Source of the DNA: Actinophytocola xanthii
GTDB taxonomy: Bacteria; Actinomycetota; Actinomycetes; Mycobacteriales; Pseudonocardiaceae
Length of the DNA: 64,000 nt
Reading direction: 5' to 3'
Assembly: GCF_001921205.1 (NCBI RefSeq)
Contig: NZ_MSIE01000037.1
Coordinates: forward strand, 1 to 64,000
Shown here: piece after piece, positions 1-64,000 of the stretch
How positions within the stretch are numbered: position 1 is the first letter of the stretch
Layout: every line of letters starts with the position of its first letter
Translations under genes and position numbers: made by a program
Notes under the pieces: model-generated
Told to the model about the DNA's origin: nothing
The model's input: the letters and a program-made list of their open reading frames with translations, nothing else
Database searches by the model: none

Positions 1-215
1 CCGGCCGCGTTCCCGGCGCCGTGCCGGGGGCGGCCGGCGCGCTCGGCGGCGCTGCCGGTGCCCGGGGAGCCGGCGGCGCTGGGGCCTTTGGCGGCATGCC
101 GCTGGGCGGGAACGCCAACGGCGAGGAGGATGGCGAGCACACCAACAAGTACGACGAGGGGCTCGACCTCTTCGACGACCTGCCGCCGGCCTATCCTCCG
201 GTGTTCGGGGCGTAG
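1..215 (+). CDS. C-terminal end of a PPE-like/Gly-Ala-rich T7SS protein (partial)
   Basis: Only the last ~70 codons lie in the window; the frame is open at the left edge and stops at TAG 213-215. The visible part is Gly/Ala-rich with repeated GGA/GAA steps, then turns acidic (GEEDGEHTNKYDEGLDLFDD) and ends PPAYPPVFGA. Low-complexity Gly-rich linkers with an acidic, proline-containing tail are usual at the C-end of actinobacterial PPE-domain proteins. The next gene encodes an EspC-like secretion target, which supports a T7SS substrate operon. The N-terminal PPE domain would lie outside the window, so the family call is inference. Confidence 0.55.
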   Translation, partial: GRVPGAVPGAAGALGGAAGARGAGGAGAFGGMPLGGNANGEEDGEHTNKYDEGLDLFDDLPPAYPPVFGA

Positions 216-241
216 TCCCCGTTCCACGGGAAGGAGCGGCG

Positions 242-532
242 GTGTCCGGGTTCGAGGCGGAGCTGGCCGCGCTGGGGGTGACCGCCGGCGTGCTCGGTTC
301 CGCCGCCGAGTCGCTCTCGGCGGCGGTGGACGGGTTGTCCGGCTGCGCCGAGCTCGGTCCCGGCCGGCTCGACGAGGTGGCCGGGGCATTGGTGGCCGAC
401 ACCCGGGCGGAGCTGGCCGGCGTGTTCCGGGCCGTGGCCGCCGACGCCGAGCTGGTGCGGTCGGTCCGCGACGGCTACGCCGAGGTCGACGAGAACGCCG
501 GCGCCCGCTTCCGGGAGCTCGGCCCGTGGTGA
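242..532 (+). CDS. EspC-like type VII secretion target (WXG100-size)
   Basis: A 96-residue, all-helical, Ala-rich protein with no signal peptide, the usual size for WXG100/EspC (DUF2580) substrates. Near the C-end it has YAEVDENAGARF, matching the T7SS export motif YxxxD/E. Start GTG 242 follows AAGGAGCGGCG closely, a good ribosome site. It lies 27 bp after the PPE-like gene and overlaps the next gene by a GTGA junction, so the genes are probably co-translated and their products secreted together. No WxG turn is visible, which favours the EspC-like branch. No function beyond export partner can be read. Confidence 0.7.
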   Translation: MSGFEAELAALGVTAGVLGSAAESLSAAVDGLSGCAELGPGRLDEVAGALVADTRAELAGVFRAVAADAELVRSVRDGYAEVDENAGARFRELGPW

Positions 533-1323
533 GCTACCGGGGCCTGGAGTTCGACCCCACCCCCGGTCGCCTCGACGCCGTCACGGACACGATCACCCAG
601 CTCACCGCCGCCGCCGACGCGTTGGCCGCGGTCGAGCCGGCCCTGGTCGACGCGGCCCGCCACGCAGGGGGATGGCGGGGTGCGGCGGCCGAGGCCTTCC
701 GCGAGCGCCTGGCGGCGACCCCGGGCGAGCTGGGGCGGCGGGAGCGCCTGCTGCGCGAGGCGGTGACCGCTCTCGAACGCTGGGCGCGCACGCTCGCCCG
801 GAACCAACGCCACACCGAGGAGCTGGACGCGCGAGCGCTGTCGCTGCGGGCGAGGCTGCGCGCCGCCCAGGACGACCTCCAGGACACGCAGGACGCGGTC
901 GACCTCGCGGCGACGCCGGTGGGCGTCGCCGGGGCCAGCATGGCGCTGTCCGGGGCGCGGGACCGGGTGGCAGAGCTGGAGTCGGCGCTGTCGGAGGTGC
1001 TCGCTGAGGCGCGGGAGCTGGAGCGCGAGCACCTGCGGGCCTCCGCCGCCGTCGCCGACGAGCTGGCCGCGCTGCGGGGCGAGGAGCCATCCACCCGGCC
1101 GGCTGCCTCGCCGGCCGTCCGCGCGCTGGCCGGTGTGCTCGGGACCGCCTCGGCGACCTCGGCGACGCTGGCCGGCGCCCTGACCGGTCCGGGACGGCGC
1201 GAGGCGTCCGTGCCCGAGGGCGCGCACTCCGCCTTCGCCGCGGCGCTCTCGAGCGGCCGGCAGACCACGGGCGAGTTGGTCGTGCGGGGCGAGACCCCGC
1301 TGCCGCGGGGTGAGGGCGGGTGA
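529..1323 (+). CDS. WXG100-like helical protein of the T7SS operon
   Basis: 264 residues starting at GTG 529, which overlaps the stop of the upstream gene (GTGA). The N-terminal ~100 residues form a helical hairpin with GGWRGAAAEAF in the turn, a close match to the WxG turn of WXG100 proteins. Residues ~90-190 are a predicted coiled coil rich in Leu, Arg and Glu. The C-terminal ~70 residues are Ala/Ser/Thr/Pro-rich and probably disordered. Likely a secreted or membrane-associated partner of the upstream substrates. No enzyme motif is seen. Confidence 0.6.
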   Translation: MSYRGLEFDPTPGRLDAVTDTITQLTAAADALAAVEPALVDAARHAGGWRGAAAEAFRERLAATPGELGRRERLLREAVTALERWARTLARNQRHTEELDARALSLRARLRAAQDDLQDTQDAVDLAATPVGVAGASMALSGARDRVAELESALSEVLAEARELEREHLRASAAVADELAALRGEEPSTRPAASPAVRALAGVLGTASATSATLAGALTGPGRREASVPEGAHSAFAAALSSGRQTTGELVVRGETPLPRGEGG

Positions 1324-1916
1324 GGCTCGCCGCGGTCGAGGGGATCACGCCGGTGCCCGTCTCCTCCGTCGAGGAGACCGAGCGCGCCCTGACCGAGCTG
1401 ATGATCGAGATCCGGGGGCGGGACTCCGCGCACGACCCGGGTCTCGCGCTCGCGGCTCGCGACGCGGCCGAGCTGGCGCACGCCAACGGTGCCGGCCTGG
1501 TCGCGGTCGTCGGGCACCCGAACGCCGACCCGGCGGTGCTCGTCGGCATGGTCGTGGCCGCCGACTCGCCGCTCGGGCCCGACGCGGCGGAGGAGCTCGC
1601 CCGCTACCTGGCCGACGCCGGCGGCGTGGACATCCGCGAAGTCAGCGAGTCGCGCACGGAACGGGGCTACCCGGTCGTACTGGCCGAACGGCTCCTGCTG
1701 GCCGGCTCGCCGCCCTCCGGCTGCCAGCTCCAGGCCGTGGTCATCGACCCGTCCGGTCGGCGGATGGCCGTGTTCACCCTGCACTCCACCACGGGCCGGG
1801 GCTGGCTGGAGCTGGCCGGCGTGCTCGGCCGCCTGGTGTCCTCTGTGGACTTCGAGGCCGCGCCCGCCGAACGCCGGATGCGCGTCACCGCCCGCCCCAC
1901 CGGGCGGCGGACCTAG
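1320..1916 (+). CDS. Hypothetical protein of the T7SS operon
   Basis: 198 residues from GTG 1320, again coupled through GTGA to the preceding stop. It looks like a soluble alpha/beta protein without signal peptide or transmembrane segment; stretches such as GLVAVVGHP and GCQLQAVVIDP look like beta strands. I recognise no family. It is the last gene of the T7SS-like operon (5 bp before an AraC gene that may be read through), so a cytosolic chaperone or accessory role for the secreted partners is plausible, but this rests on position only. Confidence 0.55.
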   Translation: MRLAAVEGITPVPVSSVEETERALTELMIEIRGRDSAHDPGLALAARDAAELAHANGAGLVAVVGHPNADPAVLVGMVVAADSPLGPDAAEELARYLADAGGVDIREVSESRTERGYPVVLAERLLLAGSPPSGCQLQAVVIDPSGRRMAVFTLHSTTGRGWLELAGVLGRLVSSVDFEAAPAERRMRVTARPTGRRT

Positions 1917-1920
1917 GACC

Positions 1921-2664
1921 GTGCCGAGGGACCCCCGGGAGCTGGGTGGAGCGTGGACCCGCTACCAGCGGCTGGCCTTCGCCGCACCGTCGGCGGACCT
2001 GGCGCCCTGGGTGCAGGGGTACCGGATCGTCTCCTGGGACTACGCGGAGCCGTACCGGCAGAAGCTCGTGCCCTACCCCCACGTGAACCTGACCTTCCGC
2101 GGTGGCGGCGTCCAGCTGCACGGCGTCTGGTCGGTCCACCGGGTCCGGGTCCTGGTGGGGCGCGAGGGCATGCTCGCCGTCGCCTTTCGGCCCGGTTGCT
2201 TCCGGCCGTTCCTCGGGGCGTCGGTGGCCACGATCACCGACCGCACCGTCGACGCCGAACCCGTGTTCGGTCCGGTCCCGCCGGAGCCACCGGACGTGCC
2301 GGCCGTCGAGGACTACCTGCGGCGCGTCCTCCCCGAGCCGGACCCGCGAGCCACCGAGGTCGCGGAGGTGGTGGCCGCGATCGCCGCGCGACGCGACATC
2401 ACGCGGGTCGACGCGCTCGCCCGCGAGTGCGGTACGAGCGTGCGCGGCCTGCAACGCCGGTTCGCCGAGTACGTCGGCATCGGCCCCAAGTGGGTGATCC
2501 GCCGGTACCGGCTGCACGAGGTGACCGAGCGTCTGGCCGCGGGCGTTCCGTTCGACTGGGCGGAGCTCGCCGCGGACCTCGGCTACGTCGACCAGCCCCA
2601 CCTCATCCGCGACTTCCGCCAACTTTTCGGCGAGTCCCCCACCCACTACGCGCAGCGCTACTGA
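1921..2664 (+). CDS. AraC-family transcriptional regulator with DUF6597-like N-domain
   Basis: 247 residues. The N-terminal part (to ~150) resembles the beta-rich domain found before AraC HTHs (LAPWVQGYRIVSWDY, PHVNLTFRGGG, FRPGCFRPFLGASVATITD). The C-terminal ~100 residues are a double HTH: VDALARECGTSVRGLQRRFAEYVGIGPKWVIRRYRLHE.., then WAELAADLGYVDQPHLIRDFRQLFGESPTHYAQ, the classic second AraC helix pair. Start GTG 1921 lies 5 bp after the previous stop. Its end overlaps the end of the convergent AraC gene by 7 bp. Target genes and ligand are unknown. Confidence 0.8.
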   Translation: MPRDPRELGGAWTRYQRLAFAAPSADLAPWVQGYRIVSWDYAEPYRQKLVPYPHVNLTFRGGGVQLHGVWSVHRVRVLVGREGMLAVAFRPGCFRPFLGASVATITDRTVDAEPVFGPVPPEPPDVPAVEDYLRRVLPEPDPRATEVAEVVAAIAARRDITRVDALARECGTSVRGLQRRFAEYVGIGPKWVIRRYRLHEVTERLAAGVPFDWAELAADLGYVDQPHLIRDFRQLFGESPTHYAQRY

Positions 2665-3569
2665 CCCCGCCGCGCCTGGTCGCGGAACTCGCGTGGGGTG
2701 CGACCAACCACCTTGCGGAAGGTGCGGGAGAAGTGTGCCGCGTTCGCGAAGCCGCACTGGCGGGAGATCTCGCCGATGCCCCGAACGGCGTGCGCGGGGT
2801 CGCCGAGCAGCTCCTTGGCCCGTTCGATGCGCAGCTGGCGGATGCGTCCGGACACGCCGTCGCCGTCGTCGAAGAGCTGGTACAGGCGGCGGCGGGAGAT
2901 GAACAGGGCCTCGGCGATGCGGTCGGCGGACAGGGTCGGGTCGGCGAGGTTCTCCTTGATGAACACCACGGCGTCCCGGCGGCGGGTGGCTATCGCGTCG
3001 GCCCGGTTGAGCTCGGTGCGCAGCGCGCTGCGCAGGACCAGCTCGGCCAGCCCGGTCAGGTAGGGCCTGATCCCGTGCGGGTCCAGCGACTCCGACACCA
3101 CCAACACGTGCGCCACCGCCGCGGCGAACAGCGTCTGCAACGGGCGGTCCACCGGGACCGGGCGGAACAGCAGCGGGCGGAGCTCAGCGAAGCTGATCGA
3201 GAGCTTCGTGGTGGCCACGGTGAGCAGTACGGTGCCCTGCCGCTCGGCCGGCACGGCCCGCAGGGTGCACTCGGGAAAGGTCAGGCCGACGCCGCCGGCC
3301 GGCAGGTAGCGGGGCAGCGAGGCCCGCATCACCAGCTGGAGCTGGTCGGGCTCGGCCCGAGGACGAGGGGGCGCCGGTTCCCGGGCGGCCTCCATGGCGA
3401 TCCTGGCGGCGTTGGCGCCGGAGGCGCGGACCACCAGATAGCCGGCAGCGACCTCGTCGTCCGCGGACGACGTCGGTTCGGCGGCGGTCGCCGACGAGGG
3501 CGCGAGCACCGGGGAGAGCATGGCGAACCGGCGTTCCAGGCTCGCTGGAACCCGCCCCGCACCCCCCAT
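2658..3569 (-). CDS. AraC-family transcriptional regulator (AraC_binding_2 type)
   Basis: 303 residues. The ~200-residue N-terminal part (LVMRASLPRYLPAGGVGLTFPECTLRAVP) resembles the sensor domain of AraC proteins such as FeaR relatives. The C-terminal domain shows LSADRIAEALFISRRRLYQLF and IGEISRQCGFANAAHFSRTFRKVVGRTPREFR, both AraC HTHs. A shorter start at the internal Met near residue 17 is possible. It converges on the other AraC gene with a 7-bp overlap and is transcribed away from the L,D-transpeptidase. No operator could be recognised. Confidence 0.8.
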   Translation of the reverse strand: MGGAGRVPASLERRFAMLSPVLAPSSATAAEPTSSADDEVAAGYLVVRASGANAARIAMEAAREPAPPRPRAEPDQLQLVMRASLPRYLPAGGVGLTFPECTLRAVPAERQGTVLLTVATTKLSISFAELRPLLFRPVPVDRPLQTLFAAAVAHVLVVSESLDPHGIRPYLTGLAELVLRSALRTELNRADAIATRRRDAVVFIKENLADPTLSADRIAEALFISRRRLYQLFDDGDGVSGRIRQLRIERAKELLGDPAHAVRGIGEISRQCGFANAAHFSRTFRKVVGRTPREFRDQARRGQ

Positions 3570-3646
3570 CGACCCACCCCCGCCGTCGGCGACCTCGCGA
3601 ACGGGGTCACCCTATGCCGGGTGTCAGCCGCTGACCAGGACAGCGG

Positions 3647-4897
3647 TCAGGACAGCGCCGACATGGACAGCCACTGGTCCCACGGCACAGCCCAGTCGTA
3701 GTAGTCCCCGTCGGTCGCGTCGAGCGGGTTCGTGCTCCCGGTGATCTCCACCGGGTCACCGACCAGGGAGCTGTCGAAGTACCGCTTGGCGTTGGCCGGG
3801 GAGAGGTTGACGCACCCGTGCGAGACGTTCTGGTTGCCCTGCGCCCAGACCGAGGGCGCGTAGCCGTGCACGAACTCGCCGTTGTTGGAGATCCGCACCG
3901 CCCACGGGACGACGACGTCGTAGTAGTCGTACTTGGGGTTGGTCATCGAGTACGACTCGTGCTTGGACATCACCACGTGCGTACCGCTGTTGGTCACCCG
4001 TCCCGGGTCGGACTCGAGACCGAAGCTCGCCGGGAAGTCGGCTGTGCGCTTGCCGTCGCGGAACACCTGCAGGCGGTGGGTCCGGGTGTCGGCCTTGACG
4101 ACCTGGTTGCGGCCGATGGTGAAGTGCGAGGTCATGTCGTCGTCGCCGTACACCCCACCGCCGTAGTGCACGCCGTACAGCTTGAGGCTGACGTCCACCG
4201 TCGTACCGGCCGGCCAGTAGGCCTTGGGGCGCCAGTGCGCGCGGGTGTCGTCCAGCCAGGCCCAGGAGCCCTCGACCGGGACCGAGGTCCGCACGGTCAT
4301 GGCCTTCTGCGCGGCCGCCTTGTCGGTCACCGGGCCGTCGAAGGTCACCGCGATCGGCATCGCCACGCCGTAGGTCTCGTTGTCCCCGGTGTTGATCCGG
4401 GTGCCGAGGGTGCCGCTCGGGGTGACCGTGGTGAACGAGCCGGTGATCGGCTTGCGCTCGCCGTTGGCGCCGACCGCGGAACCGGTCCAGGTGTAGGTCT
4501 TGCCGAAGCCGAGCGGTTCGCCGACTCGCCAGGTGGTCTTGTCCGCCGACAGCGAGCCGATCACCTTCTTGCCGGTCGGGTTGGTCAGCGTCAGCGCCTC
4601 GATGGTGCCGTCGGTGACGGTCACCGAGACCGGCGCGACCGGGCTGACGTCGGCGGCCCCCGCGGCCGGTTCGAGCGCGATCCGGGCGGCGGGCTTCGGC
4701 GCCGCCTGCGCCGCCGGGCTTCCGCCGCTCCCACGGTCGGTCGCGGCGGTGTCCGGGGTGTCCGAACTGCACGCGGTCAGGCCCAGCACGGCGACGAGGC
4801 CGGCCGAGACCAGCGCCGTCAGCGGCCCCCGCCGCCAGCCAGGCCGCCAGCCGCGCCGTCGGCCGTCGTGTCCCTGGCCAACTCGGCCTGCGTGCAT
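3647..4897 (-). CDS. L,D-transpeptidase lipoprotein (YkuD domain with Ig-like repeats)
   Basis: 416 residues, likely forming 3-3 cross-links in peptidoglycan outside the membrane. ATG 4897 was chosen because AGGGGG precedes it at good spacing and the protein then begins with a basic N-end, a hydrophobic stretch and lipobox LTAC. After a Ser/Gly/Ala linker come two Ig/BACON-like domains (about residues 70-270), then the YkuD catalytic domain with SHGCVNLS, the invariant His-Gly-Cys motif. Size and order match mycobacterial LdtMt2-type enzymes. A perfect CRP-type palindrome lies 82 bp upstream of the start. Confidence 0.92.
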   Translation of the reverse strand: MHAGRVGQGHDGRRRGWRPGWRRGPLTALVSAGLVAVLGLTACSSDTPDTAATDRGSGGSPAAQAAPKPAARIALEPAAGAADVSPVAPVSVTVTDGTIEALTLTNPTGKKVIGSLSADKTTWRVGEPLGFGKTYTWTGSAVGANGERKPITGSFTTVTPSGTLGTRINTGDNETYGVAMPIAVTFDGPVTDKAAAQKAMTVRTSVPVEGSWAWLDDTRAHWRPKAYWPAGTTVDVSLKLYGVHYGGGVYGDDDMTSHFTIGRNQVVKADTRTHRLQVFRDGKRTADFPASFGLESDPGRVTNSGTHVVMSKHESYSMTNPKYDYYDVVVPWAVRISNNGEFVHGYAPSVWAQGNQNVSHGCVNLSPANAKRYFDSSLVGDPVEITGSTNPLDATDGDYYDWAVPWDQWLSMSALS

Positions 4898-5259
4898 TGC
4901 GTCCCCCTGTCGGTACCCCACTCGTGCTCCCACACTTGATTCGACGCTGCGGAGCGGTGCGACGTTGGCTCGTTCGGATGTGATGCAGATCACAGCACGT
5001 CACTCCTGTTCAGCCTGCGGAGATCGTTCAGGAGGGGGTGGAACCTGTAGTCAGTCGTGTGCTGGTGGTAGTGCCGCAGGTGTTCTTCGCGCTACGCTTT
5101 GCCGCGCAGGCCGTAGTTTCTGTGTTCGTGCTTTCCACGCTCGCGGAACGAAAACGCGGGCGTGCGGCACTTCCGCTGAGGTTGGCGGAGGCAACGCCCG
5201 AGGGGCTGCCGGGGTTGCACGGTGTAACCCCATGCTGATCCTGCGATGGAGGCAGGTAG
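4898..5259. other. Divergent intergenic region between L,D-transpeptidase and cspA-like gene
   Basis: 362 bp without a convincing gene. It contains the CRP-type site at 4979-4994 and, on the right, a long untranslated leader for the cold-shock gene with GC-rich self-complementary stretches. Long leaders are usual for cold-shock mRNAs. Short open frames here have no ribosome site or codon bias. No clear -35/-10 pair was found. Confidence 0.5.
4979..4994. promoter_or_regulatory. CRP/GlxR-type operator palindrome
   Basis: TGTGATGCAGATCACA is a perfect match to TGTGA-N6-TCACA, the consensus shared by E. coli CRP and actinobacterial CRP/GlxR proteins. It lies in the L,D-transpeptidase upstream region, 82 bp from that start and 265 bp before the cold-shock gene, so control of the transpeptidase is more likely. 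Confidence 0.65.
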
Positions 5260-5463
5260 ATGGCACAGGGCACTGTGAAGTGGTTCAACTCCGAGAAGGG
5301 CTTCGGGTTCATCGCCGTCGATGACGGCGGCGCCGATGTCTTCGTGCACTACTCGGAGATCCAGGGCAAGGGATTCCGCACCCTGGAGGAGAACCAGCGC
5401 GTCGAGTTCGAGGTAGGACAGGGCACCAAGGGTCCGCAGGCCACGAACGTGCGCGCTCTCTAG
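5260..5463 (+). CDS. cspA: Cold-shock protein (CspA family)
   Basis: 67 residues, a single OB-fold cold-shock domain that binds single-stranded RNA/DNA. RNP1 is GFGFIAV (residues ~16-22) and RNP2 is VFVHYSEI (~30-37), both intact. The protein starts [14 protein letters not shown], diagnostic for the family. A GGAGG ribosome site precedes ATG 5260. It is monocistronic: a perfect 14-bp hairpin terminator starts 20 bp after the stop. Whether it is cold-induced cannot be told. Confidence 0.97.
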
Positions 5464-5482
5464 AAGGTCCCAGCGCGAACAA

Positions 5483-5514
5483 AGGGCCCCGACCGGGAGA
5501 CCGGTCGGGGCCCT
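5483..5514 (+). terminator. Hairpin terminator of the cold-shock gene
   Basis: AGGGCCCCGACCGG, loop GAGA, then the exact complement CCGGTCGGGGCCCT: a 14-bp perfect stem with a tetraloop, 19 bp after the stop codon. There is no T-tract, as is common for actinobacterial terminators. It can also stop transcription from the convergent gene at 5531-5866. Confidence 0.85.
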
Positions 5515-5530
5515 GCTGGTTGCGATGGGA

Positions 5531-5866
5531 TCAGCGGCGGTGGAAGTGCTGGGACTCCCACTCGAGCCGCTGCAGCACCCACTCCTGGGCGAGTGCCATC
5601 GGTGAGGTCTGGTAGTGGGCGGCGAGCTCGCGGAGCTGCTCGTTGGCCATCAGGGGGAGGCGCAGCTGGTAGACCTCGGCTCCGCCGAAGCGACGCCCGG
5701 CTCCCGTGGACTCAGGGTCGCCCTGTGGAGAGAGCGCCGCCAGGTACGACGCCAGCTCCTCGTCGGGCAGGTTGTCGTCCTGCACCTGAGCCTCGTCCCG
5801 ATGGCGCCCAGCGGCCGCGGGATCGCCCGCCTTCACGCTCGGTCGACTACGTCCGGTGAAAAGCAC
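5531..5866 (-). CDS. Small protein with ribbon-helix-helix-like C-terminus (hypothetical)
   Basis: About 111 residues if the GTG at 5866 is used; no ribosome site supports that start, and an internal GTG may be the true one. The C-terminal ~45 residues (AEVYQLRLPLMANEQLRELAAHYQTSP) have the strand-helix-helix pattern of MetJ/Arc/CopG-type proteins, with a short strand YQLRLPL and a helix after it. Such domains occur in antitoxins and regulators, but no toxin partner is adjacent. A CRP-like half-palindrome lies ~63 bp upstream. Confidence 0.5.
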   Translation of the reverse strand: MLFTGRSRPSVKAGDPAAAGRHRDEAQVQDDNLPDEELASYLAALSPQGDPESTGAGRRFGGAEVYQLRLPLMANEQLRELAAHYQTSPMALAQEWVLQRLEWESQHFHRR

Positions 5867-6178
5867 CAGAGGAGGATAACGAACAGATTGCGATGGCTCC
5901 AGGCATCGCGACCAGATTTCCCCCGGGAGTGACCGCGATCACGAACGAGGCGAACCACCGACATGGAGAGGCCCCCGCGCCAGGGGGAGGAACGCGGGGG
6001 CCGGAGGGGATCTCCACAGGCGCTGACCGGGGGTGTGTCAGCGAGTCGATTGTTGCACGCGCACGCGCTTCGTGGGAGTGGGTAGGAGTAGAAAATTGGG
6101 AGAACTGTTCACCTACCCCCGCCGATCCAGCTGACTTCTCCACCTCGGTGCGCTACCGGCCTGGAGCTCCGCGGCTCG
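5867..6178. other. Intergenic region with hairpin and weak CRP-like site
   Basis: 312 bp with no supportable gene. It holds a GTGA-N6-TCAC palindrome at 5929-5942, upstream of the small minus-strand gene, and an inverted repeat at 5970-6002 that would end transcription of the metal-chaperone gene. A more AT-rich patch near 6080-6115 could hold a promoter, but no confident -35/-10 pair was found. Confidence 0.4.
5970..6002 (-). terminator. Hairpin downstream of the metal-chaperone gene
   Basis: GGCCCCCGCG and its exact complement CGCGGGGGCC are separated by a 13-nt loop. It lies ~177 bp after the stop of the minus-strand chaperone gene and before the next minus-strand gene. No T-tract. Terminator role is inferred from position. 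Confidence 0.45.
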
Positions 6179-6397
6179 TCAGGTCGCCAGGCGATGCCCG
6201 CTGAGGGCGAGTGCCGCCTCCACGCTCGGCCGGCTGAGCTCGTCCGCGCTGACGACGGTGACCCGCCCGGCCGGCAGGTTGACGGCCACGTCGGTCACGT
6301 GGTCAAGCTCGGACAGTTCCTCGGTCACCGACGCGGCGCAGTGGTCGCAGGTCATCCCGGCGACGTCGTACACGTTGTAGATGGTGTGCATGGGCAC
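6179..6397 (-). CDS. Heavy-metal-associated (HMA) domain protein, CopZ-like chaperone
   Basis: 72 residues forming one ferredoxin-like HMA domain. The metal-binding loop MTCDHCAASV carries the MxCxxC motif of copper chaperones and P-type ATPase N-domains. The rest (VTEELSELDHVTDVAVNLPAGRVTV) follows the family pattern. GTG 6397 was preferred because AGGA lies 8 nt upstream; ATG 6391 is the alternative. No Cu-ATPase or CsoR gene is next to it, so it appears to stand alone. Copper(I) is the likely ligand by family. Confidence 0.85.
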   Translation of the reverse strand: MPMHTIYNVYDVAGMTCDHCAASVTEELSELDHVTDVAVNLPAGRVTVVSADELSRPSVEAALALSGHRLAT

Positions 6398-6528
6398 TGA
6401 ACGTTTCCTCTCGGTTCGACTCCCCGCCTCCCTCTGGTCTCTTCGGGAGCCGGCGAGCCGGCCTTGAGGCACGTGATGTCGCCCGTCCGGGTGGCCTTGT
6501 CCCAGCCCGGGGCCTGCGTCCATTCGAG

Positions 6529-6541
6529 TGATCATCGATCA
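6529..6541. promoter_or_regulatory. Short palindrome TGATC-N3-GATCA
   Basis: TGATCATCGATCA is a perfect 5-bp inverted repeat with a 3-nt centre in an unusually AT-rich patch, 132 bp upstream of the start of the metal chaperone gene and 149 bp before the plus-strand gene at 6690. It could be an operator for either. Low confidence. Confidence 0.25.
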
Positions 6542-6689
6542 ATCATGCGAATGGTCTCCGTCGCGCGAGGGGTGCGCCACCCAGCGCCGACTACGCAACG
6601 TGTGGTCGCGATTCACTCCTCGGGGGGCTGTGGATCGCGCCCTTGGGCTCATAGTCTCTCGGCCAATACACATAGGTCGGGGAGGCGAC

Positions 6690-6932
6690 ATGAGCGGACC
6701 GGTCGAAGTTCGTGACTTCCTGCTACAACAGGAGACCCGGGACACCTCTCTCGGGTTCGGCGGCGTGCCGGCTCCGCGCAGCGGCGAGTCCTCGCGGGTG
6801 ACCGACGAGCAGGTGCGACGGGCCCAGCTCGCGGTCGCGCACAGCGCGCGGGACGCGGAGGACTGCCGGGAGCTCCTGGAGATGCTCGGCCTCGTGCCGG
6901 GCGAGGACGGCGTACCGCCCGTACGGAGATAG
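6690..6932 (+). CDS. Small hypothetical protein
   Basis: 80 residues starting MSGPVEVRDFLL, with GGGGAGG spaced correctly before ATG 6690, so translation is likely. The middle is disordered (Gly/Pro/Ser) and residues ~38-70 form a probable amphipathic helix pair (VTDEQVRRAQLAVAHSARDAEDCRELLEMLGL). There is no signal peptide or membrane segment. It sits just before tRNA-Glu. I do not recognise the family. Confidence 0.6.
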   Translation: MSGPVEVRDFLLQQETRDTSLGFGGVPAPRSGESSRVTDEQVRRAQLAVAHSARDAEDCRELLEMLGLVPGEDGVPPVRR

Positions 6933-6986
6933 GCATCCCAGCTTCGGCCCGGGGCGACCAGCCGGACCGGCCCGCGGGCACCCGCT

Positions 6987-7016
6987 TTGTGGTGACCGCG
7001 GGCCGTGTCCTATGCT
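6987..7016 (+). promoter_or_regulatory. Possible promoter of tRNA-Glu
   Basis: TTGTGG at 6987-6992 and TATGCT at 7011-7016 are separated by 18 bp, and the -10 box ends 26 bp before the tRNA. Spacing fits a housekeeping sigma promoter; the -35 match is only fair. Confidence 0.4.
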
Positions 7017-7042
7017 TTTCGTGCTCCAAGCGGGCAACCCGG

Positions 7043-7118
7043 GCTCCCATCGTCTAGCGGCCTAGGACTCCGCCCTTTCAAGGCGGCAGCGCGGGTTCGA
7101 ATCCCGTTGGGAGCACCA
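7043..7118 (+). tRNA. tRNA-Glu (UUC)
   Basis: Acceptor arms GCTCCCA and TGGGAGC pair fully. The anticodon loop CTTTCAA gives TTC (Glu), and the T-arm is GCGGGTTCGAATCCCGT. Discriminator A is followed by an encoded CCA (7116-7118). Confidence 0.95.
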
Positions 7119-7206
7119 CCCCCTCACCAGAACCGACCGAGCCGTGCCCGGGTCGGCTACGCCGAGGACATACCCGCCCGGGCCCTCGTGGGTCGGCTCC
7201 AGCAGC

Positions 7207-8127
7207 TCAGACCGCGTCGGAGTCCGCCTTGTACACGGCCTCGGTCAGGTCGGTGATCCGGTCGGCGGAGTCCTGCCACGACAGGGTCGTCGGCTCCAGG
7301 GTCAGCACGACCACAATCTTCTCGTCGCATCGGCCGGTGCCGGTGGTGTGCATGGCCCGGCTGGTGAGATCGATGTCCGGCTCGGCCTTGGCGGCCTGGC
7401 GCTTGTTCTCGCGGTCGATCGCGGCGGCGGCCGCGCGCATCTCCCGGGTGACCGGCGCGGTTCGACTCGGCTCCACGCACTCCTCGCCGGGCGTCGGAGC
7501 GGCGCCGAAGCCGGACCAGCCCTGCTTGACCGCCCACGGCCTCGGCAACGCGCTGGGGATCCCGAACGACTGGTCGAACGTGTCCGTGGCGCACCTGGTG
7601 GCCTGACGGAGGTTGCCCATGATGAAGTCCCGGTACTTCGGGTGGGCCTCGGTGAGGATGTACTGGTAGGTCCGCACCACGTCGGCCGCGCTGATCGCGG
7701 TGTAGCCCCACTTGCCGCGTTGCGCCGGGGGCTCGGTGTCGGTCAGACCGAGCCGGGCGACCGTCCGCACCACGATCTGCTCCCACCCGTCCCGCACCCA
7801 CAACGTGCTGGCCGCGTCGTCGTCGCTGGACCGCAGCATCGGTTCCAGCAGTGCCAGGTCCTCGGGCGGGACCACGTGGTCGGGGCCGCGGGTCTCCAGG
7901 TAGTCCAACGCGATGAACAGCTTGACCACCGACGCGGACCGGTACTGCTTGTGCTCCTCCATCCCCCAGGACGCCCCGGTCGTGCGGTCGAGCACCAGAT
8001 AGCTCGCCGTCATGCCCTCGGGAAGATCGACCTCGGCGGGATCCGGCGCCGCCGCGGCCTGCCCGGACATCGACACGACCGCGGTCGCCCCCAACACCAG
8101 CCCACCCAGGCGCCGTACAACCCTCAT
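7207..8127 (-). CDS. Secreted class A beta-lactamase-like serine hydrolase
   Basis: 306 residues from ATG 8127. The N-end has Arg residues, a hydrophobic core and AxA-type cleavage (GQAAAAPD). SASVVK is the SxxK catalytic motif of the penicillin-binding fold (Ser nucleophile, Lys base); SSDDDAAST fits the SxN/SDN position with Asp in place of Asn; AVKQGWSG fits the KTG position as KQG. These changes point to a non-beta-lactamase enzyme such as the mycobacterial LppW-like lipoprotein group rather than an antibiotic resistance gene. Its C-terminal end lies 89 bp from tRNA-Glu. Confidence 0.75.
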   Translation of the reverse strand: MRVVRRLGGLVLGATAVVSMSGQAAAAPDPAEVDLPEGMTASYLVLDRTTGASWGMEEHKQYRSASVVKLFIALDYLETRGPDHVVPPEDLALLEPMLRSSDDDAASTLWVRDGWEQIVVRTVARLGLTDTEPPAQRGKWGYTAISAADVVRTYQYILTEAHPKYRDFIMGNLRQATRCATDTFDQSFGIPSALPRPWAVKQGWSGFGAAPTPGEECVEPSRTAPVTREMRAAAAAIDRENKRQAAKAEPDIDLTSRAMHTTGTGRCDEKIVVVLTLEPTTLSWQDSADRITDLTEAVYKADSDAV

Positions 8128-8229
8128 ATCGCTGACCTCGAAACTCCTCGATGAACACGGAAGAGCACACACCGTAGCGGGAGTCGATCATGACGCGACA
8201 TCCAGGCCCGAAATGTCACACTCGGGGAG

Positions 8230-8739
8230 TCAGCCCGGTGGCGGCGCCCGCAGCAGCCGGCGTAGCCAGCCGCTGGTGGAGAGCCTCGCCAGGGCGAGGG
8301 TGAAGCGCGGAACGAAGAGCAGGACGCCCAGCGCGGCGACGAACATCGGCACGACCACGAGGGGGCCACGCGCGTGGTCGGCGACGATCCGGGAGGTTCC
8401 GGTCACCAGCGCCACCGGCTGGTCGCAGGTGACCGTCGCGGTACCGGCGAAGTCCGGGTCCACCGGCTCGCCGACGGTGAAGCGGTGACCACGCTCGACC
8501 AGCCGGCCCTCGGGGGTCAGCGTGCAGGTGACCGTCGGATCGCCGGAGTTGCGCTCGCCGGGGATCCTGTCGAACGACGCTGTCTCCCCGGCCGGCCAGC
8601 TCGCCTCCTCGCCCGGCCCGGCGGACGGGGCGTTCGAGACCGCGACCGCGCCGACGCCGAGCATCAGCGCGGTGCCGACGAGACCGGCGGCCAGCATGCC
8701 CCATGCCGTCCGCCGAAGGGGTTTGCGCGACGCGCTCAG
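8230..8739 (-). CDS. Membrane-anchored protein with two transmembrane segments (hypothetical)
   Basis: About 169 residues. One hydrophobic segment (GMLAAGLVGTALMLGVGAVAV) follows a basic N-end, then an extracytoplasmic domain with two Cys, then a second segment (LVVVPMFVAALGVLLFVP) and an RR-rich tail. The start is uncertain: no ATG/GTG is present before the first segment except a CTG at 8739 that overlaps the upstream stop (CTGA); ATG 8697 would remove the basic residues. It is the last gene of the four-gene minus-strand operon, coupled to the lipoprotein gene. Family not recognised. Confidence 0.55.
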   Translation of the reverse strand: MSASRKPLRRTAWGMLAAGLVGTALMLGVGAVAVSNAPSAGPGEEASWPAGETASFDRIPGERNSGDPTVTCTLTPEGRLVERGHRFTVGEPVDPDFAGTATVTCDQPVALVTGTSRIVADHARGPLVVVPMFVAALGVLLFVPRFTLALARLSTSGWLRRLLRAPPPG

Positions 8740-9311
8740 CGCCCCTCCCGCAGTGTCGACAGCGCCGTCGTCGCGACCTCGGTCGCGCGCCGGCATTCGG
8801 GCTGCTTCAGGTCGTTCACCAGCAGCACGGCCTGTTCGGCGATGCCGACCATGACCCGGCACTGGCCGCCGTCGTCCACGATCGCCGGGTATCGGTCGAC
8901 GGTGTTCGGCGCCCAGGTCGCGCAGGCCGCCGGGGCGTTGTCGCCACGGCACTGCGCGACCAGGTCCGCGAGCCCTCGGTCGGTCATCAGCTGCAGCTGG
9001 ACGGTGGTGATCCGGTCGCCCGCCGGATGCAGCAGGCACTCGGCGGTGCCGCCCAGCTCCGTGCGCTCGGTGTCCGGCAGGTCGAGCTCGGCGCGCTGCT
9101 CGGCGGTGAGCAACCCACACGGATCGTCGGCGAACCGACCGGGCTCGAGCGGTTCGGCGATCGCCGGAACCTCGTAGTCCGACGGCAGCCCGGAGGAGGG
9201 AGTCACGACCGGGTCGTCCGCGCCCCCCTCGCCGGTGTCCGCCGAACACCCGACGAGCACAACCGCGAGCGCGGCCAGTGCCCCACCCGCCTTCGCCACG
9301 GCGGTCCTCAT
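8736..9311 (-). CDS. DUF3558-type lipoprotein
   Basis: 191 residues with a lipoprotein signal ending LVGC (lipobox), followed by a Ser/Gly/Asp linker and a domain containing DDPCGLLTAEQRAEL, typical of DUF3558 lipoproteins of mycobacteria and Pseudonocardiaceae. Five further Cys residues could form disulfides. The start codon ATG 9311 overlaps the stop of the upstream gene (ATGA). It sits among T7SS-like genes, which is a common setting, and may assist surface assembly. The biochemical role of the family is not settled. Confidence 0.8.
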   Translation of the reverse strand: MRTAVAKAGGALAALAVVLVGCSADTGEGGADDPVVTPSSGLPSDYEVPAIAEPLEPGRFADDPCGLLTAEQRAELDLPDTERTELGGTAECLLHPAGDRITTVQLQLMTDRGLADLVAQCRGDNAPAACATWAPNTVDRYPAIVDDGGQCRVMVGIAEQAVLLVNDLKQPECRRATEVATTALSTLREGR

Positions 9312-9697
9312 CGCCTGCGCCGCTTCAGCACGCCGCCGCGGAACAGGTCCTCGGAGTCGTCGGTGTCCGTTCGCTCCCGCTGCTGGCGCTCCTTCTCGTC
9401 CGTCCTCGAGCGCTCGGCGGTGAGCTCGGCGGCGAGCGCACCGCCGTCGAACTCGCGCGCCTTCTCCAGGTTCTGCTCGAGGATGCCGGCATAGGCCGAG
9501 TGGGTGGCGACCGTGCGCCAGGTCATCGTGCCGTCGCCGATGCCGGTGCCGATCTCCCGCAACATCGGGTCGTCGCTGGTCCTCAGCGTGTCCAGGAACA
9601 GGCGCTCGAGTGCCTGCTCGTCCTTGGCAAGGTGCTCGTAGGGGGTGCCTCTGGTGAGCTCGAGGAGCTTGTCCAGGCTGGTCGGGAACTCGGGCAT
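9308..9697 (-). CDS. Hypothetical acidic protein of the T7SS/lipoprotein operon
   Basis: 129 residues, starting MPEFPTSLDKLLELTRG. It is mostly helical and charged, with a tail rich in Arg, Asp, Glu and Gln (DEKERQQRERTDTDDSEDLF) that ends in KRRRR. There is no signal peptide. It lies between the large T7SS-like protein and the lipoprotein and is coupled to the latter by ATGA. A cytosolic partner or chaperone of the upstream substrate fits the position; no motif proves it. Confidence 0.6.
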   Translation of the reverse strand: MPEFPTSLDKLLELTRGTPYEHLAKDEQALERLFLDTLRTSDDPMLREIGTGIGDGTMTWRTVATHSAYAGILEQNLEKAREFDGGALAAELTAERSRTDEKERQQRERTDTDDSEDLFRGGVLKRRRR

Positions 9698-9709
9698 CGG
9701 AAACTCCTG

Positions 9710-10834
9710 TCAGCGCGGGGTCGCCGGACGGGGCGGCAGACTGGGCATGGCGGAGGACCCGGACAGACTCCCGAAGTCGGTCTGTGCGGCCTTGACCACG
9801 CTCAGGGCGAGCTCGAGCCTGCCGCGGAGATCCATGATCTGCTCGATACCGCTGATCACTCGGTGGATCTTCCAACCCGCGAGCAGCCCGGCCCCCACCG
9901 CGACCGGCGCGCCGACGCCGGTCGCGGCGGCCCCTCCGCTCACCCCGGCGGCGAATGCCGCACTGACGGCCGCGTCACCGATCTCGTTCAGCACGTTCAC
10001 CACCGCGTCCCGGAGCGTGACCATCTCCTCCGACGCGGTCCGGTACTGATCGCTCAGCTCGGCGAGCGGCTTCTGGGCGTCGTGCAGGGGACGGCCGAGG
10101 TTCATCAGGTACAGCGAACAGCCCTCGCCGGCATGGCCGGTCCACACGTCCTCGGTGCCCTGCGAGGCCCAGTCGATGTTGATGGCCACGTTCCGGCAGA
10201 GGTGGCCGAGCCGCTCGAACACGTCGGCCGCGGACCGCACCCCCGCCCAGTCGCCGACCCAGGGCTTGACGATCTCGGCCTGCGGGTCGATCGGGCGGTC
10301 CATCCAGCCGAGCTGCGCGGCCAGCCAGGTGACACTCTCGATGGCGTTGCCGATGTGCGCCATCGGGCTGAACGCGTCCCACCAGTTCGGCGAGCCGTCC
10401 AATTCCCGGTTGTAGTCCTTCACCTCGCCCAGGTGCTGCTGCGGTTGAACGACGTCGCCGAACCTCGCGGTGTCCTCCGGCGGCTCGACGGGGACGTAGT
10501 CCGTGTGCTCGCGGGCGTCGGTCAGCCCCGCCGGCGGGTAGCTCTCGTCGAGCCGCGCGGCAGCGGCCTGGTCGGTGCGCTCGTAGTAGGCCGCGGCGTC
10601 GGTGACCGAGGCGGACGTGGCCGCGGCCGCGTCGGTGACGTCCCCGAACCACGTGTCCAGCGTCCTGACGACCGTGTCGTGGCTGTCGGTGATCCGGTTG
10701 ACCAGGCCCTCGCCGGTGATCGGGGAGACGCCGTCGTGCAGGTACTTCCGCCCGGCCCGGAAGTCCTCCCCGGCCCGGTCGAGCAGGCCGGCCAGCTCAC
10801 GAAGAGCCGGCGGTTGGACACTGAACCCACCCAT
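9710..10834 (-). CDS. Large WXG100-superfamily-like T7SS substrate
   Basis: 374 residues without a signal peptide. The first ~100 residues form a helical hairpin followed by YYERTDQAAAARL, which contains the T7SS export motif YxxxD (YERTD). A second helical module (about 190-300) contains WTGHAGEGCSLYLMNL, resembling a WxG turn. A Gly/Ala-rich hydrophobic stretch (GVSGGAAATGVGAPVAVGAG) may insert in membranes. These features resemble large LXG/WXG effector-like proteins, but the C-end is not a recognisable toxin domain. First gene of the operon running to 8230. Confidence 0.65.
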   Translation of the reverse strand: MGGFSVQPPALRELAGLLDRAGEDFRAGRKYLHDGVSPITGEGLVNRITDSHDTVVRTLDTWFGDVTDAAAATSASVTDAAAYYERTDQAAAARLDESYPPAGLTDAREHTDYVPVEPPEDTARFGDVVQPQQHLGEVKDYNRELDGSPNWWDAFSPMAHIGNAIESVTWLAAQLGWMDRPIDPQAEIVKPWVGDWAGVRSAADVFERLGHLCRNVAINIDWASQGTEDVWTGHAGEGCSLYLMNLGRPLHDAQKPLAELSDQYRTASEEMVTLRDAVVNVLNEIGDAAVSAAFAAGVSGGAAATGVGAPVAVGAGLLAGWKIHRVISGIEQIMDLRGRLELALSVVKAAQTDFGSLSGSSAMPSLPPRPATPR

Positions 10835-11099
10835 GTCGAACTGTCCCCCTCATTACCGAACGTTGCCGCTCGAGGCTAGGTCAGCCGCCGCACCGCCACC
10901 GCGAGACGGGTGGTTCGATTACCCGTTGTTCACCTCCCGTTCCCCTGCTTCCGGGTCGGGGAGCGCAGCGCGAGCGACCGGGGGCCGAGCCCGACCCCGG
11001 ATCAACAGGGGAAGGCGGTCTGCTAGAGTTCCTACCGTTCCGAACGGACGCAGGTGACGAGCCCTGTGCGTTCTCGTTGGGGGCGTGTTTCACAAGCAA

Positions 11100-11173
11100 G
11101 GCCCAGTGGCGCAGTTGGTTAGCGCGTCGCCCTGTCACGGCGAAGGTCGCGGGTTCGAGTCCCGTCTGGGTCG
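11100..11173 (+). tRNA. tRNA-Asp (GUC)
   Basis: Acceptor GGCCCAG pairs with CTGGGTC (one G-T). Anticodon loop CTGTCAC gives GTC (Asp). The T-arm is CGCGGGTTCGAGTCCCGT. CCA is not encoded. A weak -10-like TAGAGT lies at 11024-11029. Confidence 0.95.
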
Positions 11174-11267
11174 CGGAGCTCCTGGGAGCGCCGGGCCCGC
11201 GCACAGCGCGGGCGGTAGTCGTTCCACACCCCACCGGTGAGCTCGATCAGCGAATGCCAGGGGTTGG

Positions 11268-11344
11268 GGCCAGGTAGCTCAGTTGGTATGAGCGACCGCC
11301 TGAAAAGCGGTAGGTCGGCGGTTCGATCCCGCCCCTGGCCACCA
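11268..11344 (+). tRNA. tRNA-Phe (GAA)
   Basis: Acceptor GGCCAGG pairs perfectly with CCTGGCC. Anticodon loop CTGAAAA gives GAA (Phe). T-arm GGCGGTTCGATCCCGCC. CCA is encoded at 11342-11344. It lies 94 bp after tRNA-Asp, so both may come from one transcript. Confidence 0.95.
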
Positions 11345-11349
11345 GTGCA

Positions 11350-11382
11350 AACAGCCCTCGTCGGTTTCCGGCGGGGGCTGTT
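11350..11382 (+). terminator. Hairpin after tRNA-Phe
   Basis: AACAGCCC pairs with GGGCTGTT, and an inner CGG/CCG extends the stem. It begins 6 bp after the encoded CCA. No strong T-tract. Confidence 0.6.
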
Positions 11383-11502
11383 CGGTCTCGGTTGGGGTCT
11401 CAGCGGCGGCACGGCTCGGCCAGTCTCGCCACGGGTGAATGGTCGATCGACCGCGCTGGAGTTCGCGCGGTGCAGTGGACGCGCGACCGGAGGACCGGAG
11501 AC

Positions 11503-11537
11503 CGGTCGGTCGGCGGGTCGATCCCGCCCCTGACCAC
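11503..11537 (+). repeat. Decayed copy of the tRNA-Phe 3' half
   Basis: From CGGT through the T-arm to CCAC this stretch matches tRNA-Phe except for three substitutions (CGGTcGGTCGGCGG, then gTCGATCCCGCC, then CCTGaCCAC). No matching 5' half, D-arm or anticodon arm can be found upstream, so it cannot be a working tRNA. It is either the relic of a duplicated tRNA gene or an old attachment-site copy left by an integrated element. Confidence 0.7.
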
Positions 11538-11545
11538 ACCGTGGG

Positions 11546-11577
11546 ACCCCACCCATGACGTGGTGGGGTTTCTTCTT
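11546..11577 (+). terminator. Rho-independent terminator with T-rich tail
   Basis: ACCCCACC, an 8-nt loop, GGTGGGGT, then TTCTTCTT. It lies 9 bp after the tRNA-Phe remnant, as if it once ended that tRNA transcript. Confidence 0.75.
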
Positions 11578-11978
11578 GTGCGGGGCATCACACGACTTCG
11601 TTCTCGGGTTTCTCGTCCGTGCGGATGCACGGGAAACGGAGGATGTCGCGGACTTCTCCTCCGCTCACCCCTCCGCCCCCCGCTGGCGCCGCCGAACGCC
11701 TGGCCAGGCACGTCGTGGGGCTGGTCTGCCGAGTGGGTCAGGCACCGGGTGCGGATGGCTCACCGCGTGCTCCGCTACACGGTAGGACAGCTCGCTGGGC
11801 CATCGAGTGGGGTCAGTAGTCGTCGCGGTATGTGACGGGTCAAGTAGAAATCCACTCTCGACGGTGTATTTCGCCTGGTCTGCAACCCGTCCGGATGAAT
11901 CCACTTTCACCCTCCGTGTAACAGGTGCCCGAGGTGAAACGAATCAGAGAACGCGACCGCGGCTCGGCGAGGGGCAGA

Positions 11979-12011
11979 CCGATTCGTTGGGTTGCAAGCG
12001 AATCGGCAACC
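11979..12011 (+). promoter_or_regulatory. Interleaved inverted repeats in the leader of the polysaccharide operon
   Basis: CCGATTCG (11979-11986) is the exact complement of CGAATCGG (11999-12006). GGTTGC (11990-11995), inside its loop, is the exact complement of GCAACC (12006-12011), outside it. The two pairs cross, the geometry of an H-type pseudoknot, 66 bp before the first start codon. It may be an operator or an RNA control element; function unknown. Confidence 0.35.
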
Positions 12012-12077
12012 ACGGGCCGTCTACGTCGGCCCTCGATCCCACCGTGTGTCAGCACCCACACGGCCAGGGGGACGACA

Positions 12078-13580
12078 ATGAGTGACCAACAACTCGGTGC
12101 CCCGCGGTGGAGACCCACACGATGGCGGGGTCTCACACAGCGTGATAACGCTCTCTCGCCGGGAGAGCTCTCCCAGCCGCCGGTGGCCAGCTGGGAGCCG
12201 CGGTACCGGCGGCTCGTGATCGCGAGCGACGTCTCCGTCACGCTGCTCACCGCGGTGGGGGTCGGCGGTTGGGTGAGCGTCAGCGGCGCGGCCCTCTTCA
12301 AGGACCTCACGCTCGGCTTCCTCACCGTCGCCGTGGTGCTCGTCTCCATCGCCACCAACCGCGCCTGGCACCCCGTCGCGCTGGGTCAGGGCGCCGAGGA
12401 GTACGTGCGGCTCGGCCGCGGCATGTTCGCCGCCGCGGTCACGCTGGCGCTCGCGGGGCTCGCCACCGGCGTGGTCTCCGCCCGCCCCTGGGTCTTCGTC
12501 GTCGTGCCGGTGAACGCGCTGCTCGCCCTGCTCGCGCGGTACCTGCTCCGCCAGTACCTGCACAAGGCGCGGCGGGTGGGCGAGTGTCTGCTGCCGGTCA
12601 TGGCCGCCGGTGGGCCGGAGACGGTCAGCGACCTGATCCGCCGCACGCAGCAGAACTCGCACATCGGGTGGAAGGTCGCCGCCGTGTGCACCGCCGGCGG
12701 CACCGGCGACCCGGTCGACGAGATCGACGGCGTCTCGGTGGTCGGCCGGCTCGACGAGCTCGCCGACCACGTCCGCAGGGGCGGCTACCGGATCGTCGCG
12801 ATCACGGCCGACTCCTACTGGACCCCCCGGCGCCTCCAGCAGCTCGCCTGGCGGCTCGAGGGCAGCGGCGCGGAGATGGTCGTCGCGCCGACGCTGATGG
12901 AGGTCGCCGGTCCCCGGCTGCACGTCACCGGCGTGCTCGGGATGCCTCTGCTGCGGGTCTCGGCGCCGACGTTCACCGGCATGCGCCGGGTGGTCAAGGG
13001 CGTGGTCGACCGGGTCGGTGCGGTCGTGCTGCTGCTCATGGCGCTGCCGGTGATGACCATCGCCGCGGTCGCCATCGCCGCCGACAGCCGAGGACCGGTG
13101 TTCTACCGGCAGCGACGGGTCGGGAAGGGCGGCAGGGAGTTCACCATCCTCAAGTTCCGCACGATGGTGCGCGACGCCGACCGGCTCAGGAACGAGCTCG
13201 CCGCGGCCAACGAGGGCGCCGGTGTGCTGTTCAAGATGCGCAAGGACCCGCGGGTCACCCGGGTCGGCGCGGTGCTGCGGCGCTACTCGCTCGACGAGCT
13301 CCCGCAGCTGCTCAACGTGCTCTCCGGCGCCATGTCCCTGGTGGGACCGCGGCCGCCGCTGCCGGAGGAGTCCGCCAAATACGAGCCGGACATGCGGCGC
13401 CGGCTGCTCGTGAAGCCCGGACTGACGGGATTGTGGCAGGTCAGCGGACGTAGCGACCTGTCGTGGGAAGAGGCGGTTCGGTTGGACCTGCGCTATGTGG
13501 AGGACTGGTCGCTGGCTATGGACGCAATGATCTTGTGGAAGACCTTCCGGGCCGTGCTCGGCGGGCAGGGGGCGTACTGA
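12078..13580 (+). CDS. Polyprenyl-phosphate sugar phosphotransferase (initiating enzyme)
   Basis: 500 residues. Transfers the first sugar phosphate from a nucleotide sugar to undecaprenyl phosphate in the membrane, starting the repeat unit. The N-terminal ~160 residues contain four hydrophobic segments, followed by a CoA-binding-like Rossmann domain (VDEIDGVSVVGRLDELADHV) and a fifth segment (VVLLLMALPVMTIAAVAIA). The catalytic C-domain shows GPVFYRQRRVGKGGREFTIL, KFRTM, SLDELPQLLNVLSGAMSLVGPRP and KPGLTGLWQVSGRSDLSW, all family hallmarks (WbaP/CpsE/ExoY). ATG 12078 follows AGGGGGA. First gene of the left arm; overlaps the next start by one base. Confidence 0.93.
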   Translation: MSDQQLGAPRWRPTRWRGLTQRDNALSPGELSQPPVASWEPRYRRLVIASDVSVTLLTAVGVGGWVSVSGAALFKDLTLGFLTVAVVLVSIATNRAWHPVALGQGAEEYVRLGRGMFAAAVTLALAGLATGVVSARPWVFVVVPVNALLALLARYLLRQYLHKARRVGECLLPVMAAGGPETVSDLIRRTQQNSHIGWKVAAVCTAGGTGDPVDEIDGVSVVGRLDELADHVRRGGYRIVAITADSYWTPRRLQQLAWRLEGSGAEMVVAPTLMEVAGPRLHVTGVLGMPLLRVSAPTFTGMRRVVKGVVDRVGAVVLLLMALPVMTIAAVAIAADSRGPVFYRQRRVGKGGREFTILKFRTMVRDADRLRNELAAANEGAGVLFKMRKDPRVTRVGAVLRRYSLDELPQLLNVLSGAMSLVGPRPPLPEESAKYEPDMRRRLLVKPGLTGLWQVSGRSDLSWEEAVRLDLRYVEDWSLAMDAMILWKTFRAVLGGQGAY

Positions 13581-14815
13581 TGATGACCTGCCGCCTGTGT
13601 GGTTCGGAGAACCTGGAGAGCGTCGTCGACCTCGGCGCGACACCCCCCTGCGAGCTGTTCCTCACCCGGGACCAGCTCGACCAGCCGGAGCTGACCTACC
13701 CGCTGCATCTGCGGGTCTGCACGAGCTGCTGGCTCGCCCAGCTGCCCCCGCTGATCAGCCCCGAGGAGACCTTCACCGAGTACGCCTACTTCTCCTCGTA
13801 CTCGGACTCCTGGGTCGACCACGCGAGCTGGTTCGTGCTCAACTCGGTCGTCCGGCTCGGGCTGCACGCCGACTCGTTCGTCGTCGAGGTGGCCAGCAAC
13901 GACGGCTACCTGCTCCAGCACGTCGCCGCGGGCGGCATCCGGTGCCTGGGCATCGAGCCCTCGGTCAACGTCGGCGAGGCCGCCAGGGAGAAGGGCGTGC
14001 CCACGCTCACCGAGTTCCTCACCCCGCTGACCGGTGCCGCGGTCCGGGAGGAGCACGGCCCGGCCGACCTCGTCGTCGCGAACAACGTCTACGCGCACAT
14101 CCCCGACGTCGTCGGCTTCACCAAGGGCCTGCGCAACCTCGTCGCCGACGACGGCTGGGTCTCGATCGAGGTGCAGCACCTGCTCTCGCTGATCGAGCAC
14201 AACCAGTACGACACGATCTACCACGAGCACTTCCAGTACTACACGGTCGCCTCCGCGCAGCGCGCGCTCGCCAGCGGCGGCCTGTCGCTGGTCGACGTGG
14301 AGCTGCTGCCGACCCACGGCGGCTCGATCCGGCTGTGGGCCCGCCCGGCCGAGATCGCCGAGGAGCCGAGCGCGGCCGTGCTCGACGTGCTCGCACGGGA
14401 GAAGGCCGCCGGGCTGCACGAGCTCGCCGGCTACGCCGAGTTCGCCACCCGGGTCGCGACCGTGCGCCGCGAGCTGCTCGCCTTCCTCACCACCGCCGCC
14501 GCCGAGGGCAAGACCGTGGTCGGCTACGGCGCGCCGGGCAAGGGCAACACCCTGCTCAACCACTGCGGCATCCGTCCGGACCTGCTGTCCTACACGGTGG
14601 ACCGGAACCCCTACAAGCACGGCCGGTTCACGCCGGGGACCAGGATCCCCATCCTGGCGCCGGAGCGGATCGCCGAGGACCAGCCGGACTACGTGCTCGT
14701 CCTGCCGTGGAACCTGCGGGACGAGCTGACCACCCAACTGTCCTATGTGGGCGAGTGGGGCGGCAGGCTCGTGTTCCCTATCCCGAGCCTGGAGATCGTC
14801 GAGGTGAAGCCGTGA
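13580..14815 (+). CDS. NDP-sugar C-methyltransferase (TylCIII/NovU type)
   Basis: 411 residues. Architecture matches sugar C-methyltransferases: N-terminal zinc module with CRLCGS and VCTSCW (two CxxC pairs), a SAM-binding domain (FVVEVASNDGYLLQH, residues ~95-110), and a C-terminal domain with VVGYGAPGKGNTLLNHC. YDTIYHEHFQYYT carries the conserved Tyr/His/Glu-His catalytic cluster. It would add a methyl carbon to a keto sugar, giving a branched-chain sugar. The start TGATG overlaps the previous stop. Its presence implies that the polymer, or something attached to it, carries an unusual methylated deoxysugar. Confidence 0.88.
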   Translation: MMTCRLCGSENLESVVDLGATPPCELFLTRDQLDQPELTYPLHLRVCTSCWLAQLPPLISPEETFTEYAYFSSYSDSWVDHASWFVLNSVVRLGLHADSFVVEVASNDGYLLQHVAAGGIRCLGIEPSVNVGEAAREKGVPTLTEFLTPLTGAAVREEHGPADLVVANNVYAHIPDVVGFTKGLRNLVADDGWVSIEVQHLLSLIEHNQYDTIYHEHFQYYTVASAQRALASGGLSLVDVELLPTHGGSIRLWARPAEIAEEPSAAVLDVLAREKAAGLHELAGYAEFATRVATVRRELLAFLTTAAAEGKTVVGYGAPGKGNTLLNHCGIRPDLLSYTVDRNPYKHGRFTPGTRIPILAPERIAEDQPDYVLVLPWNLRDELTTQLSYVGEWGGRLVFPIPSLEIVEVKP

Positions 14816-15609
14816 AGGTCGTGCTGTTCTGCGGCGGGTACGGGATGCGCATGCGCAACGGTGCCGCCGACGACGTGCCCAAGCCCATGGCCATGGTCGG
14901 GCCGCGCCCGCTGATCTGGCACGTGATGCGCTACTACGCGCACTTCGGCCACACCGAGTTCGTGCTGTGCCTCGGCTACGGGGCGCACCACATCAAGAAC
15001 TTCTTCCTCAACTACGAGGAGACCATCTCCAACGACTTCATCCTGCGGGGCGGCAAGGCGGAGCTGCTCAGCACCGACATCGCGGACTGGTCGATCTCCT
15101 TCGTGCAGACCGGTATCGAGTCGGCGATCGGCGAGCGGCTGCGCCGGGTGCGCGAGCACCTCGACGGCGACGAGATGTTCCTCGCCAACTACGCCGACGT
15201 ACTCACCGACGCGCCGCTGGACCTGATGGTCGACCGGTTCGCCGCCTCCGACGCCGGCGCCTCGATGATGGTCGTACCGCCGCAGTCCTCCTTCCACTGC
15301 GTGGAGATGGGCGAGGGCAACAGGGTCGGCTCGATCACGGCGGTCAGCGAGATGCCGCTGTGGGAGAACGGCGGCTACTTCGTGCTGCGCCAGGAGATCT
15401 TCGACCACATCCCCGAGGGCGGCGACCTGGTCGCCGACGGATGCGGCGAGCTGGCCAAGCGCGGCCGGCTGCTCGCCTACCCCTACCGCGGGTTCTGGCG
15501 GCCGACCGACACGGTCAAGGAGCGGTTCGCGCTCGACGACGGTTACGCGCGCGGCGAGCGGCCGTGGGCGCTGTGGGAGCACGCGAAGGTCCCGGCGAGG
15601 ACGGCGTGA
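14812..15609 (+). CDS. rfbF: Glucose-1-phosphate cytidylyltransferase-like protein
   Basis: 265 residues, GTG 14812 coupled to the previous stop. The N-end VVLFCGGYGMRMR and DDVPKPMAMVGPRPLIWHVM are the nucleotide-binding loops of the RfbF branch of sugar nucleotidyltransferases, followed by FVLCLGYGAHHIKNFF. The glycine loop is FCGGYGMRMR rather than the LAGGLGTR of textbook enzymes, so substrate or base could differ. Product would be a CDP-hexose. No clear CDP-glucose 4,6-dehydratase follows, unless the epimerase at 16258 fills that role. Confidence 0.8.
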   Translation: MKVVLFCGGYGMRMRNGAADDVPKPMAMVGPRPLIWHVMRYYAHFGHTEFVLCLGYGAHHIKNFFLNYEETISNDFILRGGKAELLSTDIADWSISFVQTGIESAIGERLRRVREHLDGDEMFLANYADVLTDAPLDLMVDRFAASDAGASMMVVPPQSSFHCVEMGEGNRVGSITAVSEMPLWENGGYFVLRQEIFDHIPEGGDLVADGCGELAKRGRLLAYPYRGFWRPTDTVKERFALDDGYARGERPWALWEHAKVPARTA

Positions 15610-16256
15610 TCCGCCTGGGGGCCGCCCGCATCGGTCGGGTCGTGGCGCTCGGCGCGCACTGCGACGACATCGCCATCGGCGCCGGCGGCACGCTGCACGC
15701 GCTGTGCCGCGCGCGGCCCGGACTGCGGGTCGACGCGCTCGTGCTCTCCGGCGGCGGCACCGAGCGGGAGGACGAGGAGCGCGCGGCGCTCGCCGCGTTC
15801 TGCCCGGACGCCGACCTCGACGTGACGGTGCTGAAGCTCCCCGACGGGCGGCTGCCAGCGCACTGGGACGAGGCCAAGTCCGCGCTCGAGGAGCTGCGCG
15901 GGCGCACCGAGCCCGACCTGCTGCTGGCGCCGCGCACCGACGACGCGCACCAGGACCACCGTGGCCTCGCCCAGCTGGTGCCGACGGCGTTCCGTGACCA
16001 CCTGGTGCTCGGCTACGAGATCGTCAAGTGGGACGGCGACCTAGCCCGCCCCACCGTGTACCAGCCGCTCACCCCGGAACTGGCGGAGCGGAAGGTGGAG
16101 CTGCTGGCGCGGTACTACCCGTCCCAGCGACACCGCCCCTGGTACGACCGCGAGGCCTTCCTCGGGTTGGCGCGGATCCGGGGGATCGAGTGCCAGTCGC
16201 GCTATGCGGAGGCATTCCACGTCACGAAGCTGGTTCTCGACCTGGAGGGCAACTGA
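15606..16256 (+). CDS. PIG-L family deacetylase
   Basis: 216 residues. [15 protein letters not shown] is the zinc motif, with HCDD in place of the common HPDD, and [10 protein letters not shown] supplies the third metal ligand. The family removes acetyl from GlcNAc-type sugars or related amides. GTG 15606 overlaps the previous stop. Lying between a nucleotidyltransferase and an epimerase, it probably acts on a nucleotide sugar or lipid-linked sugar of the polymer; it could equally hydrolyse another N-acyl sugar. Confidence 0.82.
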
Positions 16257-16257
16257 C

Positions 16258-17283
16258 ATGCGCGTTCTGCTGACCGGCCACAAAGGATACCTGGGTACCG
16301 TGATGGCCCCGGTTCTCCAGGACGCCGGGCACGAGGTGATCGGGCTGGACTCGGGGTTGTTCGGGCCCTGCGTGCTCGGCCCGGCGCCGGCCGACCCGCC
16401 CGGCCACGAGGTCGACCTGCGCGACGTCACCGCGGAACACCTGTCCGGTGTGGACGCGGTGGTGCATCTCGCCGCGCTGTCCAACGACCCGCTGGGAGCG
16501 CTCGCCCCCGAGCTCACCTACGACATCAACCACCACGCCTCGGTGCGGCTGGCCCGGCTGGCCCGTGACGCCGGTGTGGGTCGGTTCCTCTACGCCTCGA
16601 CCTGCTCGGTGTACGGCGCCGCCGGCGGTGACGGACTGGTCGGTGAGGACGCGCCGCTGCGGCCGGTCACCCCGTACGCGGAGTCGAAGGTTCGCGTCGA
16701 GGACGACCTGCACGAGCTGGCCGACGGCGACTTCACCCCGGTGTACCTCCGCAACGCGACGGCTTTCGGCTTCTCGCCCCGGTTGCGCGCGGACATCGTG
16801 CTCAACAACCTGGTCGGCCACGCGTACCTGTCCGGCGAGGTGCTGGTGCTCTCCGACGGCACGCCCTGGCGCCCCCTGGTGCACGCGAGGGACATCGCGA
16901 GTGCCTTCCTCGCCGCCCTGGAGGCACCCCGCGAGGCCGTGCACGACCGGGCCTTCAACATCGGGACCGAGCGTAACAACGTGACGGTCGCGGAGATCGC
17001 GACCGAGGTGGTCGAGGTGGTCCCGGGGGCACGGCTGCGGATCACCGGCGAGGCGGGGGCCGACCCCCGGTCCTACCGGGTCGACTTCTCCCGCTTCCGC
17101 GAGGCGGTTCCCGGCTTCGAGTGCGCCTGGACGGTCAAGGACGGCGCGGTCGAGCTCATCGAGGCCTACCAGCGACACGGTCTGACCCGGGAGGGCTTCG
17201 AACAGCGGTTCACCCGGCTCGCCTGGCTGCGTGAGCGGTCCGCCGGTGGGGACGTCGACGCCACCCTGCGGCACGCCCGGTGA
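16258..17283 (+). CDS. NAD-dependent sugar epimerase/dehydratase
   Basis: 341 residues of the extended SDR family. TGHKGYLG is the GxxGxxG NAD loop; STCSVYG and YAESK are the Ser/Tyr/Lys catalytic triad region (YxxxK). [22 protein letters not shown] is the substrate-binding part. The branch resembles SDRs found next to RfbF-like and PIG-L genes in polysaccharide clusters, so it probably works on the CDP-sugar made nearby. Whether it is a 4,6-dehydratase, epimerase or ketoreductase cannot be told from motifs alone. One base after the PIG-L stop. Confidence 0.85.
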
Positions 17284-18548
17284 CGGGGGGCGCCGGGGCC
17301 GAGATGGACGCCCTCGTGCGACGGCTGTACCCGCTGTGCAGGAGCATCACCGGCGACGGTGTGCGCCAGACGCTCGCCGTCATCGACGACCTCATCCCGC
17401 TCACCGTGCACGAGGTGCCGACCGGAACCCAGGTTCTCGACTGGACCGTGCCGAAAGAATGGAACATCCGCGACGCCTACGTGGCCGACGCGACCGGCCG
17501 GCGTGTGATCGACTTCCGTGAGTCGAACCTGCACGTGGTCGGCTACAGCGTGCCGGTGCGGACCACGATGCCGCTCGCCGAGCTGCGTGAGCACCTGCAC
17601 ACGCTGCCCGACCAGCCCGACCTCGTCCCGTACCGCACCAGCTACTACCAGCCGACCTGGGGCTTCTGCCTCGCCCAGAACGTGCTGGACGCGCTGCCCG
17701 ACGGCGACTACGAGGTCGTCGTCGACTCGACGCTGGCCGACGGCTCGCTCACCTACGGCGAGCACGTGGTGCGCGGCCAGGTCGACCAGGAGGTGATCGT
17801 CAGCTGCCACGTCTGCCACCCCTCGCTGGCCAACGACAACCTGGCCGGTGTCGCGGTCGCAGTGCAGCTCGCCCGGTCGCTGGTGAACCCGTACTACACC
17901 TACCGCTTCATCTTCGCGCCCGGCACCATCGGCGCGATCACCTGGTTGGCGCGCAACGCCGCGGTGGTCGAGCAGGTGCGCCACGGCCTGGTGCTCGCGT
18001 GTGCCGGTGACCCGGGTCCGTTGACCTACAAGCGAAGCCGCCGGGGTGACGCCGAGATCGACCGGGTGCTGGCGCACGTCCTGCGGGACCGTCCACACGA
18101 GATGCGGGACTTCTCGCCCTACGGCTACGACGAGCGGCAGTACTGCTCGCCCGGCTACAACCTGGGCGTCGGCTCGCTCACCCGCACGCCCTACGCCGGC
18201 TACCCCGAGTACCACACCTCCGGCGACAACCCGGACTTCGTCTCGCCCGAGGCCATGGTGGACACCCTGGCCGTATGCCGGGAGGCGTTCGCGGTGCTCG
18301 ACCGGAACCGAACCTTCGTCAACCTCAGCCCGTACGGCGAGCCCCAACTCGGCCGGCGCGGCCTGTACGACTCGCTCGGCGGGCGCAGCGACGCCAAGGA
18401 CGCCCAGCTCGCGATGCTCTGGGTGCTCAACCTCTCCGACGGCTGGCACAGCCTGCTCGACATCGCCGAGCGAGCCGGGCTGCCGTTCACCGCCGTCGTC
18501 GCCGCCGCCGACGCCCTGCGCGCCGCCGACCTCCTGAAGGAGGCGTAG
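17280..18548 (+). CDS. DUF4910 / M28-like aminopeptidase-fold protein
   Basis: 422 residues, start GTG 17280 coupled by GTGA. The central domain shows [16 protein letters not shown] (His and Asp metal ligands as in M28 aminopeptidases), [16 protein letters not shown] and [11 protein letters not shown] (final His). The C-terminal ~80 residues look like a winged helix ([26 protein letters not shown]). These DUF4910/DUF2172 proteins recur in bacterial surface-sugar clusters, where they are suspected of hydrolysing or forming an amide on a sugar. Its role here is unproven; all apparent metal ligands are present. Confidence 0.75.
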
Positions 18549-18553
18549 CGGAC

Positions 18554-19831
18554 GTGGGTATCAGGGGAATCCTCGGTCGGCTCAGCTGGGGGCTGGGCGA
18601 CCAGGCCGTGTCGAGCATGACGAACTTCCTGGTCGGCGTGGTCGTGGCGCGCGAGCTCGGGGTGACCGGGTTCGGCATCTTCAGCCTCGCCTGGGTCACC
18701 TACGGCGTCGTGCTCAACGTCTCCCGCGGGCTGGCGACCGACCCGCTGATGGTCCGGTTCTCCGCGGTCGCGCCGGACCGCTGGCGGGCCGCGACGACCA
18801 GCGCGACCGGTACCGCGGTCGCGGTCGGCCTGGCGTTCGGCGCGCTCAGCGTTGCCGTCGGGATGACGCTGGGCGGGTCGCTGGGTGCCGCGTTCGTCGC
18901 GCTCGGCGTCGTCGTGCCCGGGATGCTGCTCCAGGACAGCTGGCGGTACGCGTTCTTCGCGGCGGGGCAGGGCCACAAGGCGTTCGTCAACGACCTGGTG
19001 TGGGCCGCGGGCATGGTGCCGGCGCTGCTGCTGGCGGCGGGCAACGACACGGTGTGGGTCTTCGTGCTCGCCTGGGGCGGGGCCTCGGTGCTCGCCGCCG
19101 GCTGCGGCTGGCTGCAGAGCGGGATCACCCCGCGCCTGGACGGGGTCGGCGAGTGGCTGCGCCGGCACAAGGAGCTGGGCAGCCGCTACCTGATGGAGAA
19201 CGTCAGCAACTCCGGTGCCTCCCAGCTGCGCATGTACGGCGTCGGCGGAATCGTGGGGCTGTCCGCGGTCGGCGCGATCCGCGGTGCGGAGCTGCTGCTC
19301 GGTCCGTTCCTCGCGCTGCTCATGGGCCTGAGCCTGGTCGCGGTGCCGGAGGCGAGCAGGGTGCTGCGCCACGCCCCGCACCGCCTGGCGCGGTTCTGCC
19401 TGGTGCTGGGCGGGGGGCAGGCCGTCGCGGCCGCGCTCTGGGGCCTGGCGCTGCTGTTCGCCGTGCCGGACTCGGTCGGCCGGCTCGTGCTGGACGACGT
19501 GTGGGGCCCGGCCTCCCAGCTGATCCTGCCGGTCGCGCTGTCGGTCACCGGTGCCGGCGTTGTCGCCGGCGCCGCAGCCGGCCTGCGTGCGCTCGGCGCC
19601 GCGAGCCGCAGCCTGCGGGCCCAGCTGTTCGCCTCCGCCGGCTACCTCGGCGGCGGCCTGGCCGGCGCCTGGTTGGCCGGTGCCCTCGGCGCGACCTGGG
19701 GCTCGACCATCGCCATGTGGTGCGGCGCCGTCGTGTGGTGGCTCCAGCTGCGGGCGGCGCTGCGCGAGCACGCCGCCACGGCCGAGCCGAAGACCGAGGA
19801 GTTCGCCGCCATCGAGATGAGGACGACATGA
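18554..19831 (+). CDS. Wzx-like polysaccharide flippase (MATE/MOP family)
   Basis: 425 residues, almost entirely hydrophobic, with about 12 predicted transmembrane helices and short polar loops. The N-end (GDQAVSSMTNFLVGVVVARELGVTGFGIFSLAW) is characteristic of Wzx/RfbX flippases that move undecaprenyl-linked repeat units across the membrane. Start GTG 18554 is 5 bp after the DUF4910 stop. Together with the initiating transferase and the Wzy-like protein of the right arm it makes a Wzx/Wzy-dependent pathway. Confidence 0.88.
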   Translation: MGIRGILGRLSWGLGDQAVSSMTNFLVGVVVARELGVTGFGIFSLAWVTYGVVLNVSRGLATDPLMVRFSAVAPDRWRAATTSATGTAVAVGLAFGALSVAVGMTLGGSLGAAFVALGVVVPGMLLQDSWRYAFFAAGQGHKAFVNDLVWAAGMVPALLLAAGNDTVWVFVLAWGGASVLAAGCGWLQSGITPRLDGVGEWLRRHKELGSRYLMENVSNSGASQLRMYGVGGIVGLSAVGAIRGAELLLGPFLALLMGLSLVAVPEASRVLRHAPHRLARFCLVLGGGQAVAAALWGLALLFAVPDSVGRLVLDDVWGPASQLILPVALSVTGAGVVAGAAAGLRALGAASRSLRAQLFASAGYLGGGLAGAWLAGALGATWGSTIAMWCGAVVWWLQLRAALREHAATAEPKTEEFAAIEMRTT

Positions 19832-20766
19832 CCACCGTGCCCCGGTTGAGCATCGGCCTGCCCGTCTACAACGGCGAGGAGTACCTCGCGGAGTCCCTCG
19901 AGGCGTTGCTCGGACAGTCCTACGAGGACTTCGAGCTGATCATCACCGACAACGCCTCCACCGACGGCACCGAGGAGATCTGCCGCCGGTATGCGGCACG
20001 GGACTCCCGCATCAGCTACCACCGGCTGCCGGTCAACATCGGCGCGGCGCCCAACCACAACCACGTGCTCACGCTGGCCAGGGGCGAGCTGTTCAAGTGG
20101 GCCTCGCACGACGACCTCTACGGGCGGGACCTGCTGGCGGTGTGCGTCGAGGCGCTCGACGCACACCCGGAGGTGGTGCTGGCGCACACGTGGAACGCCA
20201 CGATCGACAGCTCGGGTCGGGTCATCGCGCCGTTCGACTACCGGATGCCGACCGACTCGCCGTCCCCGTCAGAACGCTTCGCCGGCCTGCTGTTCGCCTC
20301 CGGCGGCGACGACTTCTACGGCGTGATGCGTACCGACGTGCTGCGCCGGGTGCGGCCGCACGACAGCTACCACCACGCCGACCGGACCTTCGTCGCCGAG
20401 ATCGCCATGCACGGCCCGTTCCATCAGGTGCCCGAGCTGCTCTACTTCCGCCGCGACCACCCGACGCGCGCCGAGCGCGCCCACCCGTCGGTGCGCAGCC
20501 GCTGCGCCAACCTGGACCCTCGGCGCGCCGACCGGCTGCGCCACCCCGTGGTCCGGCTGCTCGGCGAGTACGTCCTGGGGTTCGTGGGCCTGGTCCACCG
20601 GGCGCCGATCAGCGCCGTCGAGAAGCGCCGGTGCTACCGGCACCTCGCCCGCTGGTTCGCCACCCGGGCGAGGGCCGGTGTCGGCGCGTCCAACGAGCCG
20701 CAGGGTGTCGCGCCGACGACCCAGGTGCTGACGATCGACGGCATCGTGCCCGGGAGGGTGTCGTGA
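19828..20766 (+). CDS. Family 2 glycosyltransferase
   Basis: 312 residues. LSIGLPVYNGEEYLAESLEALLGQS and ITDNASTDGTEEIC are the GT-A nucleotide-sugar-binding signatures; WASHDDLY provides the metal-binding acidic motif, and a later acidic residue (HADRTFVAEIA) may be the base. No transmembrane segments, so it acts at the inner membrane face. It adds one sugar to the lipid-linked repeat; the sugar is unknown. Start ATG overlaps the flippase stop. Confidence 0.88.
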   Translation: MTTVPRLSIGLPVYNGEEYLAESLEALLGQSYEDFELIITDNASTDGTEEICRRYAARDSRISYHRLPVNIGAAPNHNHVLTLARGELFKWASHDDLYGRDLLAVCVEALDAHPEVVLAHTWNATIDSSGRVIAPFDYRMPTDSPSPSERFAGLLFASGGDDFYGVMRTDVLRRVRPHDSYHHADRTFVAEIAMHGPFHQVPELLYFRRDHPTRAERAHPSVRSRCANLDPRRADRLRHPVVRLLGEYVLGFVGLVHRAPISAVEKRRCYRHLARWFATRARAGVGASNEPQGVAPTTQVLTIDGIVPGRVS

Positions 20767-21980
20767 GGATCGGACTGTTCGGGATGTTCGGCGGGGGGAA
20801 CCTCGGCAACGACGGGTGTCTGGAGGCGGTGGTCGCCTACCTGCGCGAGCGCCACCCGGACGCCGAGCTCGCCTGTCTGTGCTCCGGGCCCGAGGTCGTC
20901 TCGGCCAGGTTCGGGATCCGGGCCACCCCGCTGTACTGGTACTCCGAGCGGGAGCGGCGGCCGGTCCTGCCGGTTCGGGTCGGGCTCAAGGCGGTCGGCA
21001 AGGTCCGGGATGCCCTGCGCCTGGTGCGTTGGGTGCGCCGTCAGGACGTCGTGCTCGTGCCGGGGACCGGGATCCTGGAGAACACTCTTCCGCTTCGGCC
21101 GTGGGGCTTTCCCTTCTCCGTCTTCCTGCTCGGCCTGTCCGGCCGTCTCGCCGGGACGAAGGTCGCCATGATCAACGTCGGAGCGAACACCGTCGAGCAG
21201 CGGTCGCTGCGGTCGCTGTTCCGCTGGGCCGCGCGGCTCGTGCACTACCGGTCGTTCCGCGACCAGCTCTCCCGGGACGCGGTGTTGGCGATGGGCGTCG
21301 GTGGGGCCGACGAGGTGTACCCGGACCTGGCGTTCGCGTTGCCGGTCCCACCGGCGGAGGCCGAGCCGGGAACCGTCGGCGTGGGGTTGATGGACTTCCA
21401 CGGCGGGACCGGCGAACGGCACCGGGCCGAGGACATCCACACGTCCTATGTAGAGGGGATGAAGCAGCTCGTGCGGCGGCTGCTCGCCGAGGGCCGCCGG
21501 GTGCGGTTGCTCACCGGTGACGAGCCGGACCAGGGGGTCGTCGCGGAGATCGTCGAGGACGTGCGTGCCCGGTCCGACCTCGACCCGTCGGCCCTGGTCT
21601 TCGAGCCGGTGGCGACGGTGGGCGAGCTGATGGCGCAGATCGCGGGGCTCGACGCGGTTGTCGCGACCCGCTACCACAACGTTCTCTGTTCGCTCAAGCT
21701 GGCGAAGCCCACCGTGGCGGTCTGCTACTCGGCCAAGGGCGAGCGGCTGATGGCCGAGATGGGGCTGGGCGAGTACTGCCAGGACGCCCGCGCTGTGGAC
21801 GTGGACCTGCTGGTCGAGCAGCTGCACGAGGTGGAGCGGCGGGCGGAGCGGATCCGGCCGGTGCTCGCCGAGCGGGCGGCCGTCAACGCCGCGGCGCTCG
21901 ACCACCAGTACGAGGTGCTGTCCTCGACGCTGCTCGGTGCCCCGGTACCGGCGGCCGCCCCCGCCGGGAGGGCCTCGTGA
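20763..21980 (+). CDS. Polysaccharide pyruvyl transferase family protein
   Basis: 405 residues. MFGGGNLGNDGCLEAVV at the N-end and VATRYHNVLCSLKLAKPTVAVCYSAK near the C-end are the two conserved blocks of the PS_pyruv_trans family (CsaB/WcaK-like). Such enzymes transfer pyruvate from phosphoenolpyruvate to a sugar as a ketal, giving the polymer negative charge. Coupled at both ends by GTGA junctions, so certainly part of the operon. Some members have other activities, so the exact reaction is inferred. Confidence 0.85.
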   Translation: MRIGLFGMFGGGNLGNDGCLEAVVAYLRERHPDAELACLCSGPEVVSARFGIRATPLYWYSERERRPVLPVRVGLKAVGKVRDALRLVRWVRRQDVVLVPGTGILENTLPLRPWGFPFSVFLLGLSGRLAGTKVAMINVGANTVEQRSLRSLFRWAARLVHYRSFRDQLSRDAVLAMGVGGADEVYPDLAFALPVPPAEAEPGTVGVGLMDFHGGTGERHRAEDIHTSYVEGMKQLVRRLLAEGRRVRLLTGDEPDQGVVAEIVEDVRARSDLDPSALVFEPVATVGELMAQIAGLDAVVATRYHNVLCSLKLAKPTVAVCYSAKGERLMAEMGLGEYCQDARAVDVDLLVEQLHEVERRAERIRPVLAERAAVNAAALDHQYEVLSSTLLGAPVPAAAPAGRAS

Positions 21981-22522
21981 AGGCCCGCCCGGTGCCGGAG
22001 ATCGCCGGCGCGTTCCTGTTCGAGCCGACCCCGCACGCCGACGAGCGCGGGTTCTTCTCCCGGACGTTCGACCACGACGTCGTCGCATCGGTCGGCATCG
22101 ACCCGGACGGGTTCGTCCAGGACAGCCTCTCCCGCTCGCGTCGCGGCGTGCTGCGCGGGATGCACCTGCGCTCGGGCCGGGGCGAGGCCAAGCTCGTCCG
22201 CTGCTCCTACGGACAGGTCTTCGACGTGGTGGTGGACCTGCGGCCGGACTCCCCGACCTACCTCAACCAGGGGCACTTCACGTTGTCCGGCGACACCCAG
22301 GTGACGCTGTACGTGCCGGCCGGCTGTGCGCACGGGTTCCAGGCGCTGACCGACCCGGCCGACGTGTCCTACCGCATCGACCGCGCGCACGACCCGTCCG
22401 AGGACGTGTCGATCGCGTTCGACGACCCGGAGCTCGCCATCCCGTGGCCGTTACCCGTGGCGCTGATGTCCGAACGGGACAAACGAGCGCCCTCGCTGCA
22501 GGCCGCGTTGGAAGGGATTTAG
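21977..22522 (+). CDS. dTDP-4-dehydrorhamnose 3,5-epimerase family protein (RmlC/RfbC-like)
   Basis: 181 residues, the usual length. GVLRGMHLRSGRGEAKLVRC holds the catalytic His and Lys, FDVVVDLRPDSPTY the conserved strand, and VPAGCAHGFQAL the second His block. It epimerises a 4-keto-6-deoxy sugar nucleotide at C3 and/or C5. A glucose-1-phosphate thymidylyltransferase (RmlA) and dehydratase (RmlB) are not in the window. Codon 159 is TTA (22451-22453), a rare Leu codon here. Confidence 0.88.
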   Translation: MKARPVPEIAGAFLFEPTPHADERGFFSRTFDHDVVASVGIDPDGFVQDSLSRSRRGVLRGMHLRSGRGEAKLVRCSYGQVFDVVVDLRPDSPTYLNQGHFTLSGDTQVTLYVPAGCAHGFQALTDPADVSYRIDRAHDPSEDVSIAFDDPELAIPWPLPVALMSERDKRAPSLQAALEGI

Positions 22523-22527
22523 GGCCA

Positions 22528-23838
22528 GTGGATTTCACGAACTCCCGCGAGGCGAACAAGCGCCTGCACGACCTGGTGCCCGGCGGGGCGCACACCTACG
22601 CCAAGGGCGAGGACCAGTACCCCGAGGGCATGGCGCCGGTGATCTCGCACGGCCGCGGTGCACACGTCTGGGACGTCGACGGGCACGGCTACATCGAGTA
22701 CGGCTCCGGGCTGCGTTCGGTCAGCCTCGGCCACGCCCACCCCCGAGTGACCGAGGCCGTGCGTGCCCAGCTCGAGCTGGGGTCGAACTTCGTCCGGCCC
22801 GGGGTGATCGAGCTGGAGGCCGCGCAGCGCTTCCTGGCCACCGTGCCGACCGCGGAGATGGTCAAGTTCGCCAAGAACGGCTCGGACGCGACCACCGCCG
22901 CGATCCGGCTCGCCCGGGCCGCGACCGGCCGGTCGATGGTCGCGATCTGCCGCGACCAGCCGTTCTTCTCCACCGACGACTGGTTCATCGCCACGACGGC
23001 CATGGCCGCCGGCATCCCCTCGGCCGTCGCCGAGCTGACGGTGACCTTTCCCTACGGCGACCTGACGGCGCTGGAGAACCTGTTCGCCCTGCACGACGGG
23101 CGGATCGCCTGTGTCGTGTTGGAGGCCGCGACCCAGGCTGACCCGCCGCCCGGGTACCTGCGCGGCCTGCGCGAGCTGTGCACCCGGCACGGCGTCGTGC
23201 TGGTGTTCGACGAGATGATCACCGGCTTCCGCTGGTCGGAGTCCGGCGCGCAGGGCGTGTACGGCGTGACGCCCGACCTTTCCACCTTCGGCAAGGCGCT
23301 GGGCAACGGGTTCGCCGTCTCCGCACTCGCCGGAACCCGCGAGCTGATGGAGCTCGGCGGCCTGCGGGACAGCCGCGAGCGGGTGTTCCTGCTGTCGACG
23401 ACGCACGGTGCCGAGGCGCCGGGGCTCGCCGCGGCGATGGCGGTCATGGAGACCTACGTCGAGGAGGGCATCGCCGAACGGCTGCACGCGCTCGGCGCAC
23501 GCCTCGCCGCCGGGGTGCGCGCGGTGGCCGCGACCGCCGGCGTCGCCGAGCACGTGGTGGTGCGGGGCCGGGACAGCAACCTCGTGTTCGCCACGCTCGA
23601 CAACCAGGGCAGGCCCTCCCAGGAGTACCGGACGCTGTTCCTGCGCCAGCTGCTGTCCGGCAGCGTGCTCGCCCCGTCGTTCGTGGTGAGCAGCGCACTG
23701 TCCGAATCGGACATCGACCGCACGGTCGAGGTGGTCGCCAGGGCCTGTGCGGTGTACCGGCGCGCACTCGACGCGGACGACCCGACGCCGTGGATGGGCG
23801 GCCGCGCGGTCCGTCCGGTGTTCCGACGCTTCGCCTGA
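22528..23838 (+). CDS. Class III PLP aminotransferase, glutamate-1-semialdehyde aminomutase-like
   Basis: 436 residues, GTG 22528. Motifs: NGSDATTAAIRLARA, VFDEMITGFR (Asp contacting PLP), and STFGKALGNGFAVSAL with the PLP-binding Lys. Close in sequence to HemL but lying in a sugar operon 5 bp after an epimerase gene, so the likely substrate is a keto-sugar or related intermediate rather than a heme precursor. HemL-like paralogs in surface polysaccharide loci are common; substrate not deducible. Confidence 0.82.
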   Translation: MDFTNSREANKRLHDLVPGGAHTYAKGEDQYPEGMAPVISHGRGAHVWDVDGHGYIEYGSGLRSVSLGHAHPRVTEAVRAQLELGSNFVRPGVIELEAAQRFLATVPTAEMVKFAKNGSDATTAAIRLARAATGRSMVAICRDQPFFSTDDWFIATTAMAAGIPSAVAELTVTFPYGDLTALENLFALHDGRIACVVLEAATQADPPPGYLRGLRELCTRHGVVLVFDEMITGFRWSESGAQGVYGVTPDLSTFGKALGNGFAVSALAGTRELMELGGLRDSRERVFLLSTTHGAEAPGLAAAMAVMETYVEEGIAERLHALGARLAAGVRAVAATAGVAEHVVVRGRDSNLVFATLDNQGRPSQEYRTLFLRQLLSGSVLAPSFVVSSALSESDIDRTVEVVARACAVYRRALDADDPTPWMGGRAVRPVFRRFA

Positions 23839-23847
23839 GGAGTGACG

Positions 23848-24645
23848 ATGGACGTTCGTAGCCGAGTCCGGCAGGCCGGCGGTCAGGTCGAGGAGCTCCT
23901 GCAGCGGACCCTCAGCCGGGTCGGGATGAGCCAGCCGGAGACGACGATCTCCGCGGACGCGCAGGACTACTGGTCCGACGCCGGCGGTGCGCGCTGGAAG
24001 GCCAACTCGCACTGGCGCGACGCCTCGGTGTTCGACGGGAGCGACCTCTGGTCCCGGATCGGCCGGCGCCACCTGGAGATGTTCCAGCGCGGCGCCCGGC
24101 TGACCGGGTTCGACCGGCCGTGGGGGCGGGTCGTGGAGTGGGGCTGCGGGGGCGGTGCCAACGCGGTGCACTTCGCCGAGGCCGCCACCGAGTTCGTCGG
24201 TGTGGACGTGTCGGCCGAGAGCCTCGAGGAGTGCGGTCGGCAGGTGGCAGCACACTGCGACACCCCGTACCGGCCGGTGCTGGTCGAGGTGGCCGACCCC
24301 GAGCGCGCCGTGGACGAGATCGGTCCCTGCGACGTCTTCCTCTGCTGCTACGTCTTCGAGCTGCTGCCAACGCCGGAGTACGGCGAGCGGTTGCTGCGGG
24401 TGGCCCAGCGGTTGTTGAAGCCGGGCGGTCTGGCCCTGATCCAGGTGAAGTACCACGACGGGGGCTTCTGGACGCGCTCCCGCCGGCGTGCCTACCGGAC
24501 CGGGGTCGCCGGCATGACCAGTTACGGGATCGCCGAGTTCTGGGAGCTGGTCACGAAGTCGGGCCTGCGACCGGAGTCGGTCCAGCTCGTGCCGAAGGAC
24601 GAGCTGGACGAGCGCTACGCCTACTTCGTGGTCTCCCGGCCCTGA
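23848..24645 (+). CDS. SAM-dependent methyltransferase
   Basis: 265 residues. VVEWGCGGGANAVHF is motif I of class I methyltransferases, FVGVDVS motif II, and CDVFLCCYVFELL the post-II acceptor site. A C-terminal block KYHDGGFWTRSRRRAY is shared with some sugar O-methyltransferases. ATG 23848 is preferred because GGAG precedes it; GTG 23842 is too close. Last gene of the left arm; its end overlaps the convergent PAP2 gene by 25 bp. Confidence 0.82.
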   Translation: MDVRSRVRQAGGQVEELLQRTLSRVGMSQPETTISADAQDYWSDAGGARWKANSHWRDASVFDGSDLWSRIGRRHLEMFQRGARLTGFDRPWGRVVEWGCGGGANAVHFAEAATEFVGVDVSAESLEECGRQVAAHCDTPYRPVLVEVADPERAVDEIGPCDVFLCCYVFELLPTPEYGERLLRVAQRLLKPGGLALIQVKYHDGGFWTRSRRRAYRTGVAGMTSYGIAEFWELVTKSGLRPESVQLVPKDELDERYAYFVVSRP

Positions 24646-25307
24646 GCGCGGTCGGCCACCCGGTCGATGGCGTGGCCGACGGCCGGGACGACCGCGACCG
24701 CGGTGGCGAAGCCGCCGATGGTGTCGGTCGGGTAGTGGGCGTTGAGCAGTACCTGGGCAAAGGCCATCACCACGGCCGCGGTGAGCGTCACCGCGGCGAC
24801 GAGCGCGGTGGCGGGGGTGGCGCGCAGCCGTCTGCGCTGAACCAGCACCAGCATGGCGACGAGGGCGAACGCGGTGGCGGTAGCCGTGTGGCCGCTGGGA
24901 AACGCGAAGAACCCGTTGTTGATGTCCCTGCCCACAACGGGTTTCAGGCCGGTGGTGATCGCGATGCTCGTACCGGTGCCGAGCACGGTCAGCAGAGCGG
25001 CCCTGCGGTGGCCGAGCCGGAGGAACACCAGCGTCAGCGTGCCGAGCACGAGCGCGCCGCCGACCGGTTCCGCGGTGTAGTCGACGACCAGGGCGATCTG
25101 GCGCCAGGGCGCGTGCAGCTCCATCAGCGGGGAGCGGATCCAGGCGTCGAAGGCGGTGCCGCTGGTCTGGCCGGCGAACAGCACCCCGAGCACCACCAGG
25201 GCCACCGCCCCGCACACGGCCGCTACAGCCAGTGGTGTTCGGACCGCGGTGGGGAGTGCCGGCGGGGCCGGCCTCGCGGTGTTCTCGGTTCTCGGATCGA
25301 TTCGCAC
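24621..25307 (-). CDS. PAP2-superfamily membrane phosphatase (degenerate motifs)
   Basis: 228 residues, about five hydrophobic helices. PSGHT is intact and AHYPTD supplies the catalytic His and Asp of motif 3. However KPVVGRD lacks the usual RP of motif 1, and the SR pair that begins motif 3 is replaced by AQ. Intact relatives recycle undecaprenyl pyrophosphate, which would suit a lipid-linked polymer pathway; with these losses activity may be weak or altered. Start GTG 25307. It separates the left arm from the lasso genes. Confidence 0.75.
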   Translation of the reverse strand: MRIDPRTENTARPAPPALPTAVRTPLAVAAVCGAVALVVLGVLFAGQTSGTAFDAWIRSPLMELHAPWRQIALVVDYTAEPVGGALVLGTLTLVFLRLGHRRAALLTVLGTGTSIAITTGLKPVVGRDINNGFFAFPSGHTATATAFALVAMLVLVQRRRLRATPATALVAAVTLTAAVVMAFAQVLLNAHYPTDTIGGFATAVAVVPAVGHAIDRVADRAQGRETTK

Positions 25308-25420
25308 ACAAGGAGAATCGCTGTCATGGTCACAGTTGTTTCGCGGTCGGCCCCGGCCGGTAACGCTCCGTGGTTCACCGGCGAATCCACTATGGACGTG
25401 GTCCGCGAAAGGAACGCCCC

Positions 25421-25672
25421 ATGCGCCTGCGATCGAACGACATCTCGGCCCGCACCGTCGGTGACGAGACCATCATCCTGAGCCTGTCGGACTCCCAGTA
25501 CTTCTCGGTCACGGGAATCGGGACCCGGATCTTCGAGCTGCTCGGTGAGGAGCACTCGGCCGACGAGCTGGTCGAGCGGATCGTGGGCGAGTACGAGGTG
25601 GACGAGGAGGTCGCCCGCCGCGACGTCGAGGCGTTCGTCGGCCGGCTGCGGGAAGCGCGGCTGCTCCGGTGA
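25421..25672 (+). CDS. Lasso peptide RRE protein (B1, PqqD-like)
   Basis: 84 residues, the usual length for a discrete B1. It binds the leader of the lasso precursor and hands it to the protease. SLSDSQYFSVTGIGTRIFELL is the PqqD/RRE beta-hairpin plus helix; the C-end (DEEVARRDVEAFVGRLREARLL) is the third helix. ATG 25421 has AAAGGAA upstream; an earlier GTG at 25370 would add an unlikely Arg-rich N-end. Its stop overlaps the B2 start (GTGA), coupling the partner proteins. Confidence 0.9.
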   Translation: MRLRSNDISARTVGDETIILSLSDSQYFSVTGIGTRIFELLGEEHSADELVERIVGEYEVDEEVARRDVEAFVGRLREARLLR

Positions 25673-26073
25673 TGCGGCGTCCCCGGTTCCTGATCGAGGT
25701 CGCCTCGGCGCTGTTCTCACTGGCCCGGATCGAGCTCATGCTGCGCCGGCAGGACCTGCGGGTGGTGTGCCACGCGCTGGGAGTGGTCCCCGACCTGGAG
25801 AGCGCGAGCCCGCCGGCCACCGAGCCGGCGGTGTTGCCCGGCTGGGCCAGGACCGCCCTGCGCGCCTGCTCGGCGGTCACCAGCCGGTGGCCCGCGGGGG
25901 ACACCTGCCTGCGCCGCTGCCTGGTTGCCGGCCACCGGCTGCGCCGGCTCTCGCCGGTGCTGCGGATCGGCGTGCGCCGGGACGCGTCCGGGCTGGTCGC
26001 CCACTCCTGGCTGGAGGTCGACGGCCGCACGCTCGACCCCACCGCCGCCGGCTTCGCGACCCTGGGACGCTGA
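25669..26073 (+). CDS. Lasso peptide leader peptidase (B2, transglutaminase-like)
   Basis: 134 residues. Cleaves the leader from the precursor. The catalytic triad is visible: Cys80 (GDTCLRRCLVAGHRL), His112 (VAHSWLEVDG) and Asp123 (RTLDP). The 32-residue Cys-His spacing matches McjB. The N-terminal ~65 residues are helical and variable as in other split B2 proteins. Start GTG 25669 (or ATG 25672) overlaps the B1 stop. One base separates its stop from the kinase start. Confidence 0.92.
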   Translation: MMRRPRFLIEVASALFSLARIELMLRRQDLRVVCHALGVVPDLESASPPATEPAVLPGWARTALRACSAVTSRWPAGDTCLRRCLVAGHRLRRLSPVLRIGVRRDASGLVAHSWLEVDGRTLDPTAAGFATLGR

Positions 26074-26074
26074 G

Positions 26075-27019
26075 GTGTTCACCTACCGCGCCTACGGCCT
26101 CCTGGTCGCGAGCGACATCGCGCTACCGCTGCCGCCGTGCGCCGGCGGCGAACCGGACGTGCTGCTGCGCCGGGGCGCCGACCGCCCGGTCCCCGAGGAG
26201 CGCCCGGGATCCGAGCGCCTGGCCGAGGTGACCCGGCCGGACGGCTCGATCTTCTACACGCTCGGCCGGTCGGCCTCCGGGACCGTGCTGCGGTACCCCG
26301 GCCTGTGCGACTTCGCCGGCGACCCGACGCTCTCGACGGTCTCGGTGCACCTCGCGCCGGGAGCGGACGAGGGCCTGCTCTCGGTGATGATCTCGGGAAC
26401 CCTGCTGGCCGTACACCTGATGCTGCGGCACGCGCATGTGCTGCACGCCAGCGCCGTCCACCGCGACGGCCGCGCGCTGGCGTTCGTCGGCTCGTCCGGG
26501 ATGGGCAAGTCGACGGTGTCGGCGGCGCTCTGCGGGGTCGGCTGCGACCTGGTCTCCGACGACCTGCTCCGGGTCGACCGGGTCGGGGAGACCCTGCTCG
26601 TCCACCCCGGGGGGACCGAGAGCCGCCTGCGGCCGAGCGCCCGTCCCCTCGCGACGGCGGCCCCGGCCGACACCGTCCGCGAGACCGCCGACGGCCGGCT
26701 CGCGGTGAGCCCGCGCACCTGGACCGGTGACCCGCTGCCGCTGGCCGCCTGCGTCGTGCCGCGCCCGGACCGCGCCGCGCAGCGGGTCGCCGTCCGCCGG
26801 CTGCGGCCGTCGATCGCCCTGCTGAGCCTGAGCCGCTACCCGAGGGTCCTGGGCTGGTCCGACCCCGCCTCGGCGGCGGCCGCCTTCCAGTCCCTGGCCG
26901 ACCTGGTCGAACGCGTCCCGGTGTTCGAGGCGACCATCCCCTGGGGCCTCCCGTTCGCCGACGGTGTCCTGGCCGACCTGCTGGACGCGGTGTCGGTCCC
27001 CAGCGCGGTGGCCGGTTAG
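26075..27019 (+). CDS. HPr-kinase-like lasso-tailoring kinase
   Basis: 314 residues. GSSGMGKST (residues ~147-155) is a Walker A P-loop; LVSDDLL and HASAVHRDGRALAFVG match the HPr kinase-like family associated with lasso clusters. In the paeninodin system a homologous enzyme phosphorylates the C-terminal Ser of the peptide (established for that family). The precursor at 30315-30449 also ends in Ser. Start GTG 26075 lies 1 bp after B2, so B1-B2-kinase form one operon. Substrate assignment is inference from this context. Confidence 0.85.
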   Translation: MFTYRAYGLLVASDIALPLPPCAGGEPDVLLRRGADRPVPEERPGSERLAEVTRPDGSIFYTLGRSASGTVLRYPGLCDFAGDPTLSTVSVHLAPGADEGLLSVMISGTLLAVHLMLRHAHVLHASAVHRDGRALAFVGSSGMGKSTVSAALCGVGCDLVSDDLLRVDRVGETLLVHPGGTESRLRPSARPLATAAPADTVRETADGRLAVSPRTWTGDPLPLAACVVPRPDRAAQRVAVRRLRPSIALLSLSRYPRVLGWSDPASAAAAFQSLADLVERVPVFEATIPWGLPFADGVLADLLDAVSVPSAVAG

Positions 27020-27045
27020 GGCACGTCCGCACAGCCCTAGCCGGC

Positions 27046-27483
27046 TCAGTCCAGGCAGAACTCGTTGCCCTCCGGGTCGGTCAGCACGATGTGGCCGGCC
27101 CCGAGCGGCGGCGCGGGCTCGTGGCGCCGCAGCCGGGTGGCGCCGAGCGCGACCAGCCGTTCGGCCTCGGTCTCCAGTGCGGCCATCCGCGCGTCGCCGT
27201 CCAGCCCCGGCGCCGCACGCACGTCGAGGTGTACGCGGTTCTTCGCCTGCTTGCCCTCGGGAACCCGCTGGAAGAACAACCGCGGCCCCTCGCCTGCGGG
27301 GTCGACCAGCGCCGAGGCGTCGTTGCGGCGCTCGGGCGGCACCCCCATCGCCTCCAGGGCCTGCTCCCACGAGCCGAAGCCCGGCGGTGGGTCCTGGAGC
27401 CGGTAGCCGAGGGCCTGCGCCCAGAACGCCGCCAGGGCGGCGGGGTCGGCACAGTCGAACGTGATCTGGACAGTGCGGGCCAT
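27046..27483 (-). CDS. VOC/glyoxalase-fold protein
   Basis: 145 residues with two beta-alpha-beta-beta-beta units: TVQITFDCADPAALAAFWAQALGY and HIVLTDPEGNEFCLD are typical start and end of glyoxalase-like proteins. Possible metal ligands are limited, so it may bind a ligand rather than catalyse. Its stop converges on the kinase stop (26 bp gap). ATG overlaps the DinB-like stop (ATGA). It does not look like a lasso gene. Confidence 0.85.
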   Translation of the reverse strand: MARTVQITFDCADPAALAAFWAQALGYRLQDPPPGFGSWEQALEAMGVPPERRNDASALVDPAGEGPRLFFQRVPEGKQAKNRVHLDVRAAPGLDGDARMAALETEAERLVALGATRLRRHEPAPPLGAGHIVLTDPEGNEFCLD

Positions 27484-28061
27484 CAGCTCGCCTTCCCGTG
27501 GGTGTGCAGGTGGAGGTCGCGGAGCAGGCACACCTCGGACAGGTGGTGGATCAGCTCGCGGTTGATGTGTAGCACGAGCGCGGCCATCGGAAGCGTGGCG
27601 TACTGTCCTTCCGCCTCCCCGCAGGGACGGGCGAGGCCGGCCTCGCCGAGCGCCTCGACCCCGGCCTGCCACCGCGCGTACTCCTCGTCCAGCTGGGCCA
27701 GCGCCTCGGCCGCGGTCTCGGCGTACTCGAACGAGTCGTAGTCGGTGGGCGGCCGGCCGAAGTGCGAGGCGTTGCGCATGGCGAGCACGCCGACGAGCAC
27801 ATGCCCGAGTCGCCAGGCGATCGTCGTGAACGGCGCCGGGTCGGGCTCGGGCATCGCGAAGTCGACGGTCACCGCGCCGGAACCGGCCTGCACCGGTGCG
27901 GTGCCGGTGCCCCGTGGCCGCACGTTCCAGCAGCCGGGCACCGGCTCCCAGAAGTACTCCTCGTCGGTGAGCCCGTCGAGGCGGCCGCGCAGCTGGTTGG
28001 TCCAGTGCCAGTCGATCTGGTCTCGAAGCAGGGCGTTCCAGGTCTGGTCGGTCATGATCAT
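27483..28061 (-). CDS. DinB-family protein
   Basis: 192 residues, a four-helix bundle of the DinB/YfiT metal-dependent type (WNALLRDQIDWHW near the start, TIAWRLGHVLVGVLAMRN and LHINRELIHHLSEVCLLRDLHL later), with His residues at the usual ligand positions. Family members include thiol transferases and uncharacterised proteins. Start ATG 28061 (28055 possible). Transcribed divergently from the WYL regulator, which may control it and the downstream VOC gene. Confidence 0.82.
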   Translation of the reverse strand: MIMTDQTWNALLRDQIDWHWTNQLRGRLDGLTDEEYFWEPVPGCWNVRPRGTGTAPVQAGSGAVTVDFAMPEPDPAPFTTIAWRLGHVLVGVLAMRNASHFGRPPTDYDSFEYAETAAEALAQLDEEYARWQAGVEALGEAGLARPCGEAEGQYATLPMAALVLHINRELIHHLSEVCLLRDLHLHTHGKAS

Positions 28062-28116
28062 ACTCTTGCGCGAATAGCGGACAGGATCGTTCCTAGATCT
28101 GTGCCACGATCGTCGG

Positions 28117-29091
28117 GTGACCGTCGAGGCGACGACCGAGCGAGTGCTGCGGCTGCTGGCACTGCTGCAGCGCAGGCCGTCCTGGACCGCTGCCGAGCTC
28201 GCCGCCGAGCTCGGCGTCACCGACCGCTCGGTGCGCCGCGACGTGGAACGGTTGCGCGCGCTCGGCTACCCCGTCCACGCGACGGCCGGCGTCGGTGGCG
28301 GCTACCAGCTCGGCGCCGGCACCCGGCTGCCGCCGCTGCTGCTCGACGACGAGGAGGCGATCGCGACCGCGGTGTCGCTGCGGATGGCCACCGGCGGCAC
28401 GGTCGCCGGGGCCGGCGAGGCCGCGCTGCGGGTGCTCGCCAAGCTCGACCAGGTGATGCCGCCCCGGCTGCGAACCGAGGTCAGGGCCGTGCACGACGCC
28501 ACCGACACCCTCGTCGGAGCCGGTGTCGAGATCGACGCCGAGCTGCTGGTGACGCTCGCCCGGGCCTGCCGCGACGCGATCCGGGTGCGGTTCCGCTACG
28601 CCGGGCGACGGCCGCGTGAGGGCGAGGGCGAGGAGCGCGAGCGCACTGTCGAGCCGGTGCGGATGGTCGCCACCAACCGCCGCTGGTACCTGATGGCCTG
28701 GGACGTCGACCGCGCGGACTGGCGCACCTTCCGGCTGGACCGGATGCGCCAGGTCGAGGCGACGACCTGGCGCTTCCGCCCGAGAGAACACCCCGATCCG
28801 GTCGCCTACGTCCAGCGGTCGGTGACCGCGGCGCCGTACCGGTACCTCGCCCGCGTCCGCATCCGGGCCCGGGCGGAGCAGGTGCGGGAGCTGGTGCCGC
28901 CCCAGGTGGCGCAGGTCGAGGACGACCGCGACGGGTGGTGCGTGCTTGTCGCCGGCGGGGAGGACCCGGACTGGCTCGCCGTGCACGTGGCCCGCCTGGG
29001 CTTCGAGGCGGAGGTGCTCGAGCCGCCGGAACTGCGCGCGGCCGCCGCCCGGCTCGCCGCCCGGCTGGCCTCGATGGCCGGACCTCGCTGA
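28117..29091 (+). CDS. WYL-domain transcriptional regulator (HTH_11 type)
   Basis: 324 residues. N-terminal winged helix LLQRRPSWTAAELAAELGVTDRSVRRDVERLRALGYPV, then a WYL domain with RRWYLMAWDVDRADWRTFRLDRM, then a C-terminal WCX-like domain. Such regulators sense nucleotides or other ligands. GTG 28117. The gap to the DinB-like gene is 55 bp and must hold both promoters. Together with the VOC and DinB genes it forms a block that interrupts the lasso genes. Confidence 0.9.
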   Translation: MTVEATTERVLRLLALLQRRPSWTAAELAAELGVTDRSVRRDVERLRALGYPVHATAGVGGGYQLGAGTRLPPLLLDDEEAIATAVSLRMATGGTVAGAGEAALRVLAKLDQVMPPRLRTEVRAVHDATDTLVGAGVEIDAELLVTLARACRDAIRVRFRYAGRRPREGEGEERERTVEPVRMVATNRRWYLMAWDVDRADWRTFRLDRMRQVEATTWRFRPREHPDPVAYVQRSVTAAPYRYLARVRIRARAEQVRELVPPQVAQVEDDRDGWCVLVAGGEDPDWLAVHVARLGFEAEVLEPPELRAAAARLAARLASMAGPR

Positions 29092-29107
29092 ACTCCTCCG
29101 CGGCGGG

Positions 29108-30241
29108 TCAGCGAGGGTTCTCGGCCAGCCAGGCCTGCTGCAGCAGTGACATCGTCGGGGCGTGCGGGGTGGGCGAGAGCCAGTTCTCGCGCAGGGCCTC
29201 GGCGTCCACGAGCTCGGGGTCGACGCCCGCGCCGCTCCAGCGGCGGGCGAACTCGCGGGTGTACCGGCGGAAGACGGCGTTGGCGAACAGGGCCTTCGTC
29301 CGGCGCTCCAGGACCTCGCGGGGCAGCAGGTCACCGAACAGGTCGCGCATCGTCGCCGTGCGGCCGGTCCAGCCCCAGTAGCCGCCCGCCGCGGCCACCG
29401 AGGCCACCAGCTCCGGCTCTGCGAACGCCTGGACGTAGTCGGTGTCCATTTCGGAGGCCAGGATCCGCATCGTCTCGTAGCCGATCCGTGCACAGCGCCG
29501 CATCGAGAACTGCCAGGTGTTCTGGCCGGCGTTCAGGGCGTAGGCGGCCTGGTCGGCGGCGTCCCGGCGGGCCAGCAGCTCCTCGGTCTCCTGGCGCAGC
29601 CACGGTCGCCGGTAGCGGTCGCGCAGTGCGGAGCGACGGCGCAGAACTGCCGGGGCCAGCGCTCGGGCCGCGTCCCGGTAGACCGCCGGTGGGACGCGGA
29701 AGCGGGACTTCAGCACCTTTGTCAGCGGGGTGACCCGCTTCAGGCCGAACGCCTCGTCGCCCCCCTCGCCGGTGAGCAGCACACCACCACGGGCGTGGGT
29801 GAGCATCCGGTAGGTCGGGGTGAAGTTAGGGGGCCACACCAGACCGTGCTGTCGGAGAACCCGGATCCCAATCGGACCGAGCGGGTCGTGCTCATCGTGC
29901 ACGGTCAGCACCACGCGTTCGCTGATGCCCAAATGGGACAGTACGGCGTCCTGCCAGGCCGACTCGTCGGCGTCCGCGGCGCCCGGATAGGACAGTGTCA
30001 CGGGGACCGGAACCGGTAGACCCTCTCGGCGCGCGAGGTCGACAGCGGCGGCGAGCAGTACCGAGGAGTCCCGGCCGCCCGAGAACGCGACCAGGCACTC
30101 CGACTTCTGAAGGTGGGGAAGCAGTAGCCGATCGAGTACGCGACGCGGTCGGTCGTGTGGCCCGGCGGGCAGGGGTACCGGGTCGTACCCGTTGACCCAG
30201 CCTCCGGCGACCTCCAGCGGGTCCATTGTATACAAACCCAC
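29108..30241 (-). CDS. Lasso peptide macrolactam synthetase (C), lacking the N-terminal glutaminase-like domain
   Basis: 377 residues. Activates the ring Asp/Glu as an AMP ester and closes the lasso ring. SGGRDSS (54-60) is the ATP-pyrophosphatase loop of asparagine synthetases, and LLTGEGGDEAFG a second signature. The ~200-residue glutaminase-like N-domain present in McjC and most lasso cyclases is absent: only ~50 residues precede SGGRDSS. GTG 30241 with AAGGAGGA upstream, and only 73 bp to the precursor stop, leave no room for it. Cotranscribed downstream of the precursor. Confidence 0.88.
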   Translation of the reverse strand: MGLYTMDPLEVAGGWVNGYDPVPLPAGPHDRPRRVLDRLLLPHLQKSECLVAFSGGRDSSVLLAAAVDLARREGLPVPVPVTLSYPGAADADESAWQDAVLSHLGISERVVLTVHDEHDPLGPIGIRVLRQHGLVWPPNFTPTYRMLTHARGGVLLTGEGGDEAFGLKRVTPLTKVLKSRFRVPPAVYRDAARALAPAVLRRRSALRDRYRRPWLRQETEELLARRDAADQAAYALNAGQNTWQFSMRRCARIGYETMRILASEMDTDYVQAFAEPELVASVAAAGGYWGWTGRTATMRDLFGDLLPREVLERRTKALFANAVFRRYTREFARRWSGAGVDPELVDAEALRENWLSPTPHAPTMSLLQQAWLAENPR

Positions 30242-30314
30242 GCCGCTCCTCCTTTGGTTGGCGCACGGAGGCCGCGGCGTCGTTCCAGGATACGACGCCG
30301 CGGCCTCCTCACGA

Positions 30315-30449
30315 TCACGAGTAGTTGTCGCCGAGGATCGGGATGATCCAGGTCAGGTTGTCGGAGGACTCACCGAACAGGTTGGCCTGGGTCACGTCCG
30401 TGAGCGATCCCAGCGCGGTGAGCTCCGGTGCCTCGTATGGCTTCCGCAT
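30315..30449 (-). CDS. Lasso peptide precursor (A)
   Basis: 44 codons after GGAGGTG at ideal spacing. Leader residues 1-21 begin MRKPYEAPELTALG and match YxxPxLxxxGxxxxxT exactly (Tyr5, Pro8, Leu10, Gly14, Thr20). With Thr20 at the penultimate leader position, the 23-residue core begins at Ala22. The ring would be ANLFGESSD, closed between Ala1 and Asp9; the tail is NLTWIIPILGDNYS. Trp and Tyr are candidate steric plugs. The C-terminal residue is Ser, the acceptor of HPr-kinase-like enzymes in related systems. Length, ring size and terminal Ser parallel paeninodin. Upstream of and cotranscribed with the cyclase; divergent from the exporter. Confidence 0.9.
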   Translation of the reverse strand: MRKPYEAPELTALGSLTDVTQANLFGESSDNLTWIIPILGDNYS

Positions 30450-30621
30450 TTTTCACCTCCTCGAGCGCATCGGGAATACTGGTTGTTACGTCGCCCGGGG
30501 TCGGCAATCATTACTGCGCAAGGGATAACGTTTGATATCGGAACAGGCTGGACGGTAACGAAAACGCTGCGTAATCGGACGTCAGGTACAGAAACCTTCT
30601 GACCGAGATCGAGGATTTCTT
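30450..30621. promoter_or_regulatory. Divergent promoter region of lasso precursor and exporter
   Basis: 172 bp, more AT-rich than its surroundings, between two divergent starts. A possible plus-strand promoter is TTGATA-N17-GTAACG (30531-30559), weak at -10. No repressor palindrome stands out. Both the precursor/cyclase unit and the exporter must be driven from here. Confidence 0.5.
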
Positions 30622-32394
30622 GTGCGACTGGGACGTTTGGCGAAAGCCTCGCTAGCCACACCGCGTCTCGTGCTGGCCGCCGCACGGGAGGTACGGCAGG
30701 CCGACCGTTCGGGAACCCTTGTGGCGTCGGCATATCAGCTCGTCGGCGCGGTCGCGGCACTCGGGGTCGTCGTCACCGGGAAACTCACCTTCGACGCCCT
30801 GCTGACCCCCGAGCGGGCCGCGCTCGGTCTCACGCCCTCGCTGTTGCTACTGGCCCTGACGACGGCGCTGTCCGGAGCAGTGAGTCCACTCCAGACTCAG
30901 CAGCACCGGATCCTGGGCGAGCGGGTGTCGCAGCGGGTGTGGGACCGGTTACTGGACACGACCGCGCGGGCCGACCTGGTCACCTACGAGTCGACCGGTT
31001 TCGCCACGGCTCTCGAAAGGGTTCAGCAGAACGCGCTCACCCGGCCCTTCGCCGTGACGACCGCGCTGCTCGGGCTCACCGGGAGCCTGCTGGGTGTCGG
31101 CGCGATGTCGGCGGTGCTGCTCACGGTGGAGCCGTTGCTGCTGCCGTTGCTGCTCGCCGCGGGCGTGCCGGCCGTGCTGCTGTCCCGCTGGGCCAGCCGT
31201 ACCGAGTTCGCCTTCGCCCACCGGTTGACCGCGCTGTTCCGCCGGCGGGACTACCTGCGCCAGCTGCTGACCCGGCGGCCCTATGCCGCCGAGGTGCGCG
31301 CCTTCGATGCCACCCCGCGGCTGCGTGAGCGGCACGAGCGGATGAACGTCGAGGTGAACGCCGCACTGCGGGCGCAGGTGCGCCGCCGCCAGCTCGTCGC
31401 GGCGCTCACCACGCTGGGCGTCGCGGCGGCGCTCACCGCGGCGCTGCTCGCGATCGTGCAGCTGGTCCAGTCCGGACGGATCGGCCTGGCCGAGGCCGGC
31501 GCGGCCGCCATCGCCGTGCGCATGCTGTCCGGCCAGCTCGGCACGCTGTTCTCCTCGATCGGCGGCCTGCTGGAGTCGGCGCCGTTCCTCGCCGACCTGG
31601 AACGCTTCGTCACCTCCGGGCCGCCGGCCGCCCCGCGCGGGCGCAAGCGGCCGCTGGCCGCCGGTGTCGCGCTGCGCGGGGTCCGCTTCGGCTACCCGGG
31701 TCAGGCGCGCTACGCCGTCGACGGCGTTGACATCGAGATCCGTGCCGGAGAGGTGGTCGCGCTGGTCGGCGAGAACGGCTCCGGCAAGACGACGCTCGCC
31801 AAGATCGTCGCCGGGCTGTACGAACCGGACACCGGTACCCGGCACTGGGACGGTGTCGCCCTGCCCGCGCCCGACGTCCGCGCCTCGGTCACCGTGATCT
31901 TCCAGGACTTCGTGCGGTACCAGATGTCGCTGCGGGACAACATCACGATCAGCGACGACGGCGGCTCGGCCGAGCTGGCCGAGGAGGCGGCCCGCGCGGC
32001 GGGGCTGCTGCGTGCGGTCGGCCGGCTGCCCGACGGCATGGACACCGTGCTCGGCCGTGACCTGGACGAGGGCGTGGACATCTCCGGCGGTCAGTGGCAG
32101 CGGGTGGCGCTGGCCCGAGCGCTCTACCGGGACACCCCGCTGATCGTGCTCGACGAGCCGGCGGCGGCACTGGACCCGCGTGCGGAGCACGAGCTGTTCA
32201 CCAACGTCCGCGCGACCCTCGGCGGACGGGCGGCGCTGCTGATCTCGCACCGGTTCTCCAGCACGAGGATGGCCGACCGGATCTACGTCATGGCCGACGG
32301 CCGGGTCGTGGAGTGCGGCACCCACGACGAGCTGATGGCCGCGGCCGGCCAGTACGCGGAGCTGTACCGCCTCCAGTCGGCCGCCTACCGCTGA
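30622..32394 (+). CDS. ABC exporter for the lasso peptide (D)
   Basis: 590 residues, a fused exporter: about six transmembrane helices in residues 1-320, then an ATP-binding domain with GENGSGKTT (Walker A), ISGGQWQR (signature) and LIVLDEPAAALD (Walker B), and a switch His in LLISHRF. Homologous to McjD-type exporters that also give immunity. GTG 30622 has GAGGA upstream. Codon 110 is TTA (30949-30951), a rare Leu codon that in many actinomycetes makes translation depend on the bldA tRNA. Confidence 0.9.
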   Translation: MRLGRLAKASLATPRLVLAAAREVRQADRSGTLVASAYQLVGAVAALGVVVTGKLTFDALLTPERAALGLTPSLLLLALTTALSGAVSPLQTQQHRILGERVSQRVWDRLLDTTARADLVTYESTGFATALERVQQNALTRPFAVTTALLGLTGSLLGVGAMSAVLLTVEPLLLPLLLAAGVPAVLLSRWASRTEFAFAHRLTALFRRRDYLRQLLTRRPYAAEVRAFDATPRLRERHERMNVEVNAALRAQVRRRQLVAALTTLGVAAALTAALLAIVQLVQSGRIGLAEAGAAAIAVRMLSGQLGTLFSSIGGLLESAPFLADLERFVTSGPPAAPRGRKRPLAAGVALRGVRFGYPGQARYAVDGVDIEIRAGEVVALVGENGSGKTTLAKIVAGLYEPDTGTRHWDGVALPAPDVRASVTVIFQDFVRYQMSLRDNITISDDGGSAELAEEAARAAGLLRAVGRLPDGMDTVLGRDLDEGVDISGGQWQRVALARALYRDTPLIVLDEPAAALDPRAEHELFTNVRATLGGRAALLISHRFSSTRMADRIYVMADGRVVECGTHDELMAAAGQYAELYRLQSAAYR

Positions 32395-32443
32395 GGCGGC
32401 GACGCCACCACGAACGAACGCGGCCGAGGTTCGCCTGCGCCGG

Positions 32444-33556
32444 TCAGCCGCGGCGCCCGCGCAGGGCCTCGCGGACCCCGAAACCGAAGCGGGACAGGGC
32501 CGAGCTGTGCCGGCCGTCCGTGTAGCGGTCGTCCGGGAACACCAGCGCGCGCAGGTAGGCGGCCTTGTCCCGCACCCCGGGCAGGACCGGCAGCGTGGCG
32601 ATGGCCTGGGCGGCGAAGGTCTTGCCCGCGTGGGTGTGCAGGGCGAGCCACGACTCCTCGCGCCTGGTCGGCACGAAGTCACGGGCCCAGGTGCGCAGCG
32701 GGCCGTCCACCGGCAGGCCGAGCAGCCGGGTCGAGTCGGCCACCGCGGCCGCGACGACGGCCTGCACCCCCCAGGCGGTGGCCGTGGCGATCACCGCGTG
32801 CTCGTCGGCCGGAACCAGCTGGGCGACGTCGCGCAGCGAGCCGAGACGAAGCGGCCAGTCGCCGAGGGCGGCGTGGTAGCAGGCGTGCAGGAAGCGGTTG
32901 GGGGCCGACAGGGTGGTCAGCGTCCGGCCGCCCACCTCGAAGGTCTCCGACGTGGCCCAGAGCGCGTCGAGGTCGACCAGCACGCCCCACGGGCCGAGGA
33001 CGAACGTCCGGTGCAGGTCCAGCTCGAAGCCCTCGGCCCGCAGCGTCGTGCCCTTGTCGAAGCGGCGGTCGAAGCCGGGGCGCGGCTCGGCCAGGGTGCG
33101 GACGAAGCCGGCGCCGACCAGTGTGGCCACCGCGGCGTCGAAGTCGGTCGGACGGAACAGCAGGTCCAGGTCGATGAACGAGCGCAGCGCCGGGTCCGGG
33201 TAGTCCAGGTGCGCGTACGCGCTGCCCTTCAGCACCCTGGTCTCGAGGCCTGCCTCGGCGAGCCGGTCCACCACCCCGACCAGCTCCCGCTCCAGCGAGA
33301 GCACCCGCAGCAGCAGGGCCCGGTGCACCGCGCGGACCTGCGCGGCCTGTGCGTCGGTGGCGGGGAGCTCGCCCGAGGCCACCGCGGCCCGGAGGTGTCC
33401 GAGGAGACGGTGCTTGCGGGCCGCGCCCAGCAGGGCGGTCCAGTCCTCCTCGGCGAGCGGCAGGCGGGGGAACACCCGCTCGCTGGGCAGACCGGTCGCG
33501 GCGACCGCGAGCAGGGTCGCCGGGTACGCGTCCTCACCGCACAGCCTGCGCGCCAC
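32444..33556 (-). CDS. Nucleotidyltransferase-family lasso-tailoring protein
   Basis: 370 residues of the NTP_transf_5-type (PF14907-like) nucleotidyltransferase fold. RVLKGSAYAHLDYPDPALRSFIDLDLLFRP carries the conserved KG and DxD motif (DLDLLF). In the Bacillus pseudomycoidin cluster a protein of this family was reported, as I recall, to extend the phosphorylated C-terminus with hexoses. GTG 33556 follows GAGGAGG and lies inside the end of the glycosyltransferase gene (23-bp overlap), so it is expressed as the last gene of the polysaccharide right arm. Function here is inferred. Confidence 0.75.
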   Translation of the reverse strand: MARRLCGEDAYPATLLAVAATGLPSERVFPRLPLAEEDWTALLGAARKHRLLGHLRAAVASGELPATDAQAAQVRAVHRALLLRVLSLERELVGVVDRLAEAGLETRVLKGSAYAHLDYPDPALRSFIDLDLLFRPTDFDAAVATLVGAGFVRTLAEPRPGFDRRFDKGTTLRAEGFELDLHRTFVLGPWGVLVDLDALWATSETFEVGGRTLTTLSAPNRFLHACYHAALGDWPLRLGSLRDVAQLVPADEHAVIATATAWGVQAVVAAAVADSTRLLGLPVDGPLRTWARDFVPTRREESWLALHTHAGKTFAAQAIATLPVLPGVRDKAAYLRALVFPDDRYTDGRHSSALSRFGFGVREALRGRRG

Positions 33557-34736
33557 GGCGAACCTCCTCGTCGGACAGCACGGATCGGTAGCCGGCGACC
33601 AGCTCGCGCAGCCCGACCCGCGGGGTGAACTCGGCCTCGTACCGCGAGCGGGCGGCGGCACCGAGAATCGGTGAGAGCGGGCCCACCCGGCGCAGCGCCT
33701 CGGCGAGCGACGCGGGGTCACCGGGTCGGTGGGTCAGGCCGGTCACGCCGTCGGCGACCAGCTCCGCCAGGGCCCCGTGCCCGGCCACCACCGAGGGCAC
33801 GCCGGCCGCCGCGGCCTCCACGACCACCAGGCCGAAGGTCTCCATCCAGACGGAGGGAGCCACCACGGCCACGGCGTCGGCCACCAGGGCCCGTCCCGCG
33901 GCCCGGTCCACCAGCCCGACGAACCGGACGTCGGAGCGCTCGGCGGCCCACGCGGCGACCTCGTCCTGGAGCGGGCCGGCACCGGCGATGACCAGCGGCA
34001 CGCCCGGCCTGGCCTCGTCCCAGGCCGCCATCAGCAGGCGCAGCCCCTTCTCCTCGGCCAGCCGGCCGAGGTACAGCAGGTAGGAGCCGTCGCCGATGCG
34101 CCGGGCGCCGGCGTCGGGCACGAAGTTGTACTTCACCGCCAACAGCTCCGCGGGCATGCCAGCGGCGACCAACGTGTCCCGCTGGGCGGCGGAGATGCAG
34201 AAGAACCGGGAGACCGACGACCACCAGCGCCTGCGGTTCGCCAGCAAGCTCAGCGCGACCGGGACCGTCGCGGCGGACGAGCCCCGGTAGCAGCCGTGGC
34301 GCACGGCCGGGAGCGGGGAACGGCCGACGCAGTCCGTGCAGACGCCGCCGTCGCGGTAGAGCGTCCCGGTCGGACAGACCTGGGTGTAGTTGTGCAGCGT
34401 CGCCACCACCGGAATGCCGGCCGTCGTGCACGCGTCCAGCACGGCCGGCGACATGAGCGGGAAGGTGTTGTGCACGTGCACGACGTCCGGACGGACGGCG
34501 TGGATGCGGGCCAGCATGGCCTCGCGCGCCGCCCGGTTGTACGGCACCCGCAGCGGCACGCCCACCTTGTCCAGCAACGACATCGTCGCGATGTCGTCGC
34601 TGCGCCGCTCGAACAGCTCGACCCGGTGACCTGCCTCGCGGAGCAGTGCGGTCTCCTGGTCGACCACGTTGTCCTCGCCGCTGGGCTGCGCCGACCGGTA
34701 CCGGTTGTGCACCACGAGTACGGAGAGATCGGTCAT
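33534..34736 (-). CDS. Family 4 glycosyltransferase
   Basis: 400 residues. GT-B fold: N-domain MTDLSVLVVHNRYRSAQPSGED and HVHNTFPLMSPAVLDA; C-domain LLYLGRLAEEKGLRLLMAAW and SVWMETFGLVVVEAAAAGVPSVV with the EX7E motif (ETFGLVVVE). Transfers a sugar to a lipid-linked acceptor with retention. ATG overlaps the stop of the Wzy-like gene (ATGA) and its end overlaps the nucleotidyltransferase gene, so a role in decorating the lasso peptide is an alternative to polymer synthesis. Confidence 0.88.
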   Translation of the reverse strand: MTDLSVLVVHNRYRSAQPSGEDNVVDQETALLREAGHRVELFERRSDDIATMSLLDKVGVPLRVPYNRAAREAMLARIHAVRPDVVHVHNTFPLMSPAVLDACTTAGIPVVATLHNYTQVCPTGTLYRDGGVCTDCVGRSPLPAVRHGCYRGSSAATVPVALSLLANRRRWWSSVSRFFCISAAQRDTLVAAGMPAELLAVKYNFVPDAGARRIGDGSYLLYLGRLAEEKGLRLLMAAWDEARPGVPLVIAGAGPLQDEVAAWAAERSDVRFVGLVDRAAGRALVADAVAVVAPSVWMETFGLVVVEAAAAGVPSVVAGHGALAELVADGVTGLTHRPGDPASLAEALRRVGPLSPILGAAARSRYEAEFTPRVGLRELVAGYRSVLSDEEVRRGAQAVR

Positions 34737-35956
34737 GTGCGCACCTCGGGGCGGGGTGTCGAGCGGGCGCCGGTGGCGAGCAGCGCCGCGGCGAGGAACA
34801 GGTTCAGCAGGTAGGGCGAGGCGTCGCCGAGGCCGGCCTCGGTGTAGGACGCGATGATGGTGTAGAAGATCAGGAACAGCGCGCAAGCGCGTGCCAGCGA
34901 CGGTGGCCGCAGGGCCGCCACGGCGAGCAGCGTTGCCAGGAACGCCACCACGAGTGCGAGTCCCATATAGCCCTGCTCCTGGTAGACGGCCAGCCAGCTG
35001 GAGTCGATCGGCAGGCCGTCGAAGGACTTGTTGGTCAGGCCGACGCCGAGGAACTGCTCGCTGACCGTGCGTGGAGCCGCCAGGAGCGCGTCCCAGACCT
35101 TCTCCCGGCCCGTCAGCGAGGACAGGTCGTCCTGCCCGCGCCGGAACCAGGTCTGCAGGGCCGGCCCGACCACCAGCACGGCCAGACCGGCGGCCAGCGC
35201 CGCCCGGGTGAACACCTTCCGCGCCCGTTCCGATGTGGACGCCAGGGAGAGCAGGGCGACGGCGAGCCCGGCCACCAGCCCGATCAGTGCGGTACGGGTG
35301 TGGCTGAGGAGCAGCAGACCGACCGCGGGAACGGCGAGCAGCAGCATGCTCGTACGCGTCGTGCGGTTGCCCAGCCACAGCAGCACGACCAGACCGGTGA
35401 CCGTGGCGGAGTACAGGCCGACCTGGGGCGGGGTCAGCGGCCAGATCGCTCCCACCACGCGTCCGCCGTAGGACTCCGGCCGGGCGGTGCCCGGGGAGAT
35501 CACCAGTCCCAGTAGGACGGTGGCGAGCACGGCCGCGATCGCCCGGACGTGGTGACGGACCAGTGCCAGCCAGTCGTGCCACCAGCGGGTGACCAGCCAG
35601 AGCGTGGCCACGAAGACGGTGAACCGGAAGCAGCGCAGCAGTGCGCCGTAGCCGGACTCCATCCGCACGCTCGACGCGATCGAGGCCACCAGCAGCAGCG
35701 TGAGGATCAGCAGGTACGCGCTCGGCCGGAGCTGGATCCGCGGGTTGATCAGCAGTGCCAGCAGGAACGCGCCGACCACGGCGCCCATCGTGACGATCTG
35801 GGCGACCGGCTTCGGGATCGGGATGATCGTGTCCGCGCCCTGGGAGCCCAGGGTGTTGATCACCAGCAGTGTCCAGACGGCACCCAGCAGGCGGGGCGCC
35901 GGGTCGCCGAGGAAGTTCTGGTCGGCCACCGCGTCGCGCGGTGAGAGCAGGCTCAT
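34733..35956 (-). CDS. Wzy-like polysaccharide polymerase / O-antigen ligase family protein
   Basis: 407 residues with 10-12 hydrophobic helices. The large periplasmic loop between later helices contains SLTGREKVWDALLAAPRTVSEQFLGVGLTNKSFDGLP, resembling the Wzy_C/WaaL domain loop (Arg-rich, RxxxW, GxG). It would link repeat units outside the membrane, matching the flippase at 18554. Both junctions are ATGA overlaps. Confidence 0.85.
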   Translation of the reverse strand: MSLLSPRDAVADQNFLGDPAPRLLGAVWTLLVINTLGSQGADTIIPIPKPVAQIVTMGAVVGAFLLALLINPRIQLRPSAYLLILTLLLVASIASSVRMESGYGALLRCFRFTVFVATLWLVTRWWHDWLALVRHHVRAIAAVLATVLLGLVISPGTARPESYGGRVVGAIWPLTPPQVGLYSATVTGLVVLLWLGNRTTRTSMLLLAVPAVGLLLLSHTRTALIGLVAGLAVALLSLASTSERARKVFTRAALAAGLAVLVVGPALQTWFRRGQDDLSSLTGREKVWDALLAAPRTVSEQFLGVGLTNKSFDGLPIDSSWLAVYQEQGYMGLALVVAFLATLLAVAALRPPSLARACALFLIFYTIIASYTEAGLGDASPYLLNLFLAAALLATGARSTPRPEVRT

Positions 35957-36816
35957 GGCTTGGCCCGCAACCGCACCCACAGGTGCCAGCCCAGCCGCTC
36001 GCCGAACGGCAGTCGGTGCACGGGCAGCGGCGGCGCGTGCATGTAGCGGCGGAACCACTCCTCGAGCTCGAAGTCGGGGAAGTCGCGGGTCACCTCGCGC
36101 GGGGAGTACACCCTGGCGAACGGGTTGAACGGCCCGTCGGTGTTGCGGTGGGTGAAGGTCTCCAGCTCGAGGTACCGGCGCAGCCCGATGCGCTCGGCGT
36201 TGGCCAGGTGGGCGCGCAGCATGTCCGACCGCCCGGCCATCCGCGTACGGCGCAGGGGGTAGGCGGCCGCCAGCACGGCCCTGCGCACCAGCCGGATGCT
36301 CACCTGGAAGTTCAGCGAGTCCCGCGCGTAGAGCATGGCGACCAGCGTGCCGCCGGGCCGCAGCACGCGCCGGATCTCGGCCTGCGCGGTGTGGATGTCC
36401 GGGATGTGGTGCAGGACGCCGTGGCTGAACACGTAGTCGAAGCTGTTGTCCGGGTAGGGGATCGACAGGGCCGAGCCCTGCTTCAGCGCGTCGTGGGGCA
36501 GCTCGCGCGTGCGCAGCCGGGCGCGGACGCGCTCGACCGACTCGGCTGTCAGGTCGAGGCCGGACCACCGGGCGCCGCGGCGGATCAGCTGCTCGGACTC
36601 AGCGCCCTGGCCCAGGCCGATCTCCAGGACCCTCTTGCCCCGCCAGTCGAACCGGTCCAGGCAGGCGAGGATGTGGCCCTCCTGGTCGTAGCGCCATGCG
36701 TCGTAGGCGGCGAAGAAGCGCTCGTAGTCGTCGGCGAACTCCCCGTGCAGGCCGCCCACGATGTGGTCGCCGCAGGGATGCGCGTTCCAGAACGCCTGGA
36801 CCTCTGTCTCGTTCAT
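35953..36816 (-). CDS. SAM-dependent methyltransferase
   Basis: 287 residues. VLEIGLGQGAESEQLI (motif I), WSGLDLTAESVERV (motif II) and DYVFSHGVLHHI (post-II) are clear class I methyltransferase features. The N-end FWNAHPCGDHIVGG recurs in methyltransferases of polysaccharide clusters. ATG 36816, GGAG upstream. Probably methylates a sugar or its carboxyl group; acceptor unknown. Confidence 0.85.
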   Translation of the reverse strand: MNETEVQAFWNAHPCGDHIVGGLHGEFADDYERFFAAYDAWRYDQEGHILACLDRFDWRGKRVLEIGLGQGAESEQLIRRGARWSGLDLTAESVERVRARLRTRELPHDALKQGSALSIPYPDNSFDYVFSHGVLHHIPDIHTAQAEIRRVLRPGGTLVAMLYARDSLNFQVSIRLVRRAVLAAAYPLRRTRMAGRSDMLRAHLANAERIGLRRYLELETFTHRNTDGPFNPFARVYSPREVTRDFPDFELEEWFRRYMHAPPLPVHRLPFGERLGWHLWVRLRAKP

Positions 36817-36829
36817 GCCACTTCTCTCC

Positions 36830-38344
36830 TCAGCCGCCTGACTGGACGTAGGTGCTGCGCCGGTCCTGCGAGTACGGCGGGGACTGCCACTGCGGCGGCT
36901 GGATGACCTTGCCGGTGTCCACGGCGAGGTAGGTCCAGGGACCGATGTAGTGGTTGTTTCGCCAGGTGTTGTTCTGTTCGAACGTGATGGCCTGCTGGAC
37001 CGAGTCCGCCCGGTAGGGCGACCAGTCCGGGAAGGTGCCGTAGTTGGAGATGAGCGCCATCCGTGCGCACAGCGAGTCACAGCCGATCGAGCGCGGCTCG
37101 ACGGAGAACAGGTTGTCGTGGATGTCGACGTTCTGGGTCTTCCAGCGGCAGTCGTCGTAGAGCGGGTCCTTGCTGATGTTCGGCGCGGCGCAGCTGGCCA
37201 TGTCCGGCACCAGCCGGGTGCAGCCGCCGGAGGTGTTGGCCGGGCTGTTGCAGTACCGGTCCGCGTTCTCCCACAGGGTGATCCCGGCCCAGTTGTCGAT
37301 CAGCGCGTTTCCGTAGATGTCGAGCTTGTCCGTCCGCGCCGGGACCCGGCCCTCGCCGCCGGACTCGGAGATGTAGATGCTCGCCGCCGGGAAGCTGTCA
37401 CCCCGGTTGGCGAACTCCCGGCCCTCGACGATGTTGTTGCGCCGGATGGTGTTCCCGCGGATCGTCGCGTTGTAGCTGATCTCGTAGAAGATCGCCGGCC
37501 CGTCGTTGTCCTCGATCAGGTTCTTCTCGATCAGGAAGTCGTTGTTGTTGGTGTCGGCCCACAGGCCGGTACCGCGGTTGTCGTGCACCCAGTTCCCGCG
37601 GATGTCGGCGCCGTCGACCGCCCAGAACTTCACCCCGCCGGTGCAGCCGCAGCCCTCGATCTTGGACTCCCAGTCGTCGGTGTTGTTGCCGACGATCTCG
37701 TTGCCCTCCACGACCAGGTCCCCGATCGGACCGTTCTTGTAGGCGTTGATGCCGTACTGCCCGTTGTCGCGCAGGCAGTTCCCGCGGACCTGTTGCCGGG
37801 CTCCGGCCATCATCCCGGCGCCGCCGTTGTCCTCGATCGTGTTGTTCTCGATGACCCAGCCGTCACCCGAGTCGTGGTTGACCACGCCCTCGTCCGCCGG
37901 GGCGACGAAGCCGCGGACGGTGAGGCCGCGGATCGTGACGTCGGCGGCCTGCGCCACGAACGCGTACTTGTTGCGTTCCTGCCCGTCGAGCACCGCGCCG
38001 GGGGCACCGAGGTAGACGTTGCCGTCCTTGGGACTCACCGAGCCGAACTCGCCGGTGCCCAGGGTGTGGGTGCCGGGCTCGAGCCAGAACGTGGTGCCGG
38101 CCGGGCTCTGCTCGGTCCTGTCGGCGAGGTCGCCGTCCACGTCCGCGTCGACGGTGACGGCCCCGGCCGGCGCGGCGGCGGGGCCGGGCACCGTGTGCCC
38201 ACAGACCGCCGTCACGTCACCGGCCGGGTTCTCCTCGTTGACGCCGCCTGACTGGTCGACGGAGGTCGTACAGGAGAAGGCCAGCAGCGACAGTGCACCC
38301 AGGGACGCGGTAACGCGTGCACGGGTCCACAGTCGAGTGTCCAC
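36830..38344 (-). CDS. Secreted right-handed parallel beta-helix protein
   Basis: 504 residues. GTG 38344 with GGAGG upstream; the N-end has a hydrophobic segment ending LAFSC, a weak lipobox, so it may be a lipoprotein. The body is a repeat of NNTIEDNGG, GNEIVGNN, KNLIEDNDG, GNTIRRNN type coils, a pectate-lyase/epimerase-like beta-helix. It sits beside a heparinase-like lyase, as in alginate-type loci where AlgG (beta-helix) and AlgL act together in the envelope. Epimerase, lyase or scaffold role cannot be decided. Confidence 0.8.
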   Translation of the reverse strand: MDTRLWTRARVTASLGALSLLAFSCTTSVDQSGGVNEENPAGDVTAVCGHTVPGPAAAPAGAVTVDADVDGDLADRTEQSPAGTTFWLEPGTHTLGTGEFGSVSPKDGNVYLGAPGAVLDGQERNKYAFVAQAADVTIRGLTVRGFVAPADEGVVNHDSGDGWVIENNTIEDNGGAGMMAGARQQVRGNCLRDNGQYGINAYKNGPIGDLVVEGNEIVGNNTDDWESKIEGCGCTGGVKFWAVDGADIRGNWVHDNRGTGLWADTNNNDFLIEKNLIEDNDGPAIFYEISYNATIRGNTIRRNNIVEGREFANRGDSFPAASIYISESGGEGRVPARTDKLDIYGNALIDNWAGITLWENADRYCNSPANTSGGCTRLVPDMASCAAPNISKDPLYDDCRWKTQNVDIHDNLFSVEPRSIGCDSLCARMALISNYGTFPDWSPYRADSVQQAITFEQNNTWRNNHYIGPWTYLAVDTGKVIQPPQWQSPPYSQDRRSTYVQSGG

Positions 38345-38358
38345 AGCAGAACCTCCGG

Positions 38359-40341
38359 CTAGCGGTCGAAGCACAGCAGGGTGGTGAGCACGGCGTCGCC
38401 GCCGATCGAGCCGGTGCCGACGAGGGTTGTCGCCGGTTCGAGGCGGCCGAAGCCCGGCGAGTACCAGCCGAGCGGGGGGTCGGTCTCGCCGCGGTGGGCC
38501 GACCAGGACAGGTCGGGCGGCAGCTCGAGCACGGCACCGTGGCCACCGTGCTCGTCGGTCCAGGTCAGGCGGGCCGAGCTGCCCTCGAGGACCGCCGTCA
38601 CCGCCGGGCCGAGGTGGAAGGCGAGCCGCGCCCGGTACGGGCCCCGGCCGTACACCTCGTCGAACACCCGCAGCTCGCCGGACTCCGCTCCCAGCTCGAC
38701 CGTGCGGCGGTGGGTCGCCGGTGTGGGGCCCTTGGCATAGCCGTCGTGCTCCGCGCTCCAGCGGGCCGTGCCGCCCTCCGGCGGGACGTCGACGGCCAGC
38801 ACCCGGCTCCGCGCGTGCCGCGTCCACAGGAACGGCCCGCCGCTGTCGGACTGGTCGCGCCCGGCCAGCTCCAGGGTGTTGTGCCCGAGGGTGGAGCGGA
38901 AGTAGGCCCGCCACCGCGGCTGACCGTGGTAGCAGTAGGTACCCGGGTCGGCGAGGATCTCCACCCCGCCGTGGCGGACCTCGAGCGACAGCGCGTCGGC
39001 ATGGGCGTGTGCCGCGATCGACAGGAACCCGTGTGGACCCCCGTCGCAGCGGCACCAGATCTCCCGGGCACCGGACCGGGCGCGGAGCACGGTCAGCCCG
39101 GCGTCGCCGAGGTGCGTCGGGCGGACGGCCGGCCGGACCGCCGCCGGCACCGGCACACCCTTGCCCAGGGCAGTCAGCAGCGGCGTGCGGACATCGGTAG
39201 CGGCCACCTCCGGCCACCACTCGCGCCGGCCGAACAGCGCGGTGCCGGTGGCGAGCAGCGAGCCCCAGCGGTGCGTGCCGGCCCCGTCGAGCACCAGGCC
39301 GTGGCCGTCGTCGGCGTCGCCCTGCCTCGGTGGGGCGAGGCGGGTGTCGACGACCGCTGCCAGCGCGTCGCACATCCGGACCAGCACCAGCCAGGTCGTC
39401 TCCGGCACCTCGACGCCGGCCGCGTGCGCCTCCAGCGCCGCGGCAAGACCAAGCTCGAGCACCAGGCCGTGGTACTCGGTCGCGAGCTCGCGGTTGAGCC
39501 CGGAGCCGAACGTGTTTCGCTGCAACTGCGCGTCCAGCAGCCGCAGCGCGGCGGAGCGCCAGGTCGGCGACTCGGGGAACCAGTCGAACGCCGTGGCGGC
39601 GGCCAGCTGCCCGGCGGCCTCGGCGATCACGTGGTTGTTGGCCGACGAGCCCCGGCTGGGGAACGCCGCGAGCCAGCGCTGGTGCTGGCGGATCTGGTGC
39701 AGCGCGACCGGGTTGTCGTCGAACAGGGCGGTGACGCCGGGCCAGCCGTCCAGCAGCCTGCGTACCCACACCCAGGACAGCAGCCGGATGCCCAGCTCGA
39801 TCCCGCTCACCCAGTGCACCCCGCGCATCGGCGGGTTGGCCGCCCACCACGACCGCAGGTGCTCGGCGACCCGCGTGGCGTAGCGGTCCTCACCGGTCAG
39901 CGCGTACGCAGCGGCCAGCACGGTGAGGTGCTGGTGGCGGGAGGGCTCCCAGATCTGCTTGATGTCGCCGACCGCGTCCTCGCTGCGGTAGGGGATGTCG
40001 AAGGCGTACCGGTCGGCCGGTGCCGACCGCCCGGTCTTCGGGTCACGGGACCAGTCCGGTGCCACCAGGTCCTCGCGCGGCACGCCGAAGTACTCCGCCC
40101 GGCCGGCCACCAGCTCGTCGGCCGTTGCCGTGAGCCGGGCGACGGCGTCGGCCGGCACCGCGGCCAGCACGCCGGGCTCCAGCACCGGCGCGGGCGTCCG
40201 GTGGGCGAGCCAGGTCTCGCGCACCGGCGCGTCCAGCTCCCGGCGCCAGCGCCGTCGGCGCACCACGTCGCCCAGCCGGCCGGCGACCTCCGCCGGGCCC
40301 ATCCGGGACAGGCGGCGCAGGTACCAGCCGGGGGACATCAC
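38359..40341 (-). CDS. Heparinase II/III-like polysaccharide lyase
   Basis: 660 residues. N-terminal alpha/alpha-toroid (EHLRSWWAANPPMRGVHWVSGIELGIRLLSWVW; SSANNHVIAEAAGQ with the catalytic Asn-Asn-His-like motif), then a Hepar_II_III beta-sandwich (FLSIAAHAHADALSLEVRHGG; ADPGTYCYHG; STLGHNTLEL). No signal peptide, which is common in this branch. Such lyases cleave uronic-acid polymers; in synthesis loci they trim chains or clear misplaced polymer. GTG 40341 or ATG 40338; overlaps the previous stop. Confidence 0.85.
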   Translation of the reverse strand: MMSPGWYLRRLSRMGPAEVAGRLGDVVRRRRWRRELDAPVRETWLAHRTPAPVLEPGVLAAVPADAVARLTATADELVAGRAEYFGVPREDLVAPDWSRDPKTGRSAPADRYAFDIPYRSEDAVGDIKQIWEPSRHQHLTVLAAAYALTGEDRYATRVAEHLRSWWAANPPMRGVHWVSGIELGIRLLSWVWVRRLLDGWPGVTALFDDNPVALHQIRQHQRWLAAFPSRGSSANNHVIAEAAGQLAAATAFDWFPESPTWRSAALRLLDAQLQRNTFGSGLNRELATEYHGLVLELGLAAALEAHAAGVEVPETTWLVLVRMCDALAAVVDTRLAPPRQGDADDGHGLVLDGAGTHRWGSLLATGTALFGRREWWPEVAATDVRTPLLTALGKGVPVPAAVRPAVRPTHLGDAGLTVLRARSGAREIWCRCDGGPHGFLSIAAHAHADALSLEVRHGGVEILADPGTYCYHGQPRWRAYFRSTLGHNTLELAGRDQSDSGGPFLWTRHARSRVLAVDVPPEGGTARWSAEHDGYAKGPTPATHRRTVELGAESGELRVFDEVYGRGPYRARLAFHLGPAVTAVLEGSSARLTWTDEHGGHGAVLELPPDLSWSAHRGETDPPLGWYSPGFGRLEPATTLVGTGSIGGDAVLTTLLCFDR

Positions 40342-42620
40342 GGCGCCACCGGGGATGCCTCAGTGGACGTCTCGGTGGACGTCTCTGTGGTCGTCTCGGT
40401 GGCCGCCGGTGCGGGCCGCTCGAGCCGGACCGGAACGCCCGCGCCGAGGCTGCGCTCCACGGCGAGCGTGGCCAGGGTCGTCGAGACCAGCGAGTCGACC
40501 GGAACGGGCATCGGGGCCCCGGTGGCGACCGCACCGAGGAACGCGTCGAGCTCGGCGCGCTGCCCCTTGTCCCGACCGCGCGGCAGCAGCGGGGTCGCCC
40601 ACCGCTTGCGCGCGTACACCGAGGCACGCACGAAGTCGTCCAGCCGGAGCACCTTCTGGTCGGCGACCAGGTCCAGGGTCTCCTTGGCGAACCCGGTCGA
40701 GCCGGAGGTGGCGTAGGTGATCGTGGCGGTCGAGCCGTCGGGGTAGCGCAGCACAGCCTGCAGGTCGGCGTTGCCAGGGGTGGCGCACGCGTACACCGAC
40801 GTGGGGTCCGCGCCCAGCAGCCAGCTGACCGTGTCGATGAAGTGCCCGCCCTCACCGGCGAACCGGGTGCCCTCGCGGTCGGACCGGTTGTACCAGGAAC
40901 CGCCGTCCAACCGGCCGGCATTGACCAGGTAGCGCACGGTCGCCGGGCCCACCCTGGGGCCGAACTGGGCGCGGGCCTGCCGCAGCAGCGGCGCGAAGCG
41001 CCGGTTGAAGCCAACCTGGAGCCGGTCGTTGCCGGACTCGGTGATCGCGTCGAGCACGGTGGCAAGCTCCGCCTCCGACAGCGCCAGCGGCTTCTCGACG
41101 AACACGGCCTTGCCGGCACGCAGGGCCCGGGCGGTCAGCTCGGCGTGCGAGCTGTGCCGGGTGACCACGAACACGGCGTCGACGTCGTCGTTCGCCAGCA
41201 CGTCGTCGAGCTCGGTGGAGGCCTCGGCGAAGCCGAACTTGCGCCTGGCGTTGGCCGCCGAGAGCGCCGAGGTCGTGACGACGTGGCTCAGCCGCACGTC
41301 CTCGCGCTCGGCGAGGTGCGGCAGCAGCATCGAGGAGGCGTAGTTGCCGGCGCCGATGAAACCGAGCCGGAGCTCCCCGCTGCGCCGCTGCCAGCCCCGC
41401 CGCGGCCCGCTCTGGCCGGTGGCGGAGACGGGAACCCGGAGCACCGCCGACTCGGCCGTAGCGATCTCGGTAACGGTCTCGGCGGCGGCCGGGCCGGCCG
41501 CGTCGTAGCTGAACAGGACGGCGACGGCCTTGAGCTCGCCGGCCTCCAGCGCCCGGTAGGTCTCCGCGGCCTCGGCGAACTCGGCGACGTGTGAGACCAG
41601 GGGCTCGACGTCGATCCGGCCTCGTGCTGCCAGGTCCAGGAAGCACTCGATGTTGCGCCGCTCGGTCCAGCGCACGTACCCGATCGGGTAGTCGCGACCC
41701 TCCAGCTCGTAGCTCGGGTCGTAGCGGCCCGGGCCGTAGGAGCGGGAGAACCGGACGTCCAGCTCCTTCTCGTAGTAGGCGTTCCAGGGCAGGTCCAGGG
41801 AGCACTTGCCAATGTCGACGACAGTGCCACGGTCCCTGGCAAGCTTCGCGGCCAGCTCGACTGGACCGTTGGAGCTGCCACCGGCGGCCAGGTACACCTG
41901 GTCAACCCCGTGCCCGCCGCTGAGCTCGTCCACGGCGGTGTCCACGACACCGGCGTCGGGGTGCCCGGCCACCAGCGCGCCGAGCCGCTCGGCCAGCTCG
42001 CAGCGCGACGGGTCGGGGTCCACCCCGACGACCCGCACGCCCGAGGCGACCAGCAGCTGCACGACCAGCTGGCCGATCAGGCCGAGCCCGATCACCAGCG
42101 CCAGGTCGCCCAGCTGGGGCTCGCCGCGCCGGACGCCCTGCATGGCGATCGCGCCGACCGTGCCGAACGCCGCGTGCCGGGGGTCGACGCCGGCCGGCAC
42201 CTTCACGTAGAGGTTCTTCGGCACCCAGTTCAGCTCGGCGTGCAGCGCGTGCTCGTTGCCGGCGCAGGCCACCAGGTCGCCCACCGCGACGTCGTCGATG
42301 CCGGCGCCGACCTCCTCCACGACCCCACAGAGCGAGTAGCCGAGCGGGGTGTAGGAGTCGAGCTTGCTGCTCACCTTGCGATAGGTGGCCGCGAGGCCGT
42401 TGGTGGCCACGCTCTGCACGACCTTGGCGACCTGGTCCGGCCGCGCCTTCGCCTTGCCCACCAACGACTTGCTCGCCTCGGAGACCTTCATCAGCTCGGT
42501 GCCGGTGGAGATCAGCGAGAACACCGTGCGGACCAGCACCCCGCCCGGCTTGACCGCCGGCGTCGGCACGTCCAGCAGGGCGAGCTCCCCGCTCTTGTAG
42601 TTCTGCACAACCTGCTTCAA
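40338..42620 (-). CDS. Bi-domain zinc-dehydrogenase/Gfo-Idh-MocA oxidoreductase
   Basis: 760 residues, a fusion. Residues ~1-370 are a medium-chain alcohol dehydrogenase (LALVIGLGLIGQLVVQLL NAD loop; zinc-site region VACAGNEHALHAEL). Residues ~400-740 are a Gfo/Idh/MocA domain (LGFIGAGNYASSMLLPHL; FVEKPLALSE). The tail is a TETSTEAS-type repeat. TTG 42620 is the start, with GAGGGAAG upstream. Such fusions are typical of exopolysaccharide loci beside AsnB and heparinase-like genes. Likely oxidises/reduces a sugar nucleotide or uronate; substrate unknown. Confidence 0.85.
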   Translation of the reverse strand: MKQVVQNYKSGELALLDVPTPAVKPGGVLVRTVFSLISTGTELMKVSEASKSLVGKAKARPDQVAKVVQSVATNGLAATYRKVSSKLDSYTPLGYSLCGVVEEVGAGIDDVAVGDLVACAGNEHALHAELNWVPKNLYVKVPAGVDPRHAAFGTVGAIAMQGVRRGEPQLGDLALVIGLGLIGQLVVQLLVASGVRVVGVDPDPSRCELAERLGALVAGHPDAGVVDTAVDELSGGHGVDQVYLAAGGSSNGPVELAAKLARDRGTVVDIGKCSLDLPWNAYYEKELDVRFSRSYGPGRYDPSYELEGRDYPIGYVRWTERRNIECFLDLAARGRIDVEPLVSHVAEFAEAAETYRALEAGELKAVAVLFSYDAAGPAAAETVTEIATAESAVLRVPVSATGQSGPRRGWQRRSGELRLGFIGAGNYASSMLLPHLAEREDVRLSHVVTTSALSAANARRKFGFAEASTELDDVLANDDVDAVFVVTRHSSHAELTARALRAGKAVFVEKPLALSEAELATVLDAITESGNDRLQVGFNRRFAPLLRQARAQFGPRVGPATVRYLVNAGRLDGGSWYNRSDREGTRFAGEGGHFIDTVSWLLGADPTSVYACATPGNADLQAVLRYPDGSTATITYATSGSTGFAKETLDLVADQKVLRLDDFVRASVYARKRWATPLLPRGRDKGQRAELDAFLGAVATGAPMPVPVDSLVSTTLATLAVERSLGAGVPVRLERPAPAATETTTETSTETSTEASPVAP

Positions 42621-42635
42621 GACTCTTCCCTCGTC

Positions 42636-44546
42636 TCAGGCGGAAACGGTGGTCCCGGCGGTCGCGCCGCGGTACCAGTACTCGAGCGTCAGCACGTGCC
42701 ACAGGTGCTTGGACCGGTCCTGCTGCCCGGCGGCGTCCTCGGCGACCAGCCGGCGCAGCGCGTCCCTGCGCAGCAGGCCGTCGCGGACCAGCAGCCCGTC
42801 GTTGACCACCTCGCGCACCAGGGGGGCCAGGTCCCGGCTCATCCAGGCCCGCAGCGGGGCGCTGAACAGGCCCTTGGGGCGGTGCACGATCTCGCTCGGC
42901 AGGATCGACAGCGCGGCGCGCTTGAGCGCGGCCTTGCTCTGCCGGCCGGCGATCTTCTCCTTGCCGGACAAGGCGAACGCCGCCCTGACCACGTCGACGT
43001 CCACGAACGGCACGCGCACCTCGGTGGAGGCGGCCATGCTGGAGCGGTCGGTGTAGGCGAGGTTCAGCCCCGGCAGGAACATCCGGGCATCGGCCAGGCA
43101 CATCCGGTTCACGTGGTCGGTGAGCGTGTTGTCGTTGTAGATCTCGGCGTGCTCGGCCAACACGTCGTCCACCGTGGACGCCAGGTCCGGGTTGACCAGG
43201 TCCAGCAGCTCGCCCCGGTCGTACATCGTGTAGCTGCGCCGGAACGCGGTCTCCTCCGGCAGCTCGGCGAAGGACAGGAAGCGCTTGGCGAACCGGACCG
43301 AGCGGTACCCGCGCCGGGACGACGCCACCGGCAGCCGGTCGACGACCGCGCCGATCGGGCGGCGGACGAGCCCGGGAACCTGTTGGTAGCGCAGGGCGAG
43401 CAGGTTGGCCAGATGCTTGCGGTAGCCGCCGAACAGCTCGTCGGCACCCATCCCCGAGAGCATCACCTTCACCCCGGCTTCCCGGGCGGCGGCGCAGATC
43501 AGGTAGGTGTTGATGGCCGCAGGGTCACCGATCGGCTCGTCCAGGTGGTAGGTCATCTTCGGCAGGAGGTCGAGCACCTGCGGCGCGATCTCGATCTCGT
43601 TCAGCTCGACGCCGAACCGACGCGCCACCTGCCTGGCGTAGCGCAGGTCGTCCGGCATGGCCTCGAACCGCGCGTCCTCGGCCCGGAAGCCGATCGTGTA
43701 CGCCGAGATTCCCGGCTGGAAGCGGGCGGCGAGCGCGGTCAGGTAGCTCGAGTCGAGCCCGCCGGAGAGGAACGTGGCCACCGGCACGTCGGCGAGCAGA
43801 TGGGCCCGGGTGGAGTCGGCGATCACCTGGGCCAGGTCCGGGGCCGGCTCGTGCGCGGCGGCCTCGGCGACCTCGGCGATGGACCAGTACACCCCGCGCT
43901 CGCTGGTCCCGTCCGGGCGGATGCGCAGCCAGCTGCCCGGCGGCAGCTTCTCGGCCTCACGGAAGGCGCACCGGCCATCGGGGACCCAGTAGTAGAGCAG
44001 CGAGGCGACCATGGCGGCGTTGTCGACGTGCAGACCGTCGCCGAGTTCGGTGGCGAGTGCCTTGAGCTCGGAGGAGAACGCGAGGCCCTGGCGGCGTCGC
44101 ACCAGGAACAGCGGCTTGATGCCGAGCTGGTCGCGGACCAGGGTCAGCTCACCGGTCCGCTCGTCGAACACGCCGAAGGCGAACATCCCGCGCAGCCGCG
44201 GCAGGCAGTCGGTGCCCCAGCGGCGCCACGCCTCGAGCAGGACCTCGGTGTCGCTGGTGCCGCGGAAGCGCACGCCGGCGGACTCCAGCTCGCGCCGCAG
44301 CTCCGGGGCGTTGTAGAGCTCGCCGTTGTAGGTGATGGCGAGCCCGTGGGAGACCATCGGCTGGGCGCCGGTCTCCGACAGGTCGATGATCGACAGCCGC
44401 CGATGTCCGAAGTGGACCTCGCCGGTGCCCGCACGGTGGCTGTACCGGCCGTGGCCGTCGGGGCCGCGGTGGGCGAGGGTCTTGGTCAGCCGGTCGGTCA
44501 GCGGGCCGCCGTCCGGCCAGAGGTAGGTGCCTGCGATGCCGCACAT
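42636..44546 (-). CDS. asnB: Glutamine-hydrolysing asparagine synthetase (AsnB-type) of the polysaccharide operon
   Basis: 636 residues, full length. Cys2 in MCGIAGTY is the glutaminase nucleophile; LSGGLDSSYLTALAA and SGMGADELFGGY are the ATP-PPase signatures. Unlike the lasso cyclase at 29108 it has both domains. In polysaccharide loci AsnB-like enzymes amidate uronic acid carboxyls or similar groups, consistent with the two nucleotide-sugar dehydrogenases here. True asparagine synthesis is the alternative. Confidence 0.88.
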   Translation of the reverse strand: MCGIAGTYLWPDGGPLTDRLTKTLAHRGPDGHGRYSHRAGTGEVHFGHRRLSIIDLSETGAQPMVSHGLAITYNGELYNAPELRRELESAGVRFRGTSDTEVLLEAWRRWGTDCLPRLRGMFAFGVFDERTGELTLVRDQLGIKPLFLVRRRQGLAFSSELKALATELGDGLHVDNAAMVASLLYYWVPDGRCAFREAEKLPPGSWLRIRPDGTSERGVYWSIAEVAEAAAHEPAPDLAQVIADSTRAHLLADVPVATFLSGGLDSSYLTALAARFQPGISAYTIGFRAEDARFEAMPDDLRYARQVARRFGVELNEIEIAPQVLDLLPKMTYHLDEPIGDPAAINTYLICAAAREAGVKVMLSGMGADELFGGYRKHLANLLALRYQQVPGLVRRPIGAVVDRLPVASSRRGYRSVRFAKRFLSFAELPEETAFRRSYTMYDRGELLDLVNPDLASTVDDVLAEHAEIYNDNTLTDHVNRMCLADARMFLPGLNLAYTDRSSMAASTEVRVPFVDVDVVRAAFALSGKEKIAGRQSKAALKRAALSILPSEIVHRPKGLFSAPLRAWMSRDLAPLVREVVNDGLLVRDGLLRRDALRRLVAEDAAGQQDRSKHLWHVLTLEYWYRGATAGTTVSA

Positions 44547-44558
44547 GTGGTCGCCCTC

Positions 44559-46391
44559 TCAGCCCTTGGTCCTGCGTTGGTTCAGTCCTTCGACGTCCTC
44601 CGCGCGGACCGGCGGGAACCGCCTGGTGGGCACGTCGTGCACGGACTGCTCGGGGGCCCGGTCCTGCCCGACCGGGGAGAACCGGTGGGTCGGCAGCTCG
44701 GGACCGTCGGCACTCCCGTTCGTGGCCCCGTTGGTGCTTCCGTTCACAGACGTCGTCCGAGCCGACCCGTTGACCGTGCCCGGCTCGAGCCGCGGCACCG
44801 TCTCGGCCCGCGCGGCCCTGCCACGCAGGGCCGTGTGCAGGCCGTCCCAGAGCGTGCCGTCGGTGGAGTCCTTCGGGTCCGGGTCCACCAGCACGACCCC
44901 GACGACGGGGATCGAGGCGTCGGCGAGCTGGCGGGCCACGGTGTGCAGCCAGGCCGCGTTCGCGAACCCGGCCCGCACCACCAGCAGCGTCTCCTGGCCG
45001 AGGTGGGGCAGGTCGGTCCAGGCCGTGCCCGGGGTGACCGAGCCGACGCCGATCCGGACCTCGCCGGGCCGGGCCGGGCCGGTGTCCTCGGCGCCGACGA
45101 CCCGGACCGGGTGCTTCTCGCGTCCGGTCAGCTCCGCGAGGTCCCGACCGGAGAGGTCGTCGCGCGTAAGGCGGCCGGCTGGGTCCTCGACGAGGGCCAC
45201 CGGACGGTCGTCGAGCCGGGTGGCGACGTCCAGGGCGAGCGCCGCGGCCACCCGCGGGGCGCCGAGCTCGAGCACCGACACGGGGCCGGAGCCGTCCCGG
45301 ACGAGCCGGACGAGCGTCGCGGCCACCCGGTCGCGCTCCTGCGCCGCGCGTGAGCGCCGCCAGAGTCGGGCCGGCCCGCGCCGGGGCGCCGGCAGCTGGG
45401 CGACCACCGAGGCGGCGAGGTGGGCGGCGATGTCCCTGCGCAGCACGGGGCGGTCCCGGACCACGCCCATGACCGCGGCCAGCGTGACACCCGAGACCAG
45501 CCCGAGCACGAGCCCGATCCCGGCCGCGGCTCCGGTCGAGGCGAGCACCGATCGGCGGATCGCCCGGCCCTTGTCCACGACCTGGGTACCGGCGGCGACG
45601 CGCGGCGCGCCGATCCCGGCCTCCTGGGCCTGCTGGGACAGGTCGGAGATGCGGGAGGTGAGCTCCGCGCGCCGGGCGTAGAGCGAGTCCAGGTTGGCGG
45701 CGTTCGGCTGCACCTGCTGGCCGCTGTCGGTCGTCTCGCCGTTCAGCTCGGCCTGCTCCTGCGCCGCCCGCGCCTCCCCCTCGGCCCTGGCGATCTGGCC
45801 GTTGACGTCCTTCAGCTCAGTGTTGATCTTGTCCCGCTGCGCGAGCAGCGCCTTGGCCTGCGCGTCCGCCGAGGTCTGGATGCGACCGACGTGGTCGGCG
45901 ATGAACGCCTGGGCGAGCGCGTCGGCGCGCCGGACGGCCTCGGCGGGGGTCGGGCCCTTGACGGTCAGCTCGAGCACGTTGTTGGTGAGCCCGACCGCCG
46001 TGTACTGGGTGATGAACTGCTCGGGTCGCTGGTCGGAGCCGAGCGCGTCCAGTGCCGCCGCGGCGACCCGGGTGGTCATCACCAGTGTCGCGTCGGTGCG
46101 GATCAGGCTGCCGCCGTCGGAGGGCTGGTCCTCCTCGTGCAGCACGAGGATGCGGGTGACCGCCTCGGCCGGGCTCGGCAACAGCGTCGAGAACAGGCCG
46201 CCGGCGATCATGCCGAGCAGCGCGAGCGCGACCCACATCCGGCGCCGGCGCCGGACCCCGACCCACAGGCGGGTGAGGTCGATCAGCGGTTGCGGTCCGG
46301 ACGCGGTCTCGGGGGCCTCCGCCTCGGTGCTGAGCGCGGTCGACCGCGTGGCTGCCCGCTGGGTCTTCGACTGCCGGGTCTTGGTGCTCAT
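44559..46391 (-). CDS. Wzz-like chain-length protein with P-loop-less cytosolic domain
   Basis: 610 residues. Two membrane segments (MWVALALLGMIAGGLFSTLL and GAAAGIGLVLGLVSGVTLAAV) flank a ~230-residue extracytoplasmic coiled-coil domain, as in Wzz/BY-kinase adaptors. The following ~170 residues resemble a BY-kinase/MinD fold (VSVLELGAPRVAAALALDVATRL), but no GKS/T P-loop exists. The tail is a Gly/Asn/Ser linker with two near-repeats, LPTHRFSPV and VPTRRFPPV. ATGA-coupled to the second Wzz gene. Controls polymer length, probably by complex formation rather than phosphorylation. Confidence 0.8.
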   Translation of the reverse strand: MSTKTRQSKTQRAATRSTALSTEAEAPETASGPQPLIDLTRLWVGVRRRRRMWVALALLGMIAGGLFSTLLPSPAEAVTRILVLHEEDQPSDGGSLIRTDATLVMTTRVAAAALDALGSDQRPEQFITQYTAVGLTNNVLELTVKGPTPAEAVRRADALAQAFIADHVGRIQTSADAQAKALLAQRDKINTELKDVNGQIARAEGEARAAQEQAELNGETTDSGQQVQPNAANLDSLYARRAELTSRISDLSQQAQEAGIGAPRVAAGTQVVDKGRAIRRSVLASTGAAAGIGLVLGLVSGVTLAAVMGVVRDRPVLRRDIAAHLAASVVAQLPAPRRGPARLWRRSRAAQERDRVAATLVRLVRDGSGPVSVLELGAPRVAAALALDVATRLDDRPVALVEDPAGRLTRDDLSGRDLAELTGREKHPVRVVGAEDTGPARPGEVRIGVGSVTPGTAWTDLPHLGQETLLVVRAGFANAAWLHTVARQLADASIPVVGVVLVDPDPKDSTDGTLWDGLHTALRGRAARAETVPRLEPGTVNGSARTTSVNGSTNGATNGSADGPELPTHRFSPVGQDRAPEQSVHDVPTRRFPPVRAEDVEGLNQRRTKG

Positions 46392-47758
46392 GCTGAACCT
46401 GCCATCACGCTGTCCACCGGAACCTCCGGCGCCTCGGTCGGTCCGGCCTGGCCGAGCGGCCTGGTCCGGTGGGTGACCACGACGCCGAGGACGTCGTGGC
46501 CGGCGTCGGTGCACGCCTCGTGGATGCCGACCAGCTCCCAGCCGGTCCGGGTGCCCGCGGTGACCACCACGAGCGCGCCGGCGACGTTGGCGTCGGGGAC
46601 GATCGGCCGCGCCGCGGAGACCTCGGCCACCCGCAGCGTCGCGCGGGCCGGCCCGGCCGCGGCGGTGCGGGCGAGGCGTTGCGCCGCCCGGCGGGCGGCG
46701 GGGTCGTCGTCGGGGACCACCACGAGCACCCGCGGCAACAGGCCGGACGGGCCGCTCGGCGTGCTCTCCCGCAGCCGTGAGACCACCCGGCGGTAGCGGA
46801 TCTCCAGACCCTCCTCGTCCGCGGGAGGCGGGAGCGCCGGGAGGTGCCAGTCGCGTTCGCCGAGGAAGAACCGGCGCAGCAGCCCGCGCCTGCCGGTCCC
46901 GGCCGTGTCGCCAGGCTCGTCGGCGACGTCGACGCCGCCCAGGACGTCCGCGCCGAGCGCGGAGACGATCTGCGCCTCTCCCCGCAGGCGCCGGTCCGAG
47001 CGGGCGGCCAGCAGGTGGCCGAACAGTCCGATCAGCAGGAACGCGGCGGCGCCGCCGCCCGCGAAGTGGGTCATGGTCGGCGCGGCCGGACCCGCCGGGC
47101 GCTCGGCCGGTCCCATCACGACCATCTTGGCCTGGGTGGACGCCGCGTCGAGCTCGTCGAGCTTGGTCATCGCCTGGGACAGCGCCGTGCGCAGCGACTC
47201 GAGCTCGGTGCGCACGCCCACGCTGTCGATGGTGTTGCCCTCGCCCGCCGAGGCGTGCAGGTCGGAGATGCGCTGGTTGGTGTCCAGGATCTGCTGGCGC
47301 AGGTTCTGCTGCTGTTCCTGGGAGACCTGCGCGGCCGAGTCGGCGGTGTCGCTGAGCAGCTGGGTGGAGTAGGTCACGTACTCCTGGGCCACCCGGTCGG
47401 CGAGCTGTTGGGCCCGCTCGGGGCTGTCGGCCCGGCCGGTGACCTCGATGATGTTGCCCTCGGCCACCTGCGCGCTCACGTCGTCGGCGAGGTCCTTCCC
47501 CGGGACGCCCCAGCGCAGGCCGGCGGCCGTCCGGTCCAGTACGACCGAACTCTGCGCGACCTGTGCCTCGGTCAGCAGCTCGTCGGCGTCGCGCGGACCC
47601 TGCAGCAGGACGTTGGCGGAGGTCTCGTAGCCGGGGGAGAACACCAGCGAGGCACCCGCCCCGGCGACCGCGCCGAGCACGGCGAACACAATCAGTAGTC
47701 GCCACCGTCGCTTCAGGACCTGACCGACCACCGACAGGCGAACCGTGTCCTCAGTCAC
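46388..47758 (-). CDS. Second Wzz-like chain-length protein
   Basis: 456 residues. First membrane segment LLIVFAVLGAVAGAGASLVF, then a Wzz domain (YETSANVLLQGP, IIEVTGRADSPERAQQLADRVAQEYV), a Gln-rich coiled coil (SQEQQQNLRQQILDTNQRISDL) and second segment (AAAFLLIGLFGHLLAA). The C-terminal ~170 residues again look like a nucleotide-binding fold (VLVVVPDDDPAARRAAQRLA) without a Walker A. GTG 47758 chosen for GAGGGGAG upstream. A promoter-like pair lies ~90 bp before it. Confidence 0.8.
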   Translation of the reverse strand: MTEDTVRLSVVGQVLKRRWRLLIVFAVLGAVAGAGASLVFSPGYETSANVLLQGPRDADELLTEAQVAQSSVVLDRTAAGLRWGVPGKDLADDVSAQVAEGNIIEVTGRADSPERAQQLADRVAQEYVTYSTQLLSDTADSAAQVSQEQQQNLRQQILDTNQRISDLHASAGEGNTIDSVGVRTELESLRTALSQAMTKLDELDAASTQAKMVVMGPAERPAGPAAPTMTHFAGGGAAAFLLIGLFGHLLAARSDRRLRGEAQIVSALGADVLGGVDVADEPGDTAGTGRRGLLRRFFLGERDWHLPALPPPADEEGLEIRYRRVVSRLRESTPSGPSGLLPRVLVVVPDDDPAARRAAQRLARTAAAGPARATLRVAEVSAARPIVPDANVAGALVVVTAGTRTGWELVGIHEACTDAGHDVLGVVVTHRTRPLGQAGPTEAPEVPVDSVMAGSA

Positions 47759-47848
47759 CCTGTGTACTCCCCTCGCTGTGCTCGCCAGCACGCACAAACA
47801 CCGGCTAGCAGGGCTTTCACTCGTCCCGTCGCCCGTGTCACCGCTTTG

Positions 47849-47877
47849 GTTACATCAATGCCGTGACTCTTAGTCAA
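47849..47877 (-). promoter_or_regulatory. Possible promoter for the Wzz genes
   Basis: On the minus strand TTGACT (47877-47872) and TGTAAC (47854-47849) are 17 bp apart, in a 157-bp gap before the first Wzz gene. Good -35, fair -10. It suggests that the right arm has an internal promoter. Confidence 0.5.
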
Positions 47878-47915
47878 AACGGGACCGAATGTGGGGAGGG
47901 GAATTCATTCGGTTG

Positions 47916-49112
47916 TCACTCGGTTGCGTTATACGCAGTGAGTAACGCCTCACTCGAGTGCGCCCAGGACAGTGGGCCCTCCACGCGGGCCCGGCCGATC
48001 TCACCCATGCGGGCGCGCTGGGCGGGGTCGTCGAGCAGCTCGGCGGTCAGCTTGGCGAACTCGGAGACGTCGTTCGCCCGGGCGTACACCGCCGCGTCGC
48101 CGGCCGACACCCGCGCCTCACGCAGTTCGAATGACACGATCGGCTTGCCCATCGCCATGTACTCCATGACCTTGTTCATGGTGGACACGTCGTTGAGCGG
48201 GTTGCGCGGGTCCGGCGAGAGGCAGATGTCCGCTGTGGACAGATAGCGCACCAGGTCCGCGTCCGGGATCCGCCCGGTGAACTCCACCTGGTCGGCCAGG
48301 CGCAGCCGCTCGGCCAGCGCCTGCATCTCCTCGAAGGTGTCGCCGGCGCCGACGAACACCGCGTGCCAGTCGGTGCGGCCCTGCTCGTCGCGCAGTGCGG
48401 CGAGTGCCTGGAGCGCGTAGTCGACCCCGTCCTGCGGACCCATCACCCCGAGGTAGCAGAGCAGGTTCGGCTTGCCGCGCTTGAGCTCGGGCTCCGGCTC
48501 GACGCGGCGGAACCGCTCGACCGCGGGCGCGCTGCGCACGACGAACACCTTCTCCGGCGCGACGCCGCCCCGGCGCAACGCCACCTGGCGGTAGCTCTCG
48601 TTGGTCGCGATCACCACGTCCGCGGCGCGGTAGCTCGCCCGCTCCAGCCGGCAGACGGCGCGGTAGAGCAGGTCCTCGCCCCGGCCGAACCGGGACAGGT
48701 AGAGCTCCGGCACCAGGTCGTGCTGGTCGAAGACGAACTTCGCGCCGCGCCGCCGCAGGCTGCGGGCGACCAGGAACAGCAGGTCGGGCGGGTTGCAGGC
48801 GTGTACGACGTCGACCGGGCCGACCGTGCGCTCGATGCGCCGGGCAAGCCGGTAGGTGTGCCACAGCGCCGAGCCGTACTCCTTGAGGTAGCCGGCTGGC
48901 CCGCCGGTCGCCGCGGCCAGCGGGTAGCGGTGGATGCGCACCCCGTCCAGCTCGACGTAGGGCTCGGTGTCCCGCTTGGTCCCCTGCGGACAGATGACGT
49001 GCACCTCCCACCCGGCGTCGCGCAGGGTCGTGGACTCCTGCCAGACGCGGCGGTCGAAGGGGACCGAGAGGTTCTCGACAAGGATCAGTGCTCTACCAGG
49101 CAAGGCCCACAT
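47916..49112 (-). CDS. Family 4 glycosyltransferase
   Basis: 398 residues. GT-B type: N-domain LILVENLSVPFDRRVWQESTTLRDAGW and VVHACNPPDLLFL; C-domain LLCYLGVMGPQDGVDYALQAL and ADICLSPDPRNPLNDVSTMNKVMEYMAMGKPIVSF. The pattern matches WbuB-type transferases that often add aminosugars, a weak hint. Its start lies inside the end of the dehydrogenase gene (20 bp overlap), so the two are coupled. Confidence 0.88.
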   Translation of the reverse strand: MWALPGRALILVENLSVPFDRRVWQESTTLRDAGWEVHVICPQGTKRDTEPYVELDGVRIHRYPLAAATGGPAGYLKEYGSALWHTYRLARRIERTVGPVDVVHACNPPDLLFLVARSLRRRGAKFVFDQHDLVPELYLSRFGRGEDLLYRAVCRLERASYRAADVVIATNESYRQVALRRGGVAPEKVFVVRSAPAVERFRRVEPEPELKRGKPNLLCYLGVMGPQDGVDYALQALAALRDEQGRTDWHAVFVGAGDTFEEMQALAERLRLADQVEFTGRIPDADLVRYLSTADICLSPDPRNPLNDVSTMNKVMEYMAMGKPIVSFELREARVSAGDAAVYARANDVSEFAKLTAELLDDPAQRARMGEIGRARVEGPLSWAHSSEALLTAYNATE

Positions 49113-50415
49113 ACCCCGGTTCGGCCCGGCGCGCCTGCGCGTCGGGGAGGCGGACGAGATCGACGATGGTCTGGCTGCCGCCGTGCGGGAGCTTCGCCAG
49201 CACGGCGGGGTCCTTGGTGCCGACGAGGATCACCTCGGCGTGGTCGAGGACCTCGTCGACGTCGGCGGCGAGGAGCTGGCCGAGGTGCGGCAGCCGCGCC
49301 TCGATGAACTCCCGGTTGGCGCCGAGCAGCCGGGACAGGCTGACGTTGGCGTCGTGGATGCGCAGGTCGTAGCCCTTGCCGAGCAGCCGCTCGGCCAGCT
49401 CGACCAGCGGGCTCTCCCGGAGGTCGTCGGTGCCCGGCTTGAACGACAGGCCGAACAGGCCGACCCGGCGCCGTCCGGTCCGCGCGACCAGCTCGAAGGC
49501 GCGTCGCAGGTGCTCCTCGTTGGAGGGCAGGACGTGGGACAGGATCGGCACGGCGACGTCCGCGCGGTGGGCCGCGTGCACCAGTCCGCGCACGTCCTTG
49601 GGCAGGCAGGAGCCGCCGAAGGCGAAGCCGGGCCGCAGGTAGGCCGGGCTGATGTTGAGCTTGCGGTCGGCCAGGAAGACGTCCATGACCGCGTGCGAGT
49701 CCAGCCCCAGCGCGGCGCAGATGGAGCCGAGCTCGTTGGCGAAGCCCACCTTGAGCGCGTGGAACGAGTTGTCCGCGTACTTCGTGATCTCGGCGACCGG
49801 GATCGCGACCCGGAACACCTCGCCGGGCAGGCCGGAGTACAGCTCGGCCACCACGTCCCCGCTCGCGGGGTCCAGCTCGCCGATCACCGTCTTCGGCGGC
49901 TCGAAGAAGTCCCGCACGCTCGTGCCCTCACGCAGGAACTCCGGGTTCACGGCGACGCCGAAGTCGACGCCCGCGGTCCGGCCCGAGGCCTTCTCCAGGA
50001 TCGGGACCAGCAGGTTCAGGCAGGTACCCGGCAGCATCGTGCTGCGGAACACCACGGTGTGGCGCTGGCCGTCCGGCTTGTCCGCCAGTGCCTCGCCGAT
50101 CTCCTCGGCGACGCGTTCGAGGTACGCCGTGGACAGGCTCCCGTTGGCCGCCGAGGGGGTTCCGACGCAGACCAGGGAGACGTCGGTCGCGGCGACCGCC
50201 TCGGCGACGTCGGTCGTCGCGCGCAGGGCCCCGGAGGCCACCACCTCCGCGGTCAGCTCGCCGATCCGCTCCTCGACCACGGGCGCGTTCCCGCCGGTGA
50301 TGAGCTCGACCTTCGTCGGGTTGACGTCCACCCCGACGACCTCGTTGCCCCGGGCCGCCAGACACGCGGCTGACACGCAGCCGACGTAGCCCAGTCCGAA
50401 GACACTGATCCTCAT
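49093..50415 (-). CDS. GDP-mannose 6-dehydrogenase-like nucleotide-sugar dehydrogenase
   Basis: 440 residues. FGLGYVGCVSAACLA is the NAD loop; EFLREGTSVRDFF and FAFGGSCLPKD (catalytic Cys) are the UDPG/GDP-mannose dehydrogenase signatures. Details such as ADRKLNISPAYLRPGFAFGGSCLPKD resemble AlgD more than UDP-glucose dehydrogenase. It would make GDP-mannuronic acid for the polymer. ATG 50415 is the first gene of the minus-strand arm, diverging from another dehydrogenase. Confidence 0.82.
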   Translation of the reverse strand: MRISVFGLGYVGCVSAACLAARGNEVVGVDVNPTKVELITGGNAPVVEERIGELTAEVVASGALRATTDVAEAVAATDVSLVCVGTPSAANGSLSTAYLERVAEEIGEALADKPDGQRHTVVFRSTMLPGTCLNLLVPILEKASGRTAGVDFGVAVNPEFLREGTSVRDFFEPPKTVIGELDPASGDVVAELYSGLPGEVFRVAIPVAEITKYADNSFHALKVGFANELGSICAALGLDSHAVMDVFLADRKLNISPAYLRPGFAFGGSCLPKDVRGLVHAAHRADVAVPILSHVLPSNEEHLRRAFELVARTGRRRVGLFGLSFKPGTDDLRESPLVELAERLLGKGYDLRIHDANVSLSRLLGANREFIEARLPHLGQLLAADVDEVLDHAEVILVGTKDPAVLAKLPHGGSQTIVDLVRLPDAQARRAEPGYVGLAW

Positions 50416-50766
50416 GTCACTTCTCCCGCCTTTTCGCGGGCAGCACAAAACAGGCGTGACACAACCACGCGCGTCCTCCGTCGGCTTGTGCTCCGGCCCC
50501 CGAGCCGGACTCAGCGAGATATGAGGGGCCACTCCGCACCTGACTCGCCCAGTAGGTCGATCCCGGAAGGGTGGTTGTTACCGCGTGTGGTGAAAAAATC
50601 CCCCGGTCCTGGGTAATTGGGAGTGAATAGGCTGAATGTTGATCACTATGCGTCACATGACTCGGGGCGCGACGTGGGCATACCGGGGTGCCCATGTAGG
50701 TTTCGTCGGGGTCACGGGCGTGCACCAGGCCGTCCGGTGGGATCGCTCGCACGAAGGGGAGTGACC
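50416..50766. other. Divergent intergenic region between two sugar dehydrogenases
   Basis: 351 bp without a supportable gene. An AT-rich patch (50580-50660) probably holds the promoters of both arms, but I could not assign boxes with confidence. GTCACATGAC at 50653-50662 is a near-palindrome. It is the natural control point of the right arm. Confidence 0.45.
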
Positions 50767-52068
50767 GTGTTCGTACGACGGATCGGCGTGATTGGCACGG
50801 GGTACGTGGGCCTCACCACCGGCGCCTGCCTGGCCTCGCTCGGGCACCACGTGGTGTGTGCCGACGTGGATGCCGACAAGGTGAAGCGGCTGTCCGCGGG
50901 CGAGGTGGACATCCTCGAGCCCGGGCTCGCCGAGTTGGTCGCCGAGGGCATCGCCGCCGGCCGCCTCTCGTTCGTGCTCGGCGCCTCCGCCGCGGTCGAC
51001 GGGGCCGAGGTCGTGTTCCTCTGCGTGCCGACGCCGATGGGCGTTGGCGGGGTGGCCGACCTGTCGATCGTCGAGTCGGTGCTCGAGGAGGTCGGCGCGC
51101 TCCTGCCGCCGGGCTGCGTCGTGGTCAACAAGTCGACGGTCCCGGTCGGCAGCGCCCAGCGCACCGCGGAGCTGCTCGACCGCGAGGACGTCGCCGTCGT
51201 GTCGAACCCGGAGTTCCTCCGCGAGGGCTCCGCGGTGCACGACTTCCTCAACCCCGACCGGATCGTCGTCGGCTGCGACCAGCAGGACGCCGCCGAGCGG
51301 GTGGCCGCCCTCTACGCCCGCCTCGGTGCTCCCACCGTGCTCACCGACGCGGCGAGCGCCGAGCTGGTCAAGTACGCCGCCAACTGCTTCCTGGCGATGA
51401 AGCTGTCCTACGTCAACGCGATCGCCGAACTGTGCGACCGGCTCGGCGCCGACATCTCCGACGTCACCGAGGGCGTGGGCTACGACAAGCGCATCGGCCA
51501 GGCGTTCCTGCAGCCCGGTCCCGGCTGGGGCGGGTCGTGCCTGCCCAAGGACACCTCGGCGATGCTCCAGCTCGCCGACGCCGCCGACTACGAGTTCCGG
51601 CTCATCCGGGCCACGATCGACACCAACAACCGGCAGCGCCAGCGCATGGTCGAGAAGGTGCGCCTCGCCGTCACCGGCAAGCGCGGCGGCTCACTGTCCA
51701 AGGTCCGCCTCGGCCTGCTCGGCCTGACCTTCAAGGCCGGCACGGACGACCTGCGCGACTCGCCGGCCCTGGCCGTCGCCGCGCTGCTGCGCCAGGCCGG
51801 CGCGCAGCTGGTCGCCTACGACCCGGCGGTCCGCTCCGGGGACACGCGCATCGACGAGGGCATCACCGTGGTCGACGACCCCTACGTCGCCGCCGAGGGC
51901 GTGCAGGCGGTGGTCGTGCTGACCGAGTGGCCGGAGTTCCGCACGCTGGACTGGGCCAAGCTCGCCGCCGTGGTGGCGCGGCCCGTCGTGGTCGACACCA
52001 GGAACCTGCTCGACCCCGACGTCGTGCGCCGCGCCGGCTTCGAGTGGAACGGGCTCGGCCGCCGCTAA
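50767..52068 (+). CDS. ugd: UDP-glucose 6-dehydrogenase
   Basis: 433 residues. IGTGYVGLTTGACLA (NAD loop), EFLREGSAVHDFL, KYAANCFLAMKLSYVNAIAELC and PGWGGSCLPKD (catalytic Cys) are all typical of Ugd, as is GLTFKAGTDDLRDSPAL. Makes UDP-glucuronic acid. GTG 50767 is preferred to GTG 50761 because the latter abuts the AAGGGGAG ribosome site. Convergent with the sigma-factor gene (4-bp overlap of ends). Confidence 0.92.
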   Translation: MFVRRIGVIGTGYVGLTTGACLASLGHHVVCADVDADKVKRLSAGEVDILEPGLAELVAEGIAAGRLSFVLGASAAVDGAEVVFLCVPTPMGVGGVADLSIVESVLEEVGALLPPGCVVVNKSTVPVGSAQRTAELLDREDVAVVSNPEFLREGSAVHDFLNPDRIVVGCDQQDAAERVAALYARLGAPTVLTDAASAELVKYAANCFLAMKLSYVNAIAELCDRLGADISDVTEGVGYDKRIGQAFLQPGPGWGGSCLPKDTSAMLQLADAADYEFRLIRATIDTNNRQRQRMVEKVRLAVTGKRGGSLSKVRLGLLGLTFKAGTDDLRDSPALAVAALLRQAGAQLVAYDPAVRSGDTRIDEGITVVDDPYVAAEGVQAVVVLTEWPEFRTLDWAKLAAVVARPVVVDTRNLLDPDVVRRAGFEWNGLGRR

Positions 52069-52598
52069 CAGCCCCCGAGGTCCTGCTCGGCGAGGTGGCG
52101 GCGGAGCCGGTCGAGGCAGCGGCAGCGGATGCGGGCCACGCTGGCGGCCCGCATCCCCAACGCCGTCGCCAGCTGGGTGTGGGTCAGCTCCGGCGCGTTG
52201 GCGCGCAGGGCCAGCAGCTCCCGGCAGCGGTCCGGCAGCCGGCCGAACGCCTCCCGCAGTGCCTGGTCATGGGCGGTGTACAGCATCGGGGGCGGGAGTT
52301 CGGCGTCGACCCGCGCCGCGCCCGGGGTCTCCTGGGTGCGGCGGTGCCGGATGCGCAGGCTCTCCCGCCGCGCGGTCGTCACCAGCCAGGCGCGCAGCCG
52401 CTCGGGGCTCGCCAGCCGGGGGAGGTGCGCGGCGAGCGCGGTCCACGTGCTCTGCACCACGTCGGCCGCGTCCGCGCGGTCGAGCAGGTGGGACCTGGCG
52501 ACCACCCAGACGACCGGCGAGTGCCGGCGCACGAGCTCACCCCACGGGGTGCCCCGGTCCCCGTACCGGCCGCCCAGCAGGTCGCGTTCGGTGCTCAC
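52065..52598 (-). CDS. Sigma-70 family (ECF-type) RNA polymerase sigma factor
   Basis: 177 residues. Region 2 lies at GELVRRHSPVVWVVARSHLLDRADAADVVQSTWTALAAHL with its -10 contacts; region 4 is LPDRCRELLALRANAPELTHTQLATALGMRAASVARIRCRCLDRLRR. GTG 52598 has GGAGGGGG upstream. No anti-sigma factor of the usual zinc or transmembrane type is next to it, though the divergent membrane protein at 52860 could be a partner. Confidence 0.88.
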   Translation of the reverse strand: MSTERDLLGGRYGDRGTPWGELVRRHSPVVWVVARSHLLDRADAADVVQSTWTALAAHLPRLASPERLRAWLVTTARRESLRIRHRRTQETPGAARVDAELPPPMLYTAHDQALREAFGRLPDRCRELLALRANAPELTHTQLATALGMRAASVARIRCRCLDRLRRHLAEQDLGGC

Positions 52599-52859
52599 GT
52601 CGTCCCCCTCCGCACTCGGCGGGGTGGGACGGGACGCGGCTGGTAGCGGTGCCGCGAGGGCCGGGAAATGAGTAGGACTACCCCCGTCGACCGCTCTCAC
52701 CGGACGTGATCAACCCAGGCCATGCGGCCGATACGGTGCGCCTTTGCCGTCTTTCCGGGTGGATTCGGTCGAGCTAGGGTGCACAGTGTCGGTGCGGTGC
52801 TGGATAGTGTCCACAGTCGGGACGGGCACCGACGAAGTACGTGGCGTAACTAAGGGACG

Positions 52860-53819
52860 GTGGTGGTCGCTGTGGACGGCGTGCGTGCGCCCGCCGGCGT
52901 CCGCCTTCGCCGGCTGGCCCGCGGCTGGCTGGTGGTCGCGTCGCTCGCGCTCGCCGGCTGGGTGCTTGGCGCGCTCTTCGCCACCGCCACCGCCGCGGCC
53001 GAGGGCCTGCCCGAGAACGAGCCCCGGCACCCCGGCCCGTACCCCAGCTCGGCGCCGGAGACCGACACCCGGGCCGAGGCCGACCTGCCGATGGACCCCG
53101 CGGCCGACCCCGCACCATGGCACCCGACGCCCGGCACACCCTCACCGGCGCTGGAGACTCTGGCCGACCTGCCGTTCCCCCTGGTGGCCGAGCCGTCGCC
53201 GGCCCCGGCCAAGCCGGAACAGCAGGACCGGCCGCTCGGCGGCCTGCTCGGCGGCCTGGAGTCCGTCCTGGGCGTGCTCGACGACGGTTCCTCGGCCGAG
53301 TCCGAGTCCCCCTGGGCGTGGCCGCCCCCGGCCGTGCCCGAGGACCAGCCGCTACCCCTGCCGGAACCGCAGCCCGAGGCGACACCGCAGCCCTCGCCGA
53401 GCCTGGCCGTCCCCACGTCCCCGGCGGCGCCGGCCGAGCCGTCGGTCGCACCCGCCGAGCAGCCGACCCGCGCGACCACGCGCGGCTTCTCCTGGGAGCA
53501 CGTGGCGTCGTCGCACGCACCCGAGAGCTTTCCGTCCCTTCGGGACGGTCCGCGTGCGGTAGTGGCGAGCGCCGACGTCGCCGAGCTCGCTCAGGAGTCC
53601 CCGGCACCGCCGCCGCTGCCGACCAAGGCGCCGGCCGCGCCCGGTGGTTGCCCCACGGCCTCCACCACCCACGACACGTCGAGCGGCGCTCGGGGCGGCC
53701 AGGGCGTACTGTCCGCGCAGAGCCCACTCGCGCCGCGGACGGCCGGGTCGAGGACCGGCGGCGACACGGCCGAGATCGCGGGACGGACCGCCGGCCTGCC
53801 CGTCACCTCTCCCGACTGA
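52860..53819 (+). CDS. Secreted or membrane-anchored Pro/Ala/Glu-rich protein (hypothetical)
   Basis: About 319 residues (start GTG 52860, 52863 or 52872). An Arg-rich N-end and hydrophobic segment (GWLVVASLALAGWVLGALFATATAAA) form a signal or anchor. The rest is low-complexity Pro, Ala, Ser and Glu (e.g. PLPLPEPQPEATPQPSPS), likely disordered and outside the membrane, with Cys only near the end. It faces the sigma-factor gene across a 261-bp gap. Family unknown. Confidence 0.55.
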   Translation: MVVAVDGVRAPAGVRLRRLARGWLVVASLALAGWVLGALFATATAAAEGLPENEPRHPGPYPSSAPETDTRAEADLPMDPAADPAPWHPTPGTPSPALETLADLPFPLVAEPSPAPAKPEQQDRPLGGLLGGLESVLGVLDDGSSAESESPWAWPPPAVPEDQPLPLPEPQPEATPQPSPSLAVPTSPAAPAEPSVAPAEQPTRATTRGFSWEHVASSHAPESFPSLRDGPRAVVASADVAELAQESPAPPPLPTKAPAAPGGCPTASTTHDTSSGARGGQGVLSAQSPLAPRTAGSRTGGDTAEIAGRTAGLPVTSPD

Positions 53820-53976
53820 CCCGACCCGAGCCTCCCGGGAGCCGTCTGTTCCGCGCCGGCCGCCCTTACTGCGTCCGGTCCAACCGAATGGCCCGCTCAG
53901 GCGTTTCGCCGAGCAACCGAACAGAACAACCCGAACCACCCGACCTGCCGACCGCGCCCGGTCAGGTCGGGGCCTG

Positions 53977-54011
53977 GCCCCGGCGCCGCGATGCCCCCGC
54001 GGCGCCGGGGC
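53977..54011 (+). terminator. 13-bp hairpin terminator
   Basis: GCCCCGGCGCCGC, 9-nt loop, GCGGCGCCGGGGC: a perfect 13-bp GC stem between convergent genes, 157 bp after the plus-strand gene. No T-tract. Confidence 0.6.
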
Positions 54012-54090
54012 TCTCCCTCTGACCGCCCGGCCCGACCGGCACATCGAGGGGCTGTGCCGGCCACACCTCCGTGCGCGCCAGAGGCGACCG

Positions 54091-54132
54091 GTGCGCTGGA
54101 TGGCCCAGGACGAACTGGGCCATTCAGCGCAC
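54091..54132. terminator. Bidirectional 18-bp hairpin terminator
   Basis: GTGCGCTGGATGGCCCAG, loop GACGAA, CTGGGCCATTCAGCGCAC: an 18-bp stem with one mismatch. It lies 34 bp past the stop of the MocR gene and between convergent genes. Confidence 0.7.
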
Positions 54133-54166
54133 TGCTTTCTACCGCTCCCAACGACCGCGGCGCTAG

Positions 54167-55627
54167 TCAGGTCACGGGTACAGGTCCGTTGTCCGCCATC
54201 GGGGCACCGCATTCAGCCACTGATGCCGCCGCCGATGCCAGCCTGCGCACGGCCTCCGCCAATACGTCACTCGGCCGGGTGAACGGGAGGCGGAGCCAGT
54301 GTTCCAGCCCGCCGTGCACCGCGAAGAACGAGCCAGGGGCCACCCGTACCCCGAAGTTCTGGGCCACGGCAGCCACCCGGGTGCTCACGGGGGCGGGCAG
54401 CCGGCACCAGAGCGAGAGGCCGCCGTCGGGGAGGTGGAACGACCAGTCCGGGCACTCCCGCGCCAGCGCGTCGGCCAGCGCGTCGCGCTGCGCGGCCAGC
54501 CTCGCTCGGCGTTCCACGAGCGCTGCCGGCGGCGCGGCGAGCAACTCGGCCAACACCAGCTGTTCGAACACCGGCGAACCGAGATCCAGCCCGCGCCGGG
54601 CGACCAGCAGGCGGTTGACGAGCTCGCGGGAGGCTCGGATCCAGCCGATCCGCAGGCCGCCCCAGTGCGACTTCGCCGCGGACCCGGTGGCCAGCACGAG
54701 GTCGCCGGCGAACGCCGCGAACGGCGGCGGGGAGGCCGGGGAGTCCCGCAGGTCCAGGTCGACGTGGGTCTCGTCGATCACGACCGGCGTCCTCGCCCGG
54801 CGTAGCGCGGTGCCGAGCCGGGCCCGGCCGGCCTCGTCCAGCTGGTGCCCGGTCGGGTTCTGGAAGTCGACGACCAGATAGGCAAGCCGGGGCGCGGCCT
54901 GGCGCAGCGTCGCCTCCAGCCCGTCCAGGTCCCACCCGTCCTCGGTCATCGCGACCGGTACCGGGAGCGCGTGTGCCGCCCGGACCGCCTCGATCGCGTT
55001 CGGGTAGGTGGGCTGCTCGAGCAGCACCCGGTCGCCCGGCCCGACCAGCACGCGCAGGGCCATCGCCAGGCCATGGTGCGCGCCGTTGGTCACCAGGATC
55101 TCGTCGGGCTCGGTCGGCAGCCCGCGTTCGGTGAAGCGCTGCGCGATGCGCGCCCGCAGCTCGGGCAGGCCCTGCTCGTAGAGGCCGTGCCCACCGAGCT
55201 CGGCGGTGAACCGCGGCAACGCCGCCTCCGCCGCGGCGGCCACCCCGGGGATGGCCTCCGGTACAGCCCGGGCGAGGTCGATCAGCTGGTGGGCGTCCGC
55301 CGGCTCGTCGGCGAGGCCGCCGGAGGACCTGCCGCGCGGCACCGCCGTCCACGAGCCGGCCCCCCGTCGGCTCACCACCAGGCCGCTCGTCCGCAACCGC
55401 TCCCAGGCCGAGGCGACGAGGGTGCGGCTGACCCCCAGCGCCTCGGCGAGCTCCCGCTCCGGTGGCAGGCCAGTGCCCGGCGGGAGGCGCCCGTCCAGGA
55501 CGAGCATCCGGATGCCCGCGGCGAGGTCGGCGGCTCCGTGTCGGGAGCCTCCTCGCCGCCACAGGCCGAGGTGCTCGGCCAACCGCCGTGCCGTTACCCG
55601 TCCACTGGGTGGGATCTCGGGGTTCAT
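54167..55627 (-). CDS. MocR-family regulator (GntR HTH fused to PLP aminotransferase domain)
   Basis: 486 residues. N-terminal GntR winged helix (LPPERELAEALGVSRTLVASAWERLRTSGLVVSRRGAGSW), then a class I aminotransferase domain (LVTNGAHHGLAMALRVLVGPGDRVLLEQPTY; DFQNPTGHQ; GSAAKSHWGGLRIGW with the PLP-binding Lys). MocR proteins commonly sense PLP or amino acids and control the divergent gene; here that is a YczE-type membrane protein 60 bp away, a known partnership. Confidence 0.92.
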   Translation of the reverse strand: MNPEIPPSGRVTARRLAEHLGLWRRGGSRHGAADLAAGIRMLVLDGRLPPGTGLPPERELAEALGVSRTLVASAWERLRTSGLVVSRRGAGSWTAVPRGRSSGGLADEPADAHQLIDLARAVPEAIPGVAAAAEAALPRFTAELGGHGLYEQGLPELRARIAQRFTERGLPTEPDEILVTNGAHHGLAMALRVLVGPGDRVLLEQPTYPNAIEAVRAAHALPVPVAMTEDGWDLDGLEATLRQAAPRLAYLVVDFQNPTGHQLDEAGRARLGTALRRARTPVVIDETHVDLDLRDSPASPPPFAAFAGDLVLATGSAAKSHWGGLRIGWIRASRELVNRLLVARRGLDLGSPVFEQLVLAELLAAPPAALVERRARLAAQRDALADALARECPDWSFHLPDGGLSLWCRLPAPVSTRVAAVAQNFGVRVAPGSFFAVHGGLEHWLRLPFTRPSDVLAEAVRRLASAAASVAECGAPMADNGPVPVT

Positions 55628-55687
55628 GAGGCCAATTGTTCCGCATTGGCTATTGATGGGGAAGGCCGATCTGCGCAGGATGGCTGC

Positions 55688-56320
55688 GTGGACTTCAAGC
55701 CGATCCCGATGGCCGTTCGCCCCACCCGGCGGCTCACCCAGCTCCTGGCCGGGCTGGTGCTCTACGGCGTGAGCATGGGCCTGATGGTGCGCAGCACCCT
55801 CGGGCTCGACCCGTGGGACGTCCTGCACGAGGCGCTCTCCGAGCGCACCGGGCTGAGCTTCGGCCTGGTGACGGGCATCCTCGGCGCGCTGGTGCTGCTC
55901 TGCTGGATCCCCCTGCGGCAGCGGCCGGGGGTGGGCACCGTGGCGAACATCGTCGTGATCGCGGTCGCGGTGGACCTGACGTTGGCGCTGCTGCCCCCGC
56001 CCTCGGCGCTGGCCGCGCGGATCGTCCTCATGGTGAGCGGCGTTGTGCTGAACGGCCTGGCCACGGCGACCTACATCGGGGTGCGCCTCGGGCCCGGTCC
56101 GCGCGACGGGCTGATGACCGGCATCGCCGCGCGGACCGGCGTCTCGATCCGCGTCGTGCGCACCGGGATCGAGCTGACCGTGCTGGCCGTGGGCTGGCTG
56201 CTCGGCGGCACGGCCGGTATCGGCACCGTGGTCTACGCCCTCGCCATCGGCCCGCTCACCCAGGCGTTCCTGCCCCTGGTTCGGTGGCGGCCGGAGCGCG
56301 TGGACGCGGCCGAGGCATGA
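55688..56320 (+). CDS. YczE-family membrane protein
   Basis: 210 residues with five to six hydrophobic helices (LTQLLAGLVLYGVSMGLMVRSTLG; VTGILGALVLLCWIPL; IVLMVSGVVLNGLATATYIGV). The motif GLDPWDVLHEAL near the first loop and GPGPRDGLMTGI are hallmarks of the YczE family. GTG 55688. It is controlled, by location, by the adjacent MocR gene; transported substrate unknown. Confidence 0.82.
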   Translation: MDFKPIPMAVRPTRRLTQLLAGLVLYGVSMGLMVRSTLGLDPWDVLHEALSERTGLSFGLVTGILGALVLLCWIPLRQRPGVGTVANIVVIAVAVDLTLALLPPPSALAARIVLMVSGVVLNGLATATYIGVRLGPGPRDGLMTGIAARTGVSIRVVRTGIELTVLAVGWLLGGTAGIGTVVYALAIGPLTQAFLPLVRWRPERVDAAEA

Positions 56321-56336
56321 CCGCGGCCAACCGTGG

Positions 56337-56879
56337 TCACTGCACGGTGGCCAACCGGCTGCGCACCTCCGGGTAGGACAGGCCGTGGGCGGCGAGCACC
56401 TCGGCGCCCACCCCGCCGCCCGCGGCCATGGCCAACAGCAGGTGCTCGTCGCCGATGCGGCGGTCCCGGCGCTCCTGCGCCTGGCGCAGCGTCCCCACGA
56501 GTGCGGCCTTCGCCTCCGGTCCGAAGGGGAGGTGTCCCTTCGGGAACCGGAAGCGCCGGCGCGGCCCGCGGGCCAGCGCGTTCTCCCCGTGGGCCCGCTC
56601 GACATGCTCGACGACGGCCGCCACGTCGATGCCGAACCGGCCGAGCGCGTCGGCCTCGGCCGTCGACAGGCCGCCCCGCCTGCGGGCGGCGGCGAACTCG
56701 GCCAGCATGGCCTCCCGGCGCAGCCCCGCGGCCACGAGGATCGGGGCGGACCGGGCGTGGTCGTGCAGCAGGCCGAGCATCAGGTGCTCGGGGCCGACCT
56801 CGGCGGCCTCCTCGCGCTCGGCCTCGCGCACCGCGTCGAGCACCACCCTCTTCGTGGACCTGGTGAACCGTTCGAACAT
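56337..56879 (-). CDS. Clp N-terminal domain protein (ATPase-free)
   Basis: 180 residues with two Clp-N repeats: FERFTRSTKRVVLDAVREAEREEAAEVGPEHLMLGLLHDH and GPEAKAALVGTLRQAQERRDRRIGDEHLLLAMAAGG. No Walker motif follows, so it is not a ClpC ATPase but an adaptor-like or stand-alone N-domain protein. Its ATG is 1 bp after the stop of the small HTH gene, so they form an operon behind twin palindromes. Confidence 0.88.
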   Translation of the reverse strand: MFERFTRSTKRVVLDAVREAEREEAAEVGPEHLMLGLLHDHARSAPILVAAGLRREAMLAEFAAARRRGGLSTAEADALGRFGIDVAAVVEHVERAHGENALARGPRRRFRFPKGHLPFGPEAKAALVGTLRQAQERRDRRIGDEHLLLAMAAGGGVGAEVLAAHGLSYPEVRSRLATVQ

Positions 56880-56880
56880 G

Positions 56881-57090
56881 TCACGCCCTCCCGTGCTTCT
56901 TGTGTACCGCCTGCCGGCTGACGCCCAGCTCCGTGGCGATCTCCTGCCAGGACCAGCCCTGCATCCGCGCGTTGCGGACCTGGACCGCCTCCAGGCGTTC
57001 CAGCAGCCGCCGCAGACCCGCGACGGCCCGCAGGCCCACTCGCGGATCCCGGTCGCCGGCCGCGCTGGCCAGCTGCGTTGCCTCACTCAT
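56881..57090 (-). CDS. Small HTH regulator upstream of the Clp-N gene
   Basis: 69 residues. GWSWQEIATELGVSRQAVHKKHGRA is a typical helix-turn-helix at the C-end; the N-half is helical (VAGLRRLLERLEAVQVRNAR). It probably binds the two palindromes at 57094-57136 just upstream of its own start and so autoregulates, and may also control the divergent phosphatase-like gene. Confidence 0.8.
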   Translation of the reverse strand: MSEATQLASAAGDRDPRVGLRAVAGLRRLLERLEAVQVRNARMQGWSWQEIATELGVSRQAVHKKHGRA

Positions 57091-57093
57091 GCT

Positions 57094-57136
57094 GTCAACT
57101 TACGTTGACGCGAGCGGACTGTCAACTCACGTTGAC
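57094..57136. promoter_or_regulatory. Twin palindromic operators
   Basis: GTCAACTTACGTTGAC (57094-57109) and GTCAACTCACGTTGAC (57121-57136): the arms GTCAAC/GTTGAC are perfect in both, with a 4-bp centre, and the two sites are 27 bp apart centre to centre. They lie between the divergent starts at 57090 and 57152, so a dimer bound to either would block both genes. Confidence 0.75.
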
Positions 57137-57151
57137 ACGTAGGGTGTGCTC

Positions 57152-57979
57152 ATGAAGATCGACATCGCGGAACAGCCCGGGGTCGGTCTGGACGGGCAAC
57201 CGCGGCCGAGCGAGGACGTGGTCGTCCCGCTCCCCAACGCGGTCGTGCTGCTCGACGGCGCCACCTCGACCCGACCCGGTCGCGGGGGCGGCTGGTACGC
57301 GCGGGTGCTCGCCGGTCACCTGGTCGCCCGGCTCACCGGGTATCCCACGATGGACCTGGCCGACCTGCTCGCCGCCGCCATTCACGCCGTCGCCAGAGAG
57401 CACGATCTGGTCCCCGGCGACTCCCCGTCCAGCACGGTCGCGCTCGTGCGCTGGTCGGCCGAGACCGTCGAGGGCCTGGTGCTCGCGGACAGCCCGGTCG
57501 TGGCGGTCACCGGCGGCGGGACCACGCTCCTGGCCGACCATCGGCTGGCCGCCCTGCCCCGACGCGGGGGCGGGTACCGCGGTCGGCTGCGGGCCGGTGC
57601 CGGCTACGGCGAGGAGCACGTCGCGGCCCTGCGCGCCGCCGCGGCCCAGGTGGGTGAGCTGCGCAACACCGAGGGCGGGTTCTGGGTGGCCGAGGCCGAT
57701 CCGGACGCGGCCTACCAGGCGGTCCGCGCCAGTTGGCCGCGGGCCGCGACCAGCCTGGTCCTGCTCGCCAGCGACGGTGTCTCGTGCGGCGTCGACGACT
57801 ACGGGCTGTTCGACTGGCCGGCCGTGGTCGAGCTGGTCAGGACCAGGGGGCCGCAGGCCGTGCTGGACGAGGTCCGCGCGGCCGAGGAGAGCGACCGGGA
57901 CGGTCGCCGCTGGCCGCGTCCCAAGGTCCATGACGACCAGGCACTCGCCGTCGTGGACCTCACTCCCGACCAGGGCTGA
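57152..57979 (+). CDS. PP2C-like phosphatase-fold protein
   Basis: 275 residues. VVLLDGATSTRPGRGGGWYARVLA near residue 30-55 and the late LVLLASDGVSCGVDDYGLFDWPAVVELV, HDDQALAVVDL are the PP2C segments I, VIII and XI that hold Asp metal ligands (DGA, SDGV, DDQAL). The spacing is compressed and a few ligands are not obvious, so activity may differ from true Ser/Thr phosphatases. ATG 57152 follows the second operator; GTG 57146 is possible. Confidence 0.7.
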   Translation: MKIDIAEQPGVGLDGQPRPSEDVVVPLPNAVVLLDGATSTRPGRGGGWYARVLAGHLVARLTGYPTMDLADLLAAAIHAVAREHDLVPGDSPSSTVALVRWSAETVEGLVLADSPVVAVTGGGTTLLADHRLAALPRRGGGYRGRLRAGAGYGEEHVAALRAAAAQVGELRNTEGGFWVAEADPDAAYQAVRASWPRAATSLVLLASDGVSCGVDDYGLFDWPAVVELVRTRGPQAVLDEVRAAEESDRDGRRWPRPKVHDDQALAVVDLTPDQG

Positions 57980-57986
57980 GTTCGGC

Positions 57987-59159
57987 CTACGCCAGCTTGT
58001 GCAGGCGCTTCACGGCCTCGTCGAGGACCTCGTCGCGTTTGCAGAAGGCGAAGCGGACGATGTGCCGCCAGCGGTCGGGGTTGTCGGTGAAGACCTGGAC
58101 CGGCACCGCGGCGACGCCGATCCGCTCCGGCAGCCGCCAGCACAGCTCCGCGCCGTCGGTGAACCCCAGCGGGCGCACGTCCGCGCACACGAAGTACGTC
58201 CCGGCGCTGCGGCGGACCTCGAAACCGGCCGCGGCCAGTCCCGCCGCCAGCCGGTCCCGCTTGCCCTGCAGGTCCTCGCGGAGCGCCGCGGCCCAGGCCG
58301 CCTCGTGTTCGAGCGCGTGCGCCACCGCCGGCTGGAACGGTGCACCGCCGACGAAGGTCAGGAACTGCTTGGCCGCCTTCACCGCCGACACCAGCTCGGC
58401 CGGTCCGCAGGCCCAGCCGATCTTCCAGCCCGTGCAGTTGAACATCTTCCCGGCACTGGAGATCGTCAGCGTGCGCTGCGCCATGCCGGGCAGCGAGCCC
58501 AGCGGGACGTGCTCGACGCCGTCATAGGTCAGCGACTCGTACACCTCGTCGGTCACCGCGATCAGGTCGTGCTCGACGCACAGGGCGGCGATGCCCTCGA
58601 GCTCGGCCCGGGTGAAGACCGTGCCGGTCGGGTTGTGCGGGGAGTTGACCAGGATCGCCCGGGTGCGCGGGCCGATCGCCGCGGCCAGCGCGTCGAGGTC
58701 CACGGCGAAGCGGCCGTCACCGGCCTCGGCCAGCGGGACCACCCGCCGCTGCGCGCCGGCCAGCGCGACCGAGGCGGCGTAGGAGTCGTAGTAGGGCTCG
58801 AACAGCACGACCTCGTCGCCCGGCTGGACCAGCGCCAGCATCGAGGCCGCGATCGCCTCGGTCGCGCCGACGGTGACCAGGATCTCGGTGTCCGGGTCGA
58901 ACCGGGTGCCGTAACCCGAGCGCTGGGCGGCGATCGCCGCCCGCAGCTCTGGCCGGCCGGGGCCGGGCGGGTACTGGTTGACCCCGCTCGCGATCGCCTC
59001 CCGGGCGACCTCCAGCATCGAGGGCGGACCGTCGGTGTCGGGGAAGCCCTGACCGAGGTTCACCGCCCCTGTCCTGGTGGCGAGTGCGGTCATCTCCGCG
59101 AAGATGGTCGAGGTGAACGGCTCGAGTCGGGGAACCAAGGCTTTCCGGGGCACGGTCAC
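57987..59159 (-). CDS. dapC: PLP-dependent aminotransferase, DapC-type
   Basis: 390 residues. NLGQGFPDTDGPPSMLEVAREAI, VNSPHNPTGTVFTR, VTDEVYESLTYDG and SSAGKMFNCTGWKIGWACGPAEL (PLP-binding Lys) are nearly identical to mycobacterial Rv0858c, annotated as N-succinyldiaminopimelate aminotransferase of lysine/peptidoglycan synthesis. GTG 59159. No other dap gene is nearby; a kynurenine aminotransferase activity is the main alternative. Convergent end with the phosphatase-like gene. Confidence 0.85.
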   Translation of the reverse strand: MTVPRKALVPRLEPFTSTIFAEMTALATRTGAVNLGQGFPDTDGPPSMLEVAREAIASGVNQYPPGPGRPELRAAIAAQRSGYGTRFDPDTEILVTVGATEAIAASMLALVQPGDEVVLFEPYYDSYAASVALAGAQRRVVPLAEAGDGRFAVDLDALAAAIGPRTRAILVNSPHNPTGTVFTRAELEGIAALCVEHDLIAVTDEVYESLTYDGVEHVPLGSLPGMAQRTLTISSAGKMFNCTGWKIGWACGPAELVSAVKAAKQFLTFVGGAPFQPAVAHALEHEAAWAAALREDLQGKRDRLAAGLAAAGFEVRRSAGTYFVCADVRPLGFTDGAELCWRLPERIGVAAVPVQVFTDNPDRWRHIVRFAFCKRDEVLDEAVKRLHKLA

Positions 59160-59182
59160 GCAGTCTCACGGACAATGGACGT

Positions 59183-60466
59183 GTGCGGCAACCGACGGTC
59201 CCCCTGACCAACGCCCCCATCCCTGGTGAGGCGGAGAAGCGGCGCGGTCTGCGCCGGATGAAACTCGTTGCGCTGTCGTTCCTGCTCGGGGCGACAGTGA
59301 TCTTCCTCGCGACGGCGTTCTGGCAGTCCGCCGGCGCGCCCACCTGGGTCGGTTACGTCAAGGCGGCAGCCGAGGCGGGGATGGTCGGCGCGCTGGCCGA
59401 CTGGTTCGCGGTCACGGCCCTGTTCCGGTACCCCCTCGGCATCCGGATCCCGCACACCGCGATCATCCCGACCCGCAAGGACGCCCTGGGCGACAGCCTC
59501 GGCGACTTCGTCGGGACGAACTTCCTCTCCGAGCAGGTCGTCCGGGAGCGGCTGCGCCGGGTCGGCGTCGCCCGTCGCCTCGGCGGCTGGCTGGCGCAAC
59601 CGGAGAACGCCGAGCGGGTGACCGCCGAGCTGTCCACCGTGGTGCGCGGGGCGGTCGCGGTGCTGCGTGACGAGGACGTGCAGGCCGTGATGGAGCACGC
59701 CGTGGTCCGCCGGGTGGTCGCGGTGCCGTGGGGGCCGCCGCTGGGCAAGCTGCTGGCCGGGGTGTTCGCCGACGGCTCGCACCACAAGCTCGTCGACCTG
59801 GTCTGCGACCGCGCCTACGACTGGGTCAAGGCCAACCACTCGACGGTGCTGCGCGTGGTGTCCGACCGGGCGCCGAGTTGGTCGCCGCGGTTCGTGGACT
59901 CGCTGGTCGCGGACAAGGTCTTCGGCGAGGTGCAGTCGTTCGCGTGGATGGTCAAGACCGATCCGAACCACCCCATGCGGCTCGCGGTGGACAAGTTCCT
60001 CGCCGAGTTCGCGAGCGACCTGCAGACCGACCCGACGACGATGGAGCGCGCCGAGCAGGTCAAACAGCAGGTCCTCGATCACCCCGAGGTGCAGAACGTG
60101 ATCGGGTCGGCCTGGTCGACCGCCAAGGGGATGCTCCTGGACGCCGCCGAGGACCCCTCGAGCGAGCTGCGCAAGCGGGTGCGCGAAGGCCTGGTCTCGC
60201 TGGGCCGCCGCCTGTCCGAGGACGACACCCTCCGGGAGAAGGTCGACCACTGGGTGGAGGGCGCCGCCGCCTACGTCGTGCTCAACTACCGCGACGAGAT
60301 CACCACGCTGATCACCGACACCGTCCAGCGCTGGGACGCCGAGGAGACCTCGCGCAAGATCGAGCTCCAGGTCGGCCGCGACCTGCAGTTCATCCGGATC
60401 AACGGCACGGTCGTCGGCGCCCTGGCCGGTCTGCTCATCTACGCGGTCGCCCAGCTGATCCTCTAG
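59183..60466 (+). CDS. DUF445 family membrane protein
   Basis: 427 residues. A hydrophobic helix near residues 28-48 (LVALSFLLGATVIFLATAFW) and one at the C-end (VVGALAGLLIYAVAQLIL) flank a mostly helical soluble domain; KAAAEAGMVGALADWFAVTALFRYPLGIRIPHTAIIPTRKD is the DUF445 signature (GALADWFAVTALFR). GTG 59183. Function of the family is unknown. Confidence 0.92.
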   Translation: MRQPTVPLTNAPIPGEAEKRRGLRRMKLVALSFLLGATVIFLATAFWQSAGAPTWVGYVKAAAEAGMVGALADWFAVTALFRYPLGIRIPHTAIIPTRKDALGDSLGDFVGTNFLSEQVVRERLRRVGVARRLGGWLAQPENAERVTAELSTVVRGAVAVLRDEDVQAVMEHAVVRRVVAVPWGPPLGKLLAGVFADGSHHKLVDLVCDRAYDWVKANHSTVLRVVSDRAPSWSPRFVDSLVADKVFGEVQSFAWMVKTDPNHPMRLAVDKFLAEFASDLQTDPTTMERAEQVKQQVLDHPEVQNVIGSAWSTAKGMLLDAAEDPSSELRKRVREGLVSLGRRLSEDDTLREKVDHWVEGAAAYVVLNYRDEITTLITDTVQRWDAEETSRKIELQVGRDLQFIRINGTVVGALAGLLIYAVAQLIL

Positions 60467-60467
60467 G

Positions 60468-60492
60468 AGCCCAGCCCAGCCCAGCCCAGCCC
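60468..60492. repeat. Five tandem AGCCC repeats
   Basis: AGCCC x5 exactly fills the 26-bp gap between two convergent stop codons. Simple-sequence tract; may slip in copy number without harming either gene. Confidence 0.8.
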
Positions 60493-60960
60493 CTACCGTT
60501 CCCGCGTGCGCTCGCGCCAGGCGCGGGCCTTCTCCCGGTTGCCGCAGACCTGCATCGAGCACCAGGTGCGGGAGTGGTTGCGGGAACGGTCGTAGAAGGC
60601 CCACCGGCAGTCGTCGGCCGGGCAGATCTTGACCCGGTCCCAGCTACCGAGCACCGCCAGGCGGCTGGCCGCCGCGAGTACCGCCCCCACCACGTCCCGG
60701 GCCTCCACCTTCGGCGTGCCCTCCGTCACGGTCACCAGGACCGGCGCGGTCACCGGCGCCGCCGCGGCCGTCGGGTCGCCCGCGGCCGCGCGCAGGGTCG
60801 CCCGCACGGCCGCCGGCTCCACCTCGCCCGGCGCCAGGTCCCGTTCGGCCAACCATCCGGCCCACCGCACGGGGTCCTCGATGACGTCGGTACCCGCCTC
60901 GACGTCGACCGTGTTCAGGAAGTCCAGCACCAAGGTCACGTCCTCGGTCACGTCCCCCAC
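60493..60960 (-). CDS. ABATE/CGNR zinc-finger protein
   Basis: 155 residues. The N-terminal ~100 residues form an ABATE domain; the C-end has CPADDCRWAFYDRSRNHSRTWCSMQVCGNREKARAW, four Cys ligands and the CGNR signature of zinc-binding stress-related regulators. Start GTG 60960. Diverges from the VOC gene. Usually an unassigned regulator. Confidence 0.88.
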   Translation of the reverse strand: MGDVTEDVTLVLDFLNTVDVEAGTDVIEDPVRWAGWLAERDLAPGEVEPAAVRATLRAAAGDPTAAAAPVTAPVLVTVTEGTPKVEARDVVGAVLAAASRLAVLGSWDRVKICPADDCRWAFYDRSRNHSRTWCSMQVCGNREKARAWRERTRER

Positions 60961-61030
60961 TGTAGGCCGGTCAGCTGGTAACTTGTGTCACGCGTTTGAT
61001 GGTTACGCAGAATGCTCAGAAGGGAGCGAC

Positions 61031-61390
61031 ATGTCCGTACCGACCCTGTCGTCGGTGGTCCTCGACTGTCCGGACCCCAAGGCGCTGGCTGACTTCTACG
61101 CCCGACTCCTCGACCTGCCGCCGGACGCGGAGGCGGAGCCGGGGGCCGAGTGGGCCACGCTGAAGACGCCGAACGGCATCAGCGTGGAGTTCCAGCGCGC
61201 CGACGACTACAGCCCGCCGACCTGGCCCGACCCCGAGCGCCAGCAGATGTTCCACCTCGACCTGCACGTCGAGGACATGGACGCGGCGCACGAACGGGCC
61301 GTCGACCTCGGTGCCAAGCACCTCGACACCCAGCGGACCTTCCGCGTCTTCGCCGACCCGGCAGGACACCCGTTCTGCCTCTGCGGCTAG
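61031..61390 (+). CDS. VOC/glyoxalase-fold protein
   Basis: 119 residues. SSVVLDCPDPKALADFYARLLD and RVFADPAGHPFCLCG are the paired glyoxalase-fold boundaries; MFHLDLHVEDMDAAHERAVDLGA is the mid-strand. ATG 61031 follows AAGGGAG. Antibiotic-binding or isomerase roles occur in the family; nothing specific can be read. Confidence 0.88.
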   Translation: MSVPTLSSVVLDCPDPKALADFYARLLDLPPDAEAEPGAEWATLKTPNGISVEFQRADDYSPPTWPDPERQQMFHLDLHVEDMDAAHERAVDLGAKHLDTQRTFRVFADPAGHPFCLCG

Positions 61391-61410
61391 AAAAACCGCA
61401 GCTCAGAGGG

Positions 61411-61455
61411 CAATACACAGTGTGTATAGACTTGATCTATACACACTGTGTATTG
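61411..61455. promoter_or_regulatory. 45-bp perfect palindrome, probable PadR operator
   Basis: CAATACACAGTGTGTATAGA and its exact complement TCTATACACACTGTGTATTG are separated by CTTGA. Each arm holds ATACACAGTGTGTAT, itself nearly symmetric, so it offers two PadR-dimer sites 26 bp apart, ending 8 bp before the PadR start codon. Strong sign of autorepression of the padR-ABC operon. Confidence 0.85.
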
Positions 61456-61463
61456 TCCTCGCC

Positions 61464-61988
61464 ATGTCAATCGGCCACACGTTGCTGGGGTTGCTCGAAC
61501 ACGGCCCCCGGCACGGATACGACCTCAAACGCGCCTACGACGAGCACTTCGGCCAGGACCGCCCGCTGCACTACGGGCAGGTCTACTCGACGCTGTCCCG
61601 GCTGCTCAAGCACGGCCTGGTCACCGAGGACGGCATCGAGCAGGGCGGCGGGCCGGACCGCAAGCGGTACGCGGTGACCGCCGAGGGCGTGACCGACGTG
61701 GAGCGCTGGCTCGCCACGCCGGAGAAGCCCGAGCTGTACCTGCAGAGCACGCTCTACACGAAGGTCGTCATCGCCCTGCTGTCCGGCCGCGCCGCCGAGG
61801 AGGTGCTCGACGGCCAGCGTGCGGCGCACCTCAACGCGATGCGCGAGCTCACCGTGCGCAAGCGGGCCGGCGACCTCACCGACCAGCTCATCTGCGACCA
61901 CGCCCTGTTCCACCTCGAGGCCGACCTGCGCTGGCTGGAGCTCACCGCGGCGCGCCTCGCCGACCTGGAGAGGCGGGTGCGGGGATGA
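61464..61988 (+). CDS. PadR-family transcriptional regulator
   Basis: 174 residues. N-terminal winged helix (LLGLLEHGPRHGYDLKRAYDEHF; HYGQVYSTLSRLLKHGLVTEDG; YAVTAEGVTDVERWL) and a C-terminal helical dimerisation domain with Vir_act_alpha_C-like features. Coupled to the ABC ATPase by ATGA. Such regulators sense drugs or peptides and repress the linked transporter. Confidence 0.92.
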   Translation: MSIGHTLLGLLEHGPRHGYDLKRAYDEHFGQDRPLHYGQVYSTLSRLLKHGLVTEDGIEQGGGPDRKRYAVTAEGVTDVERWLATPEKPELYLQSTLYTKVVIALLSGRAAEEVLDGQRAAHLNAMRELTVRKRAGDLTDQLICDHALFHLEADLRWLELTAARLADLERRVRG

Positions 61989-62662
61989 GCGAGCCCCTCC
62001 TGCGAGCCGAGGCCCTGGTCAAGTCGTTCGGTCGGACCAAGGCGCTGGACGGCGCGGGCATGGGCGTGCGGGCCGGCGAGATCGTGGCCGTGATGGGCCC
62101 GTCCGGCTCCGGCAAGTCCACGCTGCTGCACTGCCTCGCCGGCATCATCACCCCGGACTCCGGCACGGTCACCTACGGCGGCCAGGACATCGCGACCATG
62201 TCCGACACCGCGCGCAGCGCCCTGCGCCGGACGGAGTTCGGGTTCGTGTTCCAGTTCGGTCAGCTCGTGCCCGAGCTGACCTGTGTGGAGAACGTCGCCC
62301 TGCCGCTGCGGCTCGGGGGCCGCAGGCGGCGCGAGGCCGAGGCGCTTGCCCGCGACTGGCTCGCCCGGCTGGAGGTCGGCGACGTCGCGAGCAACCGCCC
62401 GGGGGAGGTGTCCGGTGGCCAGGGGCAGCGGGTCGCGGTGGCCCGCGCCCTGGTCACCGGGCCAAAGGTGATCTTCGCGGACGAGCCGACCGGGGCACTG
62501 GACTCGTTCAACGGCGAGCACGTGATGCGGCTGCTGACCGAGGCCTCCCGGGAGACCGACGCCGCGGTCATCCTCGTGACGCACGAGCCGAGGGTCGCCG
62601 CCTACTCCGACCGCGAGGTCGTCGTCCGCGACGGGCACACCAGGGCGGTGGAGTTCGCATGA
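61985..62662 (+). CDS. ABC transporter ATP-binding protein (LolD/MacB type)
   Basis: 225 residues. GPSGSGKST (Walker A), VSGGQGQRVAVARAL (signature), KVIFADEPTGALDS (Walker B, with EPTGALD typical of the MacB/FtsX-permease partner class) and VTHEPRVA (switch His). Works with the permease that follows, again ATGA-coupled. Probable exporter of a cell-envelope-acting compound, given the PadR control. Confidence 0.93.
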   Translation: MSEPLLRAEALVKSFGRTKALDGAGMGVRAGEIVAVMGPSGSGKSTLLHCLAGIITPDSGTVTYGGQDIATMSDTARSALRRTEFGFVFQFGQLVPELTCVENVALPLRLGGRRRREAEALARDWLARLEVGDVASNRPGEVSGGQGQRVAVARALVTGPKVIFADEPTGALDSFNGEHVMRLLTEASRETDAAVILVTHEPRVAAYSDREVVVRDGHTRAVEFA

Positions 62663-64000
62663 GGGGGTGGACGAGCGACCTCATCCTGGGGATGCGGCTG
62701 GCAGTCGGGGGCGGCCGCAGCTCCGTGACGAGGTTCGTGCTCAGCACCGTCGGCGTCGGCGTCGCTGTGGTCGTGCTGCTGGTCGGCGCGTCCGTCGGCA
62801 CGATCGTGACCCAGCAGGACCAGCGGGACGATGCCGACACGGTCAGGTCGACCGAACCGGTCGACGGGGTGGACCCGCTGTACGTGGCGCGGTCGATCAG
62901 CCAGTTCCAGGGCGAGTCGATCGAGTTGGCCTTCGTCCACGCGCAGGGGGAGAACCCGCCGCTGCCCCCCGGCATCGACGAGGTGCCGGCGCCGGGCGAG
63001 ATGGTGGCCTCGCAGGCCCTCGTCGGCCTGCTCGGCTCGCCCGACGGTGACCTCCTCCGCCCGCGGTTGCCCCAGGAACTGGTCGGAACCATCGGCCGGG
63101 AGATGGTGCCCGAGCCCGGGGACCTCATCGCCTACGTCGGTGCGGACGCGGAGCTCATCGGGGCCCCGGAAGCGGAGCGGGTCTACGAGTTCGGAGCGCA
63201 GTACGAGTCGAGTCCACCGGCGGTCGAGGCGATGCTGCTCGTCAACCTGGGTGCCGTGATCCTGCTCGTACCGGTGTTCATCTTCGTCGCCTCGGCCAGT
63301 CGCATCGCCGGAGCCGAGCGTGACCGGCGCCTGTCGGCACTGCGCCTGGTGGGTGTCGGAGCGGCGCAGGTCCGGCGGATCGCCGCGGCGGAGACGGCGA
63401 TCAGCGCGTTCGCCGGGCTCGTGGTCGGCAGCGCGGCCTTCCTCGTCCTGCGGGCGTTCGCCGAGGACATCGAGCTGCTCGGGCTGCGGGTGTACCGCGA
63501 GGACGTCGTGCCGAACCCGGTATTGGTGCTGGTGATCGTGGTGGCCATCCCGGCGCTGGCGGTGCTCACCGCGCTGGTCGCACTGCGCCGAACCATCATC
63601 GAGCCGCTCGGTGTGGTCCGGCGGGTCAAACCGGTGCGCCGCCAGGTGTGGTGGCGGCTCCTGCTGGTGGCTGCCGGGGTGGCGCTCCTGCTCACCGGTG
63701 GCGGCGGGTCACGCGGCTCGGACCAGTGGGCGATCGCCCTGTCGGCCGGGACGGCGCTGCTGCTGATCGGCGTGCCGGTGCTGCTCCCCTGGCTGGTGGA
63801 GGGGATCGCCGGCCGGATCTCGGGCGGGCCCTCGTCCTGGCAGCTCGCGGTCCGGCGGCTCCAGCTGGACAGCGGCACCTCGGCCAGGGTGGTCGGCGGC
63901 GTCGTGGTCGTCCTGGCCGGCGCGATCGCGTTGCAGACGACCCTGACCTCGGTCGAGGACGACATGGGCATCACGGCCGCCGCGGCCGGGCAGCCGCCGG
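62659..64000 (+). CDS. FtsX-like ABC permease (partial, runs off the window)
   Basis: 447 codons are visible and the frame is open at the end. First helix LSTVGVGVAVVVLLVGASVGTIV is followed by a ~150-residue extracytoplasmic domain, then helices at ~195-220, ~250-275 and ~300-325 (VEAMLLVNLGAVILLVPVFIFVASASRI; LVLVIVVAIPALAVLTALVAL) and further ones later: the FtsX/MacB-type fold doubled. Start ATG 62659 overlaps the ATPase stop. Confidence 0.9.
   Translation, partial: MRGWTSDLILGMRLAVGGGRSSVTRFVLSTVGVGVAVVVLLVGASVGTIVTQQDQRDDADTVRSTEPVDGVDPLYVARSISQFQGESIELAFVHAQGENPPLPPGIDEVPAPGEMVASQALVGLLGSPDGDLLRPRLPQELVGTIGREMVPEPGDLIAYVGADAELIGAPEAERVYEFGAQYESSPPAVEAMLLVNLGAVILLVPVFIFVASASRIAGAERDRRLSALRLVGVGAAQVRRIAAAETAISAFAGLVVGSAAFLVLRAFAEDIELLGLRVYREDVVPNPVLVLVIVVAIPALAVLTALVALRRTIIEPLGVVRRVKPVRRQVWWRLLLVAAGVALLLTGGGGSRGSDQWAIALSAGTALLLIGVPVLLPWLVEGIAGRISGGPSSWQLAVRRLQLDSGTSARVVGGVVVVLAGAIALQTTLTSVEDDMGITAAAAGQPP

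Follow-up and report, generated by a model that had tools for sequence, protein, structure and literature searches.

A conserved lasso peptide gene family of Actinophytocola xanthii and other Pseudonocardiaceae, with genes for predicted C-terminal phosphorylation and perhaps glycosylation

Among the described lasso peptides closest to the one analyzed here, pseudomycoidin carries a phospho-Ser to which one or two hexoses are then added, the addition of hexose being the work of PsmN, with nucleotidylation not excluded (PMC9266682). The H, K, D and D residues of the lasso kinases are reported to be essential (PMC9266682; for BsfK, PMC10368454). BsfK acts on Ser3 in the ring of a precursor that has no terminal Ser (PMC10368454), and therefore the presence of a kinase does not by itself fix the site of modification. 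In 2026, lasso clusters with a kinase, located among polysaccharide genes, were described in Bacilli (PMC13381572); the role of such peptides is left open there, and a part in biofilms is called speculation.

The window analyzed in this work is a stretch of 64,000 nucleotides of Actinophytocola xanthii (assembly of 8.34 Mb in 204 contigs), and its features are collected in Table 1. The preliminary description of this DNA had proposed a lasso precursor gene of 44 codons with a perfect ribosome site and the leader rule YxxPxLxxxGxxxxxT. The reading frame, the ribosome site and the leader rule were all confirmed, with the addition that the gene (gene A), whose strand had been left unstated, is read on the minus strand from 30449 to 30315, giving the leader MRKPYEAPELTALGSLTDVTQ followed by the core ANLFGESSDNLTWIIPILGDNYS; the plus strand of the same segment encodes no such product. 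The strict leader motif occurs once in all six frames of the window, against a mean of 0.02 in 100 dinucleotide-preserving shuffles, and this mean falls to 0 once a core of 13–40 residues with D/E at positions 7–9 is also required. The product passed the NCBIfam model lasso_leader_L3 (25 bits, cut-off 19), stayed below the cut-off of the lasso_cyano model (25.8 bits, cut-off 33) and gave no match in a Pfam search. With Thr at leader position -2, C adjacent, and B1 and B2 at a distance of 3 to 5 kb, it is near certain that gene A encodes a lasso precursor.

Table 1. Features of the window discussed in the text.
Feature	Position	Strand	Remarks
Left polysaccharide-type part	11925..24645	+	Initiating sugar transferase, C-methyltransferase, epimerase, dTDP-sugar isomerase, class-III aminotransferase, DUF4910
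B1, PqqD-like leader-binding (RRE) protein	25424..25672	+	PF05402, 62 bits
B2, leader peptidase	25669..26073	+	NF033537, 56 bits (cut-off 33); PF13471
HprK-like kinase	26075..27019	+	H124, K145, D162, D163 (H-K-D-D intact)
Glyoxalase-like	27046-27480	-	Between kinase and C
DinB_2	27483-28061	-	Between kinase and C
HTH/WYL regulator	28117-29091	+	Between kinase and C
C, asparagine-synthase-like macrolactam synthetase	29108..30241	-	PF00733, 62.9 bits; SGGxDS intact
Inverted repeat between A and C	30267..30308	-	17-bp perfect, 8-base loop; RNA hairpin z -5.7
Gene A, lasso precursor	30315..30449	-	44 codons + stop; leader 30387-30449, core 30318-30386
Ribosome binding site AGGAGGTGA	30453..30461	-	Ends 3 bases before gene A ATG
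D, ABC exporter (MsbA-like)	30622..32394	+	Divergent from gene A
NTP_transf_5 protein, nucleotidyltransferase fold	32444..33556	-	PF14907, 121.3 bits; start inferred
Right polysaccharide-type part, first	33534..52068		Two group-1 glycosyltransferases, Wzy_C-like protein, methyltransferase, beta-helix protein
Right polysaccharide-type part, rest	33534..52068		Heparinase II/III, dehydrogenase/oxidoreductase, asparagine synthase, two UDP-glucose dehydrogenases

A search of related genomes, suggested earlier as a check, was carried out as a GTDB scan and recovered the same precursor family in 10 further named Pseudonocardiaceae species (three Actinophytocola, four Amycolatopsis, two Prauserella and one Qaidamihabitans), where it is flanked by C and the ABC exporter gene; together with the window this gave 11 orthologues. 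Within Actinophytocola, four of the six genomes searched (own included) had the C gene and two did not. All orthologues retain L3, F4, G5, D9, L11, T12, W13, P16, I17, G19 and D20 of the core and end in Ser preceded by Tyr or Phe, the window core being the shortest of them (23 residues, versus 24 in one relative and 25 in nine). Since D9 is invariant while position 6 varies, we take D9 as the ring acid; Glu6 was ruled out in this role, as its position is acidic in only two of the 11 orthologues. The core lacks Cys, hence the assignment to class II. The earlier proposal of a class II core that starts at Ala22 and closes from Ala1 to Asp9 is supported by these comparisons as a prediction. The terminal Ser had been missed as the best conserved part of its hydrophilic tail end and the likely site of modification. 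Of the two plug candidates named earlier, Trp13 is invariant, and Tyr22, next to the terminal Ser, may be a plug or a part of the kinase recognition site.

Literature text searches with core fragments found no paper, and the core may be listed in lasso databases or supplements; we take it to be unlike the paeninodin core. Neither the precursor family nor its polysaccharide setting in actinobacteria was met in the literature searched. An Isoptericola precursor (L078, 9814), with the core QNLFQGLHDSDGWIRGGENYS, resembles the window core at both ends.

B1, for which a GTG at 25370 is an alternative start, matches in sequence TbiB1, a solved leader-binding protein (E 7.8e-10); a further match is the B1 of entry 9x90 (E 2.7e-6). 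A PDB search by the sequence of C gave no match at E up to 0.1. B1, B2 and the kinase gene form one unit on the plus strand. In the 10 relatives this unit is followed by the ABC gene on the opposite strand and then by A and C. The ABC-A-C block of the window is inverted relative to them (region 27046-32394), and the glyoxalase-like, DinB_2 and HTH/WYL genes stand between the kinase and C. None of these three was found in the 20-kb loci of six relatives and, since the insert 27046-29091 is absent there, its genes are probably not part of the lasso pathway. A different insert, comprising an MFS-like transporter, a helix-turn-helix protein and a methyltransferase-like protein (named by eye), separates C from the NTP_transf_5 gene in A. 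gossypii (L048, 11130-14105), so this spot takes up inserts.

The inversion and the three unrelated genes could also be taken as signs of decay, i.e., of a once working system that they broke. We consider this very improbable, because all reading frames are intact with their motifs kept, and because pS exceeds pN in gene A in nine of 10 pairs over the leader codons (the exception being Amycolatopsis marina, 0.12 versus 0.15) and in all 10 over the first 20 core codons, a comparison in which a recent loss of expression would leave no trace. These values point to purifying selection on gene A.

Hairpins similar to the one predicted between A and C occur in eight of the 10 relatives, and when the 11 loci, that of the window among them, were shuffled 100 times each, nine had an inverted repeat that was equalled in at most three shuffles, the misses being L055 (14 of 100) and L057 (95 of 100). 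Aligning the sequences upstream of gene A for a conserved promoter gave some blocks common to four Actinophytocola sequences only. Elsewhere in the same genome (contig C68, L021, 5594-7941), a second lasso-type C gene and a B1-B2 fusion are present, around which a ribosome-site scan recognized no precursor.

The preliminary call of a lasso precursor stood, but the kinase and NTP_transf_5 genes had been overlooked. The kinase scores below every curated cut-off (37.5 bits of 200 for TIGR04352; 22.1 of 33.3 for PF07475) and was therefore identified by its motif and its fold; its sequence had no PDB match at E up to 0.1. The model (pLDDT 95.2) has PEP carboxykinase and HPr kinase as its closest solved folds, and in 66 aligned kinase rows the H, K, D and D are kept in 62, 62, 65 and 61, respectively. 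Three kinase relatives have lost this motif (L074; L077, an Acidimicrobiaceae MAG; L081, 7783-8784; among them R-H/T-D-G and R-T-D-S); L081 also has an intact kinase copy, and one L077 precursor still ends in Ser. The kinase gene directly follows B1 and B2 in the window and in all 10 relatives, and in the window an HprK-like kinase with H-K-D-D is combined with a C-terminal Ser in the core.

To place this combination in a wider context, 246 genomes of the class were surveyed for B2, giving 87 matches, of which 80 surroundings were fetched (omitted were two own matches, one under the cut-off, two with an internal stop and two at contig ends). A kinase was present within 5 kb at 22 of the 80 lasso loci. 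Among distinct precursors, the terminal residue was Ser in 19 of 20 with a kinase within 5 kb versus two of 26 without (Fisher p 9e-10, which is too small as the rows share ancestry, although the cores are diverse); these counts exclude the loci where no precursor was recognized (four of 22 with and 33 of 58 without the kinase), and at least one of the precursors listed without a kinase (L180) looks spurious. Both Ser-ending precursors on the no-kinase side come from one locus (L218), which in a 20-kb fetch has a kinase about 8 kb away; at first only G467 and G503 of the 80 loci had been extended to 20 kb, an asymmetric step, and in 20 hand-picked no-kinase loci later extended to the same length no kinase was found. 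The single exception on the kinase side (L190) ends in ...FTSG, thus in Gly, and its kinase is distant (50 bits). Among the relatives found through C, Ser ends 44 of the 45 precursors beside an intact kinase, identical ones being counted repeatedly.

By analogy, then, Ser23 is likely to be phosphorylated. Another reading would direct the kinase to Ser7 or Ser8 of the ring, for which there is the precedent of BsfK acting on Ser3 (PMC10368454), and the window core has indeed SS at these positions; but Ser7 is Ser in six of the 11 orthologues and Ser8 in four, versus 11 for the terminal Ser, and such poor conservation speaks against a ring phosphosite, which we hold to be most unlikely. For the favored modification of Ser23, the expected mass given earlier (core minus water) still holds, and since the terminal Ser is likely modified, the masses of the phosphorylated form and of the form that also carries a hexose, which had been left out, should be added to it. 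For the window core the calculated values are M 2520.217 for the lasso ([M+H]+ 2521.225), M 2600.184 with phosphate and M 2762.236 with both phosphate and hexose. The kinase-to-terminal-Ser rule thus tells which masses to look for.

In the NTP_transf_5 protein, K108, G109, R123, D127, D129, D178 and H180 are invariant in all 45 aligned rows. A PDB search by its sequence gave no match at E up to 0.1; its model, with a pLDDT of 78 and poor quality over the final 70 residues, resembles nucleotidyltransferases (five matches with E of 0.001 or less) and, less closely (E about 0.01), FKRP, a ribitol-phosphate transferase. As in the pseudomycoidin system, an NTP-transferase-like protein is present, and its catalytic motif is intact as judged from the Pfam match and the invariant residues. 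It is a candidate phospho-Ser glycosyl or nucleotidyl transferase, and hexosylation of the phosphate by this protein is plausible.

The lasso genes lie between two polysaccharide-type parts, in which the Wzy_C-like protein scores just below the cut-off (30.7 bits versus 31.7) and Pfam did not establish a flippase or chain-length regulators. Over the class, polysaccharide genes were found within about 10 kb at 15 of 20 kinase loci versus one of 20 others (20-kb fetches, p 1e-5), where the 20 no-kinase loci were hand-picked from 58 and the 20 kinase loci were taken from 22, leaving out one short contig and one fetched earlier (L220). With L219 (polysaccharide genes present) and L220 (no match) included, the kinase loci give 16 of 22. 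Within 5 kb the contrast is weak (five of 22 versus three of 58, p 0.03), and one of these three is a locus whose kinase was later found farther out. Among the relatives found through C, 31 of 38 loci with a kinase have at least one polysaccharide gene in the fetched flanks; the loci were scored with profiles built from such polysaccharide genes. The setting of the window and the locus counts agree with the report on Bacilli (PMC13381572), and this setting suggests a cell-surface or matrix role of the lasso peptide.

Such a neighborhood also allows the kinase and the NTP_transf_5 protein to be assigned to the polysaccharide locus, leaving an ordinary class II lasso without tailoring. In the window, both genes are indeed separated from A and C, and the NTP_transf_5 gene adjoins a glycosyltransferase gene; however, the constant position of the kinase gene after B1 and B2, together with the class-wide association of the kinase with terminal Ser, makes this reading improbable. 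It is also conceivable, if doubtful, that the lasso peptide is built into a cell-surface polysaccharide, with the NTP_transf_5 protein linking phospho-Ser23 to a sugar or growing glycan and giving a lasso-glycan phosphodiester. If true, the two-precursor relatives described below would attach two different lassos via one kinase and one transferase.

The reading that we favor, and consider quite likely, is a paeninodin/pseudomycoidin-like pathway to a class II lasso. In it, B1 would bind the YxxPxL leader, the HprK-like kinase would phosphorylate the precursor at its C-terminal Ser23, B2 would cleave after Gln21, and C would form the Ala1-Asp9 amide around the tail, after which the phosphate would probably receive a hexose (or nucleotide) from the NTP_transf_5 protein and the product would leave through the ABC exporter. 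What can be read directly in the sequences compared here is that the gene set is intact, that the ring acid and the terminal Ser are conserved, and that this Ser is associated with the kinase; the order of steps, the phosphorylation and the glycosylation we infer from paeninodin, pseudomycoidin and Bsf.

Five relatives (L051, L053, L054, L055 and L057) carry tandem precursors, A1 (e.g., GQSQGSRLDADFAAGTIFGDLTFS) and A2 (the window's kind), with two C genes and, over the sequence fetched, a single B1, B2, kinase and exporter gene. A1 and A2 are unrelated cores within one cluster, and both end in an aromatic residue and Ser, as would follow if they shared a single kinase. In the tree of C, the C1 sequences fall into one clade (96/95) and those of C2, together with a Pseudonocardia row, into another (100/99). 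Of 13 loci, 12 combine A1 with C1 and A2 with C2; a Pseudonocardia MAG (L058) departs from this, as its A1- and A2-like precursors have a single C in the sequence within reach. A tblastn search of the window for remnants of A1 or C1 gave no sign of A1; it returned the window's own C (42%), weakly the AsnB gene (E 0.01), and the rest at E 0.1 or worse. The five two-precursor, two-cyclase clusters offer a natural experiment on how cyclase specificity is determined.

Compared with the known systems, the window shares with paeninodin (PadeA, kinase PadeK; Paenibacillus) the class II type, a C-terminal Ser as the site of modification and an HprK-like kinase in which H-K-D-D is present (PMC9266682). 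Paeninodin belongs to Bacillota, and the WxxP leader of its subfamily (PMC13381572) is replaced here by YxxP (YEAP in the window, with Y in all 11 orthologues). Pseudomycoidin (PsmK, PsmN; Bacillus) has likewise a kinase and an NTP-transferase-like gene (PMC9266682), but it comes from another phylum and has another core, and glycosylation by the window protein is a prediction. The Bsf cluster of Bradymonas sediminis contains A, B1, B2, C and D with a kinase and a nucleotidyltransferase, and differs in Ile at -2, phosphate on Ser3 and a core ending in Asp (PMC10368454). In paeninodin-like clusters of Bacilli that lie in capsular polysaccharide loci, such as pba of Paenibacillus alginolyticus, as in the window, lasso genes, a kinase, an NTP transferase and an MsbA-like exporter are located among polysaccharide genes (PMC13381572); the window differs in its origin from Actinomycetota, in its YxxP leader, and in that no SpI peptidase or LPP genes were recognized in it. 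The kind of system is therefore already known, and what appears to be added is a conserved actinobacterial lasso family with a predicted gene set for phosphorylation and perhaps glycosylation. With the pairing of kinase-type lasso and polysaccharide genes in a second phylum, the question of their role becomes testable in Pseudonocardiaceae.
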